From NCBI RefSeq assembly GCF_014640615.1, contig NZ_BMHH01000002.1:62001-126000 (forward strand): DNA of 64,000 nt, in the 5' to 3' direction. Position numbers and translations under genes: made by a program. Under the pieces are notes generated by a model. The model ran no database searches and was not told the DNA's origin. It saw nothing but the letters and a program-made list of their open reading frames with translations. Positions 1-64,000 of this stretch are shown here, one piece after another (positions within the stretch are counted from its first letter, which is position 1; every line of letters begins with the position of its first letter). The DNA comes from Paramesorhizobium endophyticum (GTDB lineage Bacteria; Pseudomonadota; Alphaproteobacteria; Rhizobiales; Rhizobiaceae).

Positions 1-211
1 GCTGCAGAAATTCCGCGGCGAGCTGCAGATGCTCGACACCCGCGGGGAGGGTGGCTCCGCCGGCGGCGGACGCTTCGAAGGCGGCAGCCGCGGCGGCCAG
101 ATGAACGATTATTCCGACCAGGGCGGCTCGGATTTCGGCCGCTCCAGCCCGTCGCAGGGCGGCGGTGGCGGCGGCTTCTCGCGCGATCTGGATGATGAAA
201 TTCCGTTCTGA
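1..211 (+). CDS. ssb: Single-stranded DNA-binding protein, C-terminal part
   Basis: The window opens inside this gene; the reading frame is open from base 2. What is visible is the low-complexity Gly/Ser/Gln-rich linker followed by an acidic tip ending in DDEIPF. That tip is the conserved protein-docking tail of bacterial SSB, which recruits repair and replication partners such as RecG and exonuclease I. The OB-fold DNA-binding domain lies upstream of the window. Partner recruitment is family knowledge; the tail itself is seen directly. Identification is secure although only about 69 residues are present. Confidence 0.9.
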   Translation, partial: LQKFRGELQMLDTRGEGGSAGGGRFEGGSRGGQMNDYSDQGGSDFGRSSPSQGGGGGGFSRDLDDEIPF

Positions 212-371
212 GTCGCCGTCTATGGTCGCGTGGATTGCCTTTCGAAATGAGAAGACCCGTGGTCTAGAAGGCATGTCCATTTTTTCGATTGTTGCCTGGA
301 GCAACTAAAAGGGGGCGGCTTGATCGCCCCTCGCATCATGGTGCCGCTGGAGTAGCAATGAATATGGTATC

Positions 372-803
372 TTAGGCTGCTCTTTTTTCGTGTACTTCAA
401 GATCAATCACTCGTCCGAGCGCTGCGAAAGCGGCTTCAAGCTGTTCGAGCCTGGATTTGTGATCGAGCCTGAACAATCTATCGACAGATTCTCTTTTCCA
501 TTCGAGCCGTCGCGCCAGTTCAGCGCGCGTTATTCCCGCAGCTCGAAGCGCCCAGTAAAGATTAACCTTGAGCGCTGTGAGCAATGGCAGGGCAATCCAT
601 TCTCCCTCCGCTTCTTCGGGCACGGGTATATCTTCACCATCGTCGATCATGCTTGCGAGCGCCGTTTCGATGGCGTCAACGGCGTGTGCGCGGGCCTGCT
701 CGATGGTTTCACCAAAAGTTGCGACGATGGGTAGCTGGGGGCAGAGCACAAGGAATGTGCCGTTATCGTCGGGCGTGAGTTCAATTCGATAGCCTAGCAT
801 CAT
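372..803 (-). CDS. hicB: HicB family antitoxin with C-terminal HTH
   Basis: This 143-residue protein has an N-terminal HicB-type partial RNase H fold (YRIELTPDDNGTFLVLCPQLP, a motif about the substrate-mimicking sheet, with the usual FGETIEQARAHAVDAIETAL helix) and a C-terminal helix-turn-helix around residues 80-125 (ITRAELARRLEWKRESVDRL). HicB proteins neutralise the HicA mRNA interferase and repress their own operon. The start ATG at 803 overlaps the hicA stop by 4 bases (ATGA), so the two are translationally coupled with the toxin first, as is usual for hicAB. The second codon is also ATG, so the start could be 3 bases later. The inverted repeat upstream of hicA is its likely operator. 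Confidence 0.88.
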   Translation of the reverse strand: MMLGYRIELTPDDNGTFLVLCPQLPIVATFGETIEQARAHAVDAIETALASMIDDGEDIPVPEEAEGEWIALPLLTALKVNLYWALRAAGITRAELARRLEWKRESVDRLFRLDHKSRLEQLEAAFAALGRVIDLEVHEKRAA

Positions 804-988
804 TTTAGTCCTAACTGCTTTTTGATCGCATTGACCAAGCCGGTGCCGAGTTCCTTGCCGCCGCCGTGCATCGGCAATTCCGATTTTTTATCCTTGTAGC
901 GGACGATCAAATGGCCAGACCCGCCCTTCTTGGCCTCGAAGGTGCAGCCCTGGGCGGCGAGCCATTTCTTGAACTCTTTGCTGTTCAT
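800..988 (-). CDS. hicA: HicA family mRNA interferase toxin
   Basis: A 62-residue double-stranded-RNA-binding-like toxin with the HicA signature GGSGHLIVRY; His26 is the catalytic histidine position of the family. HicA cleaves mRNA on binding without requiring translation (family knowledge). The start at 988 was chosen because an upstream alternative at 1024 would add 12 residues encoded by the promoter and operator palindrome. No clear ribosome-binding site precedes 988, and the candidate -10 box ends only 7 bases upstream, so the mRNA may be leaderless. It is followed by hicB with a 4-base overlap. Confidence 0.87.
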   Translation of the reverse strand: MNSKEFKKWLAAQGCTFEAKKGGSGHLIVRYKDKKSELPMHGGGKELGTGLVNAIKKQLGLK

Positions 989-994
989 AAAAAT

Positions 995-1036
995 AGTATA
1001 TTCCACATAAATGTTGAAGTCCACATTTATGTGGAA
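995..1036 (-). promoter_or_regulatory. hicAB promoter with 13-bp-arm inverted repeat (operator)
   Basis: Two perfect 13-base arms (1001-1013, TTCCACATAAATG, and 1024-1036) are separated by 10 bases. On the minus strand a -35-like TGGACT (1023-1018) and a -10-like TATACT (1000-995) are 17 bases apart, so the repeat covers the whole promoter. Autorepression by the HTH-containing HicB is the obvious inference. Confidence 0.75.
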
Positions 1037-1062
1037 TCCAAGCTAAGTCAGGCACTACGGGC

Positions 1063-1689
1063 TCACCCCACCACCAGCGCCTTCACGCCATCCGCGACGA
1101 ACTGCACCGCCAGCGCGGCGAGGATGACGCCGAGGAGCCTTGTCAGGATCGATCGGCCGGTTTCTCCGAGGAAACGGTCGATCCGCTCGCCGAGCAGAAG
1201 CACCAGATAGGTGAGCACGATACAGGCGAGGAGGATCAGCACCAGGATCAGCCGCGAGCCCGTATCGTGAAACGAGCCGCCGAGCAGGATGGTCGCCGAA
1301 ATCGCGCCGGGGCCGGCTATGAGCGGGATCGCCAGCGGGAAGGCCGCGATGTTGCGGATGTGATCCTTGGTGATTGCCACCTCAGCGCTCTTTTCCTTCC
1401 GCTCCTGGCGCCGCTCGAAGATCATGTCGAAGGCGATCCAGAAAAGGAGCAAGCCGCCCGCGACGCGGAACGCGCCGATGGTGATGCCAAACACGCCCAA
1501 TATCTGCGCCCCGGCGACGGCGAAGAGCGCCAGCACGCAGAATGCGATGATGCTCGCCCGCAGCGCCACCTGTCCGCGCGCCTTGCGGTCCATGCCCGTG
1601 GTCAGCGCCAGGAACAGCGGCGCCAGCCCCGGAGGGTCGATGGTGACCAGCAGCGTGACGAAGGCGCTCAGGATTGTGTCATAGACCAT
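1063..1689 (-). CDS. MarC family integral membrane protein
   Basis: A 208-residue protein made almost entirely of hydrophobic segments (about six transmembrane helices), with the family motif TLLVTIDPPGLAPLFL near the N terminus and IAGPGAISATILL in the middle. MarC/UPF0056 proteins have no established transport substrate; the E. coli name came from the mar locus but a role in multiple antibiotic resistance was later withdrawn. The start at 1689 was chosen over an upstream one at 1824 because the extra 45 residues are neither hydrophobic nor family-like, and 208 residues matches the usual length. It is transcribed divergently from gyrA. Confidence 0.85.
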   Translation of the reverse strand: MVYDTILSAFVTLLVTIDPPGLAPLFLALTTGMDRKARGQVALRASIIAFCVLALFAVAGAQILGVFGITIGAFRVAGGLLLFWIAFDMIFERRQERKEKSAEVAITKDHIRNIAAFPLAIPLIAGPGAISATILLGGSFHDTGSRLILVLILLACIVLTYLVLLLGERIDRFLGETGRSILTRLLGVILAALAVQFVADGVKALVVG

Positions 1690-1959
1690 CGGATGCTTTC
1701 CGCTGAAAAATGGAGCAGGGCAGTATGAGAATAGGCGGGCGGGATAATATGTCCGCGTAAAACATATTCCCTTGCGCCCCAAGACAAGCCCGATCATGGC
1801 CCGATTGTGGCAGGTGATTCTCACACCTTCGTATATCCGTTTCTATCGCATTGAAATATAAGGCCAATTATCCCCCGTGAAAAGGCCTGTTTATTGGTGT
1901 TTCCGGGCGATTTCCGCTATAAGGGCTGGATCGATTCTCGCATGAAAGACCTTTGAACA

Positions 1960-4725
1960 GTGTCAGATCAAACTCCGCCGCCTGGTCCGCAAGATCCCAA
2001 CGGCATTGAGCCGATTTCCATTGTCGAGGAGATGCAGACCTCCTACCTCGCTTACGCGATGAGCGTGATCGTGAGCCGCGCTCTGCCCGATGCGCGCGAC
2101 GGGCTGAAGCCTGTCCATCGGCGCATTCTCTACGCCATGAACGAGATGGGGCTGGACTGGAACCGCCCCTACCGCAAGTCCGCCGGTGTGGTCGGCGAGG
2201 TGATGGGTAAATACCATCCCCATGGCGACGCCTCGATCTACGACGCGCTGGTGCGCATGGCGCAGGATTTCTCTCTGCGCGATCCGCTGATCGACGGGCA
2301 GGGCAATTTCGGCTCCGTCGATGGCGATCCCCCGGCGGCTATGCGTTATACCGAATGCCGCCTCGAGAAGCTTACCGAGACGCTGCTTGCCGATATCGAC
2401 AAGGAAACGGTCGATTTCCAGGATAATTATGACGGCCGCGAGCACGAGCCGACCGTTCTTCCGGCGCGCTTCCCCAATCTGCTGGTCAACGGCTCGGGCG
2501 GCATCGCCGTCGGCATGGCGACGAACATTCCGCCGCACAATCTCACCGAGATCATCAATGGCTGCATCGCGCTCATCGATAATCCGGAGATCGACCTGCC
2601 GGAGCTGATGGAGATCATTCCGGGGCCGGATTTCCCCACCGGCGGCATCATCCTGGGCCGCGCGGGCATCCATTCGGCCTACAGCACCGGGCGCGGCTCC
2701 GTCATCATGCGCGGGCGCGTGCATGTCGAGCCCATGCGCGGCGACCGCGAGGCCATCGTCATCACCGAGATTCCCTATCAGGTGAACAAGGCGACGATGA
2801 TCGAGAAGATGGCCGAGCTGGTGCGTGACAAGCGCATCGAGGGCATTTCCGATCTGCGCGACGAATCCGACCGCGAGGGCTATCGCGTCGTGATCGAGCT
2901 GAAGCGCGACGCCGTGGCCGATGTCGTGCTGAACCAGCTTTACCGCTATACGCCGCTGCAAAGCTCGTTCGGCGTCAACATGGTGGCGCTCAATGGCGGC
3001 AAGCCGGAGCAGATGACGCTGCTCGACCTGCTGCGCGCCTTCGTCTCCTTCCGCGAGGAAGTGGTCAGCCGCCGCACCAAATATCTTCTGCGCAAGGCGC
3101 GCGACCGGGCGCATGTCTTGGTCGGTCTCGCCATCGCCGTCGCCAATATCGATGAGGTCATCAATCTGATCCGCCGCGCGCCCGATCCTTCGACCGCGCG
3201 CGAGCAGTTGATGGAGCGCCGCTGGCCGGCCATGGATGTGGCGCCGCTGATCGCGCTCATCGACGATCCACGCCACAAGCTGAACGATGACGACACCTAT
3301 TTCCTCTCCGAGGAGCAGGCGCGCGCCATTCTCGAGCTGCGGCTGGCGCGCCTGACCGGGCTGGGCCGTGATGAAATCGCCGATGAACTCAACACCATCG
3401 GCGAGGAAATCCGCGATTACCTGGATATCCTCGGGTCCCGCATTCGCATCATGAATATCGTCAAGGACGAGCTTGTCGCGCTTCGCGACGAGTTCGGCAC
3501 GCCGCGCCGCACCGAACTGGGCGAGGGCGGCCCCGAGATGGACGATGAGGATCTGATCGCCCGCGAGGACATGGTCGTCACCGTCAGCCATGCCGGCTAT
3601 ATCAAGCGCGTACCGCTCGCCACCTATCGCGCGCAGCGCCGCGGCGGCAAGGGCCGCTCGGGCATGGCGACGCGGGAGGAGGATTTCGTCACCCGCCTGT
3701 TCGTGGCGAGCACCCACACGCCGGTGCTGTTCTTCTCCTCGCGGGGCATTGTCTATAAGGAAAAGGTCTGGCGCCTGCCCATCGGCACGCCGCAATCGCG
3801 CGGCAAGGCGCTCATCAACATGCTGCCGCTGGAGCAGGGCGAGCGCATCACCACCATCATGCCGCTGCCCGAGGATGAGGATAGCTGGGCGAACCTCGAC
3901 GTCATGTTCGCGACGACGCGCGGCACGGTGCGGCGCAACAAGCTCTCCGACTTCGTTCAGGTCAACCGCAACGGCAAGATCGCGATGAAGCTGGAGGAGG
4001 AGGGCGACGAAATCCTCTCCGTCGATACCTGCACCGAGTTCGACGATGTGCTACTGACGGCGGCGGGCGGCCAGTGCATCCGCTTCCCTGTCACCGATGT
4101 GCGCGTCTTCGCGGGCCGCAATTCCATCGGCGTGCGCGGCATCAACCTGGCCGAAGGCGACAAGGTTATCTCCATGGCCATCCTCCACCATGTCGATGCG
4201 ACGCCGGCCGAGCGCTCCGCCTATCTCAAGCGCTCGATCGCCGAGCGCCGGGCGCTGGGTGCGGAGGACGCGGAAGATATCGTGGTGGTGGGCGAGGATG
4301 TCGGCACCGATGCCGAGCTTTCCGAAGAGCGCTATCAGGAACTGAAAGCGCGTGAGGAAACCGTCCTGACCATCAGCGAATATGGCTATGGCAAGCGCTC
4401 GTCATCCTATGAGTTCCGCATCTCGGGTCGCGGCGGCAAGGGCATCCGCGCCACCGATACTTCGAAGACGGACGAAATCGGCAAGCTCGTCGCGCTCTTT
4501 CCCGTCGAGGCGAAGGACCAGATACTTCTGGTGTCGAACGGCGGCACCCTGATCCGCGTCCCCGTGGACGGCATCCGCCTCGCCGGCCGCTCCACCAAGG
4601 GCGTCACCATCTTCAAGCCCGCCGATGGCGACCGGGTGGTCTCCGTCGAGCGCATCTCGGAATCCGAAGGCGACGATGTCGAGGAGATCGAGAGCGAGAC
4701 CGGCGAAGACGGCGGAGAGGCTTAG
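1960..4725 (+). CDS. gyrA: DNA gyrase subunit A
   Basis: A 921-residue GyrA, the breakage-reunion subunit of gyrase, which introduces negative supercoils with GyrB. The start is GTG. The catalytic tyrosine is Tyr130 in the RYTECRL motif, the DNA-gate helix is [11 protein letters not shown] at 85-94, and the GyrA box QRRGGKG lies at the start of the C-terminal beta-pinwheel, which wraps DNA. The quinolone-determining position equivalent to E. coli Ser83 is Ala91, while Asp95 (E. coli Asp87) is kept. An insertion of about 50 residues in the pinwheel (from [20 protein letters not shown]) explains the length above the E. coli 875 and is typical of alphaproteobacteria. A long inverted repeat follows the gene. 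Confidence 0.98.
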
Positions 4726-4786
4726 AGTGGTTCATGTTTTGATGGAATCGCGTGAATTCCGTTTTGGGACCGTTGTTGTGATGGAG

Positions 4787-4951
4787 ACGTAAAGGAATGG
4801 ATCCCAGTGACAAGCACTGGGATGACGGGTTGCTTTGCTGTTGGCAAGCCAAACCTTCGGCTTTCCCGCTTGGCAGAAGCATATCCGGTAGCGGAAAAAC
4901 ATCTCCCACTCGTCATCCCAGTGCTTGTCACTGGGATCCATTCCTCTACGG
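4787..4951. repeat. Long inverted repeat element, MITE-like
   Basis: Two perfect 35-base arms (4793-4827 and 4911-4945) face each other across 83 bases, and weaker similarity continues outward on both sides. Each arm is itself a hairpin around ATCCCAGTG / CACTGGGAT. No transposase is present. It occupies the gyrA 3' intergenic region, of which 4726-5019 contains nothing else recognisable. Short ORFs across it translate to repeat-derived peptides and are not genes. Confidence 0.8.
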
Positions 4952-5019
4952 TGGCGTGGCCGCAACGTCAAAAGGATGAGCCAACCGTTTCGATCCAAGG
5001 TAAAAGGCTTCAAGAATCA

Positions 5020-5054
5020 AGAAAGGCGACGCTTGGGGGAAGCGCCGCCTTTCT
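5020..5054. terminator. Bidirectional terminator hairpin
   Basis: AGAAAGGCG-A-CGCTT pairs with AAGCG-C-CGCCTTTCT around a GGGGG loop (15-base arms, one mismatch). On the plus strand CGTTTT follows; on the minus strand CTTGATTCTT follows. It lies 30 bases downstream of the small minus-strand ORF and could also end gyrA transcripts. Confidence 0.7.
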
Positions 5055-5083
5055 CGTTTTGGCTGGAGGGCCAGGTAAACTTG

Positions 5084-5236
5084 TTATTTGCGCCCGCGAG
5101 GCAGGCGGCGCATGGTGCTGATGTCGAAGACCGGCTCTGCGATGCGCGAGCGCGCGGCGTTTTCCTCGAGCAGCAGGATGATTGCCGCAACGGTCATCGA
5201 GATCATCATGGACAGCGAGAGCAGAAATATCAGCAT
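5084..5236 (-). CDS. Small single-pass membrane protein (50 residues)
   Basis: This short ORF begins MLIFLLSLSMMISMTVAAII and continues into a basic tail ending RRLPRGRK. The first 23 residues form one hydrophobic helix, followed by LEENAARSRIAEP and a positively charged C terminus, which fits an N-out or N-in single-span membrane peptide. A Shine-Dalgarno-like GAAAGGAAAG lies 5 to 8 bases before the ATG and a strong hairpin terminator sits just after the stop, so it has the parts of an independent gene. It is not a member of any family I recognise. It lies between gyrA and coaD on the opposite strand to both. The codon pattern looks coding, but the length makes certainty impossible. Confidence 0.6.
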   Translation of the reverse strand: MLIFLLSLSMMISMTVAAIILLLEENAARSRIAEPVFDISTMRRLPRGRK

Positions 5237-5436
5237 CGGACTTTCCTTTCGCAACCACTACGCTTTAACACGAAAAAAGTTGCATAATCGTTGTCCCATA
5301 TTGTCAAATGCATCTGAATTGCGCGTGAAACTCCTGTTCATCTTGAATTCATAATTTGTTGAGGCCCGTTTCTTTTTGTATGGGAGGCGTGGATCGAAAC
5401 ATTGAAACCCGTTTCCAAACGCGTTACGCCAGTCTC

Positions 5437-5931
5437 ATGACCATCGCCATCTATGCCGGATCGTTCGATCCCGTGACCAACGGCCATCTGGATGTCCTCA
5501 AGGGTGCGCTGCGCCTTGCGGATGAGATTGTCATGGCCATTGGCATCCATCCGGGCAAGAAGCCGCTCTTTTCCTTCGATGAGCGCGAGAAGCTGATCGG
5601 CGAGGCGGCGAGGGCTCTTCTTGGATCGGACGCTAAGCGAATTCGCGTGGTTTCGTTCGATGGGCTTGTTATCGATGCCGCCAAAAAACATGGCGCGGCG
5701 CTGATGGTTCGCGGTCTGCGCGACGGCACGGATTTCGACTATGAAATGCAGATGGCCGGCATGAACGGCGCGATGGCGCCAGATATCCAGACCGTCTTCC
5801 TCCCGGCAAGCCCGGGATCGCGCGCCATCACCGGCACTCTCGTGCGCCAGATCGCCTCGATGGGCGGCAATGTCGGGCCATTTGTCCCCAAAGCCGCGGA
5901 GCGGGCGCTCAAATCCAAATTCCAATCCTGA
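5437..5931 (+). CDS. coaD: Phosphopantetheine adenylyltransferase
   Basis: A 164-residue nucleotidyltransferase that transfers AMP from ATP to 4'-phosphopantetheine, the penultimate step of coenzyme A synthesis. It carries the [14 protein letters not shown] signature at residues 8-21, including the nucleotide-binding TNGH motif, and the C-terminal [10 protein letters not shown] motif corresponding to the family ISSTxVR. The start at 5437 ([12 protein letters not shown]) was preferred to an in-frame alternative at 5356 because family members begin directly with this strand. It is followed 15 bases later by a peptidyl-prolyl isomerase on the same strand and is probably co-transcribed with it. 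Confidence 0.95.
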
Positions 5932-5946
5932 ATGGAGAAGACTTCC

Positions 5947-6540
5947 ATGAAACTGTTCCGTTTGAGCATGGCTGCTATCGCCATGGTCGCGTTCACGCTG
6001 GTGGCGTCCCTGTCCGCCCGTGCCGCCGACCCGGAAAACACGCTGGTCCTCACCCTGAAATATGGAGATGTGGCGATCGCGCTGCGCCCGGACCTCGCGC
6101 CCAAGCATGTCGCGCAGATCAAGAAACTGGTGCGCGAAGGCGCCTATGATCACGTCGCCTTCCACCGCGTCATCCCCGGCTTCATGGCGCAGACCGGCGA
6201 CGTGGAATTCGGCAATACCCAGAAGGGCTTCGATGCCGCGCACGTCGGCACCGGCGGCTCCAAGCTGCCTGATCTGCCGGCCGAGTTCTCGAAGGAGCCC
6301 TTCGTGCGCGGCACGGTCGGCATGGCTCGCTCGGCCAACCCGAATTCCGCTAACTCGCAATTCTTCATCATGTTCGGTGACGGCTCCTTCCTCAACGGCC
6401 AGTACACCGTCATCGGCAATGTCGTCAGCGGCATGGACGCCGTCGACAAGATCAAGAAGGGTGACGAAGCCAATAATGGCGCGGTCAAGGACCCTGATGA
6501 GATCATCAAGGCCGTCATTCAGGCGGATGTGAAGAAGTAA
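5947..6540 (+). CDS. Periplasmic cyclophilin-type peptidyl-prolyl isomerase
   Basis: A 197-residue cyclophilin with an N-terminal signal peptide (MKLFRLSMAAIAMVAFTLVA, cleavage expected after SARA, residue 26), so it should act in the periplasm on folding envelope proteins. The catalytic core motifs [14 protein letters not shown] and [13 protein letters not shown] are intact. The start at 5947 is set by GGAGAAG seven bases upstream; an ATG at 5932 precedes that site. It lies directly after coaD and before a second, cytosolic paralogue, a tandem arrangement that suggests duplication followed by compartment specialisation. PpiA-like in role, although the symbol is not certain. Confidence 0.92.
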   Translation: MKLFRLSMAAIAMVAFTLVASLSARAADPENTLVLTLKYGDVAIALRPDLAPKHVAQIKKLVREGAYDHVAFHRVIPGFMAQTGDVEFGNTQKGFDAAHVGTGGSKLPDLPAEFSKEPFVRGTVGMARSANPNSANSQFFIMFGDGSFLNGQYTVIGNVVSGMDAVDKIKKGDEANNGAVKDPDEIIKAVIQADVKK

Positions 6541-6601
6541 AAAAGCGTCAGCGCCGAAGCGGAAGCTCTGGCGTTGTATCACGCGGCCACCTAAATGCGT
6601 T

Positions 6602-6630
6602 TGCGAGCCAGGCCTGGTGCCTGGCTCGCA
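6602..6630. other. Perfect 12-bp hairpin between the two cyclophilin genes
   Basis: TGCGAGCCAGGC (6602-6613) pairs perfectly with 6619-6630 around a 5-base loop. No T-run follows, so it is not a classical terminator. It could be a processing or attenuation structure that uncouples the two genes. Confidence 0.5.
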
Positions 6631-6681
6631 CAATGCGATTAACACCAAGAGCCGATTTCCAACTGACCAAAGGAGACTGAA

Positions 6682-7194
6682 ATGGCTTACAAAGATTCCG
6701 AGAATACGCTCGTCCTGGAAACCACCAAGGGCAATGTCGTCATCGAGCTTTATCCCGATCTGGCGCCCGGCCATGTCGAGCGCATCAAGGAACTGGCGCG
6801 CGAAGGCGCCTATGACGGCGTAGTCTTCCACCGCGTCATCGACGGCTTCATGGCGCAGACCGGCGACGTGCGCTTCGGCAAGACCGGCGGCGCGAACTTC
6901 AATCCGGCCCGCGCCGGTATGGGCGGCTCCGACAAGCCGGACCTGAAGGCGGAATTCACCAACGTCAACCACAAGCGCGGCACCTGCTCCATGGCCCGCA
7001 GCCAGAGCCCGAACTCGGCCAACTCGCAGTTCTTCATCTGCTTTACGGATGCACCGTGGCTCGATCGTCAGTATTCGGTCTGGGGCCAGGTGATCGAAGG
7101 CATGGACAATGTCGACAAGATCAAGAAGGGCGAGCCGGTGAGCGAGCCGGACTCGATCGTGACGGCGCGGATCGCGGCTGATATAGCAGCTTAA
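6682..7194 (+). CDS. Cytosolic cyclophilin-type peptidyl-prolyl isomerase
   Basis: A 170-residue cyclophilin with no signal peptide, preceded by a good ribosome-binding site (AAAGGAGA). Motifs [15 protein letters not shown] and [18 protein letters not shown] are complete, including the tryptophan in the APWLD segment that contributes to cyclosporin binding in the family. It is about half identical by eye to the preceding periplasmic paralogue. PpiB-like housekeeping foldase. queA follows 62 bases downstream on the same strand. Confidence 0.93.
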
Positions 7195-7256
7195 ATGAAA
7201 AGGCTGGCGGGACAGCGCCCCCCTCTGTCCCGCCAACATTTCCAACTGAGCAAGCC

Positions 7257-8330
7257 ATGCGCGTAGACCTGTTCGATTTCAATCTGCCGGAAGAGCGGAT
7301 CGCGCTTCGCCCGACGGAGCCGCGTGATTCCGCGCGCCTTCTGCATGTCAGGCCTGGCGAACTCCTCGCGGATTTGCACGTTCATGACCTGCCCGACCTG
7401 CTCCAGCCCGGCGATGCGCTGGTATTCAATGATACAAAGGTCATTCCAGCCCAGCTCGAAGGCATCCGCGAGCGCGAAGGCACGGTGGCGCAGATCAGCG
7501 CTACCTTGCATATGCGCGTCGGGCCGGATCGCTGGAAGGCGTTCCTGCGCCCCGGCAAGCGTGTGAAGGAAGGCGAGCGGATACGCTTCGGCCATGGCGG
7601 GGCGAGTTGCTATCTCGGTACGCTCGATGCGATCGTCGCGGAAAAAGGCGAGGCGGGCGAGGCGCTGCTGGTCTTCGACCTGAGCGGCGCTATGCTGGAC
7701 GAGGCGATTGCCACGGTGGGGCACATCCCGCTGCCGCCTTATATCGCCTCCAAGCGCCCTGAGGACCAGCGCGACCGCACGGATTACCAGACCGTCTATG
7801 CGCGGGAAGAAGGAGCGGTCGCCGCACCGACCGCCGGGCTGCATTTCACGCCGCAACTGCTCGAAAGGCTGAGGGAGCGCGGTGTCGAGGAACATTTCGT
7901 CACGCTCCATGTCGGAGCGGGGACGTTCCTGCCGGTGAAGGCCGACGATACCGACGACCACAAGATGCATTCCGAAATCGGCCATGTCTCCGAGGCCACC
8001 GCCGATGCGCTCAATCGCGTGCGAACCAATGGCGGGCGAATCGTCTGTGTCGGCACTACTTCGCTCAGACTTCTCGAAAGCGCTGCGGACGAGAATGGCG
8101 CTATGCGGCCATGGTCGGGCGCGACGGATATTTTCATCACCCCCGGCTACCGCTTCCGCGCGGTCGATGGTCTGATGACGAACTTCCACCTGCCGCGCTC
8201 GACGCTGTTCATGCTCGTCTCGGCTTTTTCCGGACTTGAGACGATGCGCGCGGCTTATGAGCACGCGATCCGGGAAAACTATCGCTTCTATTCCTATGGC
8301 GACGCAAGTCTTTTGATGCGCAGCATTTAA
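7257..8330 (+). CDS. queA: S-adenosylmethionine:tRNA ribosyltransferase-isomerase
   Basis: A 357-residue QueA, of usual family length. It moves the ribosyl part of S-adenosylmethionine onto preQ1 in tRNA to form epoxyqueuosine. Recognisable blocks are the N-terminal [21 protein letters not shown], the central [14 protein letters not shown], the [14 protein letters not shown] loop and the C-terminal [17 protein letters not shown]. The next gene is tgt, which carries out the preceding step of the same tRNA wobble-base pathway, so the two form a queuosine operon. Confidence 0.97.
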
Positions 8331-8336
8331 TGCAAC

Positions 8337-8356
8337 GTCAGGTGATTTCACCTGAC
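8337..8356. other. Palindrome between queA and tgt
   Basis: GTCAGGTGA and its complement face each other across TT, 13 bases before the tgt start and 6 bases after the queA stop. It may be an operator or an RNA hairpin that sets the ratio of the two products. Confidence 0.45.
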
Positions 8357-8369
8357 TGCAAAATGCTGT

Positions 8370-9518
8370 ATGGCCTGCGTCATCATGATGACCAAAGACT
8401 TCCAGTTCAAGCTTCTTGCCACCGATGGCGCGGCGCGGCGCGGTGAAATCACCATGCCGCGCGGCACCGTCCGCACCCCTGCCTTCATGCCTGTCGGCAC
8501 CGGCGGCACCGTCAAGGCCATGTATATGGACCAGGTGCGCGACCTCGGCGCTGACATCATCCTTGGCAACACCTATCATCTGATGCTGCGCCCCGGCGCG
8601 GAGCGTGTCGCGCGCCTTGGCGGTCTGCACGAGTTCGCCCGCTGGCCCGGGCCGATCCTGACCGATTCCGGCGGCTTTCAGGTCATGTCGCTGGCGCAGT
8701 TGCGCAAGCTGAACGAACATGGAGTCACCTTCCAGTCGCATATCGATGGCCGCGCCTACGAGATGACGCCCGAGCGCTCCATCGAAATTCAGGGCCTGCT
8801 CGATTCGGATATCCAGATGCAGCTCGACGAATGCGTCGCGCTGCCGGCATCCGAAAAGGACATCGAGCGGGCGATGGAGCTTTCGCTGCGCTGGGCGGAG
8901 CGCTGCAAGACGGCCTTCGGCGAGCAGCCGGGCAAGGCAATGTTCGGCATCGTGCAGGGCGGCGACAATGCGCGCTTGCGCGAGCGTTCGGCGACTGCGT
9001 TGAAGGCGATGGATTTGAAGGGCTATTCGGTCGGCGGTCTTGCGGTGGGCGAGCCGCAGGCAGTGATGCTCGACATGCTGGATGTTGTCTGCCCGATCCT
9101 GCCTTCGGAAAAGCCGCGCTATCTCATGGGCGTCGGCACGCCGGACGACATATTGAAATCGGTCGCGCGCGGTATCGACATGTTCGACTGCGTCATGCCG
9201 ACCCGCGCCGGCCGCCACGGTCTAGCCTTCACGCGCTACGGCAAGATCAACTTACGCAATGCCCGTCATGCGGAGGATCATCGTCCGCTGGACGAGCAAT
9301 CCGATTGCCCCGCCACGCGCGACTATAGCCGCGCCTACCTGCACCATCTCATCAAGTCGAACGAGTTCCTGGGCGCCATGCTGCTCACCTGGAACAATCT
9401 CGCCTATTACCAGAAGCTGATGCAAGGCTGCCGAGACGCCATCGAGGCGGGACGTTACGCGGATTATGTTGCGGAAACCCAGGCGGGATGGGAGCGGGGA
9501 GATATCGCGGCGCTGTAG
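8370..9518 (+). CDS. tgt: tRNA-guanine transglycosylase
   Basis: A 382-residue Tgt, which exchanges guanine 34 of GUN-anticodon tRNAs for preQ1. The two catalytic aspartates are Asp99 (TDSGGFQ) and Asp273 ([13 protein letters not shown]), both intact. The zinc site is unusual: the family CxCxxC is SDCPAT at 311-316, keeping only Cys313, and the distant histidine ligand is replaced by Asn342 ([11 protein letters not shown]). The start may be ATG 8370, 8385 or 8388; the last two would give the shorter N terminus common in the family. It belongs to the queuosine operon with queA. Enzyme identity is secure; whether it binds zinc is in doubt. Confidence 0.95.
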
Positions 9519-9557
9519 GCGTCCGTGCCCCCGTGCCCTGATAATCGGTCCTCTGGC

Positions 9558-10109
9558 CTAAGCCTTCTCACGCCCCAACAACCCCGTCAGCCGCTCAATT
9601 ACCAGCTCCCGCTCCGCATCGGTCAGGATATCGCAGTCGAAAAGCTGCATGGAGCGCATGCCTTCGACGGCAAGGAAGGTAATGAGGGCCACGGCCAGGT
9701 CGCTCGAACGCGACTGCATCCGGTCGAGCAATTGCCTGTTGTAGCGGCGGATGGGGTGAATGAAATCCGGATTCTCTGCCAGCGCCGCCAGAACGCCCGA
9801 GGGCGGCGGCTCCTTGTGGCATTGTTCTATGCGGAAGACTTCGAGATAGGCTTCCGCGACGCCATTGGGCGCATTTTGCCGCTTTTCGTCCTCGGCGTTG
9901 AGCGCCGCCTCGTGCTCTCTCAGATGCTCCTCGACCACCGCCTCAAGCAGTTTTGCCTTGGTCGGAAAATGATAGAGGAGGCCACCCTTGGAAAGACCCG
10001 CGCGGGCGGCGGCGGCATCAAGCGAGAGATGCGCTGGCCCCACTTCCTTGGCCAGGGCCGTGGCAGCCTGCAGGATTCTCTCGCGCGCCGACAATTTTTT
10101 ACCGTACAT
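9558..10109 (-). CDS. TetR family repressor of the adjacent RND efflux operon
   Basis: A 183-residue regulator with a TetR N-terminal HTH at about residues 8-55 (ARERILQAATALAKEVGPAH, then AAARAGLSKGGLLYHFPTK) and a helical C-terminal ligand domain. The residue run SKGGLLYHF is the typical recognition helix and following tyrosine. It is divergent from the efflux adaptor gene and a 16-base palindrome lies between them, inside the promoter facing the pump. Repression of the pump and induction by a pump substrate is the standard arrangement and is inferred here. Confidence 0.9.
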   Translation of the reverse strand: MYGKKLSARERILQAATALAKEVGPAHLSLDAAAARAGLSKGGLLYHFPTKAKLLEAVVEEHLREHEAALNAEDEKRQNAPNGVAEAYLEVFRIEQCHKEPPPSGVLAALAENPDFIHPIRRYNRQLLDRMQSRSSDLAVALITFLAVEGMRSMQLFDCDILTDAERELVIERLTGLLGREKA

Positions 10110-10135
10110 CTAGAACTTTCAGCGTACACATCCGG

Positions 10136-10165
10136 TTGACAATACCGTCCAGACGGTACAGTAAT
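10136..10165 (+). promoter_or_regulatory. Efflux operon promoter with TetR-type operator
   Basis: A consensus -35 box TTGACA (10136-10141) is followed by a perfect palindrome TACCGTC-CA-GACGGTA (10143-10158) that fills the spacer; a weak -10-like hexamer lies at 10159-10165. A repressor dimer bound here would block polymerase. Confidence 0.75.
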
Positions 10166-10261
10166 CCGCGCTTGGAATTCAACTTAAAACGATTGCCCTC
10201 GCCATGACGTGATTGGCGTGCAGGCATTCCGAAGTCATGCCCGCTCTGGAGCCTCCCACCG

Positions 10262-11407
10262 ATGCGTCGCCTTCTTCCCTTTTTGCTTCTCCTGCTCGTC
10301 CTGGCCGTTTGCGGCGGGCTTGTCTGGTTCAACCTGATCTTCAAGCCTGAGATGGTCGCGAGCTATTTCGCGAACATGAAGCAGCCGCCGCAGACGGTTT
10401 CCACCATCACGGTCAAGCCGGAGAAATGGGACCCTTATATCGAGGCGATCGGCACTGTGAACGCTTCCGAGGGCGTGAACCTGACCGTTCAGGTCGCCGG
10501 GATCATCAAGCAGATCAATTTCAAGGCCAATCAGCGCGTCAAGCAGGGCGATCTTCTCGTCCAGCTCGATGACAGCATCGAGCAGGCCGATATGGCTTCG
10601 GCGCAGGCCGACGCCGCCTTGAAGGATATCAACCTGCGGCGCGCCCAGACGCTGGCTTCTCAGCGTGTCGGCTCCGTCTCGGATGTCGATACCGCGCGGG
10701 CTCAGGCCGAGTCGGCGCAGGCGACCGTGGCGAAGCTCCAGGCGACGGTCGACCAGAAGCGTCTGGTTGCGCCGTTCTCCGGCACGATCGGCATTCCGCA
10801 GATTGATGTCGGCCAGTATCTGCAGCCAGGGACCACGGTTGCCACGCTGCAGAACCTCGACACGATGCGGGTGGATTTCACCGTTCCCGAACAGTCGCTC
10901 GGACAGCTGAAGATCGGCCAGTCGGTCAGCGTCAACCTTTCCGACGACAACAAGGCCATCAGCGGCAAGATCACCGGCATCGACCCGCGCATCGATCCCT
11001 CGACCCGCCTCGTTTCCGTGCGCGCCCAGGTGGAAAACTCCGGACGCAAGCTGACGCCCGGTCAATTCGTGCATGTCCAGGTGAAGCTGCCGGAAGAGAA
11101 CAACATCATCGCCCTGCCGCAGACGGCGGTGACGACCAGCCTCTACGGCGATTACGTCTTCGCCGTGCGCGAGGCTGAGGCCAAGGACGGAAAGCCGGCG
11201 GAAAAGGGAGCGGACGGCAAGCCGGCCCAGGTGCTGGCGCAGGTCTTCGTCAAGCTCGGGCGCCAGTCCCATGGCCGGGTGGAAGTCACGAGCGGCCTGA
11301 AGGACGGCGACATCATCGTCGACGCCGGCCAGAACCGCCTGAGCGCGGGCCAGCATGTGGTCATCGACAACACCGTCAATCCCTCTGACGCGCTGAAACA
11401 GCAATAG
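10262..11407 (+). CDS. RND efflux periplasmic adaptor (membrane fusion protein)
   Basis: A 381-residue adaptor that links an inner-membrane RND pump to an outer-membrane channel. It has an N-terminal membrane anchor (residues 4-25), a barrel-sandwich lipoyl-like domain split around a helical hairpin (GTVNASEGVNLTVQVAGIIK ... LVAPFSGTIGIPQIDVGQYL), and beta-barrel and membrane-proximal domains at the C terminus. There is a cysteine at the end of the anchor, but the sequence before it (LAVC) is not a good lipobox. The pump gene follows 9 bases later. No outer-membrane factor gene is nearby, so a TolC-type protein encoded elsewhere must complete the channel. Confidence 0.94.
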   Translation: MRRLLPFLLLLLVLAVCGGLVWFNLIFKPEMVASYFANMKQPPQTVSTITVKPEKWDPYIEAIGTVNASEGVNLTVQVAGIIKQINFKANQRVKQGDLLVQLDDSIEQADMASAQADAALKDINLRRAQTLASQRVGSVSDVDTARAQAESAQATVAKLQATVDQKRLVAPFSGTIGIPQIDVGQYLQPGTTVATLQNLDTMRVDFTVPEQSLGQLKIGQSVSVNLSDDNKAISGKITGIDPRIDPSTRLVSVRAQVENSGRKLTPGQFVHVQVKLPEENNIIALPQTAVTTSLYGDYVFAVREAEAKDGKPAEKGADGKPAQVLAQVFVKLGRQSHGRVEVTSGLKDGDIIVDAGQNRLSAGQHVVIDNTVNPSDALKQQ

Positions 11408-11416
11408 GGCGACGCC

Positions 11417-14400
11417 ATGAGCTTTTCGGACATATTCATTCGCCGTCCCGTGCTTGCCACGGTCGTCGCCCTGATGATCATTCTTCTGGGCGCGCTGGGC
11501 ATCTCCAACCTCTCGGTTCGCGAATACCCGAAGGTGGATGAGACGGTTATCACCATCACCACGTCCTATCCGGGCGCCAATGCGGACCTGATCCAGGGCT
11601 TCATCTCCTCGCCCATCGCGCAGGCCGTGGCGACAACCGAGAACATCGACTATGTGACGTCCTCGAGCGCGGCTTCGACGAGCACCGTCAGCGTGCATAT
11701 GCGCCTTGGCGCCAATCCTGACGCGGCGCTGACCGAGGTTATCTCCAAGGTCAACCAGGTGCGCGGAGAACTGCCGGAGGAAGCCAAGGATCCCGTCATC
11801 CTCAAGGGGACGGGCCAGAGCTTCGCGACCATGTATCTGGCCGCGCAGAACCCCAACATGACCAACGAGCAGATCACCGAATATCTCGACCGGGTGATCA
11901 AGCCGCGCCTTTCCACGGTTCCCGGCGTGGCCGAGGCGCAGATCCTCGGCGGGCAGACCTATTCGATGCGCGTCTGGCTCGACCCCATCCAGCTCGCCGC
12001 CCGCAATATCACCGCGGCCGAAGTGCTGGGCGCGATCAACGCCTCGAACTTCCTGTCGGCTCCCGGCAAGACCAAGAACCAGTTCGTCAGCACCTCGATC
12101 CTGCTGAAGTCCACGCTGCAGACGCCGGAAGCGTTCGGCAACATGGTGGTCAAGTCCGATGGCGACAGCATCGTGCGGCTGCGCGATGTCGCCAAGGTCG
12201 AGCTTGCGGCGGAGAGCACCGACACCATCGTCCGGTTCAACGGCAAGGACGGCACCTTCCTCGGCATCATGCCGACCCCCGGCGCCAACCCCATCGACGT
12301 GGCATCCGCGGTCCGCAAGGAATTGCCCAACATCCAGGCGTCGCTGCCTGAGGGCATGTCGCTCGTCATCGTCTATGACGCGACCGAACAGATCAGCTCG
12401 TCGATCCACGAGGTGTTCACCACCATCGGCGAAGCTGTCGCCATCGTCGTCATCGTCATCATCCTGTTCCTGGGCTCGTTCCGCTCGGTCATCATTCCGA
12501 TCGTGACGATCCCGATCTCGCTCATCGGCGTGTGCTTCTTCCTCTACGTGCTGGGCTATTCGATCAACCTGCTCTCGCTTCTTGCGATGGTGCTGGCCAT
12601 CGGCCTCGTCGTCGACGACGCCATCGTGGTGCTGGAGAATATCCACCGGCACATTGAAGAGGGCCTCAAGCCCATCGACGCGGCGTTGAAGGGCATGCGG
12701 GAAATCACCGGGCCGATCATCGCCATGACGATCACGCTCGCGGCCGTGTTCGCGCCGCTTGGCTTCACCGGCGGCCTGACGGGCTCGCTCTTCCGTGAGT
12801 TCGCCTTCACGCTCGCCGGCGCGGTCATCATCTCCGGTATCGCCGCGTTGACGATCTCGCCGATGATGTGCGCGCGCATGCTGTCGCATGGCAACGCCTC
12901 GCGCTTCCAGCAGTTCATCGACGGTACCTTCGGGCGCTTCGAGAATTGGTATGCCCGCCGGGTTGAGGGTTCGCTGAACTATCGCCCCATCACGCTGCTG
13001 ATGGTTCTCGCGCTGGTGGGGGTGACGGGCCTCCTGTTCATGCACACCAGCACGGAGCTTGCGCCGGAAGAGGATTCGGGCGCGCTCTTCGCGCAGATCC
13101 AGGGTCCGAAATACGCGACCTCGCAATATATGAAGCTCTATTCCGACCAGATGGACAATATCACCAAGGATATTCCGGAGCTTCGGGCGCGCTTCCAGAT
13201 CGTTGGCATGGATGGCGGCACCAATTCCGGTATCGCGCTCTGGGCGTTCAAGGATTGGTCGCAGCGCACCAAGTCGCAGAAGCAATTGCAGGAGGAAATC
13301 ACCCAGCGCCTCTCGAAGCTGGCGGGCGTGCAGGCTTTCGCCTTCGCGCTGCCTTCGCTGCCGGGCGCCGGCGGCGGCCTGCCCATCTCCGTCGTCATCC
13401 AGTCCACCGGCCCCGCCGACCAGGTCTATGAGATGGCGGAGAAGATCAAGAACGAGGCGCAGGCTTCCGGCCAGTTCATCATCGTGCAGAACTCGCTGTC
13501 CTATGACTCGCCGCAGACGACGGTCACTATCGACCGCGACCGCGCGGCGGCGCTGGGCGTCAAGGTCAGCGACATCGGCCAGACGCTGGGTCTGCTGACC
13601 GGCGGCGCGTCGGTCGCCAAGTTCGACCGAGACTCCAACAGCTATGACATCATCACGCAGGTGCCGGACTCGTACCGCGCCAATCCGGACAGCCTGGGGG
13701 CATTTTATGTGCGCAGCGCCTCGGGCGGGATGATTCCGCTGAACTCGGTGATCAAGATTTCCGAGACTGCGGCGCCGGCGGCGATCGAGCAGTTCAACCA
13801 ATTGAACTCCGCCACGATCTCCGCCCTGCCGATGCCGAGCGTGACGTCGGGGCAGGGGCTGCAGACAATTGTCGACATAGCCCGGAAGAACCTGCCGGAA
13901 GGCTACTTCATCGACTATTCCGGCCAGTCGCGGCTTGAGGCCACGCAGGGCAATACGATCCTCATCGCCTTCATCCTGGCTGTCGTGGTCATTTATCTGG
14001 TGCTGGCGGCACAGTTCGAGAGCTTCCGCGATCCCTTCATCATCATGATGTCGGTGCCGCTGTCGATCTTCGGCGCCATCGTTCCGCTGAACTTGGGGCT
14101 CGGTACGCTCAACATTTATACGCAGGTGGGGCTCATCACGCTCGTAGGCCTGATCACCAAGCACGGTATCCTCATGGTCGAGTTTGCCAACCAGCAGCGA
14201 GAGTTGCACGGCATGACACGGCGTGAGGCGATTGTCGAAGCTGCCAAGACCCGTCTGCGCCCGATCCTGATGACCACGGCGGCGATGGCCCTCGGCGTCG
14301 TGCCGTTGATCATCGCTACCGGCGCGGGCGCCGCGGCGCGCTACTCCATGGGCCTCGTGATCTTCACCGGCATCCTGGTTGGAACGATCTTCACCCTCTT

Positions 14401-14485
14401 CGTGGTGCCGATGTTCTACACCTATATCTCCAAGAAGGAGGGGCTGGCCGAGGAAATGGGCGAGCCGGAGCCTGCGCATCACTGA
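11417..14485 (+). CDS. RND multidrug efflux pump, inner-membrane transporter
   Basis: A 1022-residue proton-driven transporter of the HAE1 (AcrB/MexF-like) class, which works as a trimer. The N-terminal FSDIFIRRPVLATVVALMI is the family opening. Proton-relay aspartates are Asp400-Asp401 in GLVVDDAIVVLENIHRH, and two large periplasmic loops (about 30-335 and 555-860) alternate with 12 transmembrane helices. The C terminus has the conserved GLITKHGILMVEFANQ segment. It forms an operon with the preceding adaptor. Likely substrates are amphipathic drugs, but none can be named from sequence alone. Confidence 0.95.
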   Translation: MSFSDIFIRRPVLATVVALMIILLGALGISNLSVREYPKVDETVITITTSYPGANADLIQGFISSPIAQAVATTENIDYVTSSSAASTSTVSVHMRLGANPDAALTEVISKVNQVRGELPEEAKDPVILKGTGQSFATMYLAAQNPNMTNEQITEYLDRVIKPRLSTVPGVAEAQILGGQTYSMRVWLDPIQLAARNITAAEVLGAINASNFLSAPGKTKNQFVSTSILLKSTLQTPEAFGNMVVKSDGDSIVRLRDVAKVELAAESTDTIVRFNGKDGTFLGIMPTPGANPIDVASAVRKELPNIQASLPEGMSLVIVYDATEQISSSIHEVFTTIGEAVAIVVIVIILFLGSFRSVIIPIVTIPISLIGVCFFLYVLGYSINLLSLLAMVLAIGLVVDDAIVVLENIHRHIEEGLKPIDAALKGMREITGPIIAMTITLAAVFAPLGFTGGLTGSLFREFAFTLAGAVIISGIAALTISPMMCARMLSHGNASRFQQFIDGTFGRFENWYARRVEGSLNYRPITLLMVLALVGVTGLLFMHTSTELAPEEDSGALFAQIQGPKYATSQYMKLYSDQMDNITKDIPELRARFQIVGMDGGTNSGIALWAFKDWSQRTKSQKQLQEEITQRLSKLAGVQAFAFALPSLPGAGGGLPISVVIQSTGPADQVYEMAEKIKNEAQASGQFIIVQNSLSYDSPQTTVTIDRDRAAALGVKVSDIGQTLGLLTGGASVAKFDRDSNSYDIITQVPDSYRANPDSLGAFYVRSASGGMIPLNSVIKISETAAPAAIEQFNQLNSATISALPMPSVTSGQGLQTIVDIARKNLPEGYFIDYSGQSRLEATQGNTILIAFILAVVVIYLVLAAQFESFRDPFIIMMSVPLSIFGAIVPLNLGLGTLNIYTQVGLITLVGLITKHGILMVEFANQQRELHGMTRREAIVEAAKTRLRPILMTTAAMALGVVPLIIATGAGAAARYSMGLVIFTGILVGTIFTLFVVPMFYTYISKKEGLAEEMGEPEPAHH

Positions 14486-14530
14486 GCATGATCCCGAAAA
14501 GTCGCAGACTTCCAGGTAAGATCATGCGGC
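14486..14530. repeat. Dispersed GCATGATC palindromic repeat, copy 1
   Basis: Begins GCATGATCCCGAAAAGT and ends with GATCATGCGGC; its outer ends are complementary. It starts at the stop codon of the RND pump gene. Two further copies are at 14611-14660 and 38522-38568. The pattern is common between genes in Hyphomicrobiales. Confidence 0.75.
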
Positions 14531-14575
14531 TCTAGGACGACAGTTCACCGAAACTTGCATTTACGAAAATGGGCG

Positions 14576-14610
14576 ACGCCGGTTATCTCTGATAACCGGC
14601 GTTTTCTTTT
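14576..14610 (+). terminator. Rho-independent terminator of the efflux operon
   Basis: ACGCCGGTTATC pairs perfectly with GATAACCGGCGT (12-base stem, TCT loop) and TTTTCTTTT follows. Confidence 0.9.
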
Positions 14611-14660
14611 GAGCATGATCTCGAAAAGTTGCAGACTTTTTGGATAAGATCATGCGGCTT
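14611..14660. repeat. Dispersed GCATGATC palindromic repeat, copy 2
   Basis: Same family and orientation as copy 1 (GAGCATGATCTCGAAAAGT ... AGATCATGCGGC), directly after the terminator. Together the two copies and the hairpin fill the 227 bases between the pump and the oxidoreductase gene. Confidence 0.75.
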
Positions 14661-14712
14661 GGAGATTATTTTTTCTAAATGCATGGGAGTTTTTCCCGTG
14701 TGAGGGGATATC

Positions 14713-15705
14713 ATGAGCAGCATACCGTTATCGGTTCTCGATCTGTCGCCCGTTCCAGAGGGAGGCGATGTGGGGGAATCCCTGCGCAATTCGCTCGATC
14801 TGGCCCGTAATGCCGAACGTTTTGGCTATCGGCGCATCTGGTTCGCCGAGCATCACGGCATGCCGGGCATCGCCAGCGCGGCGACTTCGGTGGTAATAGG
14901 CTATGTGGCAGGAGGCACCTCGACCATCCGCGTCGGCGCGGGCGGCATCATGCTGCCCAATCACGCGCCGCTGTTGATTGCCGAACAGTTCGGCACGCTC
15001 GCCGCGCTTTATCCGGGCCGAATCGATCTCGGTCTCGGGCGTGCGCCGGGCACCGACCAGTTGACGGCAAGGGCGTTGCGCCGCAATTTGAGCGGCGATG
15101 CGGACTCTTTTCCGCAGGATGTTCAGGAGCTCCTGTTTTATTTCGATCCGGCTGAAGAAGGCCAGCGCATACGCGCCGTGCCGGGCGAGGGGCTGGAGGT
15201 CCCGGTCTGGATTCTGGGATCGAGCCTTTTCGGCGCTCAACTCGCCGCGATACTTGGCCTGCCTTACGCCTTCGCCTCGCACTTTGCGCCCGCCGAGATG
15301 GAGCACGCGATAGAGCTCTACCGCGCCCAGTTCCGGCCGTCGCGATATCTCGACAAGCCCTATCTGATGCTGGGCGTGAACGTCTTCGCCGCTGAAACGG
15401 ATGCCGAGGCGAAGCTGCTCTTCAGCTCGCTGCAGCAGGCCTTTGTGAACCTGCGCATGGGCCGCCCCGGACTGCTTCCTGCGCCTGTCGAGAACTACGA
15501 GGAGGGGTTGGACCAGACGGCGCGCGCGTTGCTTCGCCATGCGCTGTCCTGCTCTTTCGTCGGCGCGCCGCAAACCGTCAAGCAGGACCTCGACGCTTTC
15601 ATCGCTCGCACCCGTCCCGATGAACTTATGGTCACGGCGCAGATTTTCGACCACGCCGCTCGCATCCGTTCGTTCGAGATATTGGCGGATGTGATGGGTT
15701 TGTGA
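14713..15705 (+). CDS. Luciferase-like (LLM class) flavin-dependent oxidoreductase
   Basis: A 330-residue TIM-barrel flavoprotein of the bacterial-luciferase superfamily, with [20 protein letters not shown], the [20 protein letters not shown] strand-helix and [16 protein letters not shown], all group hallmarks. Such enzymes use reduced FMN (or F420) as a co-substrate for monooxygenation; the substrate here is unknown. GAGGGG lies before the ATG. It is monocistronic, bounded by the repeat and terminator region on the left and by tRNA-Lys on the right. Confidence 0.9.
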
Positions 15706-15833
15706 CAGGAGCCGGCCTTACCACGCAGAAATCGCTCCCGATTTTCGTGTGGCACGGCGCAGAATGCTGTTGACCCGCGCGGCTCACGCCCTTATGTTCC
15801 GCGCGACTTCCCGGGGACACCCCGTCCTCTAGG

Positions 15834-15909
15834 GAGCGCGTAGCTCAGCCGGTAGAGCAACTGACTTTTAATCAGTAGGTCCAGGGTTCGAATCCCTGCG
15901 CGCTCACCA
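15834..15909 (+). tRNA. tRNA-Lys (anticodon TTT)
   Basis: A complete 76-base cloverleaf: acceptor GAGCGCG/CGCGCTC, D arm AGCTCAGCCGGTAGAGC, anticodon loop CTTTTAA with TTT at 15867-15869, T arm with GGTTCGAATCC, discriminator A and encoded CCA. Its 3' half from the anticodon on is the left attachment repeat of the adjacent integrated element, so the element restores an intact tRNA gene. Confidence 0.97.
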
Positions 15910-15910
15910 A
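15867..15910. other. Left attachment site (attL) core
   Basis: 44 bases from TTTAATCAGTAGG through GCTCACCAA, identical to 33804-33847. It begins at the tRNA anticodon and runs one base past the CCA end. Confidence 0.93.
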
Positions 15911-15982
15911 AAACACCAAGAAAATCAATCATTTAGAAATCTCCACCTACTGATTGTTTTGAGGGTTTGCGGTTTGGGCACT

Positions 15983-16009
15983 GTATGGGTACCGGTTTAC
16001 TTGGGTACG
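15983..16009. promoter_or_regulatory. Candidate integrase arm-type sites, left end
   Basis: Two direct copies of the word TGGGTAC (GTATGGGTACC at 15983-15993 and TTGGGTACG at 16001-16009). The same pair, in the opposite order, occurs inside the right end at 33663-33682. They partly overlap the stop codon of the small gene at 15997. Confidence 0.6.
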
Positions 16010-16191
16010 CAATCTGGCAGTGAGTCGAGGTCGCATATACCGAGTTCTGCGGGGTCGAGTTCACGCTCGTCGTCGTCCTCGCTGTCATCCTCGAAATCAG
16101 GGTCGCCGTCGATTTGGTCGAGAAGGGCGATAGCCTCCTCAATCCAGCGTTCAAGCATGAGGCGGCGAAGACGATAAACAGCGCGGGTCAT
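15997..16191 (-). CDS. Small acidic hypothetical protein of the element
   Basis: 64 residues: a basic N-terminal helix (TRAVYRLRRLMLERWIEEAI) followed by a strongly acidic stretch (DGDPDFEDDSEDDDERELDP). It is the last gene of a seven-gene overlapping cluster; its ATG overlaps the previous stop by 4 bases. Similar acidic proteins occur in rhizobial prophages, but no function is known. Charge and length would suit a DNA-mimic or a regulator of a DNA-binding protein, which is only a guess. Confidence 0.65.
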   Translation of the reverse strand: MTRAVYRLRRLMLERWIEEAIALLDQIDGDPDFEDDSEDDDERELDPAELGICDLDSLPDCVPK

Positions 16192-16295
16192 TCATCACCA
16201 CCTTTCCGGCGTGGCAGTGTCCAGATGGATAGCAATGTCAGACCGCGAGCGATGCGAAGGAGAAGGAAGGCAAGGAATATGCGGATGGTAGTCAT
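16188..16295 (-). CDS. 35-residue single-span membrane peptide
   Basis: The ORF encodes MTTIRIFLAFLLLRIARGLT, then LLSIWTLPRRKGGDE. A hydrophobic segment of about 20 residues interrupted by arginines is followed by a basic C terminus. Its start overlaps the preceding gene's stop by 4 bases (ATGA) and its stop overlaps the next gene's start in the same way, which strongly supports translation. It might be a holin-like or anchoring peptide, but it is shorter than known holins. No family is recognised. Confidence 0.6.
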   Translation of the reverse strand: MTTIRIFLAFLLLRIARGLTLLSIWTLPRRKGGDE

Positions 16296-16483
16296 GACCG
16301 CACCTCATCCGGTATGCCCTTGATGAAGATAAATCCGAGGTCGTGATTGATAAGCAGATCGAACCGCATGCCGTGGATTTCCTGCATGAGCGCTGCAAGG
16401 CGGTCGGCAACAATCTGGACTTCCGCCGCCTTGATCTGCGCGTTCAGAAGGGTTTCCGAGAATGGAGAGGTTGCCAGCATCAT
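16292..16483 (-). CDS. Small hypothetical protein of the element
   Basis: 63 residues beginning MMLATSPFSETLLNAQIKAA; predicted helical N-terminal half and a short sheet-forming end (FDLLINHDLGFIFIKGIPDE). The start at 16483 is fixed by the ATGA overlap with the preceding gene; a longer reading to 16570 would run through that gene. Unknown function, part of the overlapping left-end cluster. Confidence 0.65.
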   Translation of the reverse strand: MMLATSPFSETLLNAQIKAAEVQIVADRLAALMQEIHGMRFDLLINHDLGFIFIKGIPDEVRS

Positions 16484-16674
16484 TCGGCCCTCCCTGCTTC
16501 CTCGAGCACCGTATCGCGCTCCTGCATCAAGTTCAGGAGTTTCTCCGCTTGATCGGCATATTCCGGCCACTCCCGTTCAAACAGTTCGAATGCCGCGAAC
16601 TTCTGCCCTTCGTCCAACTTAGACAGCGCCGCCAAGATTTTGATGTTAAGCACATCGTCAGCGGAAAGAGCCAT
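16480..16674 (-). CDS. Small hypothetical protein of the element
   Basis: 64 residues, mostly helical and acidic (MALSADDVLNIKILAALSKL ... ERDTVLEEAGRAE). The start shares one base with the stop of the gene upstream (TAATG) and its end overlaps the next start by 4 bases. Not assigned to a known family. Its position within a coupled cluster near attL suggests an accessory or superinfection-related role, which is inference only. Confidence 0.65.
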   Translation of the reverse strand: MALSADDVLNIKILAALSKLDEGQKFAAFELFEREWPEYADQAEKLLNLMQERDTVLEEAGRAE

Positions 16675-16799
16675 TATGCGTCCTCCGCCGGTTCAAGCCG
16701 ATCCAGCTTGGCGATGAACTGCCACTTCTCAGCTTCGGTCAGCGTCCGCCATTTGGCGAGGAATTTCGCAATGCGCTGCGTTTCGGTCAGAGACTTCAT
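16674..16799 (-). CDS. 41-residue hypothetical protein of the element
   Basis: The ORF reads MKSLTETQRIAKFLAKWRTL and continues to an end at LDRLEPAEDA; two amphipathic helices can be drawn. Start and stop each share one base with the neighbouring genes (TGATG and TAATG), which argues for real, coupled translation. No family is recognised. Confidence 0.62.
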   Translation of the reverse strand: MKSLTETQRIAKFLAKWRTLTEAEKWQFIAKLDRLEPAEDA

Positions 16800-17038
16800 C
16801 ACGCTTCCCTCCCCGGAAAGGTGGAGTTCGACAGAAGCGGGACGCCCAATTCAAGGGCGAGGCTCTCCGCGCGAACCCAACCGACAGGCTTGCATTTGGT
16901 AGTGTCGCGAATTGTCCACGTGTCGTCACCGTTCAGCGTCTCTATGGCGTAGAGCATCCAGCCGCCCTCTTGCGGGTAAGCTGATAACTGGACGGCGACA
17001 GGGCCGCGCGGGCTTCTGAACTGGATTACCTCGCTCAT
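16799..17038 (-). CDS. Small hypothetical protein of the element
   Basis: 79 residues, beta-rich with several aromatic residues (SEVIQFRSPRGPVAVQLSAY, then EGGWMLYAIETLNGDDTWTI). The pattern resembles small phage proteins of unknown function. Its ATG overlaps the stop of the preceding gene by 4 bases and its stop shares one base with the next start. Confidence 0.68.
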   Translation of the reverse strand: MSEVIQFRSPRGPVAVQLSAYPQEGGWMLYAIETLNGDDTWTIRDTTKCKPVGWVRAESLALELGVPLLSNSTFPGREA

Positions 17039-17301
17039 TGCCCGTCCTCCCCATCGCCATCAGACAATGCCGCCGCGCGGCGGGGCAGCAAGTGCGGAAA
17101 CCGCTCTGCGAGAAGGTTAAGAGCTTCTTCCTTCTCCTCTGGGGTATAACCGGCCCAGATGGTCAGAATTTCAACTTCTGTATCGGAAAGGGCGCGACCG
17201 AATTCAGCTGTCATCCTGCCTATCAGAGCGGCGGAATTCTCCGTGCTCCTGGTGTCTTTGGGCAAGCCTTCGGCGGCTGCCGGAATGAGTGTGTTCGGCA
17301 T
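17035..17301 (-). CDS. Hypothetical protein, first gene of the left small-gene cluster
   Basis: 88 residues with a helical middle (SDTEVEILTIWAGYTPEEKE then EALNLLAERFPHLLPRRAAA) and an acidic end. It heads the leftward cluster of seven overlapping genes (17301 to 15997) and lies 120 bases from the divergent XRE repressor, so its promoter is presumably under that repressor's control. Function unknown. Confidence 0.68.
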   Translation of the reverse strand: MPNTLIPAAAEGLPKDTRSTENSAALIGRMTAEFGRALSDTEVEILTIWAGYTPEEKEEALNLLAERFPHLLPRRAAALSDGDGEDGQ

Positions 17302-17421
17302 TTCGTGGCTCCAATTGGTATAGTAACTATGTTATTTGGTTTGTTAACCATAAACGCAGTGCGCGATTGCCGTCAACACTAATTTGTGTATGATACCAAA
17401 ATTAATGGAAATGGAGCACAA
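17302..17421. promoter_or_regulatory. Divergent control region between the small-gene cluster and the XRE repressor
   Basis: AT-rich for this genome. It contains ATAGT-A-ACTAT (17320-17330) and TGGTT-TGTT-AACCA (17337-17350), candidate operators for the adjacent repressor, and GGAG at 17411-17415 as its ribosome-binding site. It is the likely lysogeny-type switch of the element. Confidence 0.5.
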
Positions 17422-17682
17422 ATGCCTATCACTGGTAATCAGATAAGAGCCGCTCGTTCTTTGGCTGGCATGGAGCAAATAGCTCTTGCTGAGAAGGCAG
17501 GCGTGAGCGCGAACACGATCCGAAACATGGAGGCCGCGGGGGCTGACCGAGTTCGTGTTCGCACCGATACGCTGGACGCTGTCACTGACGCCTTAAAGGC
17601 GGCTGGCGTCATTTTTCTTGATGAAGGGGAGAATTCAGTCGGCGGTCCCGGTGTCCGTCTTAAAGCGTCTGAAACGTCTTAA
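17422..17682 (+). CDS. XRE family repressor of the element
   Basis: 86 residues. A Cro/C1-type helix-turn-helix occupies residues 5-40 (ITGNQIRAARSLAGMEQIAL, then AEKAGVSANTIRNMEAAG), and the tail AAGVIFLDEGENSVGGPGVR is the short C-terminal motif common to alphaproteobacterial phage and conjugative-element regulators. The start at 17422 is set by GGAG six to nine bases upstream; an in-frame start at 17386 lacks one. It is divergent from the small-gene cluster and probably controls it. There is no self-cleavage domain, so induction would need another signal or an antirepressor. Confidence 0.85.
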   Translation: MPITGNQIRAARSLAGMEQIALAEKAGVSANTIRNMEAAGADRVRVRTDTLDAVTDALKAAGVIFLDEGENSVGGPGVRLKASETS

Positions 17683-17739
17683 TCAGACGCTTGACTCCAT
17701 CCCGTCCCCTTGCCAATTTGCGCGGAACAGGGGGGCTTC

Positions 17740-18045
17740 ATGAAACGCAGTATTTTAATCGCGGCGGCGCTCTCTGCAATGCCGGCCCTTGCTGCGCCCG
17801 GCGATACCCAGGCGGACAAGGACGCGGCTTGCAAATCGTGGGGTGATTTGGCCGCCGTCATCATGAAGCTCCGCCAGACTGAAGCTCCGATGAGTGAAGC
17901 CATCAAGGGAACGGGCGACGATAGCAGCCGCCGCCTTATCATTGAGGCTTACAAAGAGCCTGCCTATTTATCCGAGGACGGCCAAGCGCGGGCAGTCGAT
18001 AGGTTCCGAAACGAGATTGAGTTGGCGTGCTTCCAATCGCAATGA
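17740..18045 (+). CDS. Small secreted protein carried by the element
   Basis: 101 residues starting MKRSILIAAALSAMPALA, a clean signal peptide with cleavage expected before APGDTQADK. The mature part is about 83 residues, helical, with two cysteines (KDAACKSW near the start, ELACFQSQ at the end) that could form a disulphide. It is preceded by a purine-rich AGGGGGGC. It is on the plus strand after the repressor and may be expressed from the integrated state, as lysogenic-conversion or superinfection-exclusion genes are. Function unknown. Confidence 0.65.
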   Translation: MKRSILIAAALSAMPALAAPGDTQADKDAACKSWGDLAAVIMKLRQTEAPMSEAIKGTGDDSSRRLIIEAYKEPAYLSEDGQARAVDRFRNEIELACFQSQ

Positions 18046-18101
18046 GCGACAAATTCCCGACGCCGCCACGATAAATCGCCACGGTCAACGCAGAAGGCGT
18101 T

Positions 18102-18928
18102 CTCACTGGAAATATTTCCAGTGAGGCGGAAGGGAAACTAGACAAATTTGTCCAGTTTCGTTCCCAAGCTTCGTAACTACCGAAATCCCGGTAGTTTGCC
18201 TCTCCAACTCGGCGGCGAGGCAACAGGCCCAACTGACCCGATAACATCGTGTCTGTTCCATATCCCGAGGTGTCGCAGTTTTGCGTCAAGTTGACGCAAA
18301 ACCCCGTTACGGGAAATTCCCGCAGCGGATCAAGCCTTTGAAATCCTTGATGGCTCCAATTGGAGCCATGTCCCAGGTGGTGCCTTCGGAAACTATGCAA
18401 ATCTGCATAGTTTCGCCCTCAAGTAAAACCGCGGTGATTGTAACCCCTTGTTATTATTAGGCTTGGATCGTATTTCGGCCTGTTTTTCCTGCGATTTCTC
18501 AGAGTTTCCAGCTCGATAATCGCGCGTTTATTTCCGAGGGAGACAAGATCTACCCGAAGGAAATTCAAGTGGCAAACTCTGCCACTCCAACTTTCGCGGA
18601 ACGCAGAACCTCGCCCAAAGTGAAGTCGAAAAGTCTCTGAACCGCATTCAAACTGCACATGAAAACGGTTCAAACGGTGACCGACCGCCGCTAAAAGCTC
18701 AGCAAAATCAACAAATCCAGAAACCAAACGGTATTGGGAGATGAGGTCGCAATGGCCAGCGTCGGCAAGCCGGTAAATGTTCCCGATGGGAACAATAAGA
18801 AGGCGACCTGTGGGACACATTATAAAAACTCAACGCGGCGTAAGTCGCCAAGTTGGCGACACACAAGAGCGCGTGGCCGTGCAGTGGACAAGTTGTCCTT
18901 TGCATAACCTGCCCGGCAGTCAGGTTAT
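18102..18928. repeat. Array of thirteen different short palindromes
   Basis: The 0.9 kb from 18046 to 18961 has no convincing gene. It holds palindromes at 18102-18125 (24 bases, perfect), 18134-18159 (one mismatch), 18175-18196, 18196-18223, 18278-18302 (12-base arms), 18310-18322, 18350-18369 (20 bases, perfect), 18389-18414 (11-base arms), 18568-18586, 18778-18794, 18844-18860, 18886-18898 and 18904-18928. Their sequences differ from one another. Many have an AA-n-TT centre, for example GTCGCCAA-G-TTGGCGAC and GGACAA-G-TTGTCC. The stretch lies where the structural operon and the repressor-side genes converge. Confidence 0.8.
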
Positions 18929-18961
18929 AGGGGTTTGCGCCCGACAAGTTGGCGGACGCAC

Positions 18962-19879
18962 CTACGCCGCTATCTCCGTCGTCACCCGTAGGCCCTGCTC
19001 CCGGAATATGAAATCGAGAACGGGCGGCGAGAGGCGCTTGGGGTATACGCCTTTCTTTGCCTTCCGAACGGTCGTAGAACAAGTGTGGCTGCAAAAATTC
19101 GTATGGTGCCTTTTGGACATGAATCGATCCCCGCACCATTGGCATGTTCGCTCAAACGATAAAACATGGCGATGTGCGAGGGCGCAGCGGGCGCTACAGA
19201 ACTTACCCTGATCGGGGCGTCTGCCCTTGTGCGCCATGAATGATATTCCACAGTGGAGGCATGGCAGTTCCTCCAAGGCTCGATCTCGGTGCTTCTTGTA
19301 GCATGAGGGTGAGCAAAATTTCTCATCGCCTTTGTGGGGCTTGAACCGGACGCCACATTCTCGGCATGAGATAGCTGGATGTTTTGCGCGCCTGATTGTC
19401 TTCCACGCCGCATGGAAAGCTTCGGAAGCGTCACGAACGGTTTCCGCGTCCCGCCGGGTAATAAAGGCTTTCGCGCATTCCTCGGAGCAAAAGCGGGAGC
19501 TTCTCATGCCGCTGCCAAATTCGGTATCGACCGCACCGCCGCACCATTTGCAATTCTCTGCCGGCGTCGTGTAGTCTGGCTGTCCTTGCTCCCAAGTGGG
19601 ACGGCTGTATCCAAGCTTCATTATCGCTGAGGATACCAGATTGGCAGCTTCGCGGTTGGCTCGATCCCATGAATAGCCTTTGAGGCACAAGGCTGAACGG
19701 ATACCGGAAAGCACCGGGCCTTCCTTTTCAAACTGGCTGAACCGCCAGTCGGAAAGAAGGTCCATGATTTTGTTGATGATGTGCTTTCGCTGATCGCCCT
19801 TATAAACGGGGTCGTGAGCTTGCGGCTTGGTCTTGCCTGGGCCGCGTCGATAGGCGTCATATCCTCCCCAGTAGCTCAT
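18962..19879 (-). CDS. Protein with four treble-clef-like zinc knuckles
   Basis: 305 residues. Four repeated CxxC...FCSxxC modules are seen: Cys110/113 with 131/135, Cys172/175 with 189/193, Cys207/210 with 228/232, and Cys246/249 with 263/267. The N-terminal 105 residues are helical and free of such motifs. Treble-clef fingers of this kind are found in HNH-type nucleases and in nucleic-acid-binding phage proteins; no catalytic His-Asn-His set is evident. It is the last gene of the structural operon, coupled to its neighbour by an ATGA overlap. Packaging or transcription roles are possible, but no function can be given. Confidence 0.75.
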   Translation of the reverse strand: MSYWGGYDAYRRGPGKTKPQAHDPVYKGDQRKHIINKIMDLLSDWRFSQFEKEGPVLSGIRSALCLKGYSWDRANREAANLVSSAIMKLGYSRPTWEQGQPDYTTPAENCKWCGGAVDTEFGSGMRSSRFCSEECAKAFITRRDAETVRDASEAFHAAWKTIRRAKHPAISCRECGVRFKPHKGDEKFCSPSCYKKHRDRALEELPCLHCGISFMAHKGRRPDQGKFCSARCALAHRHVLSFERTCQWCGDRFMSKRHHTNFCSHTCSTTVRKAKKGVYPKRLSPPVLDFIFREQGLRVTTEIAA

Positions 19880-20241
19880 CCGAACACCGCATCGAATAAC
19901 TCGGTGGTGAGTTCGCCAGTGGGCTGTGGAACGGCGCTATCGGATTTTCCGACATTGGCCTGCCGCGCATAGAAATGCTCAATATAGGCCGCGTCCATGG
20001 CGCGGATGATGGCGACGTGGTGCGGCTGGATGCTCCAGCGGTTAATATGGGAATATCCCATAATTTCCGTGTAGCTGATCGGGTTCGGCCCATTCATGTG
20101 CCATGTGCGCGTGGCGCTCAGGTCCATGAACCATTCCCAGAAGAGTGCGCCGCCGGGCGATATTATGACGGGCCTGTTCGATGCCAGCGTTTGCTCGAGC
20201 GCGGCAACCATTGTCTTTTCGAGACGGTCTATGGCGCTCAT
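19876..20241 (-). CDS. Phage protein, possible tail-assembly factor
   Basis: 121 residues with a central motif (FWEWFMDLSATRTWHMNGPN, then PISYTEIMGYSH) like that of small proteins encoded beside tail genes in alphaproteobacterial siphophages, where it is often called a tail-assembly chaperone. Here it follows the tape measure rather than preceding it. It shares one base with the tape-measure stop and is coupled by ATGA to the zinc-knuckle gene. A 7-base-arm palindrome at 20046-20062 lies inside the coding region. Confidence 0.6.
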   Translation of the reverse strand: MSAIDRLEKTMVAALEQTLASNRPVIISPGGALFWEWFMDLSATRTWHMNGPNPISYTEIMGYSHINRWSIQPHHVAIIRAMDAAYIEHFYARQANVGKSDSAVPQPTGELTTELFDAVFG

Positions 20242-22193
20242 CAGATCACCCCCCAGGTCTTCGCCTTCTGGCTGTCCCGCTTAAGGCGCATAGGTCCTGT
20301 CTTGTCATACGCCTTGACGGCTTTGCCCGCCGCGCGCGTGCCTTCGCGCTGAGCGATATTCGTCACGAATGCCTCAAAGGTTCCATCGTTGTTGAAGTTG
20401 ACCTCAACGCCCACATCGACTGCCTGCTTACCGGTCCCGCTTCCGCCCTGTCCCAGCATATGGTTCGGCGTGACCTGTGAACCTCGCGGGAGATTGACGA
20501 GCTCGGGCCCTTGCTCTCCAACAATGGCAGCCCCACCAGGAGCGAATGTCGTGCCTCTGGCGTATAGACCAAGGCCGCCGCCGCCGAACCCCGCCGCAAG
20601 CTGACCGCTGTTGGCAAAGGGCGAGGAACCACCGCCGAATATGCCGCTGAACATGCTTCCGAACCCGCCGCCGCCGAAAAGGGCGTCAAGGCCGCTGTTG
20701 ATGAGCCGGTCAGCAAGCCGCCCGAGTGCATCGGCTAATACGTCGCTCGCCTTCGCACCGTTTAGCAGCCCCGAAACCAGCGTACCGGCAAATTCGCGGC
20801 CCGCATCGTTCAGTTCCTCAAGCTGCTCCTGCGTTTTCTCGTAGGCCTCGTTCTGCCGGTAGGTGCTTTCGACAAGCGCCTCTATCTTGTCCCGCTCATC
20901 TTGCGTGGCAGCAGCTCCAGCATTGCGAAGGGCGGTCAACTTTTCCTTCTCGACCGCACTCTTGCCAACAAGCGAGGCTTCGAACTCCAGTTCCGCGATT
21001 AGGTCTTTGACGGCCTTTCGCTCGCGCTCCGCCTCACGGGCAGCCTTCTCGCGCTCACGATCCGCTGACGTGCGGCCCCCGCCCCCCTTGCCGGTGCTGG
21101 GCGGCACGTAAGGCGTGACAGGCGGCTTGTCCGGGATAGGAGGAGTGTCAATCATCGCCTTGTCCCGGCGAGCCAGTTCCTCCTTAATTTTCGCAATCTC
21201 GGCATTGTTCTTTTCGATGGTTTTGCGGGCGGGTGCGTCGAACCAGCCGCCAAGCTTTCCCGCCGCCGCATCGTTTTCCCGCTGCAACAGGTTCATCTGC
21301 GATTTGAGATGTTCCGTGTTCCGGTTTTCGAACTTCTGAAAAATTGAGATGAACTGAGCCAGCGCTTCATAAGCCTCAACAATGGCACCCTTCAGCGCAG
21401 AACCAACCGTTGTTGATACCTGGTTGAACTTCTTATCAATCTCGGCTGCTTTAACGATAAATTTCTCATCGAATACCGCGCCCATCTTGTCGGCTTCGTT
21501 TATGGTGTCGGTGATCCCCTCGCGGCCCTGCTCGATGAGGCGGACGAACTGTTCGCCGCCCTGGCCTCCTAGAAGCTCATCGAATATCCGCACCCCGGCC
21601 GCGGTATCCTTGAGCCGCTTCGTCCGGTCGATAAGCTCCAGCATCAGGGCAGACGGGTCTTTGATCCGCTCCTTCACTTCCGCTGGCGACATACCAAGGC
21701 GCTGGAAGCTCTCTGCGGCGCTGCCCTTGCCGGTCTGGATATATTCGTCGGCGCGAAGGTTCAGTTCCTTGAAGCCGTCAATCAACGCGTCGATGCCGAT
21801 TTTGTTCTGATCCGCGACGTAGCGCCAGCGCTGGAAATCCTCGACATTGATCCCAGCGGTTTTCGCCTCGCGGCCAAGTTCCGCAAAGGATGCGGTCATA
21901 TCCTTGACCGCCCCGGCGATGCCCATCACGCCGCCCGCAGCAATGCCACCGATGATCCCGCCGGCAAACGCCTTGCCGAAATTCCCCACCTTGGTGCCGA
22001 CCGTCGCAAGAGACTGATTGATCCGGTTGGTAGACAGCGCCGCGTCCCGCTCCATGTCTCGAAGCGCGGAACGACTGTTCTTCTTCATCCCGGCATAGGC
22101 GGCATTGGCAACGCCCTGCGCCTTCTTCATCCCCTTTTCGAGTTCGCTGATACGGGCCTCGATAGAGACCATGAGAACTTCTTCGTTTGCCAT
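20241..22193 (-). CDS. Phage tail tape measure protein
   Basis: 650 residues. The N terminus is a long helical region (SIEARISELEKGMKKAQGVA), followed by a Gly/Ala-rich hydrophobic segment (GIIGGIAAGGVMGIAGAV) and coiled coil rich in Lys/Glu/Arg (about 360-480). The C terminus has a Gly-rich stretch and the motif GAAIVGEQGPELVNLPRGSQ, characteristic of lambda-type tape measures. The protein fixes tail length; 650 residues would predict a rather short tail. The start at 22193 shares one base with the terminase stop (TGATG). Confidence 0.88.
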   Translation of the reverse strand: MANEEVLMVSIEARISELEKGMKKAQGVANAAYAGMKKNSRSALRDMERDAALSTNRINQSLATVGTKVGNFGKAFAGGIIGGIAAGGVMGIAGAVKDMTASFAELGREAKTAGINVEDFQRWRYVADQNKIGIDALIDGFKELNLRADEYIQTGKGSAAESFQRLGMSPAEVKERIKDPSALMLELIDRTKRLKDTAAGVRIFDELLGGQGGEQFVRLIEQGREGITDTINEADKMGAVFDEKFIVKAAEIDKKFNQVSTTVGSALKGAIVEAYEALAQFISIFQKFENRNTEHLKSQMNLLQRENDAAAGKLGGWFDAPARKTIEKNNAEIAKIKEELARRDKAMIDTPPIPDKPPVTPYVPPSTGKGGGGRTSADREREKAAREAERERKAVKDLIAELEFEASLVGKSAVEKEKLTALRNAGAAATQDERDKIEALVESTYRQNEAYEKTQEQLEELNDAGREFAGTLVSGLLNGAKASDVLADALGRLADRLINSGLDALFGGGGFGSMFSGIFGGGSSPFANSGQLAAGFGGGGLGLYARGTTFAPGGAAIVGEQGPELVNLPRGSQVTPNHMLGQGGSGTGKQAVDVGVEVNFNNDGTFEAFVTNIAQREGTRAAGKAVKAYDKTGPMRLKRDSQKAKTWGVI

Positions 22194-23806
22194 CAGGCCA
22201 CGCTCCATTCGTCTATGTCGCCGGTGAAAGTGTCGTAGGAGGAAACCCCGCTATCGCCTGTTGCGGCGCGGCCCACGGCCATGGCGCAAGCCACGGCTCC
22301 GTCAATGCGGTCCCGGCTCTTGCCCTTGTGGAATGACCTGTTCCCGGCCTTGTCCGTCTCGACGGCGATATTGTCGAAGTGCCAGCGAAGGATAGGATGG
22401 CCCCCATGGGTGAAGCGACCGCCGATAATGGCGCGCTCCAGTTCCTTGACGGCTGGTGCCATCGTTACCCACCCCTGCCGCATTTCGACGGCGGGGAGGC
22501 CGTCTTCCAAGAGGTTGTTCAGCATGTTCCGGGCGAGGTGAGGGTCGAAGGCGATTTCGCGGACATTGTAGGTCGCGCATATTTCCCGGATCGTGTCTTC
22601 CACGATGCGGAAATCCACCACGTTCCCCGGCGTGGGGATGATCAAGCCGTCCTCGGCCCATTGCGGATAGGGAACTCCGTCCTTGTCGGCCCGGCGGCGA
22701 AGACTGTCTTCCGGGCAGAAGAACCATGGATGGACGCTATAGCCGCTCTCAGGATCGCCCCACGCGGCCACGACGGCGGTTAGGTCGGAATTGCTGGAAA
22801 GGTCCACGCCAAGCCAGCACGGCGTTTGCTCGGCCTCGAAGTGGGAAATTCCCACTTCGGCCCGGCCTTGATCGTAGATCGACATATCCACGAACGGCGA
22901 TGCCGAATGGTCGAGCCACACATTGAGATTGTATTGCAGGAAGCTATCTCGGTCGGACGGCGAATTGATCGCTTTTCGCGCCTTGTCGCGGTAGCTCTCA
23001 AGGTCGGGATAACCGTGCTTCATGCCTGGATTGATGGCGAACCATAGGGCTTCGTCCTTCCAGTCGTCATCCTTCTCGGCCATGAAGATGACTGGGAGCG
23101 TTGCAGGATCGTCGATTTCGCCCTTCTGCACCTTGATTGCGTATTCGACGGTTTTCCATGCAAGGTTTTCTTGCCCGCGCCCTGATGTGGTGGCGACGAT
23201 CAGGAGTGTGCCGGGAACCTTCACCAGCGCGCTGTCGAGGGCTTCCCATTGCTTTTGTCCGGCGCGGCCCTCCCAGGCGTGAACCTCATCGGCAATCACC
23301 ACGTTCGGCGTCTTGCCGTGCTGCACCTTGCCATCGGAAGCCACGGCGATATAGCGCGAGCGCTCCTTCCGGAAGCTGATGGTCGAGGTGTATTCTCGGA
23401 CGCTCAAATGCTTCGACATGCGCGGATCGCTCTGCACGATCATCGCGGCTTCGTTGAAAAGCTCCAGCGCCTGGACATGGGCAGATGCCGCCGACACTGT
23501 AAGGCCGCCGGGCAGGCGCTCAGGCCCCATGAGGTGCAGAAGCGTGATTGCCGCGCATAGGCTTGTCTTTCGGTTTCCACGCGGCAGCAACAGCACGACG
23601 CGGCGCACTACCCGCGAGCCGTCAGGATGGCGCGGGCCATAGATGCGGCGGATCACCTTCTCCTGCCAATCGTCAAGCTGGAAAGGATGGCCAGGAGCCG
23701 GGTTCTTTGGATGCTTCAGCCTGCGCAGCCATTGAACGGCGCGCTCCCCGTGGCCGTGCGGATCGTCGATTTCTTCGGGCCGGTCAATCCAGGAGGGAGT
23801 CATCAT
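22193..23806 (-). CDS. terL: Terminase large subunit
   Basis: 537 residues, the DNA-packaging motor and nuclease. The ATPase domain has a deviant Walker A PRGNRKTS at 75-82 and Walker B VVIADEVHAW with Asp173-Glu174. The nuclease domain shows LGVDLSSNSDLTA and the late acidic RIDGAVA. The start at 23806 is preceded by GAGGTG with good spacing; GTG at 23815 is an alternative. It overlaps the small-subunit gene by about 23 bases. An 11-base-arm palindrome at 22837-22859 falls within the VGISHFE codons. Terminase genes usually come first in the structural operon; here they come near the end, just before the tape measure. Confidence 0.93.
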   Translation of the reverse strand: MMTPSWIDRPEEIDDPHGHGERAVQWLRRLKHPKNPAPGHPFQLDDWQEKVIRRIYGPRHPDGSRVVRRVVLLLPRGNRKTSLCAAITLLHLMGPERLPGGLTVSAASAHVQALELFNEAAMIVQSDPRMSKHLSVREYTSTISFRKERSRYIAVASDGKVQHGKTPNVVIADEVHAWEGRAGQKQWEALDSALVKVPGTLLIVATTSGRGQENLAWKTVEYAIKVQKGEIDDPATLPVIFMAEKDDDWKDEALWFAINPGMKHGYPDLESYRDKARKAINSPSDRDSFLQYNLNVWLDHSASPFVDMSIYDQGRAEVGISHFEAEQTPCWLGVDLSSNSDLTAVVAAWGDPESGYSVHPWFFCPEDSLRRRADKDGVPYPQWAEDGLIIPTPGNVVDFRIVEDTIREICATYNVREIAFDPHLARNMLNNLLEDGLPAVEMRQGWVTMAPAVKELERAIIGGRFTHGGHPILRWHFDNIAVETDKAGNRSFHKGKSRDRIDGAVACAMAVGRAATGDSGVSSYDTFTGDIDEWSVA

Positions 23807-24158
23807 CTTCGTCACCTCGGATCGATGGGCGGGAACGGGATACGGGCGTCAGGCCAAGTTCGGCAGCCAGCAGGCGGGCGGATTGCATGGCCTTGTCCTG
23901 AACGCGGAACAGCTTCACCATGAGTTCGGGGTCGTCACAGCCCTGCATTTGGGCCTCGACCTCGCGGACGCGGCCAATGGAAATGCAATAGTTCTCCAGC
24001 GAGCCAAGGTCGCCACGGGTCAGAATGCGGCGCTCGACAAGTTCGGGCATGACGCGCCGCCATTCGGCCTTGGCGTCCTTGGAGAGCCAGGAGGGTGCCG
24101 CCGGGACGCGCTTGAGGCCGGAATTATCCACGACAAGGTGAGGCTTCGTTCCCTTCAT
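23784..24158 (-). CDS. terS: Terminase small subunit (P27 family)
   Basis: 124 residues, with the P27-type core PSWLSKDAKAEWRRVMPELV and the helix containing LENYCISIGRVREVEAQM. The small subunit recognises the packaging site and loads DNA on the large subunit. The ATG overlaps the preceding gene's stop by 4 bases. The acidic C-terminal GDEDDDSLLD is encoded within the overlap with terL. Confidence 0.85.
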   Translation of the reverse strand: MKGTKPHLVVDNSGLKRVPAAPSWLSKDAKAEWRRVMPELVERRILTRGDLGSLENYCISIGRVREVEAQMQGCDDPELMVKLFRVQDKAMQSARLLAAELGLTPVSRSRPSIRGDEDDDSLLD

Positions 24159-24469
24159 GCCTGCCTCACACAGCGGATTTCCAGCCCCACGCGACGGCCG
24201 ATTTCTTTCAGTTCCTTGACATTGAACGGCTCGCCCTGGAACACCACACGGTGGGATGTAGCCACGCCATCGATGTAGTGAGTACGGAAAATGATGATGG
24301 TCTCGTCCAGTGCGCCATAGGCCCGGATGAATTCTTCCGTGGACGCCTGCACGATCTGGGCTCGCAAGTCCGCGAACTTCGACCAGACGAAGGTAACGCC
24401 GCCATGGCCGTCGATGACTTCCTTGCCCTCCTCGATGGTAATCAGGCGGTCCAGCTTGCCGGCTCTCAT
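24155..24469 (-). CDS. Phage head-tail adaptor (head closure) protein
   Basis: 104 residues, almost all beta: MRAGKLDRLITIEEGKEVID ... HRVVFQGEPFNVKELKEIGR. This matches the SPP1 gp16 / head-tail adaptor fold that closes the portal channel. The start at 24469 is set by the ATGA overlap with the preceding gene. Confidence 0.82.
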   Translation of the reverse strand: MRAGKLDRLITIEEGKEVIDGHGGVTFVWSKFADLRAQIVQASTEEFIRAYGALDETIIIFRTHYIDGVATSHRVVFQGEPFNVKELKEIGRRVGLEIRCVRQA

Positions 24470-24879
24470 GCTACCTCCTGAACGATGATCCTCACGGTCA
24501 CGACGCCGTGGCTTGTTTCGCCGTCTGGATCGCGCAGAATGCGGGTGCTGGTGACGTGGTTGTCCACACAATGGAAGCGGCTGTCAGCCGTATCCAAACG
24601 CCACCTCAGCGCCGCTCGGACTGCCCCGGCGATGGCCTTACAGCCCACCGTGCTAGGCTCGCGCTTCCACACATGCAGATCGAACCAGATATGGTTCAGC
24701 GTCCGGGCGATGCTGTCGCCCTGATCGACGGTTTGCGCCTCGCCTATGAGAATGCACGGATCGACAATCGGCCTCTGGTTCTTGTCTAGGATATGCGAGG
24801 CTGGGACCAGCGCGGTCACAATGGGCTCAGAAATGAGCCGGTCGCGGATGGCCTTCTGGGCTGCGAGGTCAGCGCTCAT
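24466..24879 (-). CDS. Tail completion protein (DUF3168 family)
   Basis: 137 residues opening MSADLAAQKAIRDRLISEPI with the later conserved IWFDLHVWKREPST strand. DUF3168 proteins cap the head-proximal end of siphophage tails. It overlaps the stop of the gp10-like gene by 4 bases. Confidence 0.8.
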   Translation of the reverse strand: MSADLAAQKAIRDRLISEPIVTALVPASHILDKNQRPIVDPCILIGEAQTVDQGDSIARTLNHIWFDLHVWKREPSTVGCKAIAGAVRAALRWRLDTADSRFHCVDNHVTSTRILRDPDGETSHGVVTVRIIVQEVA

Positions 24880-25328
24880 TTGCCCCAATCCTTTTTCACG
24901 GCGCGGGTGATGGCGCTCTTGATGGCGCGCTCGGCCTTCGGGCGGCGCTCGCGGAAGGTCGGCCAAAAGAACGGCTGGGCCGGACCTATGCCGGATGGTT
25001 CGCCCGTAGTCTTAACCGTCCGCTCTTTCGTGCCGTATTCGACCAGATGAGCATAGCGCACGTCCTTGTTGCCAGCCGTTATCGCCGCTGTGGTTTCAGG
25101 GATGACCATTTCGCCGCCTGGCTGCGAATAGGGAGGCGTGTTGGAATTGGGCGGCGTAACAACGATGCTGTCACGAAGCGCCCCGCTATCGACGGGGACT
25201 TTCTTCTTCATCTGCTTCGCCATCAGTTCAGCCTGGCGCACCACTGCTTTCACTGCGGCCTCCTTCACCCGTCCGGGGATAGCCGAAAGCCGGTTAGTAA
25301 GCCGCTGCAAACCGCCATCGTCAGCCAT
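24876..25328 (-). CDS. HK97 gp10-like tail-associated protein
   Basis: 150 residues with the gp10 family features: long N-terminal helix (LQRLTNRLSAIPGRVKEAAV), the motif KKVPVDSGALRDSI and a C-terminal AHLVEYGTKERT ... PAQPFFWPTF. It serves the head-tail joint and tail completion in HK97-like phages. Its start shares one base with the gp6-like stop (TGATG). Confidence 0.85.
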   Translation of the reverse strand: MADDGGLQRLTNRLSAIPGRVKEAAVKAVVRQAELMAKQMKKKVPVDSGALRDSIVVTPPNSNTPPYSQPGGEMVIPETTAAITAGNKDVRYAHLVEYGTKERTVKTTGEPSGIGPAQPFFWPTFRERRPKAERAIKSAITRAVKKDWGK

Positions 25329-25648
25329 CAGAAGCTCCAATCTCGGTATTCGTTGACGATCTGGCGCACGCCGAACGGCACCTCCTGAGCGTTCACGCCG
25401 ACGATGGACGCTTCCCGGTTCTCATACCAATGCGCGGCAAGCTGATAGATGGCCTCGATGAGCGACGGCGGAACGGGCTGTTGCTCGGGAGCGCCGTAGG
25501 TTTCATCGATCCGAAACCCAAGCAGGCGCTCGACGTGATCCAGCGCGGCGGCAAGTTTCCGCTCAAGCAGTGCGTCGTCATTCACGCCCATGTCGGGGGT
25601 GAAATTCAGTTGCGCCTTCAGCCCTTCAAGCGTTATGGTGTCGACCAT
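25328..25648 (-). CDS. Head-tail connector (phage gp6-like)
   Basis: 106 residues, all-helical gp6/gp15-type connector: ITLEGLKAQLNFTPDMGVND, then KLAAALDHVERLLGF, LIEAIYQLAAHWYENREAS and the end FGVRQIVNEYRDWSF. The ring of this protein sits below the portal. An 88-base gap with no gene separates it from the tube-like gene upstream. Confidence 0.87.
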   Translation of the reverse strand: MVDTITLEGLKAQLNFTPDMGVNDDALLERKLAAALDHVERLLGFRIDETYGAPEQQPVPPSLIEAIYQLAAHWYENREASIVGVNAQEVPFGVRQIVNEYRDWSF

Positions 25649-25736
25649 TCCTTGAAAACTCCAATTTCCGCAAATCTTGCGCTGTTGCCCCCCCGCCGGT
25701 CCCCTGTGAGGCTGGAAAGTCTGAACCCGCCCCCGG

Positions 25737-26204
25737 TCATGCCGTCCTCACGATGTTGGATTGCATCAGGAGGCCGAACGACCAGCACACCACGCTATTG
25801 GCCTCATCCATCACTTGGCTTGCCGATACGATATGGGCGATGAACTGCCGCTCTGATCCATCAGCAAGCGTGAGCATGAAGGCATAGGGATCAACGGCGC
25901 TCTCTGCGGTGAGCATGACTGCCTGTCCCGTATCCTGGCTATCCTGCGCCACCACCACCTCCATGGTGTAGGCAGGGCGAACCGCTTTCTCATGGTTCGG
26001 GATAGGTGGATTGTCCGGGTCGGTCGTATTGGGCAGTGTGGTATCGATGGTCTGCCATTCGCCACTGGTGCGGCCAAGGCTGGATAGGCCATTGACCTGC
26101 ACCCATGCCTCGCCCGCGAAGGCAGACGCATCGACCTGCTGGGCTAACCAGCCTGACCGAACCGCCCCTATGAACAGGGTCGTGCCTGACGTGGCGAAGA
26201 ACAT
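25737..26204 (-). CDS. Tail-tube-like protein, second paralogue
   Basis: 155 residues with the same plan as the next gene upstream: FATSGTTLFIGAV at the start, a WVQVNGLSSLG strand, a central immunoglobulin-like sheet and the C-terminal LLMQSNIVRTA (against LGINSNIVRQN in its partner). Major tail proteins that polymerise into the siphophage tube have this size and fold. The middle has diverged (TTLPNTTDPDNPPIPNHEKA), so the pair may form a tube plus a terminator, or a decorated tube. It lies 3 bases after its paralogue. Confidence 0.72.
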   Translation of the reverse strand: MFFATSGTTLFIGAVRSGWLAQQVDASAFAGEAWVQVNGLSSLGRTSGEWQTIDTTLPNTTDPDNPPIPNHEKAVRPAYTMEVVVAQDSQDTGQAVMLTAESAVDPYAFMLTLADGSERQFIAHIVSASQVMDEANSVVCWSFGLLMQSNIVRTA

Positions 26205-26207
26205 GGT

Positions 26208-26693
26208 TTACGATCCCGCCACGACTGGGTTCTGTCTGACGATGTTGCTGTTGATGCCAAGCGTAGCATTCAGCTTCGCCACGTTGTTGGCTGTGTCGAG
26301 ATGCTCGGCAGCGCTCATCACCTTGGCGATGAAGTAGCGTTCCGATGGTGATCCCCCAACAGGAGCATCATTGAAGACGACACGGAACGCATAATCGTGA
26401 ATGGTCCTCTCCGCTGCGATGAGCGCAATCTGGCCATCGTCGGCGTAGTCGATGCCAAGCACCATCTCTAGGTTTCCAGCGTTTCGTGTTCCCTTTAACT
26501 TCTGGGTTCGGTTGCGGCCTATGTCGTCAAAGGTGATCTCGGTTGCAGTGTCGCCAAAGGTGCCGACGCTCTCAAGATTGTTGATCTGGGTCCATGTCTG
26601 GCCTGCGAAGTCTTCGGCAACGAAATCGGTGGGCTTGGCCTCAAGCACCTCACCGATGTAGACCTTCGCGCCAGCGGTTGCGAAAATGGGCAT
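26208..26693 (-). CDS. Tail-tube (major tail) protein, first paralogue
   Basis: 161 residues: MPIFATAGAKVYIGEV, WTQINNLESVGTFGDTATEI, DIGRNRTQKLKGTRNAGNLE and DDGQIALIAAERTIHDYAFR, a pattern matching phage tail-tube proteins. It is the better match of the two paralogues to a canonical tube subunit. It follows the HNH gene by 3 bases and precedes the second paralogue by 3 bases. Confidence 0.8.
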   Translation of the reverse strand: MPIFATAGAKVYIGEVLEAKPTDFVAEDFAGQTWTQINNLESVGTFGDTATEITFDDIGRNRTQKLKGTRNAGNLEMVLGIDYADDGQIALIAAERTIHDYAFRVVFNDAPVGGSPSERYFIAKVMSAAEHLDTANNVAKLNATLGINSNIVRQNPVVAGS

Positions 26694-26696
26694 GGG

Positions 26697-27053
26697 TTAA
26701 CTCTTTCTCAGATTGCGCCGCTCTTCCGATTGCTTGGCGCTGGAATGACAAGGCGTGCATAGGGGCTGCCAGTTGGCGCGGTTCCAGAACAGCGCCTGGT
26801 TCCCCTTATGCGGCTGGATATGATCGACCAGCGTGGCCGGAGCGCCGCAACGGCGGCATGATGGATAGGTGGCGAGGAAAGCTTTGCTCTCCCGCTCCCA
26901 TTCGGCGGTGTAGCCACGCTGGCGGGCTGTCGGTCGCTTCTTGTCGAAGCGGGCTTTGCGCTCCCTCTCGCGCGCGGCGATATAGGCGCACTGCTCACCC
27001 GTCAGATGAGCCTTGCCGCAATATCCGCAGACTGAGGGAGCGCGAACCGGCAT
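26697..27053 (-). CDS. HNH endonuclease
   Basis: 118 residues with two zinc-binding CxxC pairs, CRRCGAPATLVDHIQPHKGN and LCTPCHSSAKQ, surrounding the His-Asn-His-type active site (DHIQPHKGN, NWQPLCTPCH). An extra CGYCGKAHL knuckle opens the protein. HNH enzymes next to terminase genes assist cos cleavage in HK97-like phages; here it sits between capsid and tube genes. The start shares one base with the capsid stop (TAATG). Confidence 0.88.
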   Translation of the reverse strand: MPVRAPSVCGYCGKAHLTGEQCAYIAARERERKARFDKKRPTARQRGYTAEWERESKAFLATYPSCRRCGAPATLVDHIQPHKGNQALFWNRANWQPLCTPCHSSAKQSEERRNLRKS

Positions 27054-28621
27054 TACGAACCGGCTCCCGCCGACTTGAGGAGAACCGTGGCCTCGGGCAA
27101 CACCACGCCACCCCCAACACGGCGGCGGGCCCGGATTTTAACGATGCCGTTATCGGCACCGGTAAACGGGTCAATCATGATCTCCGTCGCGATGCGGTCT
27201 ACAATTTGGTAGGTCTTGGCGATGTCACCGAATACCGCCTGAACGCCTGTCGTGGATGGACCTCCCGCCACGTCCAGTTCGTCCGCATCATAGACAGGCC
27301 GTCCCAAAAGGGTCGCCGGCTGACCATTGGCGAGGCTGTCGCTCCAGATGGTGCCGCGAGACGTGGAAGCGTCGGCAGCCTTGCGGATCGCGCCTTGAGT
27401 GCGGCGGTTGAGCATCCATGCGCCGTTGCGGGCGTATGCGGCGGGAAGCCTATAAAAGAGGTCGATAATGTCCTCTATCAGATTGCCCCCGGCGGCAATG
27501 CCGTCGAAGGCGTCAACATCGTCCAGCAGGCCAACGGGCTTCCCATTGCCGTCCCCAGTAAGAAATGCCGTGGCCTCGCCGCCTGCGAACTGCGTGGATA
27601 TTTGCGCCGAAAGATAGCTGTTCAGGTCAATGAAGCTGTCATCAAGCAGTTGCTGGCTGACGGGAACAACAACGGAATATTCGTGGACGCCAATCTTCTG
27701 CTGCTCGAAGGTCGGCTCGCTCGAAGGCCGCGAGCCTGTCTCCGTAACCCAGTTTCCCTGGAGGCGAGTACCAAGTTTCGGCAGCCAGATTTCAGTGGTG
27801 CCAATCGCGACACTCGATGCAAGCTGGCGCATCGGGTTGATTTCAACGAGCTTTTCAATGATCTGCGTCGAAATCGTCGGCGCGGTGACATAACCACCAG
27901 CCGAACCAGCGCCAAGATTGAGGGTTTTCCTGTCCTCGTTGTCGAGGGCGTGAACGCCTCCACGCAGATATGTGCGGAGCGCCTTCTCCTCGGCTTTGGC
28001 GTCGGCAGTCTCATCGTCGGCCTTACCGCTCGGGCGATTGAGCTTCGCCTCGATGCCGTCGATACGGTCGCCAAGCTTGGCGAGCGTTGTCACCGAATTC
28101 TCTAGGTTGCTCATTTTGGTTGTGATGACCGCAAGCGCGGCTTCGTGCTCTTCGGGCATGTTGCCCTCCTTTCCGGCCTGCGCGGCCTTTGCGGACGTAA
28201 TCCGCGCGCCGGGATGGCACGGGACCGCCACAATCGAGATTTCCATCAAATCGACTTCGGAGATGGTGCGACCGCCGCCCCTACGTGCTACGGCCTTCCG
28301 AGTGGCGAAACCGATGCTTAGGCCGGTGACTGCCTTCTCGCGGACCATGGCCCGGACCTCCGCCGCCCGCGCTACATCGTTGACGAGAAGACGGCCCCGG
28401 ACCTCCAAGCCCTTGGCGGTTTCGGTGATGCTGTCCCACACCCCAACGGTTTCGCGCTGATCGTGTCCGAACAGCATGGGTATGGGAGCGGACGCACTCT
28501 TGAAAGCATGGGGTAGGATTTCGTCGCCTACCATGTCGGGCGAGCCGAACGGCCAAGCGATGCCGGTGACCTCTCCCGCGTCCGATACGGTGAAGGAAGA
28601 TTTGAATTCAAGCCGGTCCAT
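27053..28621 (-). CDS. Prohead protease-major capsid fusion (HK97 type)
   Basis: 522 residues. Residues 1-150 are an HK97-type prohead protease with His53 (MLFGHDQRETVG), Ser102 (TGLSIGF) and Glu127 (DLMEISIVAVP) as the likely catalytic set. From 155 on it is a delta-domain coiled region and then the HK97 capsid fold (LNLGAGSAGGYVTAPTIST ... VSQQLLDDSFIDLNSYLSAQ ... FLTGDGNGKPVGLL). The two functions are usually separate genes. A strong ribosome-binding site and ATG occur in frame at the junction (see separate entry), so free capsid could be made too. The ATG at 28621 shares one base with the upstream stop; GTG at 28624 is an alternative. Confidence 0.9.
   Translation of the reverse strand: MDRLEFKSSFTVSDAGEVTGIAWPFGSPDMVGDEILPHAFKSASAPIPMLFGHDQRETVGVWDSITETAKGLEVRGRLLVNDVARAAEVRAMVREKAVTGLSIGFATRKAVARRGGGRTISEVDLMEISIVAVPCHPGARITSAKAAQAGKEGNMPEEHEAALAVITTKMSNLENSVTTLAKLGDRIDGIEAKLNRPSGKADDETADAKAEEKALRTYLRGGVHALDNEDRKTLNLGAGSAGGYVTAPTISTQIIEKLVEINPMRQLASSVAIGTTEIWLPKLGTRLQGNWVTETGSRPSSEPTFEQQKIGVHEYSVVVPVSQQLLDDSFIDLNSYLSAQISTQFAGGEATAFLTGDGNGKPVGLLDDVDAFDGIAAGGNLIEDIIDLFYRLPAAYARNGAWMLNRRTQGAIRKAADASTSRGTIWSDSLANGQPATLLGRPVYDADELDVAGGPSTTGVQAVFGDIAKTYQIVDRIATEIMIDPFTGADNGIVKIRARRRVGGGVVLPEATVLLKSAGAGS
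28157..28171 (-). promoter_or_regulatory. Internal ribosome-binding site and start in the protease-capsid gene
   Basis: On the minus strand AAGGAGG (28171-28165) lies 5 bases before an in-frame ATG (28159-28157), codon 155 of the fusion. Initiation there would give a 368-residue capsid protein without the protease domain. Confidence 0.65.
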
Positions 28622-28749
28622 CACTCAGCCCCCAGAAACGCCGCGGTGACTTGGGAAGTCATCACAATGCCGCCTTGGATTGCCGCCGCGGCCATGAGAA
28701 GCATGACAAGCAAGCCGAACGCGCCAATGAGAAATTGCTTGAAGCTCAT
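28621..28749 (-). CDS. 42-residue single-span membrane protein
   Basis: MSFKQFLIGAFGLLVMLLMA followed by AAAIQGGIVMTSQVTAAFLG: one long hydrophobic helix with a short charged N terminus. It overlaps the stop of the preceding gene by 4 bases and the capsid start by one base. It might be a holin-type peptide, although a single span between portal and capsid genes is not the usual lysis context, and no endolysin is present. No family is recognised. Confidence 0.65.
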   Translation of the reverse strand: MSFKQFLIGAFGLLVMLLMAAAAIQGGIVMTSQVTAAFLGAE

Positions 28750-29141
28750 TGCGCGCTCCCCGAACGGAAGGCGCTGCGGTCGGCGGCAAAGGCGTCCACC
28801 TGGGCCTGTATCCACGTCCCGGCGGACAGGACGCGCACCACGTTGCGGTGATTGAACGGAACTGGCTGGCCGTTTTCCAATATCTCCCAGCGCTGCACGA
28901 GGCGGGCGAGGCAGCCGATCCGGGCGCGCTCACGGTCTCCCGCTGAAACCGTGCCGTCCGAGCGGGTGCGATCGATAAGCTCCTCGCTCATGGCAATGCG
29001 CGCGTCGTGCGCCGTCTTGCTGTCCGGCCCGACGATCCATAATTTGATGCCGGTCGGCTTGCCCGTCACGGGATCGACAAGCTCAAGCTCTCGGCCACGG
29101 TCCTGGTCGGCAATGTTGGAGAGGATGTCACTCAGATCCAT
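28746..29141 (-). CDS. Phage structural-operon protein of unknown function
   Basis: 131 residues, MDLSDILSNIADQDRGRELE ... DPVTGKPTGIKLWIVGPDSK ... RLVQRWEILENGQPVPFNHR ... VLSAGTWIQAQVDAF. The pattern of a short sheet followed by helices and WEILENGQPVPF resembles tail-assembly chaperones of alphaproteobacterial siphophages, but here it directly follows the portal. The start at 29141 lies 14 bases inside the portal gene; longer readings to 29273 have no ribosome-binding site. Confidence 0.65.
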   Translation of the reverse strand: MDLSDILSNIADQDRGRELELVDPVTGKPTGIKLWIVGPDSKTAHDARIAMSEELIDRTRSDGTVSAGDRERARIGCLARLVQRWEILENGQPVPFNHRNVVRVLSAGTWIQAQVDAFAADRSAFRSGSAQ

Positions 29142-30399
29142 TATCGTGCTCCGTTGTGCTCCCCAATTTTGGGGGCCGCAAATCATCTGGGTTTTTTCCG
29201 GTTTCGGAATTTTCCTCGGCGCTGGGGGAGCCCGGCTGACTCGCCCCGGTATTCGGGTTGGCGAAGGTGTCACCCTCCGCGTAGGGCGGCAGGCCCTCCC
29301 ACTCGCGGGCTTCGTTCGGATTGATCACGCGCGCGGAAATCAGCGAGGAATACGCGGTGGCACGCTGCGCAAGGTCGGCGCGGGTCAGGTCGTCCCTGTC
29401 GAACTCGACCTTCCAGTTCTTCCGCTCTTCCTTGCTGAACAAGGCGCGGTTGAGCGCCGCCTCAAGTGCGCGTATCCACGGTTCAAGGGTGTAGGAAAGA
29501 AATTCCTTCGCCTTCTGCTCGCTGTTCGACCAGGTGGCGCGGGTCAGGTCGCCAATCATCGGCGCGGGGATATTGAAGGCTCGCGCTATCTCTTCGATCT
29601 GGAAACGACGAAGCTCCAGAAACTGGGCGTCGGTCGATGTGAGGGTGATGGGCGACCAGTCCGTCTCATCGTACAAAACTGCCGTGCCGCCGCTCTTTCC
29701 GCCGCCTTCGTGAGCTTTCTTCCATCCGGCAATCATCCTTTTGACGCCTTCATCCCCCAGCGGCTTCTTCGTCTTCAGGATGCCGGACGGCCTCGCGCCA
29801 TTGGCGAACAGATTGACGGCGTAGCTCTCCATGACATGGGCGGCGGTGATGGCCTGCCGGGCGAGCGTGAGCGGGCTGCGGCTGAATGCCCCGCGAAGGT
29901 GGATCACATCATCGGATTTGATCACCCGGCTATTGAGCCGGTATGTCGGCTCGCCCGTTCCCTGCGGGCTATACTGAACGCCGATATTGCCGGGATCGTA
30001 ATGGATGATCTCGAACGGCCTGCCGCCGACGCGATTTACCCAGGCGAAGCCGCCAGCGTCATGGCACAGCGCTTCCGCCACCAGATCGCGGATGAGATCG
30101 AAGCCGGAAAGCCAGTCATTTGCTTGCCCGGAGAGAAGCGCATAGGCCGGATGGCTTGTGTCGGCTTCTTCCTTGCCGTCCGCGCCGACATGCACCACCT
30201 TGATTTCCAGCGTGGCGACCGCCTCAGAGATGACGCGGATGGCGGCGCTGACAGCGGGAACGGTCAGAGCGGTGGCGGCGGAAACGAGTGGGATACCGGC
30301 AATCGATCCGGTGAATAGCTCGCTCAACCAGTCCTCCGGAACGGCGGTCCCGGATTTCTTTTCAACTGGTGTAGAACGTGAAAAGGGCCATAGCTTCAT
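29128..30399 (-). CDS. Phage portal protein (HK97 family)
   Basis: 423 residues forming the dodecameric channel at one capsid vertex. Recognisable blocks are LVSAATALTVPAVSAAIRVI near the start, PFEIIHYDPGNIGVQYSPQG in the wing, the stem-side VMESYAVNLFANGARPSGIL and the helix RFQIEEIARAFNIPAPMIGD with the NSEQKAKEFLSYTLEPWIRA segment. It is the first gene of the structural operon, with an 8-base-arm inverted repeat just upstream. The C-terminal extension (SQPGSPSAEENSETGKNPDD) is low complexity. Confidence 0.93.
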   Translation of the reverse strand: MKLWPFSRSTPVEKKSGTAVPEDWLSELFTGSIAGIPLVSAATALTVPAVSAAIRVISEAVATLEIKVVHVGADGKEEADTSHPAYALLSGQANDWLSGFDLIRDLVAEALCHDAGGFAWVNRVGGRPFEIIHYDPGNIGVQYSPQGTGEPTYRLNSRVIKSDDVIHLRGAFSRSPLTLARQAITAAHVMESYAVNLFANGARPSGILKTKKPLGDEGVKRMIAGWKKAHEGGGKSGGTAVLYDETDWSPITLTSTDAQFLELRRFQIEEIARAFNIPAPMIGDLTRATWSNSEQKAKEFLSYTLEPWIRALEAALNRALFSKEERKNWKVEFDRDDLTRADLAQRATAYSSLISARVINPNEAREWEGLPPYAEGDTFANPNTGASQPGSPSAEENSETGKNPDDLRPPKLGSTTEHDNGSE

Positions 30400-30415
30400 G
30401 ACCTCGAAGATGAGC

Positions 30416-30440
30416 GGGAATGGTGCTAAAATCCATTCCC
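30416..30440. promoter_or_regulatory. Inverted repeat upstream of the portal gene
   Basis: GGGAATGG and its complement (30433-30440) flank 9 bases, 17 bases before the portal start, next to an AT-rich stretch at 30441-30478 that could hold the structural-operon promoter. Candidate site for an element-encoded activator or repressor. Confidence 0.5.
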
Positions 30441-30478
30441 TGAAATGCAGTTATTCTTTTTAAAATCAATTAGTTGTT

Positions 30479-30721
30479 CTATTTGGTCCGTGGCCGCGCG
30501 AGCCACACGACGATTTCGGTTTTCGTAGCATAGAGCCGCCCGCCGCGTCTACGGGCCGGGAATGTCGGGTCGCTCTTTTCGAGCTTGCACACGAAGCTGC
30601 TGGACGTTCCCATGAAGCGACCGATGGCCGATGGCCCCCACAGGCTTTCACGCGCAAGGGAACTTCCTGCATTGCAGGGTGTCGTTATCTGGTCGAACTT
30701 TGCCGGGGTGAGTTCCGTCAA
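30479..30721 (-). CDS. Winged-helix DNA-binding protein (AlpA/Nu1-like)
   Basis: 80 residues with a MerR/excisionase-type winged helix in the C-terminal half: GPSAIGRFMGTSSSFVCKLE, then FPARRRGGRLYATKTEIVVW. This is close in style to phage Nu1-type terminase recognition domains and to AlpA regulators. The start is TTG at 30721, chosen because it overlaps the previous gene's stop by 4 bases (TTGA). It is immediately upstream of the portal operon, so control of late genes or of packaging is plausible. Confidence 0.7.
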   Translation of the reverse strand: MTELTPAKFDQITTPCNAGSSLARESLWGPSAIGRFMGTSSSFVCKLEKSDPTFPARRRGGRLYATKTEIVVWLARPRTK

Positions 30722-30885
30722 CGCGATGCCCCCGCTTTGATGAGATGGCTTTCCTTGATGGCTTTGACCGCCTCGACGGGCGAAAGGCCGAATTGCTTCC
30801 TGAGATATGGGATAACAGGGCGAGGTTTAGCGGTATCCGGCGTCGTCGCCAGCCAGATTGCCGCCTGGTTCACTGGCTCAGTCAT
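30718..30885 (-). CDS. 55-residue hypothetical protein of the element
   Basis: The ORF begins MTEPVNQAAIWLATTPDTAK and contains VIPYLRKQFGLSPVEAVKAI; a helix-loop-helix with a basic face can be drawn, similar to small phage regulators that precede a winged-helix gene. It is coupled to the next gene by a TTGA overlap. No firm family. Confidence 0.62.
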   Translation of the reverse strand: MTEPVNQAAIWLATTPDTAKPRPVIPYLRKQFGLSPVEAVKAIKESHLIKAGASR

Positions 30886-30951
30886 GGCGTCCCTCCGCGA
30901 TTTTCCGGGGAAGTATCCCCCGGGTAAAAGGCAACAAAAACAACATAAAAC

Positions 30952-31089
30952 TTCAACGGATGTTCAACGGACGTTCAACCATATTGCTGCCGGTGAGATT
31001 TGGCCTGCGTTACCGGTAACGGGGGTAACGTTACCGGTAACGTCACGCGTGACGAGCGTGACTGTCACGTGACAGGCCGTGACGTCACG
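30952..31089. repeat. Cluster of 11-base direct repeats and five perfect palindromes
   Basis: TTCAACGGATG (30952), TTCAACGGACG (30963) and TTCAACC (30974) are in tandem. They are followed by palindromes CGTTACCGGTAACG (31008-31021), ACGTTACCGGTAACGT (31028-31043), CGTCACGCGTGACG (31041-31054), CTGTCACGTGACAG (31062-31075) and CGTGACGTCACG (31078-31089). This fills the gap between genes at 30886 and 31118. The CGTCACG word also makes up the iterons at 31471-31610. Candidate replication origin or master control region. Confidence 0.75.
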
Positions 31090-31118
31090 TGAATTTCCTG
31101 CACCTAGGCGGCTCAATC

Positions 31119-31418
31119 TCATGCTGCGCCTCCCGTTCCGTATCCGCTGTAGCTGAGGCGGATCATTTCGTGCTGCACAGCCTCCCAGAACGCGCCCAAT
31201 TGCTCATCCTGCTCTTTTTCGGGGATGCCAGCCCGTTCCAGGCTGCGGATCACGCTGTCCGTGACTTGGCTGCGGTAATGAACGGCGGCGCGCTCGGTGG
31301 GCTTGTCCAGCATCTTTGCTGCCACCTCACGAATGCGACCGACACGCTTCACCATCGGGAAAACAATGACCTGTCGGGGAGGCTGCCACGAGAACAGCGG
31401 GAGGTTATCGGTCGGCAT
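31119..31418 (-). CDS. DUF6074-like protein
   Basis: 99 residues with LPLFSWQPPRQVIVFPMVKR, VGRIREVAAKMLDKPTERAA and the end MIRLSYSGYGTGGAA, a pattern seen in a family of rhizobial genomic-island and phage proteins of unknown function (DUF6074, named from memory). Predicted all-helical after a short proline-rich start. It lies between two repeat clusters in the control region of the element. Confidence 0.7.
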   Translation of the reverse strand: MPTDNLPLFSWQPPRQVIVFPMVKRVGRIREVAAKMLDKPTERAAVHYRSQVTDSVIRSLERAGIPEKEQDEQLGAFWEAVQHEMIRLSYSGYGTGGAA

Positions 31419-31470
31419 GGCTGCTGCTCCGCTTACTGCTGCGCGCTGTAGGGGTATGGTAGAATAAGGA

Positions 31471-31610
31471 TGTCACGAAAACCGTGACGAACTTATTTGA
31501 TGAATGGGCGATTTCGTCACGGTTTTTAGGACAGCGCGTCACGGTTTTCATGACAGGGCCTCCATATTCGTCACGGTTTTTAGGACAGGGACGTCACGGA
31601 AAGCGTGACG
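31471..31610. repeat. Iteron-like CGTCACGG repeats
   Basis: CGTCACGGTTTTTAGGACAG occurs at 31515-31534 and 31569-31588, a variant with CATGACAG at 31537-31556, and inverted-repeat versions at 31472-31488 and 31592-31610 (CGTCACG-GAAAG-CGTGACG). The rightmost copies lie inside the 3' end of the next gene, where they encode VLKTVT. Confidence 0.8.
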
Positions 31611-32084
31611 GGGTTTCGTTTTTTGGCCGTTGCTCCCGCGTGGGTTGTTAGAGGGTGCCATCTGCACGGGGAAGTCATTTCCGGGACGCCAATCCCGGTA
31701 TAGCTTTCGACCGTCGCGCTCGGCACCTGGCATTTTCAATTCCGTGATTTCGTAGGCCGGGGCTTTTGCTGCGCCCTCTACCCCGAGGTGGGCGTGTTCG
31801 GTTTGGACGATAAATCCCTTGCGCTGAAGTTCGCGGAATGCCTCCGCAGCGGTGTCGGGGCGCACCCCTAACTTCGCCGCCGCCTGCCGAACACTCAGTC
31901 TGATCTTGCCATTATTGTTGGCGTCGGCCCCGCGCCATTCCAGCTTAAGCCACGGATAAAGAGCCTGCGCGGTTGAGGTGAGTGCGCGCCACGCCGGTTC
32001 CTCCATGGTGTTGCGGATAAGCTTCGTCCAATGCTCGTTGCCGGAAGCGCCGGGCGAACGGCCTTTGCTATCTCTCTTCGCCAT
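31548..32084 (-). CDS. Winged-helix protein with repeat-encoded tail, possible replication initiator
   Basis: 178 residues. The middle is a winged helix-turn-helix (KIRLSVRQAAAKLGVRPDTA, then AEAFRELQRKGFIVQTEHAH), preceded by WTKLIRNTMEEPAWRALTST, a pattern common to hypothetical proteins of rhizobial genomic islands. The C-terminal PVLKTVTNMEALS is encoded by the CGTCACG iterons. A DNA-binding protein overlapping iterons is the layout of replication initiators and autoregulators, but no known Rep domain is recognised. The start at 32084 lies 2 bases after the alpA-like stop. Confidence 0.72.
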   Translation of the reverse strand: MAKRDSKGRSPGASGNEHWTKLIRNTMEEPAWRALTSTAQALYPWLKLEWRGADANNNGKIRLSVRQAAAKLGVRPDTAAEAFRELQRKGFIVQTEHAHLGVEGAAKAPAYEITELKMPGAERDGRKLYRDWRPGNDFPVQMAPSNNPRGSNGQKTKPRHAFRDVPVLKTVTNMEALS

Positions 32085-32086
32085 CG

Positions 32087-32311
32087 TCAGTGAACTCCCG
32101 CCTGGTCCCGCAGTGAAATGCGGCCCTCGATCCAAGCTTGAACTTCGTCGGCAATGAAGGCTTTCCGAATGCCGTCATCGCTAAGGGAGATTGGCTTTGG
32201 AAATTCGCCCTTCTTGACCTTGAGCCATAGGGTGCTGCGGGAAAGCGAGGTGAGGGAACACACATCGCGGATACTGATTAACTGCTTAAACGAACTCAGA
32301 GATTTCGACAT
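32087..32311 (-). CDS. AlpA family transcriptional regulator / excisionase-like
   Basis: 74 residues with the AlpA winged helix: LISIRDVCSLTSLSRSTLWL then KVKKGEFPKPISLSDDGIRK and AFIADEVQAWIEGRI. In phage satellites AlpA activates or directs excision and often lies beside int. The start at 32311 has GGAG just upstream; a TTG at 32326 precedes that site. It is followed 2 bases later by the winged-helix gene, so the two are co-transcribed. 131 bases without a gene separate it from int. Confidence 0.88.
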   Translation of the reverse strand: MSKSLSSFKQLISIRDVCSLTSLSRSTLWLKVKKGEFPKPISLSDDGIRKAFIADEVQAWIEGRISLRDQAGVH

Positions 32312-32442
32312 AGCTTCTCCGTTCAAGGGCGATCTATTAACTGGCGTTAATATAGCCCAAGTTGATTCGCACGATAAGGTTCCACCCTGTCTAAAAGGGT
32401 ATTTTAGCGCATATTCTGTGGATAAGTTTCGGTTCCGTTCGG

Positions 32443-33627
32443 CTAATGTTCCAGTATGTTCCGGGTTAGATAGTCGGCCCAGTTATCCAGCGCTTTGCGC
32501 TTCTCCGGCTCATAGGTTGCGCGGTTATAGACGCCTGCCACACCAGCCTTAAAGCCGCTGATATGGTTCAAGCAGGCCTCAATGACGTGGGGGAGAGTGC
32601 CGATATCGGCCATGCCGGTGGCGACCGTCCGGCGAATGTCGTGGGGGGTCCATCGCTCCTTCGTGACCTGGAGCTTAAGCCGTACGGCCTTCGCCACGGC
32701 GTTGCTTTCGATGGGGTCTTCCACGCGGCTGAACAGGGGAGGGTTGTCGGCCTCAGGGTCGGTTGCGGCTATTGCTTCCTCCAAGATCGCTATCGCCGGC
32801 TTCGACAATGGGACCACATGCGTAAGCCCGTTCTTCACGCGATTGGCGGGGATCGTCCATGTGGCATTCTCAAGGTCTATCTCGCCCCGCAGAATGCCGC
32901 AGACCTCACCGGATCGCTGCCCGGTCATGAACAGGAGCTTGATTATTCTGACCGTATGCGGGCTTAGAGCGGCGTCAGGCAGCGCGGCCCATATTTCTTT
33001 GATCTCGGCTATGGAGAGCACCCGGTCGCGGCGGACGGGCTTTGCGCGGGGCTTAATACCCGACGCGGGCGAGGCTTCGAGATAATCGTTATCGACCGCC
33101 CAATTGAACATCTTGCGTATGACAGCGAGGAGGTTGTTGGACTGAGCGCCTTTTCCTTCCTCGGCCTTCGCTTCGATGATATCAAGCAAATCACGCTTCT
33201 TGACCGCCAGCGCCTTCATGCGTCCGATTTCCGGGTAGACCTCGGATTTCAGTAGTTGCTCATCCTGCTTCCAGGTCTTCTTGTTCCGCTTGGCGTGTTT
33301 TTCGAGGTAGAGTTCGCCCACCTCCTGGACCGTCATAGCGTCCCGGCGGGCGCGTTTGTCTGATGCCGGGTCTTTCCCCTCTGAAACGCCGCCCATGGCT
33401 TTCAGGGCCTTCGAGCGAGCCGTTTCCAGATCGATGGCAGGATATCGGCCCAGCTTCACCCGCTGCTTCGTGCCGTCGCTCTCACGGGTATAGAGAAGGT
33501 TCCATGTCTTGGTGCCGCTGGGTGAAATTCGAAGCGATAGCCCCTGAACCAGCGTGTCGTGATAGTCGGTGCGAACGTCGATTTTGATGCTGTCGATGAA
33601 CCGAGTTGTGAGCCGTACCTTCGCCAT
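32443..33627 (-). CDS. int: Tyrosine recombinase integrase
   Basis: 394 residues of the P4/CP4-57 class: an N-terminal DUF4102-type domain (LRISPSGTKTWNLLYTRESD), a SAM-like core-binding domain, and a catalytic domain with Arg238 (TGQRSGEV), His329-x-x-Arg332 (HDIRRT), His355 and Tyr367 (GVYNRATY). It cuts and joins at the tRNA-Lys att core. The start at 33627 was preferred to 33717 because the added 30 residues cross the arm-type sites. It lies next to attR, pointing inward, the standard place for such integrases. Confidence 0.95.
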   Translation of the reverse strand: MAKVRLTTRFIDSIKIDVRTDYHDTLVQGLSLRISPSGTKTWNLLYTRESDGTKQRVKLGRYPAIDLETARSKALKAMGGVSEGKDPASDKRARRDAMTVQEVGELYLEKHAKRNKKTWKQDEQLLKSEVYPEIGRMKALAVKKRDLLDIIEAKAEEGKGAQSNNLLAVIRKMFNWAVDNDYLEASPASGIKPRAKPVRRDRVLSIAEIKEIWAALPDAALSPHTVRIIKLLFMTGQRSGEVCGILRGEIDLENATWTIPANRVKNGLTHVVPLSKPAIAILEEAIAATDPEADNPPLFSRVEDPIESNAVAKAVRLKLQVTKERWTPHDIRRTVATGMADIGTLPHVIEACLNHISGFKAGVAGVYNRATYEPEKRKALDNWADYLTRNILEH

Positions 33628-33662
33628 GTTGGACCTACTGATGAAAACCTGTTGATTTTCAT

Positions 33663-33682
33663 TTGGGTACCGTATGGGTACG
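33663..33682. promoter_or_regulatory. Candidate integrase arm-type sites, right end
   Basis: TTGGGTACC (33663-33671) and GTATGGGTACG (33672-33682) adjoin each other, 36 bases upstream of int and 121 bases inside attR. The matching pair is at the left end. Confidence 0.6.
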
Positions 33683-33803
33683 TAAATGTCAAAACTCGCT
33701 GAAACGCCTCTGGACAATATGAAACCATTTTTACCAATGATTTCAGCTATTTCCGTTGTTCGATTTTGTTTATTGTGTTCTAAATTGTTCGGCTGATACG
33801 CGC

Positions 33804-33847
33804 TTTAATCAGTAGGTCCAGGGTTCGAATCCCTGCGCGCTCACCAA
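33804..33847. other. Right attachment site (attR) core
   Basis: 44 bases identical to attL, corresponding to the 3' half of tRNA-Lys; the 5' half is absent here. Host sequence resumes after 33847. Confidence 0.93.
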
Positions 33848-34007
33848 CAGTCAAATCAATTCTTTATCCAAATGGTTCCGTAACTTCGAGCGTTGCGGTA
33901 GGTCCTTGGCATCCTGCGAGCATCGTCTCATCGCCTTGCCGTTGAAAATTCAACTTGCCGGTTCGATATCATTCTGATTGGATTCAGATGGAATTGGAGG
34001 TCTCAAC

Positions 34008-34259
34008 ATGCACAAGAGATATCTTGTCACTGCACAATGGGACGAAGATGCGGGCGTTTGGGTCGCCCATAGCGATGATATTCCCGGTCTGGTAACTGAG
34101 TCTTCTGACCTCGATACGCTAATGAAGCGCATTGTTGCGGTTGCGCCGGAGCTTCTGAGAGATAATGCCCACTTGCTGGATGATCAAGCTCATCCCGGTG
34201 AATTGCTGGATGTGTGCATTATATCGCAATTCCGTATGGCCGATACTCACGCAAACTGA
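34008..34259 (+). CDS. HicB-like antitoxin (DUF1902 type)
   Basis: 83 residues with the HicB partial RNase H fold: YLVTAQWDEDAGVWVAHSDD, IPGLVTESSDLDTLMKRIVA and VAPELLRDNAHLLDD. Unlike the antitoxin at 372 it has no C-terminal HTH, so the pair may be regulated differently. GGAGGT precedes the ATG by 7 bases. It overlaps the toxin start by one base (TGATG), with the antitoxin first, the reverse of the other hicAB pair. It lies just outside attR. Confidence 0.85.
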   Translation: MHKRYLVTAQWDEDAGVWVAHSDDIPGLVTESSDLDTLMKRIVAVAPELLRDNAHLLDDQAHPGELLDVCIISQFRMADTHAN

Positions 34260-34456
34260 TGGTGAAGGGCTTTTATTCGCAAATAATCGAGGCCCTCAAG
34301 GCCAATGGTTGCACTTTCGTCCGCTATGGCAAGGGCGATCATGAGATATGGCATAGCCCGATAAGCAACCGAAATTTCACGGTCGATAAGGGATCGTTAT
34401 CCGGCCACACCGCCAACGCCATTATGAAACAGGCAGGGATCGAAAAGAAGTTTTAG
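34259..34456 (+). CDS. HicA-type toxin
   Basis: 65 residues: MVKGFYSQIIEALKANGCTF, YGKGDHEIWHSPI and the end SGHTANAIMKQAGIEKKF. The family histidine is in GKGDHEIW. It is an mRNA interferase by family knowledge. The start is set by the overlap with the antitoxin stop; a longer frame from 34214 lies within the antitoxin gene. Confidence 0.85.
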   Translation: MVKGFYSQIIEALKANGCTFVRYGKGDHEIWHSPISNRNFTVDKGSLSGHTANAIMKQAGIEKKF

Positions 34457-34486
34457 GGCGGCAATTTTTGCCGACGGAAGGCTATC

Positions 34487-35902
34487 TCAATCCGTCTTCA
34501 CGCCATCTCCCGCCTGCCCACCGGCCCGCTCCTGCAATTCCTTCAGCAGCGCCTCGGCAATCGGCTCATAATTATCGTCGAAATGGTGGCCGCCGGGCTG
34601 TTTCATTTTCTCCATGGCGGAGAGCGTGGGCTCGGTGCAGACGGTGTCGTCCTCCTCCTCGCCATAGACGCAGATGACCTTGTCCAGCGGCAGGGTCGCG
34701 ATGGCCGGAGCGGTCTTGTGCGTACCTTCCATTCCGAGCCAGCCCTCGATGGTGACCTGGAAGGTGGTGGTCGTCGAAGCGCCCAGCAGGGCGATCATCC
34801 GGGTCCGGTTCTGGAGCGCCGGATCGAGATATTGCCAGGCGAAGGGAAAAGTGTCCGCGCCGAAGGAATAGCCGAAGATGGCAATGGGCAGTTTGCCGGA
34901 AGGATCCGCTTTGCGGAGAATGGCATCGGTGTCCTCGGCGATTTCCTGCGGCGTGCGCTCCGTCCAGAAATAGCGCAGCGAATCGACCCCCACCACATGG
35001 ACGCCGTGATTGCTGAGCCAGTCGCCGATGGATTTGTCGATATCGCGCCAGCCGCCATCGCCGGAGAAGAACACGGCGACGTAATCCGCCTTGCCCTTGG
35101 CCGGAATATCGACAATGGGCAGCGCCTCATTGGCTGCGTCCTTGGTCGCCATCGCCGCCGCCGCATCTGCCGCCATGCTGAGCCGTACCGTCGGGTTCTC
35201 TGCCTTTTGCAGAACGGCAATGTGCCGCTTCTTTGCCTCCGCCGGGTCGTTCACCGGGCCTGACTGGCTCACAAGCGTCACCGGTGTCGGCAATATGGCG
35301 TCAAGCGCGTATGTATAGCCGCCGCTGGGCGCAGCCGTCGCCTTCGCCCCCTCGCAGGAGGGGAGGCGGGTCTTCAGCGCATCCGCCGGGTCGAGTCCAA
35401 CAGCGCCCGCCAGTGTTGCATCAGGCGCATCGGCGGCGGCGGCATAGGCGAGCGTCGCACCTTGCCCGATGCCCGCGACGACCGGATGGAAATAGACGTC
35501 GAGATCCAACGCCCGCAGCGCCTCCTTGGCGATGCCTTCGAAATCCGAATCGAGATAGATGCACTCGCCGTCATCCTTGTCGAGCTCGGCGCGCCATGTG
35601 TCGAGATCGACCGGCAGCACGATGAGGTTGCGGGCGAGCAGCGCATCGGCAAAGGCACGATCCCTGGCATTCATCCCGCCCGCATCGGAAACGAGGACGG
35701 CAAGGCCGATGGGATCGTCAGGAGGCATCATGACCGGAATATCCTTGAGCCGCTCGGCGCTCACATGGGTGGCGATATCCTCCGCGCCGGTGAGCCTGGC
35801 CCAATAGTGCGGAAGTTTGCCGGTATATCCGAGATAGCCGGCAGTTGCGGCAACCAGCACCAGCGCGGCCATCGCGGCGGCAAGGAGGGAGTGTTTCCTC
35901 AT
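34487..35902 (-). CDS. acvB: AcvB/VirJ family lysyl-phosphatidylglycerol hydrolase
   Basis: 471 residues with an N-terminal signal anchor ([20 protein letters not shown]), a VirJ-type alpha/beta-hydrolase domain in the C-terminal half with nucleophile motif [14 protein letters not shown], and an upstream related domain ([20 protein letters not shown]). In Agrobacterium and Rhizobium AcvB/AtvA acts in the periplasm, removes the lysyl group from lysyl-phosphatidylglycerol and is needed for acid tolerance or virulence. The ATG overlaps the lpiA stop by 4 bases, the conserved lpiA-acvB operon. The start at 35902 removes a non-secretory extension. Confidence 0.9.
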
Positions 35903-38508
35903 TTGCGGATGAACTCCAGCGGGTTCCCATTGATGAGCGTCGTCACATCCACCAGCACGCGGGGCGTATCGAGGCCGCCCGGGCAGACGAGATAATGCGG
36001 CGACCAGACGGGATCGAACTTTTCCTTGAAAGCTTTCAGCCCGTCGAAATGATAGAGATCCGCGCCGCGCCGGTAGAGGAAGGAGCCGAAGCGGTTCCAC
36101 CGCGAGGCAAGCGGGCTGCCGGAAAGGCCGGAGAGGGGAGCCGCGCCGAGATTGAACCAGCGATAGCCTTCCGCCTTGGCCTGCATCAGCAGCTTGGCGA
36201 ACAATGCGTCCATCATGATCTTCGATATGTTGGGCAGATAGCGCATCATATCAACAGTGTATTCGTTCTTGTCCGCGCTGCGCCAGATATTGGCGAAGGC
36301 GACGATGGCGCTGTCCTTCTTCATGACCGCCACATCGAAGCGCGACAGGAACTCCGGATTGAAGAAACCCAGCGAAAAGCGCTTCTCGCTGCCTGCTTTG
36401 TGGGCAAGCCACGCGTCGGAAACGCGCCGTAATTCCGGCATCAGCGCCGGAACCTCCGCCGCCGGGATGACTTCGAGTACGAGGCCATCCCGCGTCGCCT
36501 TGCGGTCGGCATAGCGGAAGGGCTGGCGCGACGGGCCTTCCAGCGAAAAATCACGCAAATCGACGCGTGCGACTTCGCCGAGCTTCAACGCGACAAGCCC
36601 CATGTCGAGAAAGAGCGGCAGGCTTTGCGGCCCGACGCCGTAGAAAACGGTGCGCAGCGCCATCCGGTCCGCCAGCGCGTGGAAGGACCAGGCGAGCTCT
36701 TCGGCAATTTGCTTGTCACCAACCGGCTCGCCGAGCGCTATAAGGCTGCCGCCGGACTGCGCATACATGACGAAGCCGCGATTTTCCGCATCCATCAGGA
36801 ATTGCTTGTCGCCGAGCAGCGCCAGCGCCGCCTCCGCATTGGGCGACGTCGTAACGAGCGTTGGCACGGCCTCGGGGATGGCGAAATCCGCCTTCGACCG
36901 CCGCACGCCGCGGCGGTTGACGGCGGTGTTGAGGCAGACGACGAAAACCACCGCGAGCACGAGCACGGTCGCCCGCAGGAAGCGCGGCGCACTGCCGTTC
37001 CAGGCAAAATCCCACCATAGGCTGTTGGAATATTCGACATGCCGGTAGACGAAGAAGCCGAGCCATGTGGCGACCAGCACCGTGGTGCCGACGCTGGCGA
37101 TCCAGTTCCAGGTGAGTTCGAACGGCCCGGTGATCGGACGGCGGTAGAAGGAATCGCGGAACACCCAGAGGATTCCTGCAAAGGCGCAGAGAATGAGCGC
37201 TTCCTCCCAGTCGAGGCCTTTGACCAGCGAAAAAACCGCACCCGCAAGGAAGAGGACCATGGTTGTGACCCAGGCGCGCGCCAGCCGCCGCGCCAGCCCG
37301 CGCGCGACGATGAGCAGGGCCACGCCGACAAAGCTCGCCGCCAGATGCGACATCTCGACGAAGAACAGGGGCAGGATGTCCGACAGGATTTCCAGCCGGT
37401 AATGCATCGCCGGGATGACGCCCGAGACAAGCAGGACGATACCGCCAAGGAACGTCACGCTGGCGGCTAGGCCCGGAATGATCGGCTCGATGATGCGCGC
37501 GGCGAACCGCGCCCGCTTGGTCAGTTGCTGGCGGCGGCGGAGGGCCTCCCAGATGAGAAGGCCGGCGACGGCTGTAAGCAGCGGCACGACGGTATAGATC
37601 AGCCGGTATACGACGAGGGCGGCGATGGCTTGCGGGTTTGCGCCAAGGCCGAGGCCGGCGATGATGGTCGCCTCGAAGGCGCCAAGGCCGCCCGGCGCGT
37701 GGCTGGCGACGCCGATGATAACTGCGATGACGTAGACAAGCGCGAAGATGGCGAAGCTGGGAACCACCCCCTCCGGCATCAATACGTAAAGCGTGGCCGC
37801 TGCCGCCGTGACATCGACGAGGCCGGCGGCGACCTGGATGAGCGCGCCGCGCGAGGTGGGAAGCTTCAGCGTAAACTGGCCGATCTGCAGCGAGCGGTCG
37901 CCCTTCGACAGCCAGTAGATGAGCCAGCCGATACCGCCCAGCAGAAGCACACCGGCGAGAATATCGATGCGCGGATCGATGGCCGAAAGCCATGGGATAT
38001 CCGCCGGGTCGATCAGCATGGCCGCGCCGATGAGAATGATGAAGGCAAACCAGATGGCGAACCATGAGGTGCCGACGATCCGCCCTATATCGAAAAGGCT
38101 TATGCCCTCCGCCGCATAGATCCGGTAGCGCAGCGCGCCGCCCGTCAGCAACGAGAAGCCGAGCGCGTTGGAAATCGCATAGCCCGCCGCGCCCGCTATG
38201 CCGGAAAGCCAATGCGGTATGCGCCCCGGCGCGATGGTATCGACCGCCACCACATCATAGAGCGCCACCGCCATATAGCTGAGGCAAGTGAAAAACAGTG
38301 CGAGCCCGATGGCGTGGAGCGATGTGTTTTCGATCGCCGCCAGCGTCTGCGCCTTCGATGTATGCCGCAGCATGTCTTCAAGCACGAAGAGCGCCAGAAG
38401 CGCGATGGCGATGCCCGCAATAGGCAAGGCGATGGGCTGGAATCGCTTGAGCTTGCGCCAAAAGCTTAAGCCAGGGGTGGATGACTGCGAGCCATCGGTT
38501 GGGTTCAT
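35899..38508 (-). CDS. lpiA: Phosphatidylglycerol lysyltransferase / flippase
   Basis: 869 residues, MprF family. The N-terminal 540 residues hold about 14 transmembrane helices of the flippase domain (including [20 protein letters not shown]). The C-terminal soluble domain has the lysyltransferase fold ([20 protein letters not shown] ... [20 protein letters not shown] ... [20 protein letters not shown]). It transfers lysine from Lys-tRNA to phosphatidylglycerol, lowering the negative charge of the membrane and protecting against cationic peptides and acid. It is named lpiA (low-pH-inducible) in rhizobia. acvB follows in the same operon. A GCATGATC repeat lies 14 bases before the start. Confidence 0.95.
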
Positions 38509-38521
38509 CGGCGCTACCTTA

Positions 38522-38568
38522 GAGCATGATCCCTAAAAAATGCAACTTTCCGGATAGGCCATGCGGCT
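38522..38568. repeat. Dispersed GCATGATC palindromic repeat, copy 3
   Basis: GAGCATGATCCCTAAAAAA ... GGCCATGCGGCTG, diverged from the copies at 14.5 kb, lying directly upstream of lpiA. Confidence 0.65.
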
Positions 38569-38761
38569 GACAGGAATTCGGGGCAAAGCTGATCCTCCGC
38601 TCGCTTGGTCTCGATTCTAGGCAAACTTGTGGTGAAAATGGGCGGACCAAAAATTCTCCGCGTCCCTTCGACCTGCGTCAACGATAGCACGGATTTTACT
38701 TGGGATTGCTGCAGGGTGAGATTAAGGCTTTAACGTTGCCACGGGAACGTTGGCTGTGACC

Positions 38762-38935
38762 ATCCCTTCACCCCCGCCCTTCGAGGCTCGCTTCGCGAGC
38801 ACCTCAGGATGAGGGTGAAGGGGCGTCGGCGCTTCCTATAGGGTACGGACGGCGGCGCTTCAGTAGCCCTCATGGTGAGGTGCGAATGGAGCGCAGCGGA
38901 ATGAGCCTCGAACCACGAGGGCGCTTGGCGCTGAT
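38762..38935. repeat. Composite palindromic repeat, copy A
   Basis: Two modules: CCTTCGAGGCTCGCTTCGCG ... CTCAGGATGAGGGTGAAGG, and CTCATGGTGAGGTGCGAATG ... GAGCCTCGAACCACGAGGGC. An inverted relative is at 53909-54055. It fills part of the 487-base gap between lpiA and ccdA; nothing else was seen in 38569-38761. Confidence 0.75.
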
Positions 38936-38995
38936 TTCGCCGAAACGTAAAATGCTGTAGCAAATGACGAAACCGGAAAGCACTGAGGGGAAAAC

Positions 38996-39742
38996 ATGGC
39001 GCTCGACGTCTCCTATGTAACGGCGGTTGGTGCGGGTGCGCTGTCGTTCCTGTCGCCCTGCGTGCTGCCGCTCGTCCCGCCCTATCTGTGCTATATGGCG
39101 GGCGTTTCCGTCGAGGATTTCCGGGCCGATGGGGCTGCTGCTGCCGATGCCTCGCGGAGATGGGCACTGTTCGCCGCATCCTTCGCCTTTGTGCTGGGCT
39201 TCACCACGGTGTTTGTTGCGCTGGGTGCAGGGGCTTCGTCGATCGGCGCATTTCTGCGGGCATGGCAGCAGGAGATCGCCATTATCGCCGGCCTTGCCAT
39301 CATCGTGATGGGCCTCAACTTCCTCGGTCTCTTCCGCCTGTCGATCCTCTCCCGCGAGGCCCGCTTCCAGGCGCGGAGCGCTCCGGCCAACCCGGTCGGC
39401 GCCTATGTGATGGGCCTCGCCTTCGCCTTCGGCTGGACGCCCTGCATCGGCCCAGCGCTGGGGCTGATCTTGAAGCTGGCGGAAGCAAGAGATACGGTTG
39501 GCGAGGGTGCGGCGCTTCTGGCCATATATTCGCTGGGGCTGGGTATCCCCTTCATCGTTGCTGCGTTGTTTTCCGGCGCGTTCATGCGCTTTTTGACAAA
39601 ATTTCGGGTACATCTCGGCAAGGTCGAAAAGATCATGGGCGTTCTATTGATCGTCTCAGGCGTGCTTTTCCTGACCGGGGGGATGCAGTCCTTCGCCTTC
39701 TGGCTCATGGAAACATTTCCTGCGCTAGGCCAACTCGGGTAA
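38996..39742 (+). CDS. ccdA: Cytochrome c biogenesis protein CcdA
   Basis: 248 residues with six transmembrane helices. The conserved first motif is LSFLSPCVLPLVPPYLCYMAGV and the second half contains FGWTPCIGPALGLIL; the cysteine in each is the redox-active one. CcdA moves reducing equivalents from cytoplasmic thioredoxin to periplasmic thiol proteins for haem attachment. GAGGGGAAAA is the ribosome-binding site. It is monocistronic, followed 78 bases later by glmU. Confidence 0.94.
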   Translation: MALDVSYVTAVGAGALSFLSPCVLPLVPPYLCYMAGVSVEDFRADGAAAADASRRWALFAASFAFVLGFTTVFVALGAGASSIGAFLRAWQQEIAIIAGLAIIVMGLNFLGLFRLSILSREARFQARSAPANPVGAYVMGLAFAFGWTPCIGPALGLILKLAEARDTVGEGAALLAIYSLGLGIPFIVAALFSGAFMRFLTKFRVHLGKVEKIMGVLLIVSGVLFLTGGMQSFAFWLMETFPALGQLG

Positions 39743-39820
39743 GCCTATTTATAGGCTTTGCCGATTAGGGTAGGGGCCTTATAAAGCCACCGCTCTGTTC
39801 CCTCATCAGGTACTTATCCC

Positions 39821-41185
39821 ATGACCAGCCGAACCTGTCTTTCGATCATCCTTGCCGCCGGCGAAGGGACGCGGATGAAATCCGATCTGCCCAAGGTACT
39901 GCACAAGGTTGCCGGTCTGCCGCTCGTCTGCCATGTGGCCAAGGCGATCAAAGGTGCGGGCGGCAGCGACATTGCGCTCGTGGTCGGACGCGGCGCGGAT
40001 GAGGTGAGGGCGGCGGTGGAGCAGGTTTCGCCTAACGTCTCGGCCTATGAGCAGAAGGAGCGTCTCGGCACCGCCCATGCGGTGTTGGCGGCGCGCGAGG
40101 CCATCGCGCGGGGCTATGACGATCTTCTCATCGTCTTCGGCGACACGCCGCTTATAGAGGATCGCGCCTTGCTCGAAGCCCGCGAAAAGCTGGCTGAAGG
40201 CTTCGATATCGTGGTGATGGGCTTCCGCCCGGCGAACCCCTCGGGCTATGGCCGGCTGATCGAAGAGAACGGCAATCTGGTTGCGATACGCGAGGAAAAG
40301 GACGCAACCGATTCTGAGAAAAGCATAAATTTCTGCAATGGGGGGTTGATGGCCCTGCGCGGGGAACATGCGCTCGCGCTGCTCGACCAGGTGCGCAACG
40401 ACAATGCCAAGGGCGAGTTCTATCTCACTGATATCGTTGAAATTGCGCATCATGGCGGACTGCGGGTGACGGCCATCGAAGTGCCGGTGGACAATGTCAT
40501 CGGCATCAACACGCGCGTCGAACTCGCCGAAGCCGAAGCCATCTGGCAGGCCCGCCGCCGCCGCGCGATCATGCTTTCGGGCGTCACGCTGATTGCGCCG
40601 GAAACCGTGTTCTTCGCCCATGATACAGTCATCGAGGCGGATGTGATCATCGAGCCAAACGTCTTTTTCGGCCCCGGTGTGCATGTTGCCTCCGGCGCGA
40701 TGATCCATGCCTTCAGTCATCTGGAAGGCGCGCATGTCGGCGCAAACGGTGAAATCGGCCCCTTCGCGCGGCTGCGCCCAGGCGCAAACCTCAGCGAAAA
40801 TGCGAAGGTCGGCAATTTCTGCGAGGTGAAGAACGCGGATGTCGGCAAGGGCGCTAAGATCAACCATCTCTCCTATATCGGAGATGCCTCGGTCGGCGCA
40901 GGGGCCAATATCGGAGCGGGGACGATCACCTGCAATTATGACGGCTACAACAAATGGCGCACCGAGATCGGCGAGGGAACGTTCATCGGCTCCAACAGCT
41001 CGCTGGTCGCGCCGGTTTCTGTTGGCCACAATGCCTATGTCGCCTCCGGCAGCGTCATCACCGAAAACGTACCCGCCGATGCGCTCGCCTTCGGGCGGGC
41101 AAGGCAGGAGGTCAAGGAAGGCCGCGCCACCGCCCTGCGCGAGAAATACGCGTCCATCAAGGCGGCGAAGAAGGCCGGAAAATAG
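39821..41185 (+). CDS. glmU: Bifunctional UDP-GlcNAc pyrophosphorylase / GlcN-1-P acetyltransferase
   Basis: 454 residues. The N-terminal uridyltransferase domain begins [20 protein letters not shown] (nucleotide-binding loop). The C-terminal half is a left-handed beta-helix of hexapeptide repeats with the acetyl-CoA site ([20 protein letters not shown], then [15 protein letters not shown]). It makes UDP-N-acetylglucosamine for peptidoglycan and lipid A. glmS, which makes its glucosamine precursor, follows directly, giving a compact amino-sugar pair. Confidence 0.97.
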
Positions 41186-41207
41186 TCGTTAAAATATGAA
41201 ACCCATT

Positions 41208-41231
41208 GTGACTATCCGTGCGGATAGCCAC
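41208..41231. other. Hairpin between glmU and glmS
   Basis: CTATCCG-TG-CGGATAG (41212-41227), extended by GTG/CAC beyond one mismatch. No T-run follows. Possible attenuator or RNA-processing site controlling glmS. Confidence 0.4.
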
Positions 41232-41282
41232 GCTTTAAGCAGGTTTCGAAATCTGGAATTTTAAGCGGAAGGAAACGCTTGC

Positions 41283-43106
41283 ATGTGTGGCATTATCGGG
41301 ATCGTCGGCGAGAAACCTGCGGCACCGCGTCTGGTCGATGCGTTGAAGCGGCTCGAATATCGCGGCTATGATTCGGCTGGCGTCGCCACGCTGGAAGGCG
41401 GCGCGCTCGACCGCCGCCGCGCCGAGGGCAAGCTCGTCAATCTGGAAAAGCGCCTTGCCGACGATCCGCTTGACGGCACCATCGGCATCGGCCACACCCG
41501 CTGGGCGACTCACGGCGCGCCCACCGAGCGCAACGCCCATCCCCACACCACCCCGAAGCTCGCCATCGTCCACAACGGCATTATCGAGAATTTCGCCGAA
41601 TTGCGCGCCGATCTCGAAGCCGATGGTTATGAGTTCCAGACCGACACCGACACCGAGGCCGTGGCGCATCTGGTGACGCGCGAGCTCGACCGCGGCAAGA
41701 CGCCGGTAGACGCCGTGCGCGAGAGCCTGCCGAAGCTCAAGGGCGCTTTCTCGCTGGCCTTCCTCTTTGTGGGCGAGAACGATCTCCTGATCGGCGCGCG
41801 TCGCGGCTCCCCGCTCGCGGTCGGCTACGGCGAAGGCGAAATGTTCTTCGGCTCCGACGCCATCGCGCTGGCTCCCTTCACCGACACGGTCAGCTATCTG
41901 GAAGAGGGTGACTGGGCGGTCCTGACGCGTAACAGCGCCGTCATCTATGACGAAACCGGCAAGGAAGTGTCCCGCCCGGTCAGGAAAACTGCGGGCAGCG
42001 CCTTTCTCGTCAGCAAGGGCAACCACCGCCATTTCATGGAAAAGGAAATCCACGAGCAGCCGGAAGTCATCTCCCATACGCTCGCCCATTATCTCGATTT
42101 CACCAATGGCCGGGTGCGGCTGGAGAATATTCCGGTCGATTTCTCGAAGATCAACCGGCTGGCGATTTCCGCTTGCGGCACTGCCTTCTATGCCGCGTCC
42201 ATCGGCAAATACTGGTTCGAGCAGATCGCGCGCATGCCTGTTGATATCGATATCGCCTCCGAGTTCCGTTACCGCGAAATGCCGCTGTCGAAGGACACGC
42301 TGGCGCTCTTCGTCTCGCAGTCGGGCGAAACCGCCGACACGCTGGCGAGCTTGCGCTATTGCAGGGCTGAGGGCCTCAAGATCGCATCCATCGTCAATGT
42401 GAAGGAATCGACGATTGCACGGGAATCGGACGTCACCTTCCCGACCCTGGCCGGCCCGGAAGTGGGGGTTGCCTCCACGAAAGCCTTCACCTGCCAGCTT
42501 TCCGTCCTCGCCGCGCTCGCCATCGCAGCGGGCAGGGCGCGCGGAACGATCGACGAGCAGGAAGAGGCGCGATTTGTCCGCTATCTGTCGGAAGTGCCGC
42601 GTTTCGCAAACGATGTTCTAAAGCTCTCGCCGCAAGTCGAGGCGGTCTGCCGCGAGCTGATGCTGGTCAAGCACGCGCTTTATTTGGGACGCGGCACGAG
42701 CTTCCCCCTCGCGATGGAAGGCGCGCTGAAGCTGAAGGAGATCTCCTACATCCACGCCGAAGGCTACGCGGCGGGTGAGCTCAAGCACGGCCCCATCGCT
42801 CTCATCGACGACACCATGCCCGTCATCGTCATCGCGCCGCATGACAAGCTCTATGAAAAGACCGTTTCCAACATGCAGGAAGTGGCGGCGCGCGGCGGTC
42901 GGATCATCCTGATTACCAATGCCAAGGGCGCCGCAGAAACGGGCATAAAGACACTCGACACCATCATCCTGCCCGACATGCCGGACCTGATCGCGCCGCT
43001 GATCTACGCCCTGCCGGTGCAGATGCTCGCCTACCACACTGCCGTCTTCATGGGCACGGATGTGGACCAGCCGCGCAATCTGGCGAAGTCGGTGACGGTG
43101 GAGTAA
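41283..43106 (+). CDS. glmS: Glutamine-fructose-6-phosphate aminotransferase
   Basis: 607 residues. Cys2 in the opening MCGIIGIVGE is the glutaminase nucleophile after Met removal; TRWATHGAPTERNAHPH is the glutamine-binding loop. Two SIS domains follow (SACGTAFYAASIGKYWFEQI and SQSGETADTLASLRYCR; GRGTSFPLAMEGALKLKEIS), and the end is DQPRNLAKSVTVE. It converts fructose 6-phosphate and glutamine to glucosamine 6-phosphate, the entry step of hexosamine synthesis. AAGGAA lies before the ATG. Confidence 0.98.
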   Translation: MCGIIGIVGEKPAAPRLVDALKRLEYRGYDSAGVATLEGGALDRRRAEGKLVNLEKRLADDPLDGTIGIGHTRWATHGAPTERNAHPHTTPKLAIVHNGIIENFAELRADLEADGYEFQTDTDTEAVAHLVTRELDRGKTPVDAVRESLPKLKGAFSLAFLFVGENDLLIGARRGSPLAVGYGEGEMFFGSDAIALAPFTDTVSYLEEGDWAVLTRNSAVIYDETGKEVSRPVRKTAGSAFLVSKGNHRHFMEKEIHEQPEVISHTLAHYLDFTNGRVRLENIPVDFSKINRLAISACGTAFYAASIGKYWFEQIARMPVDIDIASEFRYREMPLSKDTLALFVSQSGETADTLASLRYCRAEGLKIASIVNVKESTIARESDVTFPTLAGPEVGVASTKAFTCQLSVLAALAIAAGRARGTIDEQEEARFVRYLSEVPRFANDVLKLSPQVEAVCRELMLVKHALYLGRGTSFPLAMEGALKLKEISYIHAEGYAAGELKHGPIALIDDTMPVIVIAPHDKLYEKTVSNMQEVAARGGRIILITNAKGAAETGIKTLDTIILPDMPDLIAPLIYALPVQMLAYHTAVFMGTDVDQPRNLAKSVTVE

Positions 43107-43176
43107 GGGCATTGAGAAGGAGTGGTAATTCCTGTGTCTCGATGATAGGCTTTATCCTCTGGAAATAGGTGCTCCC

Positions 43177-43374
43177 ATGCGTACAACCCTTGCATTGGAC
43201 GACGCCTTGGTTGCCAAGGCACAAGCCATAACCGGCCTGGAAGAAAAATCGGCGCTTGTTGAAGAAGCGCTGAAGGCATTGATCGAGCGGGAAAGCGCGC
43301 GGCAGCTCGCCAGGCTTGGGGGCACCGAGCCGGATATGGCCGTTCCGCCGCGCCGTCGCTTTACGCCTCAATAG
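43177..43374 (+). CDS. vapB: VapB-type antitoxin (DUF2191 type)
   Basis: 65 residues with a ribbon-helix-helix-like N terminus (MRTTLALDDALVAKAQAITG) and the motif EEKSALVEEALKALIERESA. The C-terminal tail with RRRFTPQ would wrap its partner toxin. The toxin gene starts 6 bases later. It is inserted between glmS and recG. Confidence 0.87.
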   Translation: MRTTLALDDALVAKAQAITGLEEKSALVEEALKALIERESARQLARLGGTEPDMAVPPRRRFTPQ

Positions 43375-43380
43375 TTCGCC

Positions 43381-43749
43381 ATGCTTCTGGTGGACACGTC
43401 GGTCTGGATAGATCATTTCCGCAAGGAAGATGCTGGCCTGCTTCGTCATTTGACGAATTGGAACGTATGCGCGCATCCCTTTGTCATCGGCGAATTGGCT
43501 TTGGGACACTTGCGCCAGCGCACAGTAATCCTTGATCGTCTTCGTGGTCTGCCCAAGATTGCGGCGGCCCCCGATGAAAAAGTTTCGCAAATGATTGAGG
43601 ATCAATCCCTTCAAGGGCTTGGCATAGGTTATGTGGATGCCCATTTGCTGACCGCCGCGAAGCTATCGCCGGGCACGCTGATCTGGACACGCGACAAGCG
43701 GTTGGCAGCGGTCGCTTCGAAATTGCAACTGAACGCTAACCCGCCATAG
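43381..43749 (+). CDS. vapC: VapC-type PIN-domain ribonuclease toxin
   Basis: 122 residues; the four PIN acidic residues are Asp5 (LVDTSVWID), Glu38 (IGELALG), Asp86 (GYVDAHLL) and Asp105 (TRDKRL). VapC toxins cleave tRNA or rRNA. It pairs with the preceding antitoxin and ends 5 bases before the recG stop on the other strand. Confidence 0.92.
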   Translation: MLLVDTSVWIDHFRKEDAGLLRHLTNWNVCAHPFVIGELALGHLRQRTVILDRLRGLPKIAAAPDEKVSQMIEDQSLQGLGIGYVDAHLLTAAKLSPGTLIWTRDKRLAAVASKLQLNANPP

Positions 43750-43754
43750 CGCCT

Positions 43755-45863
43755 TCACCCCGCCCGTAGCAACCGAACCGCCTCATCGCGCCCGAACAGA
43801 TAGAGCAGCAGCCGTAGCGCCGCGCCGCGTTCGCTTGCCAAGTCGGGATCACGTTCCAGAATAAGCCGGGCGTCCTTGCGGGCGATTTCCAATAGGTCGC
43901 CATGCACTTCGATGGAGGCGAGGCGGAAGCCGGGGGTGCCTGATTGCCGCGTGCCCAGCAGTTCGCCTTCGCCGCGCAGCTTCAAATCTTCTTCCGCGAT
44001 GCGAAAGCCGTCTTCCGTCTCACGCATGACCTGAAGCCTCGCGCGGGAAACTTCCCCGAGCGGGCCTTTATAAAGCAGCAGGCAGGTGGAAGGCTTGTCG
44101 CCGCGCCCCACGCGCCCGCGCAATTGGTGCAATTGCGCGAGGCCGAAGCGCTCGGCGTGTTCTATGACGATGACGGTGGCATCAGGCACATCCACGCCCA
44201 CCTCGATGACGGTGGTGGCGATGAGAATGCGCGTTTCGCCCTGCTTGAAGGCGCGCATCGCCTCGTCCTTTTCTGCGCCGCTCATCCGTCCATGGATGAG
44301 GCCGATCCGATTGCCGAAAATGGGTTGCAGCGACTGGAAGCGTTCTTCGGCGGAGGTGAGTTCGACAACCTCCGATTCCTCCACCAGCGGGCAGATCCAG
44401 TAAATCTTTTGCCCATCCGCGATGGCCGCGCGCATCCGCTCGACCAACTCGTCCATCCGCTCCATGGGTATGGTGGCGGTGGTGATGGGACGCCGCCCGG
44501 CCGGCTTTTCGGTGAGCTTGGAGACATCCATGTCGCCGAACGCCGTCAACACCAGCGTGCGCGGAATAGGCGTGGCCGTCATGACAAGCATGTCCGGCGC
44601 AGTACCCTTCGCCGTCAATTGCAGGCGCTGGTGAACCCCGAATCGGTGCTGCTCATCGATGATGGTCAGCACCAGGTCGTGATACTCGACCTTCTCCTGA
44701 AAAAGCGCGTGCGTGCCGATGATGATGTCGATCTCGCCGCTTTTGAGGTTATCGAGAATATGCTGGCGCTCGCGCCCTTTCTCGCGGCCCGTCAGCAATG
44801 CGGCCCTCAGCCCCGCCCTTTCCGCAATAGGTGCGATGGTGGCGTAGTGCTGCCGCGCCAGCACCTCCGTCGGGGCCATCAGCGCCGATTGGCCGCCAGC
44901 TTCCGCTGCATGGGCCATGGCGAGGAGGCCCACTACAGTCTTGCCCGATCCGACATCGCCCTGCAGCAGGCGCAGCATCCGTTCGGGTTTCTTGAGATCG
45001 GCAATGATATCCTCGACGGCCTTCTTCTGGCTGCTGGTCAGCGAATAGGGCAGGGCCTCCAGCACTTGCTCCACCAGTTTCCCATCCCCGCTGAGCGTCC
45101 TGCCGGAGAGTTTTCGCGTTTTCAGCCGCACCAGCGCCAGCGCAAGCTGCCCGGCGAGAAATTCGTCATAGGCAAGCCGCCGACGCGCCGGGCTTGTCTG
45201 ATCGATATCGGCGGGATCTTCCGGCTGATGCAGGATGTTGAGTGCCTCGACATGGCCGGGAAGCTGCTCGCGCACAAGTAGGGCCGGGTCGATCCATTCG
45301 GGGAAGGGCGGAACGCGCGTCAACGCCTCCCTGATGGCGCGCGTCAGCGTCTTGGGGGATAGCCCTGCGGTCAGCGGATAGACCGGCTCGACCAACGGCA
45401 GCGCCGCTGCATCCGCAACGCTGGCGATATGGTCCGGATGCACCATCGAGGCGCGGCCATTGAACCATTCCATCCGGCCCGAGACGATGATCGTCTCGCC
45501 CACCGGCATGGTCTTCTCCAGCCATGGCATTTGCGCATGAAAAAAGACGAGCCCGATTTCGCCCGTCTCGTCATGACAGAAGACGCGATGCGGAACATTG
45601 TTCCGCCCCTTTGGCGCAGGCTGGTGGCGGTCGACCCGCACCTCCAGCGTCACGATCGCTCCCTCTTGCGCGAACGCAATGCCGGGCCGGTTGCGACGGT
45701 CGATGATGCTGTGCGGCGGCAGGAAGAGAAGCTGGCCGATGCGCGGCTCGGTGCTCAGCCCCTCCGTTCCCAAAAGCTTCGCCAAAAGCGCGGTCACTTT
45801 CGGCCCGACGCCGGAAAGCGATTGGACGGAGGCAAAGAGCGGATCGAGCAGAGACGGGCGCAT
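43755..45863 (-). CDS. recG: ATP-dependent DNA helicase RecG
   Basis: 702 residues. The N-terminal wedge domain has LFFLPPHSIIDRR and an OB fold; the motor has Walker A GDVGSGKTVVGLLAM, the DExH-type motif IIDEQHRFGVHQR, TATPIPRTL, and the C-terminal helicase motif VGRGDKPSTCLLLY. RecG reverses stalled forks and processes recombination intermediates, docking on the SSB tail. The start at 45863 (MRPSLLDPLF) was preferred to 45968, as residues upstream are unlike the family. Confidence 0.95.
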   Translation of the reverse strand: MRPSLLDPLFASVQSLSGVGPKVTALLAKLLGTEGLSTEPRIGQLLFLPPHSIIDRRNRPGIAFAQEGAIVTLEVRVDRHQPAPKGRNNVPHRVFCHDETGEIGLVFFHAQMPWLEKTMPVGETIIVSGRMEWFNGRASMVHPDHIASVADAAALPLVEPVYPLTAGLSPKTLTRAIREALTRVPPFPEWIDPALLVREQLPGHVEALNILHQPEDPADIDQTSPARRRLAYDEFLAGQLALALVRLKTRKLSGRTLSGDGKLVEQVLEALPYSLTSSQKKAVEDIIADLKKPERMLRLLQGDVGSGKTVVGLLAMAHAAEAGGQSALMAPTEVLARQHYATIAPIAERAGLRAALLTGREKGRERQHILDNLKSGEIDIIIGTHALFQEKVEYHDLVLTIIDEQHRFGVHQRLQLTAKGTAPDMLVMTATPIPRTLVLTAFGDMDVSKLTEKPAGRRPITTATIPMERMDELVERMRAAIADGQKIYWICPLVEESEVVELTSAEERFQSLQPIFGNRIGLIHGRMSGAEKDEAMRAFKQGETRILIATTVIEVGVDVPDATVIVIEHAERFGLAQLHQLRGRVGRGDKPSTCLLLYKGPLGEVSRARLQVMRETEDGFRIAEEDLKLRGEGELLGTRQSGTPGFRLASIEVHGDLLEIARKDARLILERDPDLASERGAALRLLLYLFGRDEAVRLLRAG

Positions 45864-45985
45864 AAGTTGACCTTTACCGCGTTCGTTATGCCTTGCAAGG
45901 CTGACAGAACCGTCATCCCGCGCTATATGCACGGCAACCCCTTTCCCGCTTATGATTTTGAGCGGCAATCAAGAGAGACAAGACT

Positions 45986-46273
45986 ATGACGGGCAGCACG
46001 TTGCAAAGCGCTGATCTCGACCCACGGCGGCGCAAGCTTCTATTCCGCTCCTGGCATCGGGGCATGCGCGAGACGGATCTGATCCTGGGCCAATATGCCG
46101 ATGCGCATATCGCGGGAATGTCCGACCCAACGCTCGATGAATATGAGCGGCTGCTGGAAGTGCTCGACCGCGACATCCTGAAATGGGTGACGGGCGAGGA
46201 CGCGACGCCGCCTGAATACGACACGCCGCTTTTCCGCGACATCATCGCCTTCCGTCAAAGAATGCAGTTTTAA
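45986..46273 (+). CDS. sdhE: Succinate dehydrogenase assembly factor SdhE
   Basis: 95 residues, DUF339. The motif LLFRSWHRGMRETDLILGQY contains the conserved RG pair needed for covalent FAD attachment to SdhA; YERLLEVLDRDILKWVTG completes the five-helix bundle. Placement between recG and mfd is common in Hyphomicrobiales. mfd follows 11 bases later and may be co-transcribed. Confidence 0.93.
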   Translation: MTGSTLQSADLDPRRRKLLFRSWHRGMRETDLILGQYADAHIAGMSDPTLDEYERLLEVLDRDILKWVTGEDATPPEYDTPLFRDIIAFRQRMQF

Positions 46274-46284
46274 GACTGAGAATC

Positions 46285-49200
46285 ATGCCTGTTTTCTCGA
46301 AACTCGGACTGAAACTCGGCTCTGCGCGCCATATCGTCATCGATGGCGTGGCGGATGGGTATGAAGCATTCGCCCTTGCGCGCATCGTCGAGGAATTGGG
46401 TGAGGGCGGCCCGGTCCTCTTCATCGTGCGCGATAGTCAGCGCGCCGCAGACATTGAGCAGGTGCTCGGCTTCGTCAGGCCTGAGCTTCCGGTGCTGAAC
46501 TTCCCCGCCTGGGATTGCCTGCCCTATGACCGCGTTTCGCCGGGGGCCGATGCGGCCGCCCGCCGCCTGACCGCCATGGCCGGCATGGCGGCGCTGGTGG
46601 CGAAGAAGCACCCGGGCGTGATTCTCGCCACCGCCAATGCCGCCTTGCAGAAGCTGCCGCCGCGCGAGGCCATTGCGGAGCAGGTCTTCGTCGCACGCCC
46701 CGGCAACCGCGTCGATATGAACGAGCTGGCGCAGCGGCTGGAGCGCAACGGCTTCGAGCGCGTCTCTACCGTGCGCGATGTCGGCGAGTTTGCTGTGCGC
46801 GGCGGTATTCTCGATCTCTATGCGCCGGGCGCGGAGGAACCGCTCCGCCTCGATTTCTTCGGCGACACGCTGGAAACGATTCGCGCCTTCGACCCCGCCT
46901 CGCAGCGCACCACCGGCACCCGCACGGAATTCTCGCTCCAGCCGATGAGCGAGGTGACGCTGTTGCCCGATGCGATCAGCCGCTTCCGTACCAACTATAT
47001 CCAGTCCTTCGGCGCGCCCTCGCGCGACGACGCGCTCTATCAGGCAATCACCGAAGGCCGCCGCTTCGCCGGTATGGAGCATTGGCTGCCGCTCTTTTAT
47101 GATAAGCTCGAAACGGTCTTCGACCATGCAGGCAACATGCCTGTTGTCTTCGACCATCTGGCCCATGAGGCGATGGCTGAGCGGCACAAGATGGTGCTTG
47201 ACCATTACGAGGCGCGTAAGCGGCAGGCGGAAGGCAAGGAGCCGGGCGACGCCGTGCCCTATAAGCCGGTTGCACCGTCGACGCTGTATCTCTCGCCCGA
47301 GGCGGTGGAGCGTGCCGCTGCAGGCGCCGGTGTCCGCATCGATCTGACGCCCTTCGAGCAGCCCGATATGCCGGGGCGGCTTCTCATCCACGCCAACGCT
47401 CATAAGGGCCGCAATTTCGCCGAGGAGCGCGCCCAGCAGGACGTCAACCTCTTCGAGCGCGTGGTGGATTATCTTGGCAAGCTGCGTGCGGACGGCAAAA
47501 AAGTCCTGCTCGCCGCCTGGAGCGAGGGCTCGCTTGACCGCCTGATGCAGGTGCTGGCCGAGCATGGGCTCGAAAAGATCGAGACGGTGCAGAACCTCTC
47601 CACCGTCAAGGCGCTGTCGCGCGACAAGATCACCGCCACGGTGCTCTTCATCGAAAGCGGCTTCGACGCGGGCGACCTCGTGGTGGTCGCCGAGCAGGAC
47701 ATTCTGGGCGACCGACTTGTGCGCCACTCCAAGCGCCGCAAGCGCGACCGCGATTTCATCAGCGAGGCCGGGTCGTTGGCGGCGGGCGATATCGTCGTGC
47801 ATGTCGATCATGGCATCGGCCGTTTCGTCGGGCTCAAGACCATCACAGCGGCGGGTGCGCCGCATGATTGTCTGGAAATCCACTATGCAGGCGATGACCG
47901 CCTGTTCCTGCCGGTGGAGAATATCGAGCTTCTGTCCCGCTATGGCTCGGAAGGCTCGGACGCCGTACTGGACAAGCTTGGCGGCGGTGCATGGCAGGCG
48001 CGCAAGGCCAAGCTCAAGAAGCAGCTTCTGGCCATTGCCGGTCATCTCATTCGTATTGCGGCCGAGCGGCAGATGCGCGGCGCGCCGGTGTTGACCCCGC
48101 CCGATGGCGTCTATGGCGAGTTCGCCGCGCGCTTCCCCTATGACGAGACCGACGACCAGCTTTCAGCCATCGAAGCGGTGTTCGACGATCTAGCAGAGGG
48201 CAAGCCGATGGACCGCTTGATCTGCGGCGATGTCGGCTTCGGCAAGACGGAAGTGGCGCTGCGCGCGGCTTTCGTCGCGGCGCTGAACGGCTATCAGGTG
48301 GCGGTGGTGGTGCCGACCACCCTCTTGTCGCGCCAGCATTTCAAGACCTTTTCCAACCGCTTCCATGGGTTGCCCATCAATGTCGCCCATGCCTCGCGCC
48401 TCGTGAACGCCAAGGAACTTGCCCAGACCAAGAAGGACGTGGCCGAAGGCAAGGTCGATATCGTCGTCGGCACCCATGCGCTGCTGGGGCAGGGGATCAA
48501 GTTCAACAATCTGGGTCTGCTTATCATCGATGAGGAGCAGCATTTCGGCGTCAAGCACAAGGAGCGGCTGAAAGAGCTGAAGTCGGATATCCATGTGCTG
48601 ACGCTTTCGGCGACTCCCATTCCGCGCACCCTGCAACTGGCGCTGACCGGCGTGCGCGAGCTTTCGCTCATCACCACCCCGCCGGTGGACCGCATGGCGG
48701 TGCGCACCTTCGTCTCGCCCTTCGACCCGCTGGTTATTCGCGAAACGCTGCTGCGCGAGCGCTATCGCGGCGGGCATAGCTTCTATGTCGTCCCGCGCAT
48801 CGCCGATCTGGCGGAAGTGAAGGAATTCCTCGACAGTCATGTGCCGGAGCTGAAGGTCGCCGTTGCCCATGGCCAGATGCCGCCGGGTGAACTCGACGAC
48901 ATCATGAATGCCTTCTACGACGGCCAGTACGACGTGCTGCTCTCGACGACAATCGTCGAATCCGGCCTCGATATCCCCACGGCCAACACGCTCATCATCC
49001 ACCGCGCCGATATGTTCGGCCTGTCGCAGCTATACCAGCTGCGTGGACGCGTGGGACGTTCGAAGGTGCGCGCCTTCGCGCTCTTCACCCTGCCCCCGAA
49101 CAAGATGCTGACGCCCAATGCCGAGCGCCGCCTGAAAGTGCTGCAATCGCTCGACACGCTGGGCGCGGGCTTCCAGCTTGCCAGCCATGACATGGACATT

Positions 49201-49782
49201 CGCGGCGCGGGCAATCTTCTGGGCGAAGAACAATCCGGCCACATCAAGGAAGTCGGCTTCGAGCTTTACCAGCAGATGCTGGAAGAGGCCGTGGCTGAAT
49301 TGAAAGGCACTGGCGAAGTGGAAGACGCGCACTGGTCGCCACAGATTTCCATTGGTACGGCGGTGATGATCCCCGAATCCTACGTGCCGGATCTGCAATT
49401 GCGGCTTGGCCTCTACCGCCGCCTCGCTGATCTGGAGCAGCCGCAGGAGATTGACGGCTTCGGCGCGGAACTCATCGACCGCTTCGGCCCGCTGCCGGAG
49501 GAAGTGCAGCATCTGCTCAAGATCGTCTTCATCAAGGCGCTCTGCCGCAAGGCCAATGTCGAGAAGCTCGACGCCGGGCCGAAGGGCGCAGTCATCCAGT
49601 TCCGCAACAAGACCTTCCCGAACCCGGCGGCGCTGGTGAAAATGATCGGCGAGCAGGGCTCCATGGCGAAGATCCGTCCGGATCAGGGCATTGTCTTCAT
49701 CCGCGACTGGCCGACGCCGGAGAAGCGGTTGAACGGAGCGGCAGTGATCATGACACAACTGGCGAAGATTGCGGTGGGATGA
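46285..49782 (+). CDS. mfd: Transcription-repair coupling factor
   Basis: 1165 residues. It has the UvrB-homology region at the N terminus (FPAWDCLPYDRVSPGADAAA), the RNA-polymerase-interacting domain (VHVDHGIGRFVGLKTI), RecG-like motor motifs (CGDVGFGKTEVALRAAF, IIDEEQHFGVKHKERLK, LSATPIPRTLQL, QLRGRVGRSKVRAFA), and the C-terminal autoinhibitory D7 domain. Mfd pushes stalled RNA polymerase off lesions and recruits UvrA. Length is typical for the family. Confidence 0.97.
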   Translation: MPVFSKLGLKLGSARHIVIDGVADGYEAFALARIVEELGEGGPVLFIVRDSQRAADIEQVLGFVRPELPVLNFPAWDCLPYDRVSPGADAAARRLTAMAGMAALVAKKHPGVILATANAALQKLPPREAIAEQVFVARPGNRVDMNELAQRLERNGFERVSTVRDVGEFAVRGGILDLYAPGAEEPLRLDFFGDTLETIRAFDPASQRTTGTRTEFSLQPMSEVTLLPDAISRFRTNYIQSFGAPSRDDALYQAITEGRRFAGMEHWLPLFYDKLETVFDHAGNMPVVFDHLAHEAMAERHKMVLDHYEARKRQAEGKEPGDAVPYKPVAPSTLYLSPEAVERAAAGAGVRIDLTPFEQPDMPGRLLIHANAHKGRNFAEERAQQDVNLFERVVDYLGKLRADGKKVLLAAWSEGSLDRLMQVLAEHGLEKIETVQNLSTVKALSRDKITATVLFIESGFDAGDLVVVAEQDILGDRLVRHSKRRKRDRDFISEAGSLAAGDIVVHVDHGIGRFVGLKTITAAGAPHDCLEIHYAGDDRLFLPVENIELLSRYGSEGSDAVLDKLGGGAWQARKAKLKKQLLAIAGHLIRIAAERQMRGAPVLTPPDGVYGEFAARFPYDETDDQLSAIEAVFDDLAEGKPMDRLICGDVGFGKTEVALRAAFVAALNGYQVAVVVPTTLLSRQHFKTFSNRFHGLPINVAHASRLVNAKELAQTKKDVAEGKVDIVVGTHALLGQGIKFNNLGLLIIDEEQHFGVKHKERLKELKSDIHVLTLSATPIPRTLQLALTGVRELSLITTPPVDRMAVRTFVSPFDPLVIRETLLRERYRGGHSFYVVPRIADLAEVKEFLDSHVPELKVAVAHGQMPPGELDDIMNAFYDGQYDVLLSTTIVESGLDIPTANTLIIHRADMFGLSQLYQLRGRVGRSKVRAFALFTLPPNKMLTPNAERRLKVLQSLDTLGAGFQLASHDMDIRGAGNLLGEEQSGHIKEVGFELYQQMLEEAVAELKGTGEVEDAHWSPQISIGTAVMIPESYVPDLQLRLGLYRRLADLEQPQEIDGFGAELIDRFGPLPEEVQHLLKIVFIKALCRKANVEKLDAGPKGAVIQFRNKTFPNPAALVKMIGEQGSMAKIRPDQGIVFIRDWPTPEKRLNGAAVIMTQLAKIAVG

Positions 49783-49943
49783 AGGGGAATTTGACTGCAC
49801 CCGATATTGAAGCGTCCGGCAGAATTTTACCCGCAGTGATTGATAAATTTAATTTATCAATGTTGACGTGTATGTATCATTTAGCTATTCTAATGATGCA
49901 AATGATCCATCGTGAAATGTATTTTTTAATTTGGAGTGGGAGT

Positions 49944-50363
49944 ATGTTGAAAGAATATGCATCTGCCCGCTGGGCAAGCTGCCTAGCTTGTATTGGAGTC
50001 CTTTTCGTTGCGGCGGACGGACCAGTAGCGGACGCTGCCGACCTGACAGTTACACAGACTCAGGCACATAGCATCACAGCGTCCCGGTCTCGCGTAATTT
50101 GGGGGCAACCCGTAATATTGACCGCCAATCTTCACAAAAGCGAGGTAAGAGGTTCTGATGTTGGATTCTATGTTGGGTGCAGCCCCGGCGAGCGTTATCT
50201 TGGTTTAGGACAATTTGTGAATGATGGCGTGCAAATCAATATCCATGCAAATCAATTGAGTCTCGGCTCGAACACAATAGGAGTCGAATATTATACTAAA
50301 GATGGGGATTTCACATACTTTTGCACCGAAAATGTAGTCACAGTTCTTCCTGTAACTCAATAA
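49944..50363 (+). CDS. Small secreted Ig-like protein, AT-rich
   Basis: 139 residues with a signal peptide (WASCLACIGVLFVAADGPVA, cleavage near ADA-ADLTV) and an all-beta mature domain that suggests an immunoglobulin-like or bacterial-Ig fold (TVTQTQAHSITASRSRVIWG ... PVILTANLH ... LGSNTIGVEYYTKDGDFTYF). GGAGTGGGAG precedes the ATG. The gene and its upstream 150 bases are noticeably AT-richer than the neighbours, with many TTA/ATA codons, which points to transfer. The start at 49944 was chosen because the longer reading from 49779 would overlap mfd and lacks a leader. No function known. Confidence 0.65.
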   Translation: MLKEYASARWASCLACIGVLFVAADGPVADAADLTVTQTQAHSITASRSRVIWGQPVILTANLHKSEVRGSDVGFYVGCSPGERYLGLGQFVNDGVQINIHANQLSLGSNTIGVEYYTKDGDFTYFCTENVVTVLPVTQ

Positions 50364-50381
50364 CTGGCCCAACTGTGCAAA

Positions 50382-50400
50382 GGGGAGATGAGATCTCCCC
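50382..50400 (-). terminator. Hairpin after the FrnE-type gene
   Basis: GGGGAGAT-GAG-ATCTCCCC. Read on the minus strand, TTT follows the stem directly after the frnE-like stop, and the hairpin lies 19 bases past the stop of the plus-strand secreted protein, so it may serve both. Confidence 0.55.
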
Positions 50401-51072
50401 CTAACGATCCTCCGCCAACCCCGGCTCAAAACCATCCGCAGCCTGCGCGATGGCATCGGCCAGCACTTCCGCCGTCTGTGCGCCCATCACGGCATATTTC
50501 TGGTCGATGATGAAGCAGGGCACGCCGCGCACGCCGATGCGGTGGGCGGTTTCGATTTCTTGTTTCACGCTTTCGCGGTCTGCGTCGGTGGCAAGCAGGC
50601 TCGCTACGATCTGGCCGTCCATGCCGCAGGCCGAAGCTGCATCCACCAGCACCTCATGGTCGCCGATATTGAGGCCTTGCTCGAAATAGAACGAGAAGAG
50701 CTTGCCGACCACCTGATCCTGTGTGTCCGGGCCGGCCTGCGAGGCCCACTGGATGACGCGGTGCGCGTCAAGCGTGTTCGGCATGACCTCGATGGCGTCG
50801 AAATCGAATTCGATGCCGTCTTCCTCGCCAAGCTTGATCAGCTGGTCGTGGATTTCGTCGATGCGCGACTGGCTTGTGAACTTGTCCTTCATATAGGCCT
50901 TGCGGTCCTTGCCGGCGGGCGGAATGCTCGGGTCGAGCTGGAAAGGCCGCCAGCGCACGGCCACGTCCACATCCGGCAGAAGCTCCAGCGCCCGCTCCAG
51001 CCGCTTGCGGCCCAGATAACACCAGGGGCATACCACGTCGGACACGACATCGATGGTGATCTGCCTGTTCAT
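50401..51072 (-). CDS. DsbA-family oxidoreductase (FrnE-like)
   Basis: 223 residues with a thioredoxin fold and the active site Cys15-Pro-Trp-Cys18 (VVCPWCYLG). The helical insertion and the end RIGVRGVPCFIIDQKYAVMG are typical of FrnE/YwbO-type proteins, with the cis-proline in GVPCF. There is no signal peptide, so it probably works in the cytoplasm as a disulphide isomerase in stress or polyketide-type chemistry; the precise role is not known. Confidence 0.9.
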   Translation of the reverse strand: MNRQITIDVVSDVVCPWCYLGRKRLERALELLPDVDVAVRWRPFQLDPSIPPAGKDRKAYMKDKFTSQSRIDEIHDQLIKLGEEDGIEFDFDAIEVMPNTLDAHRVIQWASQAGPDTQDQVVGKLFSFYFEQGLNIGDHEVLVDAASACGMDGQIVASLLATDADRESVKQEIETAHRIGVRGVPCFIIDQKYAVMGAQTAEVLADAIAQAADGFEPGLAEDR

Positions 51073-51120
51073 TATGCCGGTCTCCGATGTTGTTGCTGAT
51101 TCCGGCTTTTCCGGAACGGT

Positions 51121-52947
51121 TTATGTGGGATCATGCCACCATGTCGACAACTGGAACCCATACAGGGAAGTCCTTTCCGGATGCTTTATCCGCTGCCAGT
51201 GCGCGACCCATTGCGCGGGCGGATGATAGAGCGGCACATAATAATAGCCCGAGATCAGCACCCGATCGAGCGCGCGAACAGCGCTGACGAAATCTTCCTC
51301 TCCGCGCGCCGCAAGCAGCGCCGTAATCATCGCGTCCACGGCGGGGTCGGCGACGCCGGCATAGTTGAAGCTGCCTTGCGCGTCGCGCGAAATCGAGCCC
51401 CAGCGTCCCCACTGCTCCTCGCCCGGTGACAGCGTTCCGCTGAGCGCGCCCAGAATCATGTCGTAATCGAAGGTCTGCAGTCGCTGCTGATATTGTGCGT
51501 CGTCCACCGTGCGCACATTGACCGTGATGCCGAGACGCCGGAGCGTGCGCGCATAGGCGAGGCTGATCTTTTCCTCGTCCGGCCCGCGCGTCATGATCTC
51601 GAAGGTGAAAGGCTGGCCGGAAGGGTCGAATGCCTGCTCGTCGTGGAAAGTATATCCAGCCTGAAGCAGAAGATCATAGGCCCGCTTCGCCGCGGCGCGG
51701 TCGCGTCCGCTGCCGTCAGTTACAGGTGCGCGCCATGTCCCGGCCATCACATCGGGTTCCACGGCGTTGGGGAAGGGGGCGAAAAGCGCCTTTTCCCGCG
51801 CATCCGCCGGGCGCCCGACCGAGGAGAGCATTGAGCCGTCCCAATACCCTTCGGTACGCTCATAGAGCCCGGCATAGAGCGCACGGTTCGCCCATTCGAA
51901 ATCGAAGAGGTCCGTCAGAGCCTTCCGCACCCGCTTGTCGGCGAATTTCTCCCGGCGGGTGTTGAAGACGAAGCCCAGCATGTTGTTGGGCGTGCCCTTC
52001 TTGAAGTTGTCCTTGACGACAAGTCCCTGGGTGACCGCCGGAAAATTATATTCCGTGCTCCAGCGGGTGGGGTTGCCCTCGACGAGCACATCGACGATGC
52101 CCTTCTTGAACGCCTCGAACTGCGCGGTATCGTTGCGGAAATATTCGATGATGATCTGGTCGTAATTGTTGAAACCGCGCCGGGAGGGCACGTCCTTCCC
52201 CCAATAGTCGGGGTTACGCTTGTAGACGATGCGCGTGCCCGGCTGCACCTGGTCTATGATATAGGGGCCGCTCCCGACCGGCGGTTTCAGCGAGGCGTTG
52301 CCGAAGGTGTTCGGGTCGATGGCGTGTTTCGGCAGTACCGGCATGGCGTTGGCGATGAGCATTGGCAACTCGCGATCCGCCTTGTCGTTGAAGGTGAAGC
52401 GGACGCTTCGCTCGCCGGTTTTCTCTATGCTGGCAATCCTGTTCACACGGCTCGAGAAGGGCGGACGCCCCTTCTCCCCAAGCATTTTGTAGGTGAAGAT
52501 GACGTCGTCCACCGTTATCGGCTGGCCATCCGACCATTTTGCCTTCGGGTTCAGCGTAAACTCGATCCACTTGCGGTCATCGGGCATCTCCACCTTTTCG
52601 GCGATCATCCCGTATAGGGAGAACGGTTCGTCGCCGGAGCGCTGCATCAATGGCTCGAAGACCAGATTGCCGAATTCCGCGTCGAGGAAGAGCCCGCGCG
52701 CCGTCGTGCGCATGCTTTGCAACACGAAGGGGTTGAGGCTGTCGAACGTGCCGATGACCCCATAATGGATGCTGCCACCCTTCGGGGCGTTGGGGTCGGC
52801 ATAGGGAAAGTGCGTGTAATCGGGCGGAAGATCAGGCTCGCCATGCATGGCGAGGCCGTAGGTCGGCTCCGCTTGAGCCGGATGGGGGTGGGAGAGGCCC
52901 AGACCCACGACGGCCAGGAGGATGGTTATAATGTATTTGCCGAGCAT
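51121..52947 (-). CDS. Extracellular peptide-binding protein (family 5, YejA-like)
   Basis: 608 residues with a signal peptide (ILLAVVGLGLSHPHPAQA, then EPTYGLAM). Family 5 motifs are DPNAPKGGSIHYGVIGTFDS, LAEKVEMPDDRKWIEFTLNP-type solute-binding strands and the hinge VGSGPYIIDQVQPGTRIVYK. It resembles YejA, the binding subunit for microcin C and antimicrobial peptides. No permease or ATPase gene is adjacent, so it is an orphan binding protein that must pair with a transporter elsewhere. Confidence 0.9.
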   Translation of the reverse strand: MLGKYIITILLAVVGLGLSHPHPAQAEPTYGLAMHGEPDLPPDYTHFPYADPNAPKGGSIHYGVIGTFDSLNPFVLQSMRTTARGLFLDAEFGNLVFEPLMQRSGDEPFSLYGMIAEKVEMPDDRKWIEFTLNPKAKWSDGQPITVDDVIFTYKMLGEKGRPPFSSRVNRIASIEKTGERSVRFTFNDKADRELPMLIANAMPVLPKHAIDPNTFGNASLKPPVGSGPYIIDQVQPGTRIVYKRNPDYWGKDVPSRRGFNNYDQIIIEYFRNDTAQFEAFKKGIVDVLVEGNPTRWSTEYNFPAVTQGLVVKDNFKKGTPNNMLGFVFNTRREKFADKRVRKALTDLFDFEWANRALYAGLYERTEGYWDGSMLSSVGRPADAREKALFAPFPNAVEPDVMAGTWRAPVTDGSGRDRAAAKRAYDLLLQAGYTFHDEQAFDPSGQPFTFEIMTRGPDEEKISLAYARTLRRLGITVNVRTVDDAQYQQRLQTFDYDMILGALSGTLSPGEEQWGRWGSISRDAQGSFNYAGVADPAVDAMITALLAARGEEDFVSAVRALDRVLISGYYYVPLYHPPAQWVAHWQRIKHPERTSLYGFQLSTWWHDPT

Positions 52948-53186
52948 TCCGATTCCGATCGACCGAGCTTAACGCTGATTCGCAGTCAAAGGTTTCATGT
53001 TGGTTAAATGCACCAATTGGTGGGTTTTTGTGAACGTGTGGCTTTTCGGCGCTGGATTTGACATGGCAAGCAGTGTAACACGCCTCTCGAACATGAGGTC
53101 ACCACGCTGTTGCCGTATTCGCACATCACTGACAAGTCGGACGTGACCGCCAAATGGATCAGACCGCTAAAAGGAACCTGTTGACT

Positions 53187-53801
53187 ATGTCCATGACGAA
53201 GACTTTCGCTGCCGCCTCCGCTGTTGCTGGCGCGTTCGCTTTGTTTGCAACCGCGACCTTCCCGGCTTTTGCGCAGCAGCCTCCGCAGGGCTGGTTCAAG
53301 GTCTGCTCCAAGCAAGAAGATAATGATATCTGCAACACGCAGAATATCGTCACCGCTGATTCCGGCCAGCTGCTGACCGCCGTTAATCTCATCGAGATCA
53401 AGGGAAAGATCAACCGCAAGATCTTCCAGGTATCGGTTCCCACCGGCCGCCTGATCCAGGCGGGCGTCGGCATGCAGATCGACACGAACAAGCCGCAGAA
53501 GGTCGAATACGGCATCTGCTTCCCCGACCGCTGTATCGCCGAGGTCGTGCTGTCGGACGACCTGCTGAAGGCGCTCCAGAAGGGCAGCAAGATGACGCTG
53601 ACCTCGGTGAACTTCCAGAACAAGCCGAACCCGATCAACGTTTCGCTTTCCGGCTTCTCGCAGGCGCTGACCGGCCCCGGCCTCCAGCAGCCCGAGCTGG
53701 AAGCGCGCCAGAAGGAACTGCAGGAAGCAGTCCAGAAGCGCCAGAAGGAATTCGAGGCCAAGATGAAGGCCGAACAGGAAAAGGCCAAGGCCGGCAAATA
53801 A
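53187..53801 (+). CDS. Invasion-associated locus B (IalB) family protein
   Basis: 204 residues. A signal peptide ends near PAFAQQPPQ; the mature IalB domain contains GWFKVCSKQEDNDICNTQNI and YGICFPDRCIAEVVLSDDLL, with four conserved cysteines that should form two disulphides. A C-terminal coiled-coil-like Lys/Glu/Gln tail (ARQKELQEAVQKRQKEFEAK) is prominent. IalB of Bartonella promotes red-cell invasion, but homologues are widespread in non-invasive relatives with unknown function. The start may be 53187 or 53193; AAGGA lies upstream. Confidence 0.9.
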   Translation: MSMTKTFAAASAVAGAFALFATATFPAFAQQPPQGWFKVCSKQEDNDICNTQNIVTADSGQLLTAVNLIEIKGKINRKIFQVSVPTGRLIQAGVGMQIDTNKPQKVEYGICFPDRCIAEVVLSDDLLKALQKGSKMTLTSVNFQNKPNPINVSLSGFSQALTGPGLQQPELEARQKELQEAVQKRQKEFEAKMKAEQEKAKAGK

Positions 53802-53824
53802 TCCGCCATCAGCCTTTTGGAATG

Positions 53825-53852
53825 AAAAAGGACGCCTTCGGGCGTCCTTTTT
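53825..53852 (+). terminator. Rho-independent terminator of the IalB-family gene
   Basis: AAAAAGGACGCC pairs perfectly with GGCGTCCTTTTT around a TTCG tetraloop; the stem itself ends in the T-run. Confidence 0.93.
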
Positions 53853-53908
53853 GTTATGGTTGCCTTGGCGGAATGGCTCTCTTCAGGACACCTCCCAAGG
53901 AAACAACT

Positions 53909-54055
53909 GTGCGCCCTTCACCCCCGTGGTTCGAGGCGAATTCCGCTGCGCTCCATTCGCACCTCACCATGAGGGTGAAGGACTGCAACGCTGCAATAGC
54001 CCTCCTCCTGAGTGCGTAGCGAAGCGGAGCCTCGAAGGGCGAGGGCGCTCTTGGC
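53909..54055. repeat. Composite palindromic repeat, copy B
   Basis: Inverted relative of 38762-38935: GTGGTTCGAGGCGAATTCCG ... CACCTCACCATGAGGGTGAA, then GAAGCGGAGCCTCGAAGGGC. A fragment of the same family (GGTTCGACAGGCTCACCATG) is found inside the ABC ATPase gene at 59619. Confidence 0.75.
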
Positions 54056-54079
54056 GATTCCGTCAGAACATGGTCCGCA

Positions 54080-54418
54080 CTAATTCGCGTGCTGCACCTT
54101 CACCTTGTAAATCCCATCCTCCACGCGGTCGAAGATGTCGGCTATCTGCGGATGGCGCAGCGGCTCCCCGCTTAAATCGGGCACAAGGTTCTGCTCCGAG
54201 ACATAGGCGATATATTCGCTCTCCGCGTTCTCGGCGAGCAGGTGATAGAACGGCTGGTCGCGGCGCGGACGCACGGCCTCGGGGATGGACTGATACCATT
54301 CTTCCGTATTCGCGAATTCCAGATCGACGTCGAAGACGACACCCCGGAACGGGAAAAGCCGATGCTTGACAACCTGTCCGATCTGGAACTTCGCGTGTTT
54401 TATCTGAGTTATGCCCAT
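54080..54418 (-). CDS. hspQ: Heat shock protein HspQ
   Basis: 112 residues, the YccV/hemimethylated-DNA-binding fold: KFQIGQVVKHRLFPFRGVVF, DVDLEFANTEEWYQSIP and QPFYHLLAENAESEYIAYVS then EQNLVPDLSGEPLRHPQI. In E. coli HspQ is a specificity-enhancing factor for Lon and affects DnaA stability. The start ATG is 32 bases downstream of the UbiH-family stop, on the same strand, so the two may be co-transcribed. Confidence 0.9.
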   Translation of the reverse strand: MGITQIKHAKFQIGQVVKHRLFPFRGVVFDVDLEFANTEEWYQSIPEAVRPRRDQPFYHLLAENAESEYIAYVSEQNLVPDLSGEPLRHPQIADIFDRVEDGIYKVKVQHAN

Positions 54419-54450
54419 CGTCCTTGTCGCATCATTGCATTCTCTGATGC

Positions 54451-55674
54451 CTATTTGGCGCTGCCGGGCCGGAATTTCCAGTCACTAACCGGGGAGAATA
54501 GATTGGCGAAGCCGCTGCCGGGCTTGAGCCCCTCCCGCATGAAGAAGCCGCGCAGCGGGGCGAAGGAGCGAAGAAGCTCGAGCCCGACGCCGCGCGCCAG
54601 CTGCGCAGGGAGGAGCCCGGAGAGGAGCGAGCGGTTGAGCGCATCGACCGAGCCCGTGCGCGCCAGCACATCGGGCCTCCGCATCCGGTCATAGGCGCGA
54701 GTGACGCGGTCGGATCCCACATCGGCAGGATCCGCTTTCAGCGCCTTCACCAGCGTCTCGACATCGCGGACGCCGAGATTGAGGCCCTGCGCGCCGATGG
54801 GCGGGAAGACGTGCGCGGCTTCCCCGGCAAGCACCGTGCGGTTGCGGGCGAAGGAAGTGGGCACCAGCCCGGAGAGTGGCCATGCCTGTTGCTTCGTCTC
54901 GGTAGTGACCTTGCCGAGCATCGAATACATCCGGGTCTCTACCTCCGCCGCAAGCGCCTCCGCGTCCAGGTCTATCAGCCGGCCCGCGAGGGCGGGATTG
55001 GCAACCCAGACGAGGCTGGAGCGGCGGCCCGGGAGGGGAACCTGCGTGAACGGGCCGTCCTCGGTGTGGAATTCGGTCGAGATATTCTCATGATCGAGCG
55101 CATGGGCAAAGGAGAGCACCACCGCCGTCTGCGGATAGTTCCAGCGCTTCACACCGATTCCCGCCGCTTCCCGCGCAGGGGAGCCGCGCCCGTCGCAGGC
55201 AACGAGCAGCCGCGCCGCGACCTCGCCTTCATCGGTTGTGACCGCGACATGATCCGCCATATGCCGGTAGCCGGTGACTGGCGCGAGGATGCGGGTGATC
55301 CGCCGGTCGCCGTCCACAGCGTCGAAAAGCACCTTGTTCAAGGCCGTGTTCGGCATGTTGTAGCCGAAGGCCGATTCGCCGATTTCCCCGGCCCGGAAAG
55401 TGACGGCAGGGCTGCGGACGAGGCGGCGCGTGGCGTCGATGATGCGCATGGTCGCGAGCGGTGCGGCCTGCGGCTCTACGGCCTCCCACACGCAGAGTTC
55501 ACTCAGAAAGCCGATGGCCGGCATCATCAGTGCGGTGGTGCGCTGGTCGTTTTCGCTTGGGGAAGGGCCGATCAGCGCGACCTCATGGCCTTGGCCCGCC
55601 AGAGCGAGCGCCGCGATCATGCCCGCCGGGCCGCTGCCCGCAATAGCGATCTGCTTCTCGATTGTAACGGCCAT
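54451..55674 (-). CDS. UbiH/UbiF/COQ6 family FAD-dependent hydroxylase
   Basis: 407 residues. FAD-binding GSGPAG at residues 13-18, the second nucleotide motif LVACDGRGSPAREAAG and the C-terminal GDA-like box AGEAAHVFPPIGAQGLNLGV with RDVETLVKAL. These enzymes hydroxylate the ubiquinone ring; which carbon is attacked cannot be read from the sequence. The start MAVTIEKQIAIAGSG is the usual opening. hspQ follows. Confidence 0.92.
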   Translation of the reverse strand: MAVTIEKQIAIAGSGPAGMIAALALAGQGHEVALIGPSPSENDQRTTALMMPAIGFLSELCVWEAVEPQAAPLATMRIIDATRRLVRSPAVTFRAGEIGESAFGYNMPNTALNKVLFDAVDGDRRITRILAPVTGYRHMADHVAVTTDEGEVAARLLVACDGRGSPAREAAGIGVKRWNYPQTAVVLSFAHALDHENISTEFHTEDGPFTQVPLPGRRSSLVWVANPALAGRLIDLDAEALAAEVETRMYSMLGKVTTETKQQAWPLSGLVPTSFARNRTVLAGEAAHVFPPIGAQGLNLGVRDVETLVKALKADPADVGSDRVTRAYDRMRRPDVLARTGSVDALNRSLLSGLLPAQLARGVGLELLRSFAPLRGFFMREGLKPGSGFANLFSPVSDWKFRPGSAK

Positions 55675-55851
55675 GGCTTATTCCCTTTCGAAACGGCATC
55701 CACCTTCATGATCATCTAGGACTGAGACGAAGGAAAGGCACGGGAAAAATCGTCACAAGCGCGGGTCTCGCGCGTTTTCCCTTGCTCTTTAAGCTTAATT
55801 TGCGAAAAGGTCTCCCCATCGAGCGACCAACAAAAAAGACTGGCAAGGCGC

Positions 55852-56598
55852 GTGAAAGAAAAATTGTCCGAGACATTTAAGCCCAAGCGGGTGACCATGC
55901 CGCAGGTCCGGGCTTTTTCTGTGCACCTGCTGACGGCGTCCGGCTCCTTCTTGGCTTTTCTTTCCCTCGTTGCCGCTAGCGAGGAGCGTTGGACGGCCAT
56001 GTTCTGGTGGCTGGGGCTCGCCCTGCTCGTCGATGGCATCGATGGGCCAATCGCCCGCAAGCTGGACGTGAAATATGTCCTGCCCACCTGGTCCGGCGAA
56101 CTCCTCGACAATATCATCGATTATGTCACTTATGTGCTGATCCCCGCCTTCGCGCTTTACCAAAGCGGCTTCATGGGCGAGGGGCTGTCCTTCCTCTCCG
56201 GCGCGATCATCGTCATTTCGAGCGCGATTTATTATGCCGACACGAGCATGAAGACGAAGGAGAATTTCTTCAAGGGCTTCCCCGTAGTGTGGAACATGGT
56301 GGTCTTCACGCTGTTCATCGTCAAGCCGGGAGAATGGATTGCATTTGCCACAGTCGTCGTCTCGGCGATCCTGTCGTTCGTGCCGATCCACTTTCTGCAT
56401 CCCGTGCGGGTCGTCCGCCTGCGCCCGCTCAACCTCACCGTCTTTCTCGTCTGGTGCGCGCTGGGCGCGGTGGCGATCTGCTATGCGCTTGAGGCTCCGC
56501 TCTGGGTGCGCATTGGTATTTCCATCACGGGCCTCTATCTTTATTGCATCGGCGCCGTGATGCAGTTCTTCCCTCGGTTGGGGGCTTCACGCGTTTAA
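55852..56598 (+). CDS. pcs: Phosphatidylcholine synthase
   Basis: 248 residues, about eight transmembrane helices. The CDP-alcohol phosphotransferase motif DGPIARKLDVKYVLPTWSGE continues LLDNIIDY with its aspartates intact. Pcs condenses choline with CDP-diacylglycerol; it is characteristic of Hyphomicrobiales that live with eukaryotes. The start is GTG at 55852; ATG at 55897 would remove part of the usual N terminus. Its last 60 bases recur in decayed form downstream (see 57630-57740). RAFSVHLLTASGSFLAFLSL is the family opening. Confidence 0.95.
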   Translation: MKEKLSETFKPKRVTMPQVRAFSVHLLTASGSFLAFLSLVAASEERWTAMFWWLGLALLVDGIDGPIARKLDVKYVLPTWSGELLDNIIDYVTYVLIPAFALYQSGFMGEGLSFLSGAIIVISSAIYYADTSMKTKENFFKGFPVVWNMVVFTLFIVKPGEWIAFATVVVSAILSFVPIHFLHPVRVVRLRPLNLTVFLVWCALGAVAICYALEAPLWVRIGISITGLYLYCIGAVMQFFPRLGASRV

Positions 56599-56616
56599 CC
56601 AAAACGGAGTGTAGCG

Positions 56617-57591
56617 ATGACCCATGCCATCCGTGTTCATAAGCTCGGCGGACCGGACGTGCTCGCCTACGAAACGGTGAAGGTAGGCGAGCCTGGATCG
56701 GGCGAGGCCAAAATCCGGCAGGAAGCCATCGGCCTCAATTTCATTGACGTTTACTTCCGCACGGGCCTCTATAAAGCTCCCGCGCTCCCCTTTACGCCCG
56801 GCAATGAAGGTGCAGGAATCGTCGTTTCCGTCGGCCCCGGCGTCACAAACGTTAAGCCCGGAGACCGCGTCGCCTATGTCGCGACGCTCGGCGCTTATGC
56901 CGGGGAGCGCATTGTCCCCGCTGACCGGCTGGTGATCGTTCCAGACGGTATCGATCTCAAGACTGCCGCATCGGTGATGCTGAAAGGCATGACCGCGCAA
57001 TATCTCCTGCGCCGTACCTTTCCGGCGAAAAAGGGCGATACGATCCTGTTTCATGCCGCAGCGGGCGGCGTCGGGCTTATTGCCGGGCAATGGGCGAAGC
57101 ATCTGGGTGCGACTGTCATCGGCACCGCAAGTTCCCCCGAAAAGATCGAACTCGCAAAGGCCCATGGCTACGATCATGTTATCAATTACCGCACCGATAA
57201 TTTCGTCGAGCGCGTCAAGGAACTGACCGGCGGGCAGGGGGTGGATGTGGTTTATGACTCGGTCGGAAACGACACATTCCCGGCCTCGCTCGACGTACTG
57301 AAGCCTTTCGGCATGTTCGTAAGCTTCGGCCAGTCCTCCGGCTCTATCCCGCCCTTTGACATCGCCATCCTTCAGCAGAAGGGTTCGCTCTTCGCCACCC
57401 GCCCATCGCTCAATCAGTACACCGCCAAACGGCAAGACCTCGAAGCAGCGGCGAAGGATCTCTTCTCTGTCATCGAAAGCGGCGCCGTCTCGGTTAAGAT
57501 TAACCAGACCTATCCGCTTCAAAATGCAGCCCAGGCGCACGACGATCTTGAGGGGCGAAAGACGACGGGCACAACAGTGCTTATTCCCTAG
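56617..57591 (+). CDS. Quinone oxidoreductase (zinc-free MDR family), copy 1
   Basis: 324 residues of the QOR type: a GroES-like N terminus (HAIRVHKLGGPDVLAYETVK), FTPGNEGAGIVVSVGPGVTN, and a Rossmann motif FHAAAGGVGLIAGQWAKHLG (Ala-Ala-Gly-Gly-Val-Gly) for NADPH. No zinc-binding cysteines are seen, as in E. coli QorA. It is tandemly duplicated; the two copies share most residues and both look functional. AACGGAG precedes the ATG, as in copy 2. Confidence 0.92.
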   Translation: MTHAIRVHKLGGPDVLAYETVKVGEPGSGEAKIRQEAIGLNFIDVYFRTGLYKAPALPFTPGNEGAGIVVSVGPGVTNVKPGDRVAYVATLGAYAGERIVPADRLVIVPDGIDLKTAASVMLKGMTAQYLLRRTFPAKKGDTILFHAAAGGVGLIAGQWAKHLGATVIGTASSPEKIELAKAHGYDHVINYRTDNFVERVKELTGGQGVDVVYDSVGNDTFPASLDVLKPFGMFVSFGQSSGSIPPFDIAILQQKGSLFATRPSLNQYTAKRQDLEAAAKDLFSVIESGAVSVKINQTYPLQNAAQAHDDLEGRKTTGTTVLIP

Positions 57592-57629
57592 GCTCCGCCT
57601 CTTCTCGAACATTGATGTGCAAAAAATGC

Positions 57630-57740
57630 TCGCGCTGTCCGTTCCGGTGCGCTGCGCATTGGCATCCGGGTCACCGGCACCTATCTTTACCGGCACCTAT
57701 CTTTATTGCATCGTCGGCGTGAGGGGCTTCACGCGTTAAC
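57630..57740 (+). pseudogene. Decayed duplicate of the pcs 3' end
   Basis: Between the two oxidoreductase genes, GTGCGCTGCGCATTGGCAT, CACCTATCTTTATTGCATCG and GGGGCTTCACGCGTTAACC match the last codons of pcs and its spacer (56503-56615). ACCGGCACCTATCTTT is tandemly duplicated at 57673-57704. The rest is degraded. This shows that the duplicated unit began inside pcs. Confidence 0.8.
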
Positions 57741-57757
57741 CGGAACGGAGTGCAGCA

Positions 57758-58738
57758 ATGACCCATGCCATCCGCGTTCATAAGCTCGGCGGACCCGAGG
57801 TGCTTACTTACGAAAAGGTTGAACTCGGCGAACCCGGCCCGGGAGAAGCCAAAATCCGGCAGGAAGCCATCGGTCTCAATTTCCTCGATACCTTGTTCCG
57901 CACAGGCACAGGTGTATACAAGGCATCCTCGATGCCCTTCACGCCGGGCAATGAAGGCGCGGGGGTAGTCCTCTCCATCGGGCCGGGCGTGACGAACGTC
58001 AAACCCGGCGACCGCGTCGCCTATGTCGTGACGCTGGGCGCTTATGCGGAGGAGCGCATCGTCCGCGCCGACCGGCTTGTACTCGTCCCTGATGGTATCG
58101 ATCTCAAAACCGCCGCCTCGGTGATGCTGAAAGGCATGACGGTGCAATATCTTCTGCGGCGCACCTTTCCGGTTAAAAAAGGCGACACGATTCTGTTCCA
58201 CGCCGCAGCGGGCGGCGTCGGCCTCATCGCCGGGCAATGGGCAAAACATCTTGGCGCGACTGTCATCGGCACAGCCAGCTCGCCCGAAAAGATAGAACTC
58301 GCCAAGGCCAACGGCTACGATCACGTCATCAACTACCGCACCGAGAATTTCGTCGAGCGTGTGAAGGCGTTGACCGGCGGGCAGGGGGTCGAGGTGGTTT
58401 ATGACTCGGTTGGCAAGGATACCTTCCCCGGCTCGCTCGATGTCCTGAAGCCGCTCGGCATGTTCGTGAGCTTCGGTCTCTCCTCCGGCCCCATTCCTCC
58501 TTTTGATATTTCCCTCCTCCAGCAGAAGGGATCGCTCTTCGCCACGCGGCCAACGCTCAATACCTACATCGCCAGCCAAGAAGATCTCCAGGCCACGGCG
58601 AAGGATTTGTTCTCGATCATCGAAAGCGGTGTGGTGTCGGTGCACATCAACCAGACCTATCCGCTGAAAGATGCCGCGCAGGCGCATAGCGATCTTGAAA
58701 GCCGCAAGACGACCGGCACGACGGTGCTTATTCCCTAG
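57758..58738 (+). CDS. Quinone oxidoreductase, copy 2
   Basis: 326 residues, paralogue of copy 1 with the same motifs (FTPGNEGAGVVLSIGPGVTN, FHAAAGGVGLIAGQWAKHLG, end SRKTTGTTVLIP). It has a two-residue insertion (RTGTGVYKASSMPF against RTGLYKAPALPF) and several substitutions, so the copies have begun to diverge. Both keep intact frames, which argues for selection on each. Confidence 0.92.
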   Translation: MTHAIRVHKLGGPEVLTYEKVELGEPGPGEAKIRQEAIGLNFLDTLFRTGTGVYKASSMPFTPGNEGAGVVLSIGPGVTNVKPGDRVAYVVTLGAYAEERIVRADRLVLVPDGIDLKTAASVMLKGMTVQYLLRRTFPVKKGDTILFHAAAGGVGLIAGQWAKHLGATVIGTASSPEKIELAKANGYDHVINYRTENFVERVKALTGGQGVEVVYDSVGKDTFPGSLDVLKPLGMFVSFGLSSGPIPPFDISLLQQKGSLFATRPTLNTYIASQEDLQATAKDLFSIIESGVVSVHINQTYPLKDAAQAHSDLESRKTTGTTVLIP

Positions 58739-58883
58739 GCTAACGCTTTTGGTGCATCATCGATGTGCAAAACTTCACTGGTGCGCCTTTTTTGCACTTC
58801 CCAATATTAGGGGTGCTGTCATAAGAACGCCCTGAGCAGGGCCCGGCCGTCCGGCCAGGCTCTCATTAGCTTTTGGGGGACTT

Positions 58884-60449
58884 GTGTCAGCTGTATCCGC
58901 CAACCCGCCGCTTCTGGACGTGCGCCGGATCACCAAGGTTTTTGGCAATCTGGTGGCGTGCGACGCGGTTGACCTCGTCATCGAGCCGGGGGAAATCCAC
59001 GCGCTGCTGGGCGAGAACGGCGCGGGCAAGTCCACCCTCGTGAAGATGCTGTTCGGCTCGCTCCAGCCCGCTTCGGGCGAAATCCTTTGGAAGGGCCGCC
59101 CCGTCACCATTTCCAGCCCCGCAATGGCGCGAAGGCTGGGCATTGGCATGGTGTTCCAGCATTTCTCGCTGTTCGACTCCCTGACATCGGCCGAGAACAT
59201 TGCGCTGTCGCTCGATAAGACCACGCCGCTCAAGACGACCGCCGCCAAGGCGCGCGAAATCGGCGAGGCTTACGGCCTGCCGCTCGATCCCGATAGCGTG
59301 GTCGGCGACCTCTCCGTGGGCGAGCGCCAGCGCATCGAGATCATCCGCTGCCTGCTCCAGGAACCGGATTTGATCATTCTCGACGAGCCAACATCGGTCC
59401 TGACGCCGCAGGAGGCCGACCGCCTGTTCGAGACGCTGGAGCGGCTGCGCGCCGAGGGCAAGTCGATCCTTTATATCAGCCACCGGCTCGAGGAGGTGAA
59501 GCGCCTCTGCGACCGCGCCACGGTCCTGCGCCACGGCAAGGTGGTTGGCCATTGCGACCCGAGGCAGCAGACCGCCGCATCGCTCGCCCGCATGATGGTG
59601 GGGAGCGATATCAAGACGGTGGTTCGACAGGCTCACCATGAGGGTGACGCAAAACCGCTTCTGCAAATCGTCGGCCTGAGCCAGCCGCCGCGCGGGCCGT
59701 TCTCCACCCCGCTTCACGATATGAACCTCTCGGTTCACGCGGGTGAGATCGTAGGCATTGCCGGCGTGGCGGGCAATGGGCAGGGCGAGTTCTTCGAGGC
59801 GGTGTCCGGCGAGGCGTTGCAGGCAAATGCCGGAATGGTGCTTATCGATGGGAATCCCGCCGGGCGCGCGGATATTATGAAGCGCAGACGCCTCGGCGCG
59901 GCCTTCGTGCCGGAGGAGCGGCTGGGCCATGGGGCGGTGCCCGATTTGCCGTTGACCGACAATCTCCTCCTTTCGCGCCACGCCACCGACGGCAAGACCT
60001 TTCTCAAGGGCGGTCCGCTGAAAATCCTGCGCCATCGCGGCCTCCAATCCGCCGTGAACGCAATCGTCAAGGCGATGGATGTGCGCAAGAGCGGCGAAAA
60101 CCCCGATGCCGCCGCGCTTTCAGGCGGAAATCTGCAGAAATTCATCATCGGGCGTGAGTTGGCCCGCAAGCCCTCCGTGCTCGTCGTAAATCAGCCCACT
60201 TGGGGCGTTGACGCGGGTGCGGCGGCGCATATCCGTCAGGCGCTGGTCGATCTTGCCAGGGGCGGCTCCGCTGTCGTCGTCATCAGCCAGGACCTGGATG
60301 AGCTTCTCGAAATCTGCGATCGCATCGCTGTGATGAACCATGGCAGGCTGTCCGAGGCGCTTCCGACAAGCGAAGTGACGCTCGAAAAGATCGGCCTGAT
60401 GATGGGCGGGGCCGATGCAGAGCGCAAGATGACGGGCAAGGCCGCATGA
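58884..60449 (+). CDS. Nucleoside-type ABC importer, ATP-binding protein (double domain)
   Basis: 521 residues, RbsA/NupO-type. The first nucleotide-binding domain has Walker A GENGAGKST, signature LSVGERQRIEI and Walker B LIILDEPTSVL. The second is degenerate (GVAGNGQGEFF for Walker A, VNQPTWGVD for Walker B) as is usual in this class. The start is GTG with GGGGGA before it. A palindromic-repeat fragment is carried in frame at residues 246-255 in the linker. The stop overlaps the first permease start by 4 bases. Together with the permeases and the BMP binding protein it should import purine nucleosides. Confidence 0.93.
   Translation: MSAVSANPPLLDVRRITKVFGNLVACDAVDLVIEPGEIHALLGENGAGKSTLVKMLFGSLQPASGEILWKGRPVTISSPAMARRLGIGMVFQHFSLFDSLTSAENIALSLDKTTPLKTTAAKAREIGEAYGLPLDPDSVVGDLSVGERQRIEIIRCLLQEPDLIILDEPTSVLTPQEADRLFETLERLRAEGKSILYISHRLEEVKRLCDRATVLRHGKVVGHCDPRQQTAASLARMMVGSDIKTVVRQAHHEGDAKPLLQIVGLSQPPRGPFSTPLHDMNLSVHAGEIVGIAGVAGNGQGEFFEAVSGEALQANAGMVLIDGNPAGRADIMKRRRLGAAFVPEERLGHGAVPDLPLTDNLLLSRHATDGKTFLKGGPLKILRHRGLQSAVNAIVKAMDVRKSGENPDAAALSGGNLQKFIIGRELARKPSVLVVNQPTWGVDAGAAAHIRQALVDLARGGSAVVVISQDLDELLEICDRIAVMNHGRLSEALPTSEVTLEKIGLMMGGADAERKMTGKAA
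59619..59647 (+). repeat. Palindromic repeat fragment inside the ABC ATPase gene
   Basis: GTGGTTCGACAGGCTCACCA continuing TGAGGGTGAC, the same repeat family as at 38762 and 53909, encodes VVRQAHHEGD in the linker between the two ATPase domains, preserving the frame. Confidence 0.7.
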
Positions 60450-61534
60450 TGCGCATCGAACTTACCCGCCGCCCGCAGCATTCGGTTCTGTTCAGCGCGC
60501 TTTCGCCGTTGATCGCGCTGACTCTGACGCTCATTGCCGGAGCCATTTTCTTCGCGCTCATGGGCAAAGAGCCGCTCCACGCTCTCTATGTCTATTTCGT
60601 CGAGCCGCTGACCGAGACCTGGTCGCTGCATGAGCTTCTCGTCAAGGCCGCGCCGCTGATCCTGATCGCGGCCGGCCTTTCGCTTTGCTACCGCGCCAAT
60701 GTCTGGAACATCGGCGCGGAAGGCCAGTTCATCGCCGGGGCCATTGCCGGGTCGGTGCTGCCGGTGATGTTCCCGGATTTCCAGTCCTGGGTCGTGTTGC
60801 CGATAATGCTGCTCATGGGAATGGCAGGCGGCGCGGCCTATGCCTCCATCCCCGCCTTCCTCAAGGTGCGCTTCAACACCAATGAGATCCTGACCAGCCT
60901 GATGCTGGTTTATATCGCGCAATATTTCCTCGACTGGATCGTGCGCGGCCCGTGGCGCAATCCGGAAGGCTATAATTTCCCCGAGACGCGGCAGTTCAAC
61001 GCCTCCGCCGTCCTGCCGGAAGTATGGTCCGCATCCGGCCGCGCCCATTGGGGCATCGTGCTGGCGCTGGTGGCGGCCATCGTCCTCTGGTTCGTGCTGG
61101 CGCGCACCATGAAGGGCTTCGAGGTGCGGGTGCTGGGCGGCAGCCCGCGGGCAGGGCGTTTCGCCGGGTTCAGCGCCGGGAAGATGACCTTCTTCGTCTT
61201 CCTCGTCTCGGGCGCGTGTGCTGGTCTGGCGGGCATTGCCGAAGTCTCCGGCGCCATCGGCCAGCTTCGTCCCAGCATTTCGCCGGGCTACGGCTTCACC
61301 GCCATCATCGTGGCGTTTCTGGGACGGCTCAATCCGCTCGGCATCGTCGCTGCCGGGTTCGTCCTGGCTTTGTCCTATCTGGGCGGCGAGGCGGCACAGG
61401 TCGCCATCGGCATTTCGGAAAAATCCGCCCGCATCTTTCAGGGCATGATCCTGTTCTTCGTGCTGGCAAGCGACACGCTCATTCATTACCGCATCCGGCT
61501 CGTCTCGTCGAAGCCGGTGAAAAAGGAGGGCTGA
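60446..61534 (+). CDS. Nucleoside-type ABC importer permease 1
   Basis: 362 residues, eight or more transmembrane helices, BPD_transp_2 (NupP-like): NVWNIGAEGQFIAGAIAGSV, LMLVYIAQYFLDWIV, LGGSPRAGRFAGFSAGKMTF and SPGYGFTAIIVAFLGRLNPL. It pairs with the following permease to form the membrane pore. The ATG overlaps the ATPase stop by 4 bases (ATGA). Confidence 0.92.
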   Translation: MMRIELTRRPQHSVLFSALSPLIALTLTLIAGAIFFALMGKEPLHALYVYFVEPLTETWSLHELLVKAAPLILIAAGLSLCYRANVWNIGAEGQFIAGAIAGSVLPVMFPDFQSWVVLPIMLLMGMAGGAAYASIPAFLKVRFNTNEILTSLMLVYIAQYFLDWIVRGPWRNPEGYNFPETRQFNASAVLPEVWSASGRAHWGIVLALVAAIVLWFVLARTMKGFEVRVLGGSPRAGRFAGFSAGKMTFFVFLVSGACAGLAGIAEVSGAIGQLRPSISPGYGFTAIIVAFLGRLNPLGIVAAGFVLALSYLGGEAAQVAIGISEKSARIFQGMILFFVLASDTLIHYRIRLVSSKPVKKEG

Positions 61535-61536
61535 CG

Positions 61537-62457
61537 ATGGAAATGACCGAGGCCATCCTCCTGACCGTCGCCACCGCCGCCACACCGCTGCTCATCGCCG
61601 CCATCGGCGAGCTGGTGGTGGAGCGCTCCGGCGTCCTCAATCTCGGCGTCGAAGGCATGATGATCATGGGCGCGGTCACGGCCTTTGCCGTCGCGCAGAT
61701 GACCGGATCGGCTTGGCTCGGCATGTTCGCCGCCATCCTCGCGGGCGCGGCCTTCTCGGCGCTGTTCGGCTTCCTCACCCTGACGCTGGTGACCAATCAG
61801 GTGGCGAGCGGCCTCGCGCTTACCATTCTCGGCCTCGGCGTCTCCGCCATGATCGGCGAGAGCTTCGTCGGCCTGCCCGGCGTGCGCATGGAAGCGATCC
61901 ACATTCCTTACCTCAGCGAACTGCCGCTTATCGGTAAATTCCTCTTCGGGCAGGACCCGATTTTCTATCTCTCGATCCTGCTCGTCATCGGCGTCCACTG
62001 GTTCCTGTTCCGCAGCCGCGCTGGGCTGACGCTGCGCGCCATCGGCGACAATCACAAATCGGCCCATGCGCTCGGTGTCCATGTGGTGCGCACGCGCTAT
62101 CTCGCCGTGCTCTTCGGCGGCGCCTGCGCCGGGCTCGCGGGCGCGCAGCTCTCGCTCGTCTATGTGCCGCAGTGGGTGGAGAACATGACCGCCGGTCGGG
62201 GCTGGATCGCGCTGGCGCTCGTCGTCTTCGCCTCCTGGCGGCCATGGCGCGTGCTGGCGGGCGCCTATCTCTTCGGCGCGGTGACCATCGGGCAGTTGCA
62301 CACGCAGGCGCTGGGCTTCGGCCTGCCGTCGCAGTTCCTGTCCGCCTTGCCCTATCTGGCGACGATCCTCGTTCTCGTCCTCATCTCGCGGAACCGTCGT
62401 GCGACCATGATCAATACCCCGGCTTCGCTTGGGAAACCCTTCGTGCCGGACCGGTAA
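61537..62457 (+). CDS. Nucleoside-type ABC importer permease 2
   Basis: 306 residues, NupQ-like: ERSGVLNLGVEGMMIMGAVT, NQVASGLALTILGLGVSAMI and AIGDNHKSAHALGVHVVRTR. AAGGAGG lies 7 bases before the ATG at 61537, 2 bases after the previous stop; the frame runs open upstream but that part overlaps permease 1 out of frame. Confidence 0.93.
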   Translation: MEMTEAILLTVATAATPLLIAAIGELVVERSGVLNLGVEGMMIMGAVTAFAVAQMTGSAWLGMFAAILAGAAFSALFGFLTLTLVTNQVASGLALTILGLGVSAMIGESFVGLPGVRMEAIHIPYLSELPLIGKFLFGQDPIFYLSILLVIGVHWFLFRSRAGLTLRAIGDNHKSAHALGVHVVRTRYLAVLFGGACAGLAGAQLSLVYVPQWVENMTAGRGWIALALVVFASWRPWRVLAGAYLFGAVTIGQLHTQALGFGLPSQFLSALPYLATILVLVLISRNRRATMINTPASLGKPFVPDR

Positions 62458-62490
62458 CAAGACACACTAAAAAACAGGAGAGCAGTCAAC

Positions 62491-63558
62491 ATGAGGAAAA
62501 TGCTTCTGGCGCTTGCCGCTGCGGCGAGTGTCGCATTTGTGGGCGCAGCGAATGCGCAGGACAAGCTGAAGGTCGGCTTTATCTATATCGGACCGCCCGG
62601 CGATTTCGGCTGGACCTATCAGCACGATCAGGGCCGCAAGGCGCTGGAAGCCGCGCTGGGCGACAAGATCGAGACCACCTATTTGGAAAACGTACCCGAG
62701 GGTTCGGATGCCGAACGCTCCATCGAGCGTCTGGCGCGCTCGGGCGCGAAGCTGATCTTTACGACCTCCTTCGGCTATATGGACGCCACGATCAAGGTCG
62801 CCAAGAAATTCCCGGACGTGAAGTTCGAGCACGCGACCGGCTACAAGACCGCCGATAATGTCGCTGTCTACAATTCGCGCTTCTATGAAGGCCGCTATGT
62901 GCAGGGCCAGATCGCCGCGAAAATGTCGAAGGCGGGCGTCGCCGGCTACATCGCCTCGGTTCCGGTGCCCGAAGTGGTGCAGGGCATCAATTCCTTCATG
63001 CTGGGCGCGCAGTCGGTTAACCCGAACTTCAAGGTCAAGGTCATCTGGGTCAATTCCTGGTTCGATCCGGGCAAGGAAGCCGACGCCGCAAAGGCGCTGA
63101 TCGACCAGGGCGTCGACATCATCACCCAGCACACCGATTCCACCGCAGCCATGCAGGTGGCGGCGGAGCGCGGCATCAAGGCCTTCGGCCAGGCATCCGA
63201 CATGATCAAATTCGGGCCGCAGACGCAGCTGACCTCCATCGTCGACAATTGGGCGCCCTACTATATCGAGCGCACTAAGGCGGTGCTCGACGGCACGTGG
63301 AAATCCCAGAACATCTTCCACGGCATGCATGACGGCTTCGTCGTGATGGCGCCCTACACCAACATGCCCGACGACGTGAAGAAGATGGCCGAGGAAACGC
63401 AAGCCAAGATCACCTCCGGCGAGCTGAAACCCTTCACCGGCCCGATCAAAAAGCAGGACGGCTCGGTCTGGCTGAAAGAAGGCGAAACCGCTGACGACGC
63501 CACCATCCTCGGCATGAACTTCTACGTCGCCGGCATCGACGACAAACTGCCGCAGTAA
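62491..63558 (+). CDS. BMP family nucleoside-binding protein
   Basis: 355 residues with a signal peptide (MLLALAAAASVAFVGAANAQ, no lipobox cysteine) and the BMP/PnrA fold: KVGFIYIGPPGDFGWTYQHD, IFTTSFGYMDATIKVAKKFP, VAGYIASVPVPEVVQGINSF and QHTDSTAAMQVAAERGIKAF. It is the periplasmic purine-nucleoside receptor of the preceding ABC operon and its last gene, closed by a strong terminator. Confidence 0.93.
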   Translation: MRKMLLALAAAASVAFVGAANAQDKLKVGFIYIGPPGDFGWTYQHDQGRKALEAALGDKIETTYLENVPEGSDAERSIERLARSGAKLIFTTSFGYMDATIKVAKKFPDVKFEHATGYKTADNVAVYNSRFYEGRYVQGQIAAKMSKAGVAGYIASVPVPEVVQGINSFMLGAQSVNPNFKVKVIWVNSWFDPGKEADAAKALIDQGVDIITQHTDSTAAMQVAAERGIKAFGQASDMIKFGPQTQLTSIVDNWAPYYIERTKAVLDGTWKSQNIFHGMHDGFVVMAPYTNMPDDVKKMAEETQAKITSGELKPFTGPIKKQDGSVWLKEGETADDATILGMNFYVAGIDDKLPQ

Positions 63559-63582
63559 GACGATTTGAGACGCAGGATTCAG

Positions 63583-63610
63583 GAGCGCCGGGAAACCGGC
63601 GCTCTTTTTT
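63583..63610 (+). terminator. Rho-independent terminator of the ABC operon
   Basis: GAGCGCCGG and CCGGCGCTC pair perfectly around a GAAA tetraloop, followed by TTTTTT. Confidence 0.93.
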
Positions 63611-63641
63611 ATGGCGGAAGGGAGCAAGGTTTGATCGTCTC

Positions 63642-64000
63642 TCAGGTTTCGCCAGCGCGCTCAAGAACGGCGTGGGCGATATTGTTCGCAAGGAAATAGC
63701 CCGCCTCGCGCCACTGATCGAGTATTGGTGCGATGGCTGGAATGAGGCCTCGCTGTTTGGCCGCGAGCAGCAGTCCGGCGCTGCCAATGACCGTCAGCCC
63801 CTGACGCCGTGCCGTCTGCCGGCCGAGGCGTTCATCCATAAGGACTGGGCATTGCAGTGCGACCGCCATATGAATTGCCGCGATTTCACCCGCGTCGAGA
63901 ACAGCCAGATTAACACCAGGGATGCCTGGCACGACGATGTCGGCTCGCACATGAATTTGCCCGGTTTCGGCAGCTATGCGAATGACACGCGCTCCAGGCA
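63642..64000 (-). CDS. PIN-domain protein (DUF3368 type), C-terminal part
   Basis: The frame is open to the window edge, so the start is outside; about 118 residues are visible. Motifs are LAVLDAGEIAAIHMAVALQC with the PIN-type acidic residues, VLMDERLGRQTARRQGLTVI, and GSAGLLLAAKQRGLIPAIAP. DUF3368 proteins are probable ribonuclease toxins, usually paired with a UPF0175-type antitoxin encoded just upstream, which would lie outside the window. Whether the 5' part is intact cannot be seen. Confidence 0.85.
   Translation of the reverse strand, partial: PGARVIRIAAETGQIHVRADIVVPGIPGVNLAVLDAGEIAAIHMAVALQCPVLMDERLGRQTARRQGLTVIGSAGLLLAAKQRGLIPAIAPILDQWREAGYFLANNIAHAVLERAGET

Follow-up and report, generated by a model that had tools for sequence, protein, structure and literature searches.

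A prophage-like element of Paramesorhizobium endophyticum carries an array of short palindromes, each different from the next. We favor the reading, at a probability of roughly 55%, that the array is a bank of predicted binding sites for many different ParB-type phage proteins, which the resident prophage would titrate or exploit. By ParB-type we mean proteins with a ParB_N domain, a helix-turn-helix (HTH) and, in many of them, an MT-A70 DNA methylase. Alignment shows that several dyads, both here and in two related arrays, closely copy over 26-37 bases putative sites within ParB-like genes, and that these sites differ in predicted specificity.

An array of dissimilar palindromes in an 18-kb element

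The stretch of DNA that we analysed, called the window here, is 64,000 nucleotides long. The element, the array and the features within it are listed below, with the strand given where one is assigned.

15867..33847, prophage-like element carrying the array, in tRNA-Lys; its ends are identical 44-base repeats, 15867-15910 and 33804-33847 (44/44)
18102..18960, palindrome array, between convergent genes 17740-18045 (+) and 18962-19879 (-)
18102..18125, palindrome CTCACTGGAAATATTTCCAGTGAG, 12+12; no cognate protein found
18134..18159, palindrome GAAACTAGACAAATTTGTCCAGTTTC, 12/13 pairs, even-length
18175..18196, palindrome AACTACCGAAATCCCGGTAGTT, 8+8
18278..18302, AANTT dyad GTTTTGCGTCAAGTTGACGCAAAAC, core CGTC
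18304..18328, imperfect AANTT dyad CCGTTACGGGAAATTCCCGCAGCGG, core CGGG
18350..18369, palindrome ATGGCTCCAATTGGAGCCAT, 10+10, even-length
18389..18414, palindrome GAAACTATGCAAATCTGCATAGTTTC, 11+11
18427..18533, minus strand, phage DUF1376 gene fragment, 107 bases that share 77% likeness with a section of such a gene from a Pseudochrobactrum plasmid
18568..18586, dyad AGTGGCAAACTCTGCCACT, core GGCA, one mismatch; best library match 21/27 to L578, with 8/400 controls equally good
18767..18799, plus strand, piece with TGTTCCCGATGGGAACA, 29/33 bases like a linker (KPVNVPxGNNK) encoded by a gene from a different genome within the family (L128)
18836..18873, plus strand, dyad GTCGCCAAGTTGGCGAC with non-symmetric flanks, core CGCC; 29/29 with ParB-like gene L123 (over 18836-18864) and 35/37 with L545
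18880..18905, minus strand, dyad with GGACAAGTTGTCC, core GGAC; 25/26 with ParB-like gene L127; orientation opposite to the 18836..18873 piece
18904..18928, palindrome ATAACCTG..CAGGTTAT, without an AANTT centre
18936..18960, imperfect AANTT dyad TGCGCCCGACAAGTTGGCGGACGCA, one half-site CGAC and the other CGCC; without a specific ParB match
22837..22859, minus strand, AANTT dyad CGAAGTGGGAAATTCCCACTTCG in terL; no specific ParB match

The element is 18 kb long and encodes an integrase, portal, capsid-protease, terminase, tape measure and tail chaperone; this naming covers part of the gene set, with head, terminase and tape-measure genes among those scanned. Because it spans only 18 kb and no tail-fibre or lysis gene was named among the genes scanned, it may be a reduced phage or a helper-dependent one. 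Both genes flanking the array end toward it, with palindromes 3' of each, and a small HTH gene (17386-17682) adjoins it. Some searches for relatives of the neighbouring 305-aa and 101-aa proteins came back empty, and others gave, the window's own copies aside, two and three weak relatives. Two such weak relatives, L002 and L003, were scanned and had no palindrome cluster.

The original prediction that this stretch is rich in palindromes with individual arms holds. There are 16 inverted repeats inside 18102-18928 and 19 in 17900-19300, no two of them alike. Under a strict scan (arms of at least 7, loop of at most 6), 8 of the 57 palindromes in the window fall in this 0.83 kb. When comparing the 855 bases of 18102-18956 to 500 dinucleotide shuffles of the same sequence, the check that the prediction had named, we found 8 palindromes scoring at least 6 (shuffled mean 0.54, maximum 3) and 5 scoring at least 8 (shuffled mean 0.05, maximum 1). 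The array is also the densest 1-kb interval in 794 kb of its own genome (contig C2 plus 400 kb of C1). These data indicate a palindrome density far above both shuffled sequence and host DNA.

The AA-n-TT centre that had been ascribed to several of the palindromes applies to part of the set. It is strict at, for example, 18278, 18304, 18844, 18880 and 18936; other palindromes have the looser centres AAATC, AACTC, AATT or AAATTT, and those at 18196-18223, 18638-18672, 18778-18794 and 18904-18928 lack it. Two palindromes said to lie in coding DNA were confirmed, one in the tail-chaperone gene (20046-20062) and one in terL (22837-22859). The terL dyad is missing from aligned terL relatives, which differ from the window there by substitution, with no insertion. 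The terL relative L099 has its own, different AANTT dyad (ACTGCGGAAATTCCGCAGT, at 4728-4746), which lies within a few codons of where the window's terL carries one, also with no insertion.

Operators of the prophage's own regulators would fit palindromes that lie beside a small HTH gene, the product of 17386-17682 being one such regulator. However, one regulator needs one sequence, and both arms and cores differ within the array, which makes this very unlikely and the least probable of the readings that we weighed. A single shared operator was rejected outright because the arms differ. Terminators were likewise rejected for the array as a whole; some genome-wide matches to GTCGCCAANTTGGCGAC look like plain terminators. 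Elsewhere in the element, near the integrase-side genes, a second and tighter palindrome group at 31008-31075 (CGTTACCGGTAACG twice, CGTCACGCGTGACG and CTGTCACGTGACAG) may be an operator region. Among host hairpins on contigs C1 and C2 (5-base loops, stem of at least 7), 12 have the loop ACAAG/CTTGT, some 50-fold more than expected, and these hairpins are probably a host repeat family.

Linker dyads and helix residues in ParB-type genes

In ParB_N-HTH genes of alphaproteobacterial phages, with or without an MT-A70 methylase part, an AANTT dyad lies in the linker directly upstream of the HTH, with varying arms and reading frames. ParB relatives were gathered without choosing them by dyad, through flanking peptide patterns and a genome search; from the viral search the best 80 of 255 relatives (79 loci) were used. 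The 109 ParB loci (L552-L660) gave 71 distinct linkers that could be read, 25 that misfit the motif used and a remainder of duplicates. A palindrome score of at least 6 was reached by 59 of the 71 linkers versus 69 of 1102 equal-length windows within 600 bases on either side, and a score of at least 8 by 45 of 71 versus 7 of 1102. The set was seeded from one class, six A1 sequences sharing the core CGCC, and the ranking of relatives used their similarity to L201 with its linker; other classes still came up despite this seed.

The two arms of the linker dyads change together. Among 47 distinct 27-mers, 88.8% of cells were paired (shuffled 59.2), 134 cells were changed on both sides (shuffled 40.9; 0 of 500 shuffles as high) and covariation was 0.666 (shuffled 0.166; slid at most 0.141). 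The number of pairs with a change on both sides, taken alone, was 10 of 11 and not beyond shuffles (58 of 500 as high).

We compared the dyad bases with three residues of the helix motif TG-x-p1-x-R-x-[IV]-p2-p3-D. The comparison drew on 97 linker-helix rows, including pattern-fetched loci and leaving out the window's own genome; 90 rows have an AANTT-type dyad, giving 62 distinct dyad-helix combinations. Seven rows were set aside: three likely chance frames, L641 without a palindrome, and L558, L581 and L624, whose centres are slightly different and which fit p2 and p3. Dyad position 6 is C:G in 43 of 43 combinations with Q or E at p2 and G:C in 19 of 19 with R; arginine facing guanine is a common recognition code. 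Position 3 is C:G in 59 of 59 combinations with R at p3 and A:T in 3 of 3 with L or K. The p1 residue fits its dyad base in 56 of 62, using residue classes that were set after the core and residue classes had been seen. The classes are crossed: by (p1,p2), (S,Q) goes with CGCC, (D,Q/E) with CGAC, (S,R) with GGCC and (D,R) with GGAC, and L at p3 gives CGCA and GGCA. Each base thus follows its own residue, and the crossing speaks for what would be direct contacts.

This correspondence is also seen on a tree of 58 rows, one of its branches very long, that was built from the protein with linker and HTH left out. The tree needs 9 changes at p2, 8 of them forced by well-supported branches. Matching base changes accompany p2 in 8 of 8 tree pairs (P = 0.008), which are not certainly eight separate mutations because the linker and the start of the HTH are exchanged as a cassette between close relatives (L568, L610). 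For p1, 6 pairs go the same way, 0 go the opposite way and 1 shows no difference (P = 0.03); for p3, 4 of 4 agree, too few for testing. At the outer arm positions 7, 11 and 12, at most about 2 of 8 go along with p2. Since the inner bases change with the HTH helix residues, and do so on a tree built without the site and the HTH, the linker dyad is most likely the binding site of the very protein that it helps to encode. Across the ParB set the outer arms keep their symmetry, yet at these positions they do not follow the helix, and the symmetry may come from another DNA-contacting part or from a copying mechanism.

The proteins carry a ParB_N (CTPase-type) domain, with L289 above and L217 below the Pfam cut-off. 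Hits of profile A1 fall on Noc, ParB, Spo0J and KorB chains and are, with few exceptions, confined to the N-terminal part. The several site copies per replicon that characterize parS were not found: at most one perfect AANTT dyad lies around each ParB gene in 14 stretches from 9 genomes, by a test (arms of at least 7, G at position 5) that saw the dyad in 4 of the 9 and would miss imperfect ones.

These results bear on whether the palindromes act as folded structures. Stem-loops working as RNA (in 3' end protection or attenuation) or as single-stranded DNA would fit the low folding energies of the array, which have z-scores of -6.8 for RNA of the plus strand, -7.6 for RNA of the minus strand and -7.2 for DNA (20 shuffles each). 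They would also fit the one to three AANTT hairpins that follow an apparent major capsid gene in L069, L070, L087 and L088. However, dyad mismatches in the ParB set are no commoner as G-T (9) than as A-C (11), and the inner bases follow the HTH helix. In Rfam searches, only tRNAs reached a gathering score; at the array no family did so, and six weak matches in 18000-19000 all fell below it. We regard folded structures as improbable, and RNA hairpins were rejected as the main reading for want of a G-T excess. The original prediction had offered three ideas, single-strand initiation hairpins for replication, a bank of sites for different DNA-binding proteins and structures for packaging, and had suggested selection on foldability rather than on one sequence. 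The bank is supported, since base-residue covariation ties AANTT dyads to ParB-type HTHs and each array holds several classes, and none of the present results speaks for replication hairpins or packaging. Selection on foldability is not needed for the inner dyad, where the bases follow the recognition helix and G-T pairs do not exceed A-C.

A second ParB-HTH-methylase family has TGGGGAANTTCCCCA directly after the HTH, in genes of G141, G118, G198 and Agrobacterium phage Rivra. The Rivra gene is annotated as a methyltransferase, and TGGGGAANTTCCCCA is the only AANTT dyad with arms of at least 6 in the 44 kb Rivra genome. In Mesorhizobium phage vB_MseS-P1, an imperfect palindrome lies at the same place in an IME4-like methylase gene; the neighbouring sister ParB gene has no palindrome with a score of at least 5. 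Among GGGG-class places outside G022, only 2 of 5 lie beside such an HTH; three genome places with this dyad, in L682, L684 and L686, do not. The second-family homologues L690 and L691 gave no reading with the motif used. Dyads with TGGGGAANTTCCCCA occur in the L174 and L226 arrays described below, and L088 has it as GTGGGGAATTTCCCCAC.

Near-copies of gene-borne dyads in the arrays

To place the array among others, palindromes per 400 bases were counted in 496 loci, 5.4 Mb in all, a set in which many loci had been picked out by dyad pattern. The densest were L226 (7), the window and L481 (5 each) and ten loci with 4, including L174 and L210; the L481 set is without AANTT centres. At least three AANTT dyads cluster in the window, L088 and L174, and also in L194, L210, L226, L233, L372, L474, L489 and L514, a number that says nothing on frequency because many of the loci were fetched by dyad pattern. 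L514 is the same locus as L174, and L194 and L210 lie in or beside ParB-like genes. By neighbourhood, such arrays are rare: a cluster was found in 1 of 16 tape-measure neighbourhoods fetched (G022/L174) and in 1 of 80 terL relatives (L088, three dyads). The capsid-gap hairpins of L087 and L088 differ by changes on both stem sides.

Two of these arrays, those of L174 and L226, share the mixed makeup of the window's. In Rhizobium skierniewicense (L174), seven AANTT dyads and an imperfect eighth seen by eye occupy 220 bases, downstream of a gene whose tape-measure product has 46% identity with that of the window. L226 has seven dyads by scan, and about ten by eye, in 400 bases; roughly 1 kb away is a partial terminase gene, apparently of the same family. 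In both, cores and arms vary from dyad to dyad as in the window, several specificity classes are mixed and palindrome counts are above all shuffles. The genes on either side converge on the array in L174 and point away from it in L226.

We compared 68 gene-borne dyads to 17 array and terL elements, outer arms included, and 9 of the 17 matched one, a match being beaten or equalled by at most 15 of 400 random-arm controls. The matching elements are 18577, 18852 and 18892 in the window, 9823, 9875, 9988 and 10019 in L174, and 9994 and 10246 in L226. The 8 without a match are 18289, 18316, 18948 and terL 22848 in the window and four of L174, counting 9960, which was scored off-centre. In the window's array, 3 of the 6 dyads tested, which were the odd-length AANTT ones, beat nearly all controls. 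These three are its only palindromes with a specific gene-borne match; the even-length ones and those without AANTT have no partner.

The best matches extend past the symmetric part. The 35/37 match to L545 takes in non-symmetric flanks, and the central part of the piece shared with L123 is also found in L122, L124 and L125. As for the dyad at 18568..18586, the ParB gene L588 combines the same core, GGCA, with R and L in its helix. No ParB gene with the core CGTC of 18278..18302 was found; TGCGTCAANTTGACGCA has 6 viral matches, 0 of them beside a ParB-type HTH. In the R. skierniewicense array lies ACGTGGTGGACAAATTGTCCGTGACG; its 25/26 match ACGTGGCGGACAAATTGTCCGTGACG lies in a ParB-like gene of the same contig, at a distance of about 63 kb. 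The flanks of this pair are not symmetric, which argues for common descent and not chance symmetry. That the same dyad occurs in viral contig L629 suggests that the R. skierniewicense gene is prophage-borne. One L226 dyad matches L688 at 26/27.

The window's own genome has no such same-genome partner site. No full-length ParB of either family was found in it: three matches cover the ParB_N part only, and the second family gave none. DNA searches with the array in phages and plasmids found no relative spanning most of it and one solid piece, the DUF1376 fragment (18427-18533). Hits to P1 kilA (E 0.02 to 0.07) reflect one palindrome matching a stretch of kilA, and TGGCAAANTTTGCCA in viral contigs has arm extension at chance (1.52 vs 1.5 of 6). 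Gene-context tallies by a crude ORF caller were dropped, as spurious ORFs dominated them.

The same matches could arise by passive capture, in which ParB-type sites were picked up within short phage-gene pieces at a non-coding spot by illegitimate recombination, for instance at protein roadblocks, and are useless there. The pieces are short, lie in both orientations and are mixed with other gene fragments such as that of DUF1376, the array is absent from most relatives, and capture accounts for the same facts without any benefit. It fits less well with copied pieces that keep mostly the dyad, its symmetry intact and the surrounding gene gone, and with mixed-class arrays near the same structural genes in two relatives, though their flanks differ in direction. 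On balance we consider capture without function less likely than the bank reading, but a serious rival to it.

Tiny mobile palindromic elements, inserting into permissive linkers and gaps in the manner of Rickettsia palindromic elements or REPs, would explain a dyad that sits at one linker with differing arms and reading frames, and a 23-29 base unit found repeatedly, within ParB contexts and outside them. Mobility is not required for the linker site, which the base-residue rule explains, and the search for a second array copy in the window's own genome returned the array itself only, in place of the many near-identical copies of REP- or Rickettsia-type families, so that mobility is very improbable. 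According to the portions of the literature available on Rickettsia palindromic elements, REPs and repetitive hairpin-forming elements, the likeness lies in short palindromes within coding linkers or gaps, and the difference in that those form repeated families whereas each member here differs. Near-identical long palindromes around CGACCCGTCGCCAANTTGGCGACGGGTCG were seen on several contigs of Nocardioides pelophilus (L441, L502, L516, L521 and L522).

Putative foreign ParB sites in an integrated element

A site within the gene of its own ParB has a precedent in Bacillus subtilis, where a chromosomal parS lies inside spo0J; the phage genes would share that arrangement and differ from it in sequence and protein architecture. 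In the available part of a study of ParB and Noc, a few changes within the DNA-binding domain, R173 to Q and G201 to R, switch the palindrome bases that are read (PMC7383237). Here too, single residues would set the bases read, as judged by covariation. That work, in the same part, concerns chromosomal parS and NBS, whereas we describe natural phage proteins with AANTT-centred dyads in their own genes (PMC7383237).

SGI1 offers a precedent for the array. According to the accessible text of one report, SGI1 carries parS-like sites that bind the ParB of its helper, an IncC plasmid (PMC10954446). Like SGI1, the element described here is integrated and bears near-copies of another element's putative ParB sites, and, as with hijacked or decoy sites of the SGI1 kind, no full-length cognate ParB was found in the carrier genome. 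Unlike SGI1, which in that text has one specificity, two sites and a plasmid parABS, the arrays hold many predicted specificities each, and the proteins are phage ParB-HTH-methylases (PMC10954446). Nothing on such arrays was found in the literature searched, whose scope left most subscription-journal papers outside.

Under the favored reading of the array as a bank of sites, ParB-type proteins would bind its dyads as dimers, as base-residue covariation leads us to infer. With less assurance, we propose that the prophage keeps foreign sites because they let it titrate or exploit ParB-type proteins that other phages make in the cell they share; the benefit of titrating or using rival proteins is suggested by SGI1, which does so with the IncC plasmid's ParB in the accessible part of that report. 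Because a protein's predicted site adjoins its own HTH codons, specificity and site would travel as one cassette that can be copied as a unit. A more tentative proposal, which we hold at well below even odds, is that the array is a multi-specificity collection of ParB landing sites, each copied as 26-37 bases from the methylase gene of a rival phage, that catches those proteins in co-infection.

If the bank reading is true, the rule linking helix residues to dyad bases would tell which phage protein an array site serves, and hence which rivals the prophage has met. Each phage ParB-methylase protein would also gain a predicted binding site, located in its own gene, and the idea that prophages compete for partition-type proteins could be put to the test.
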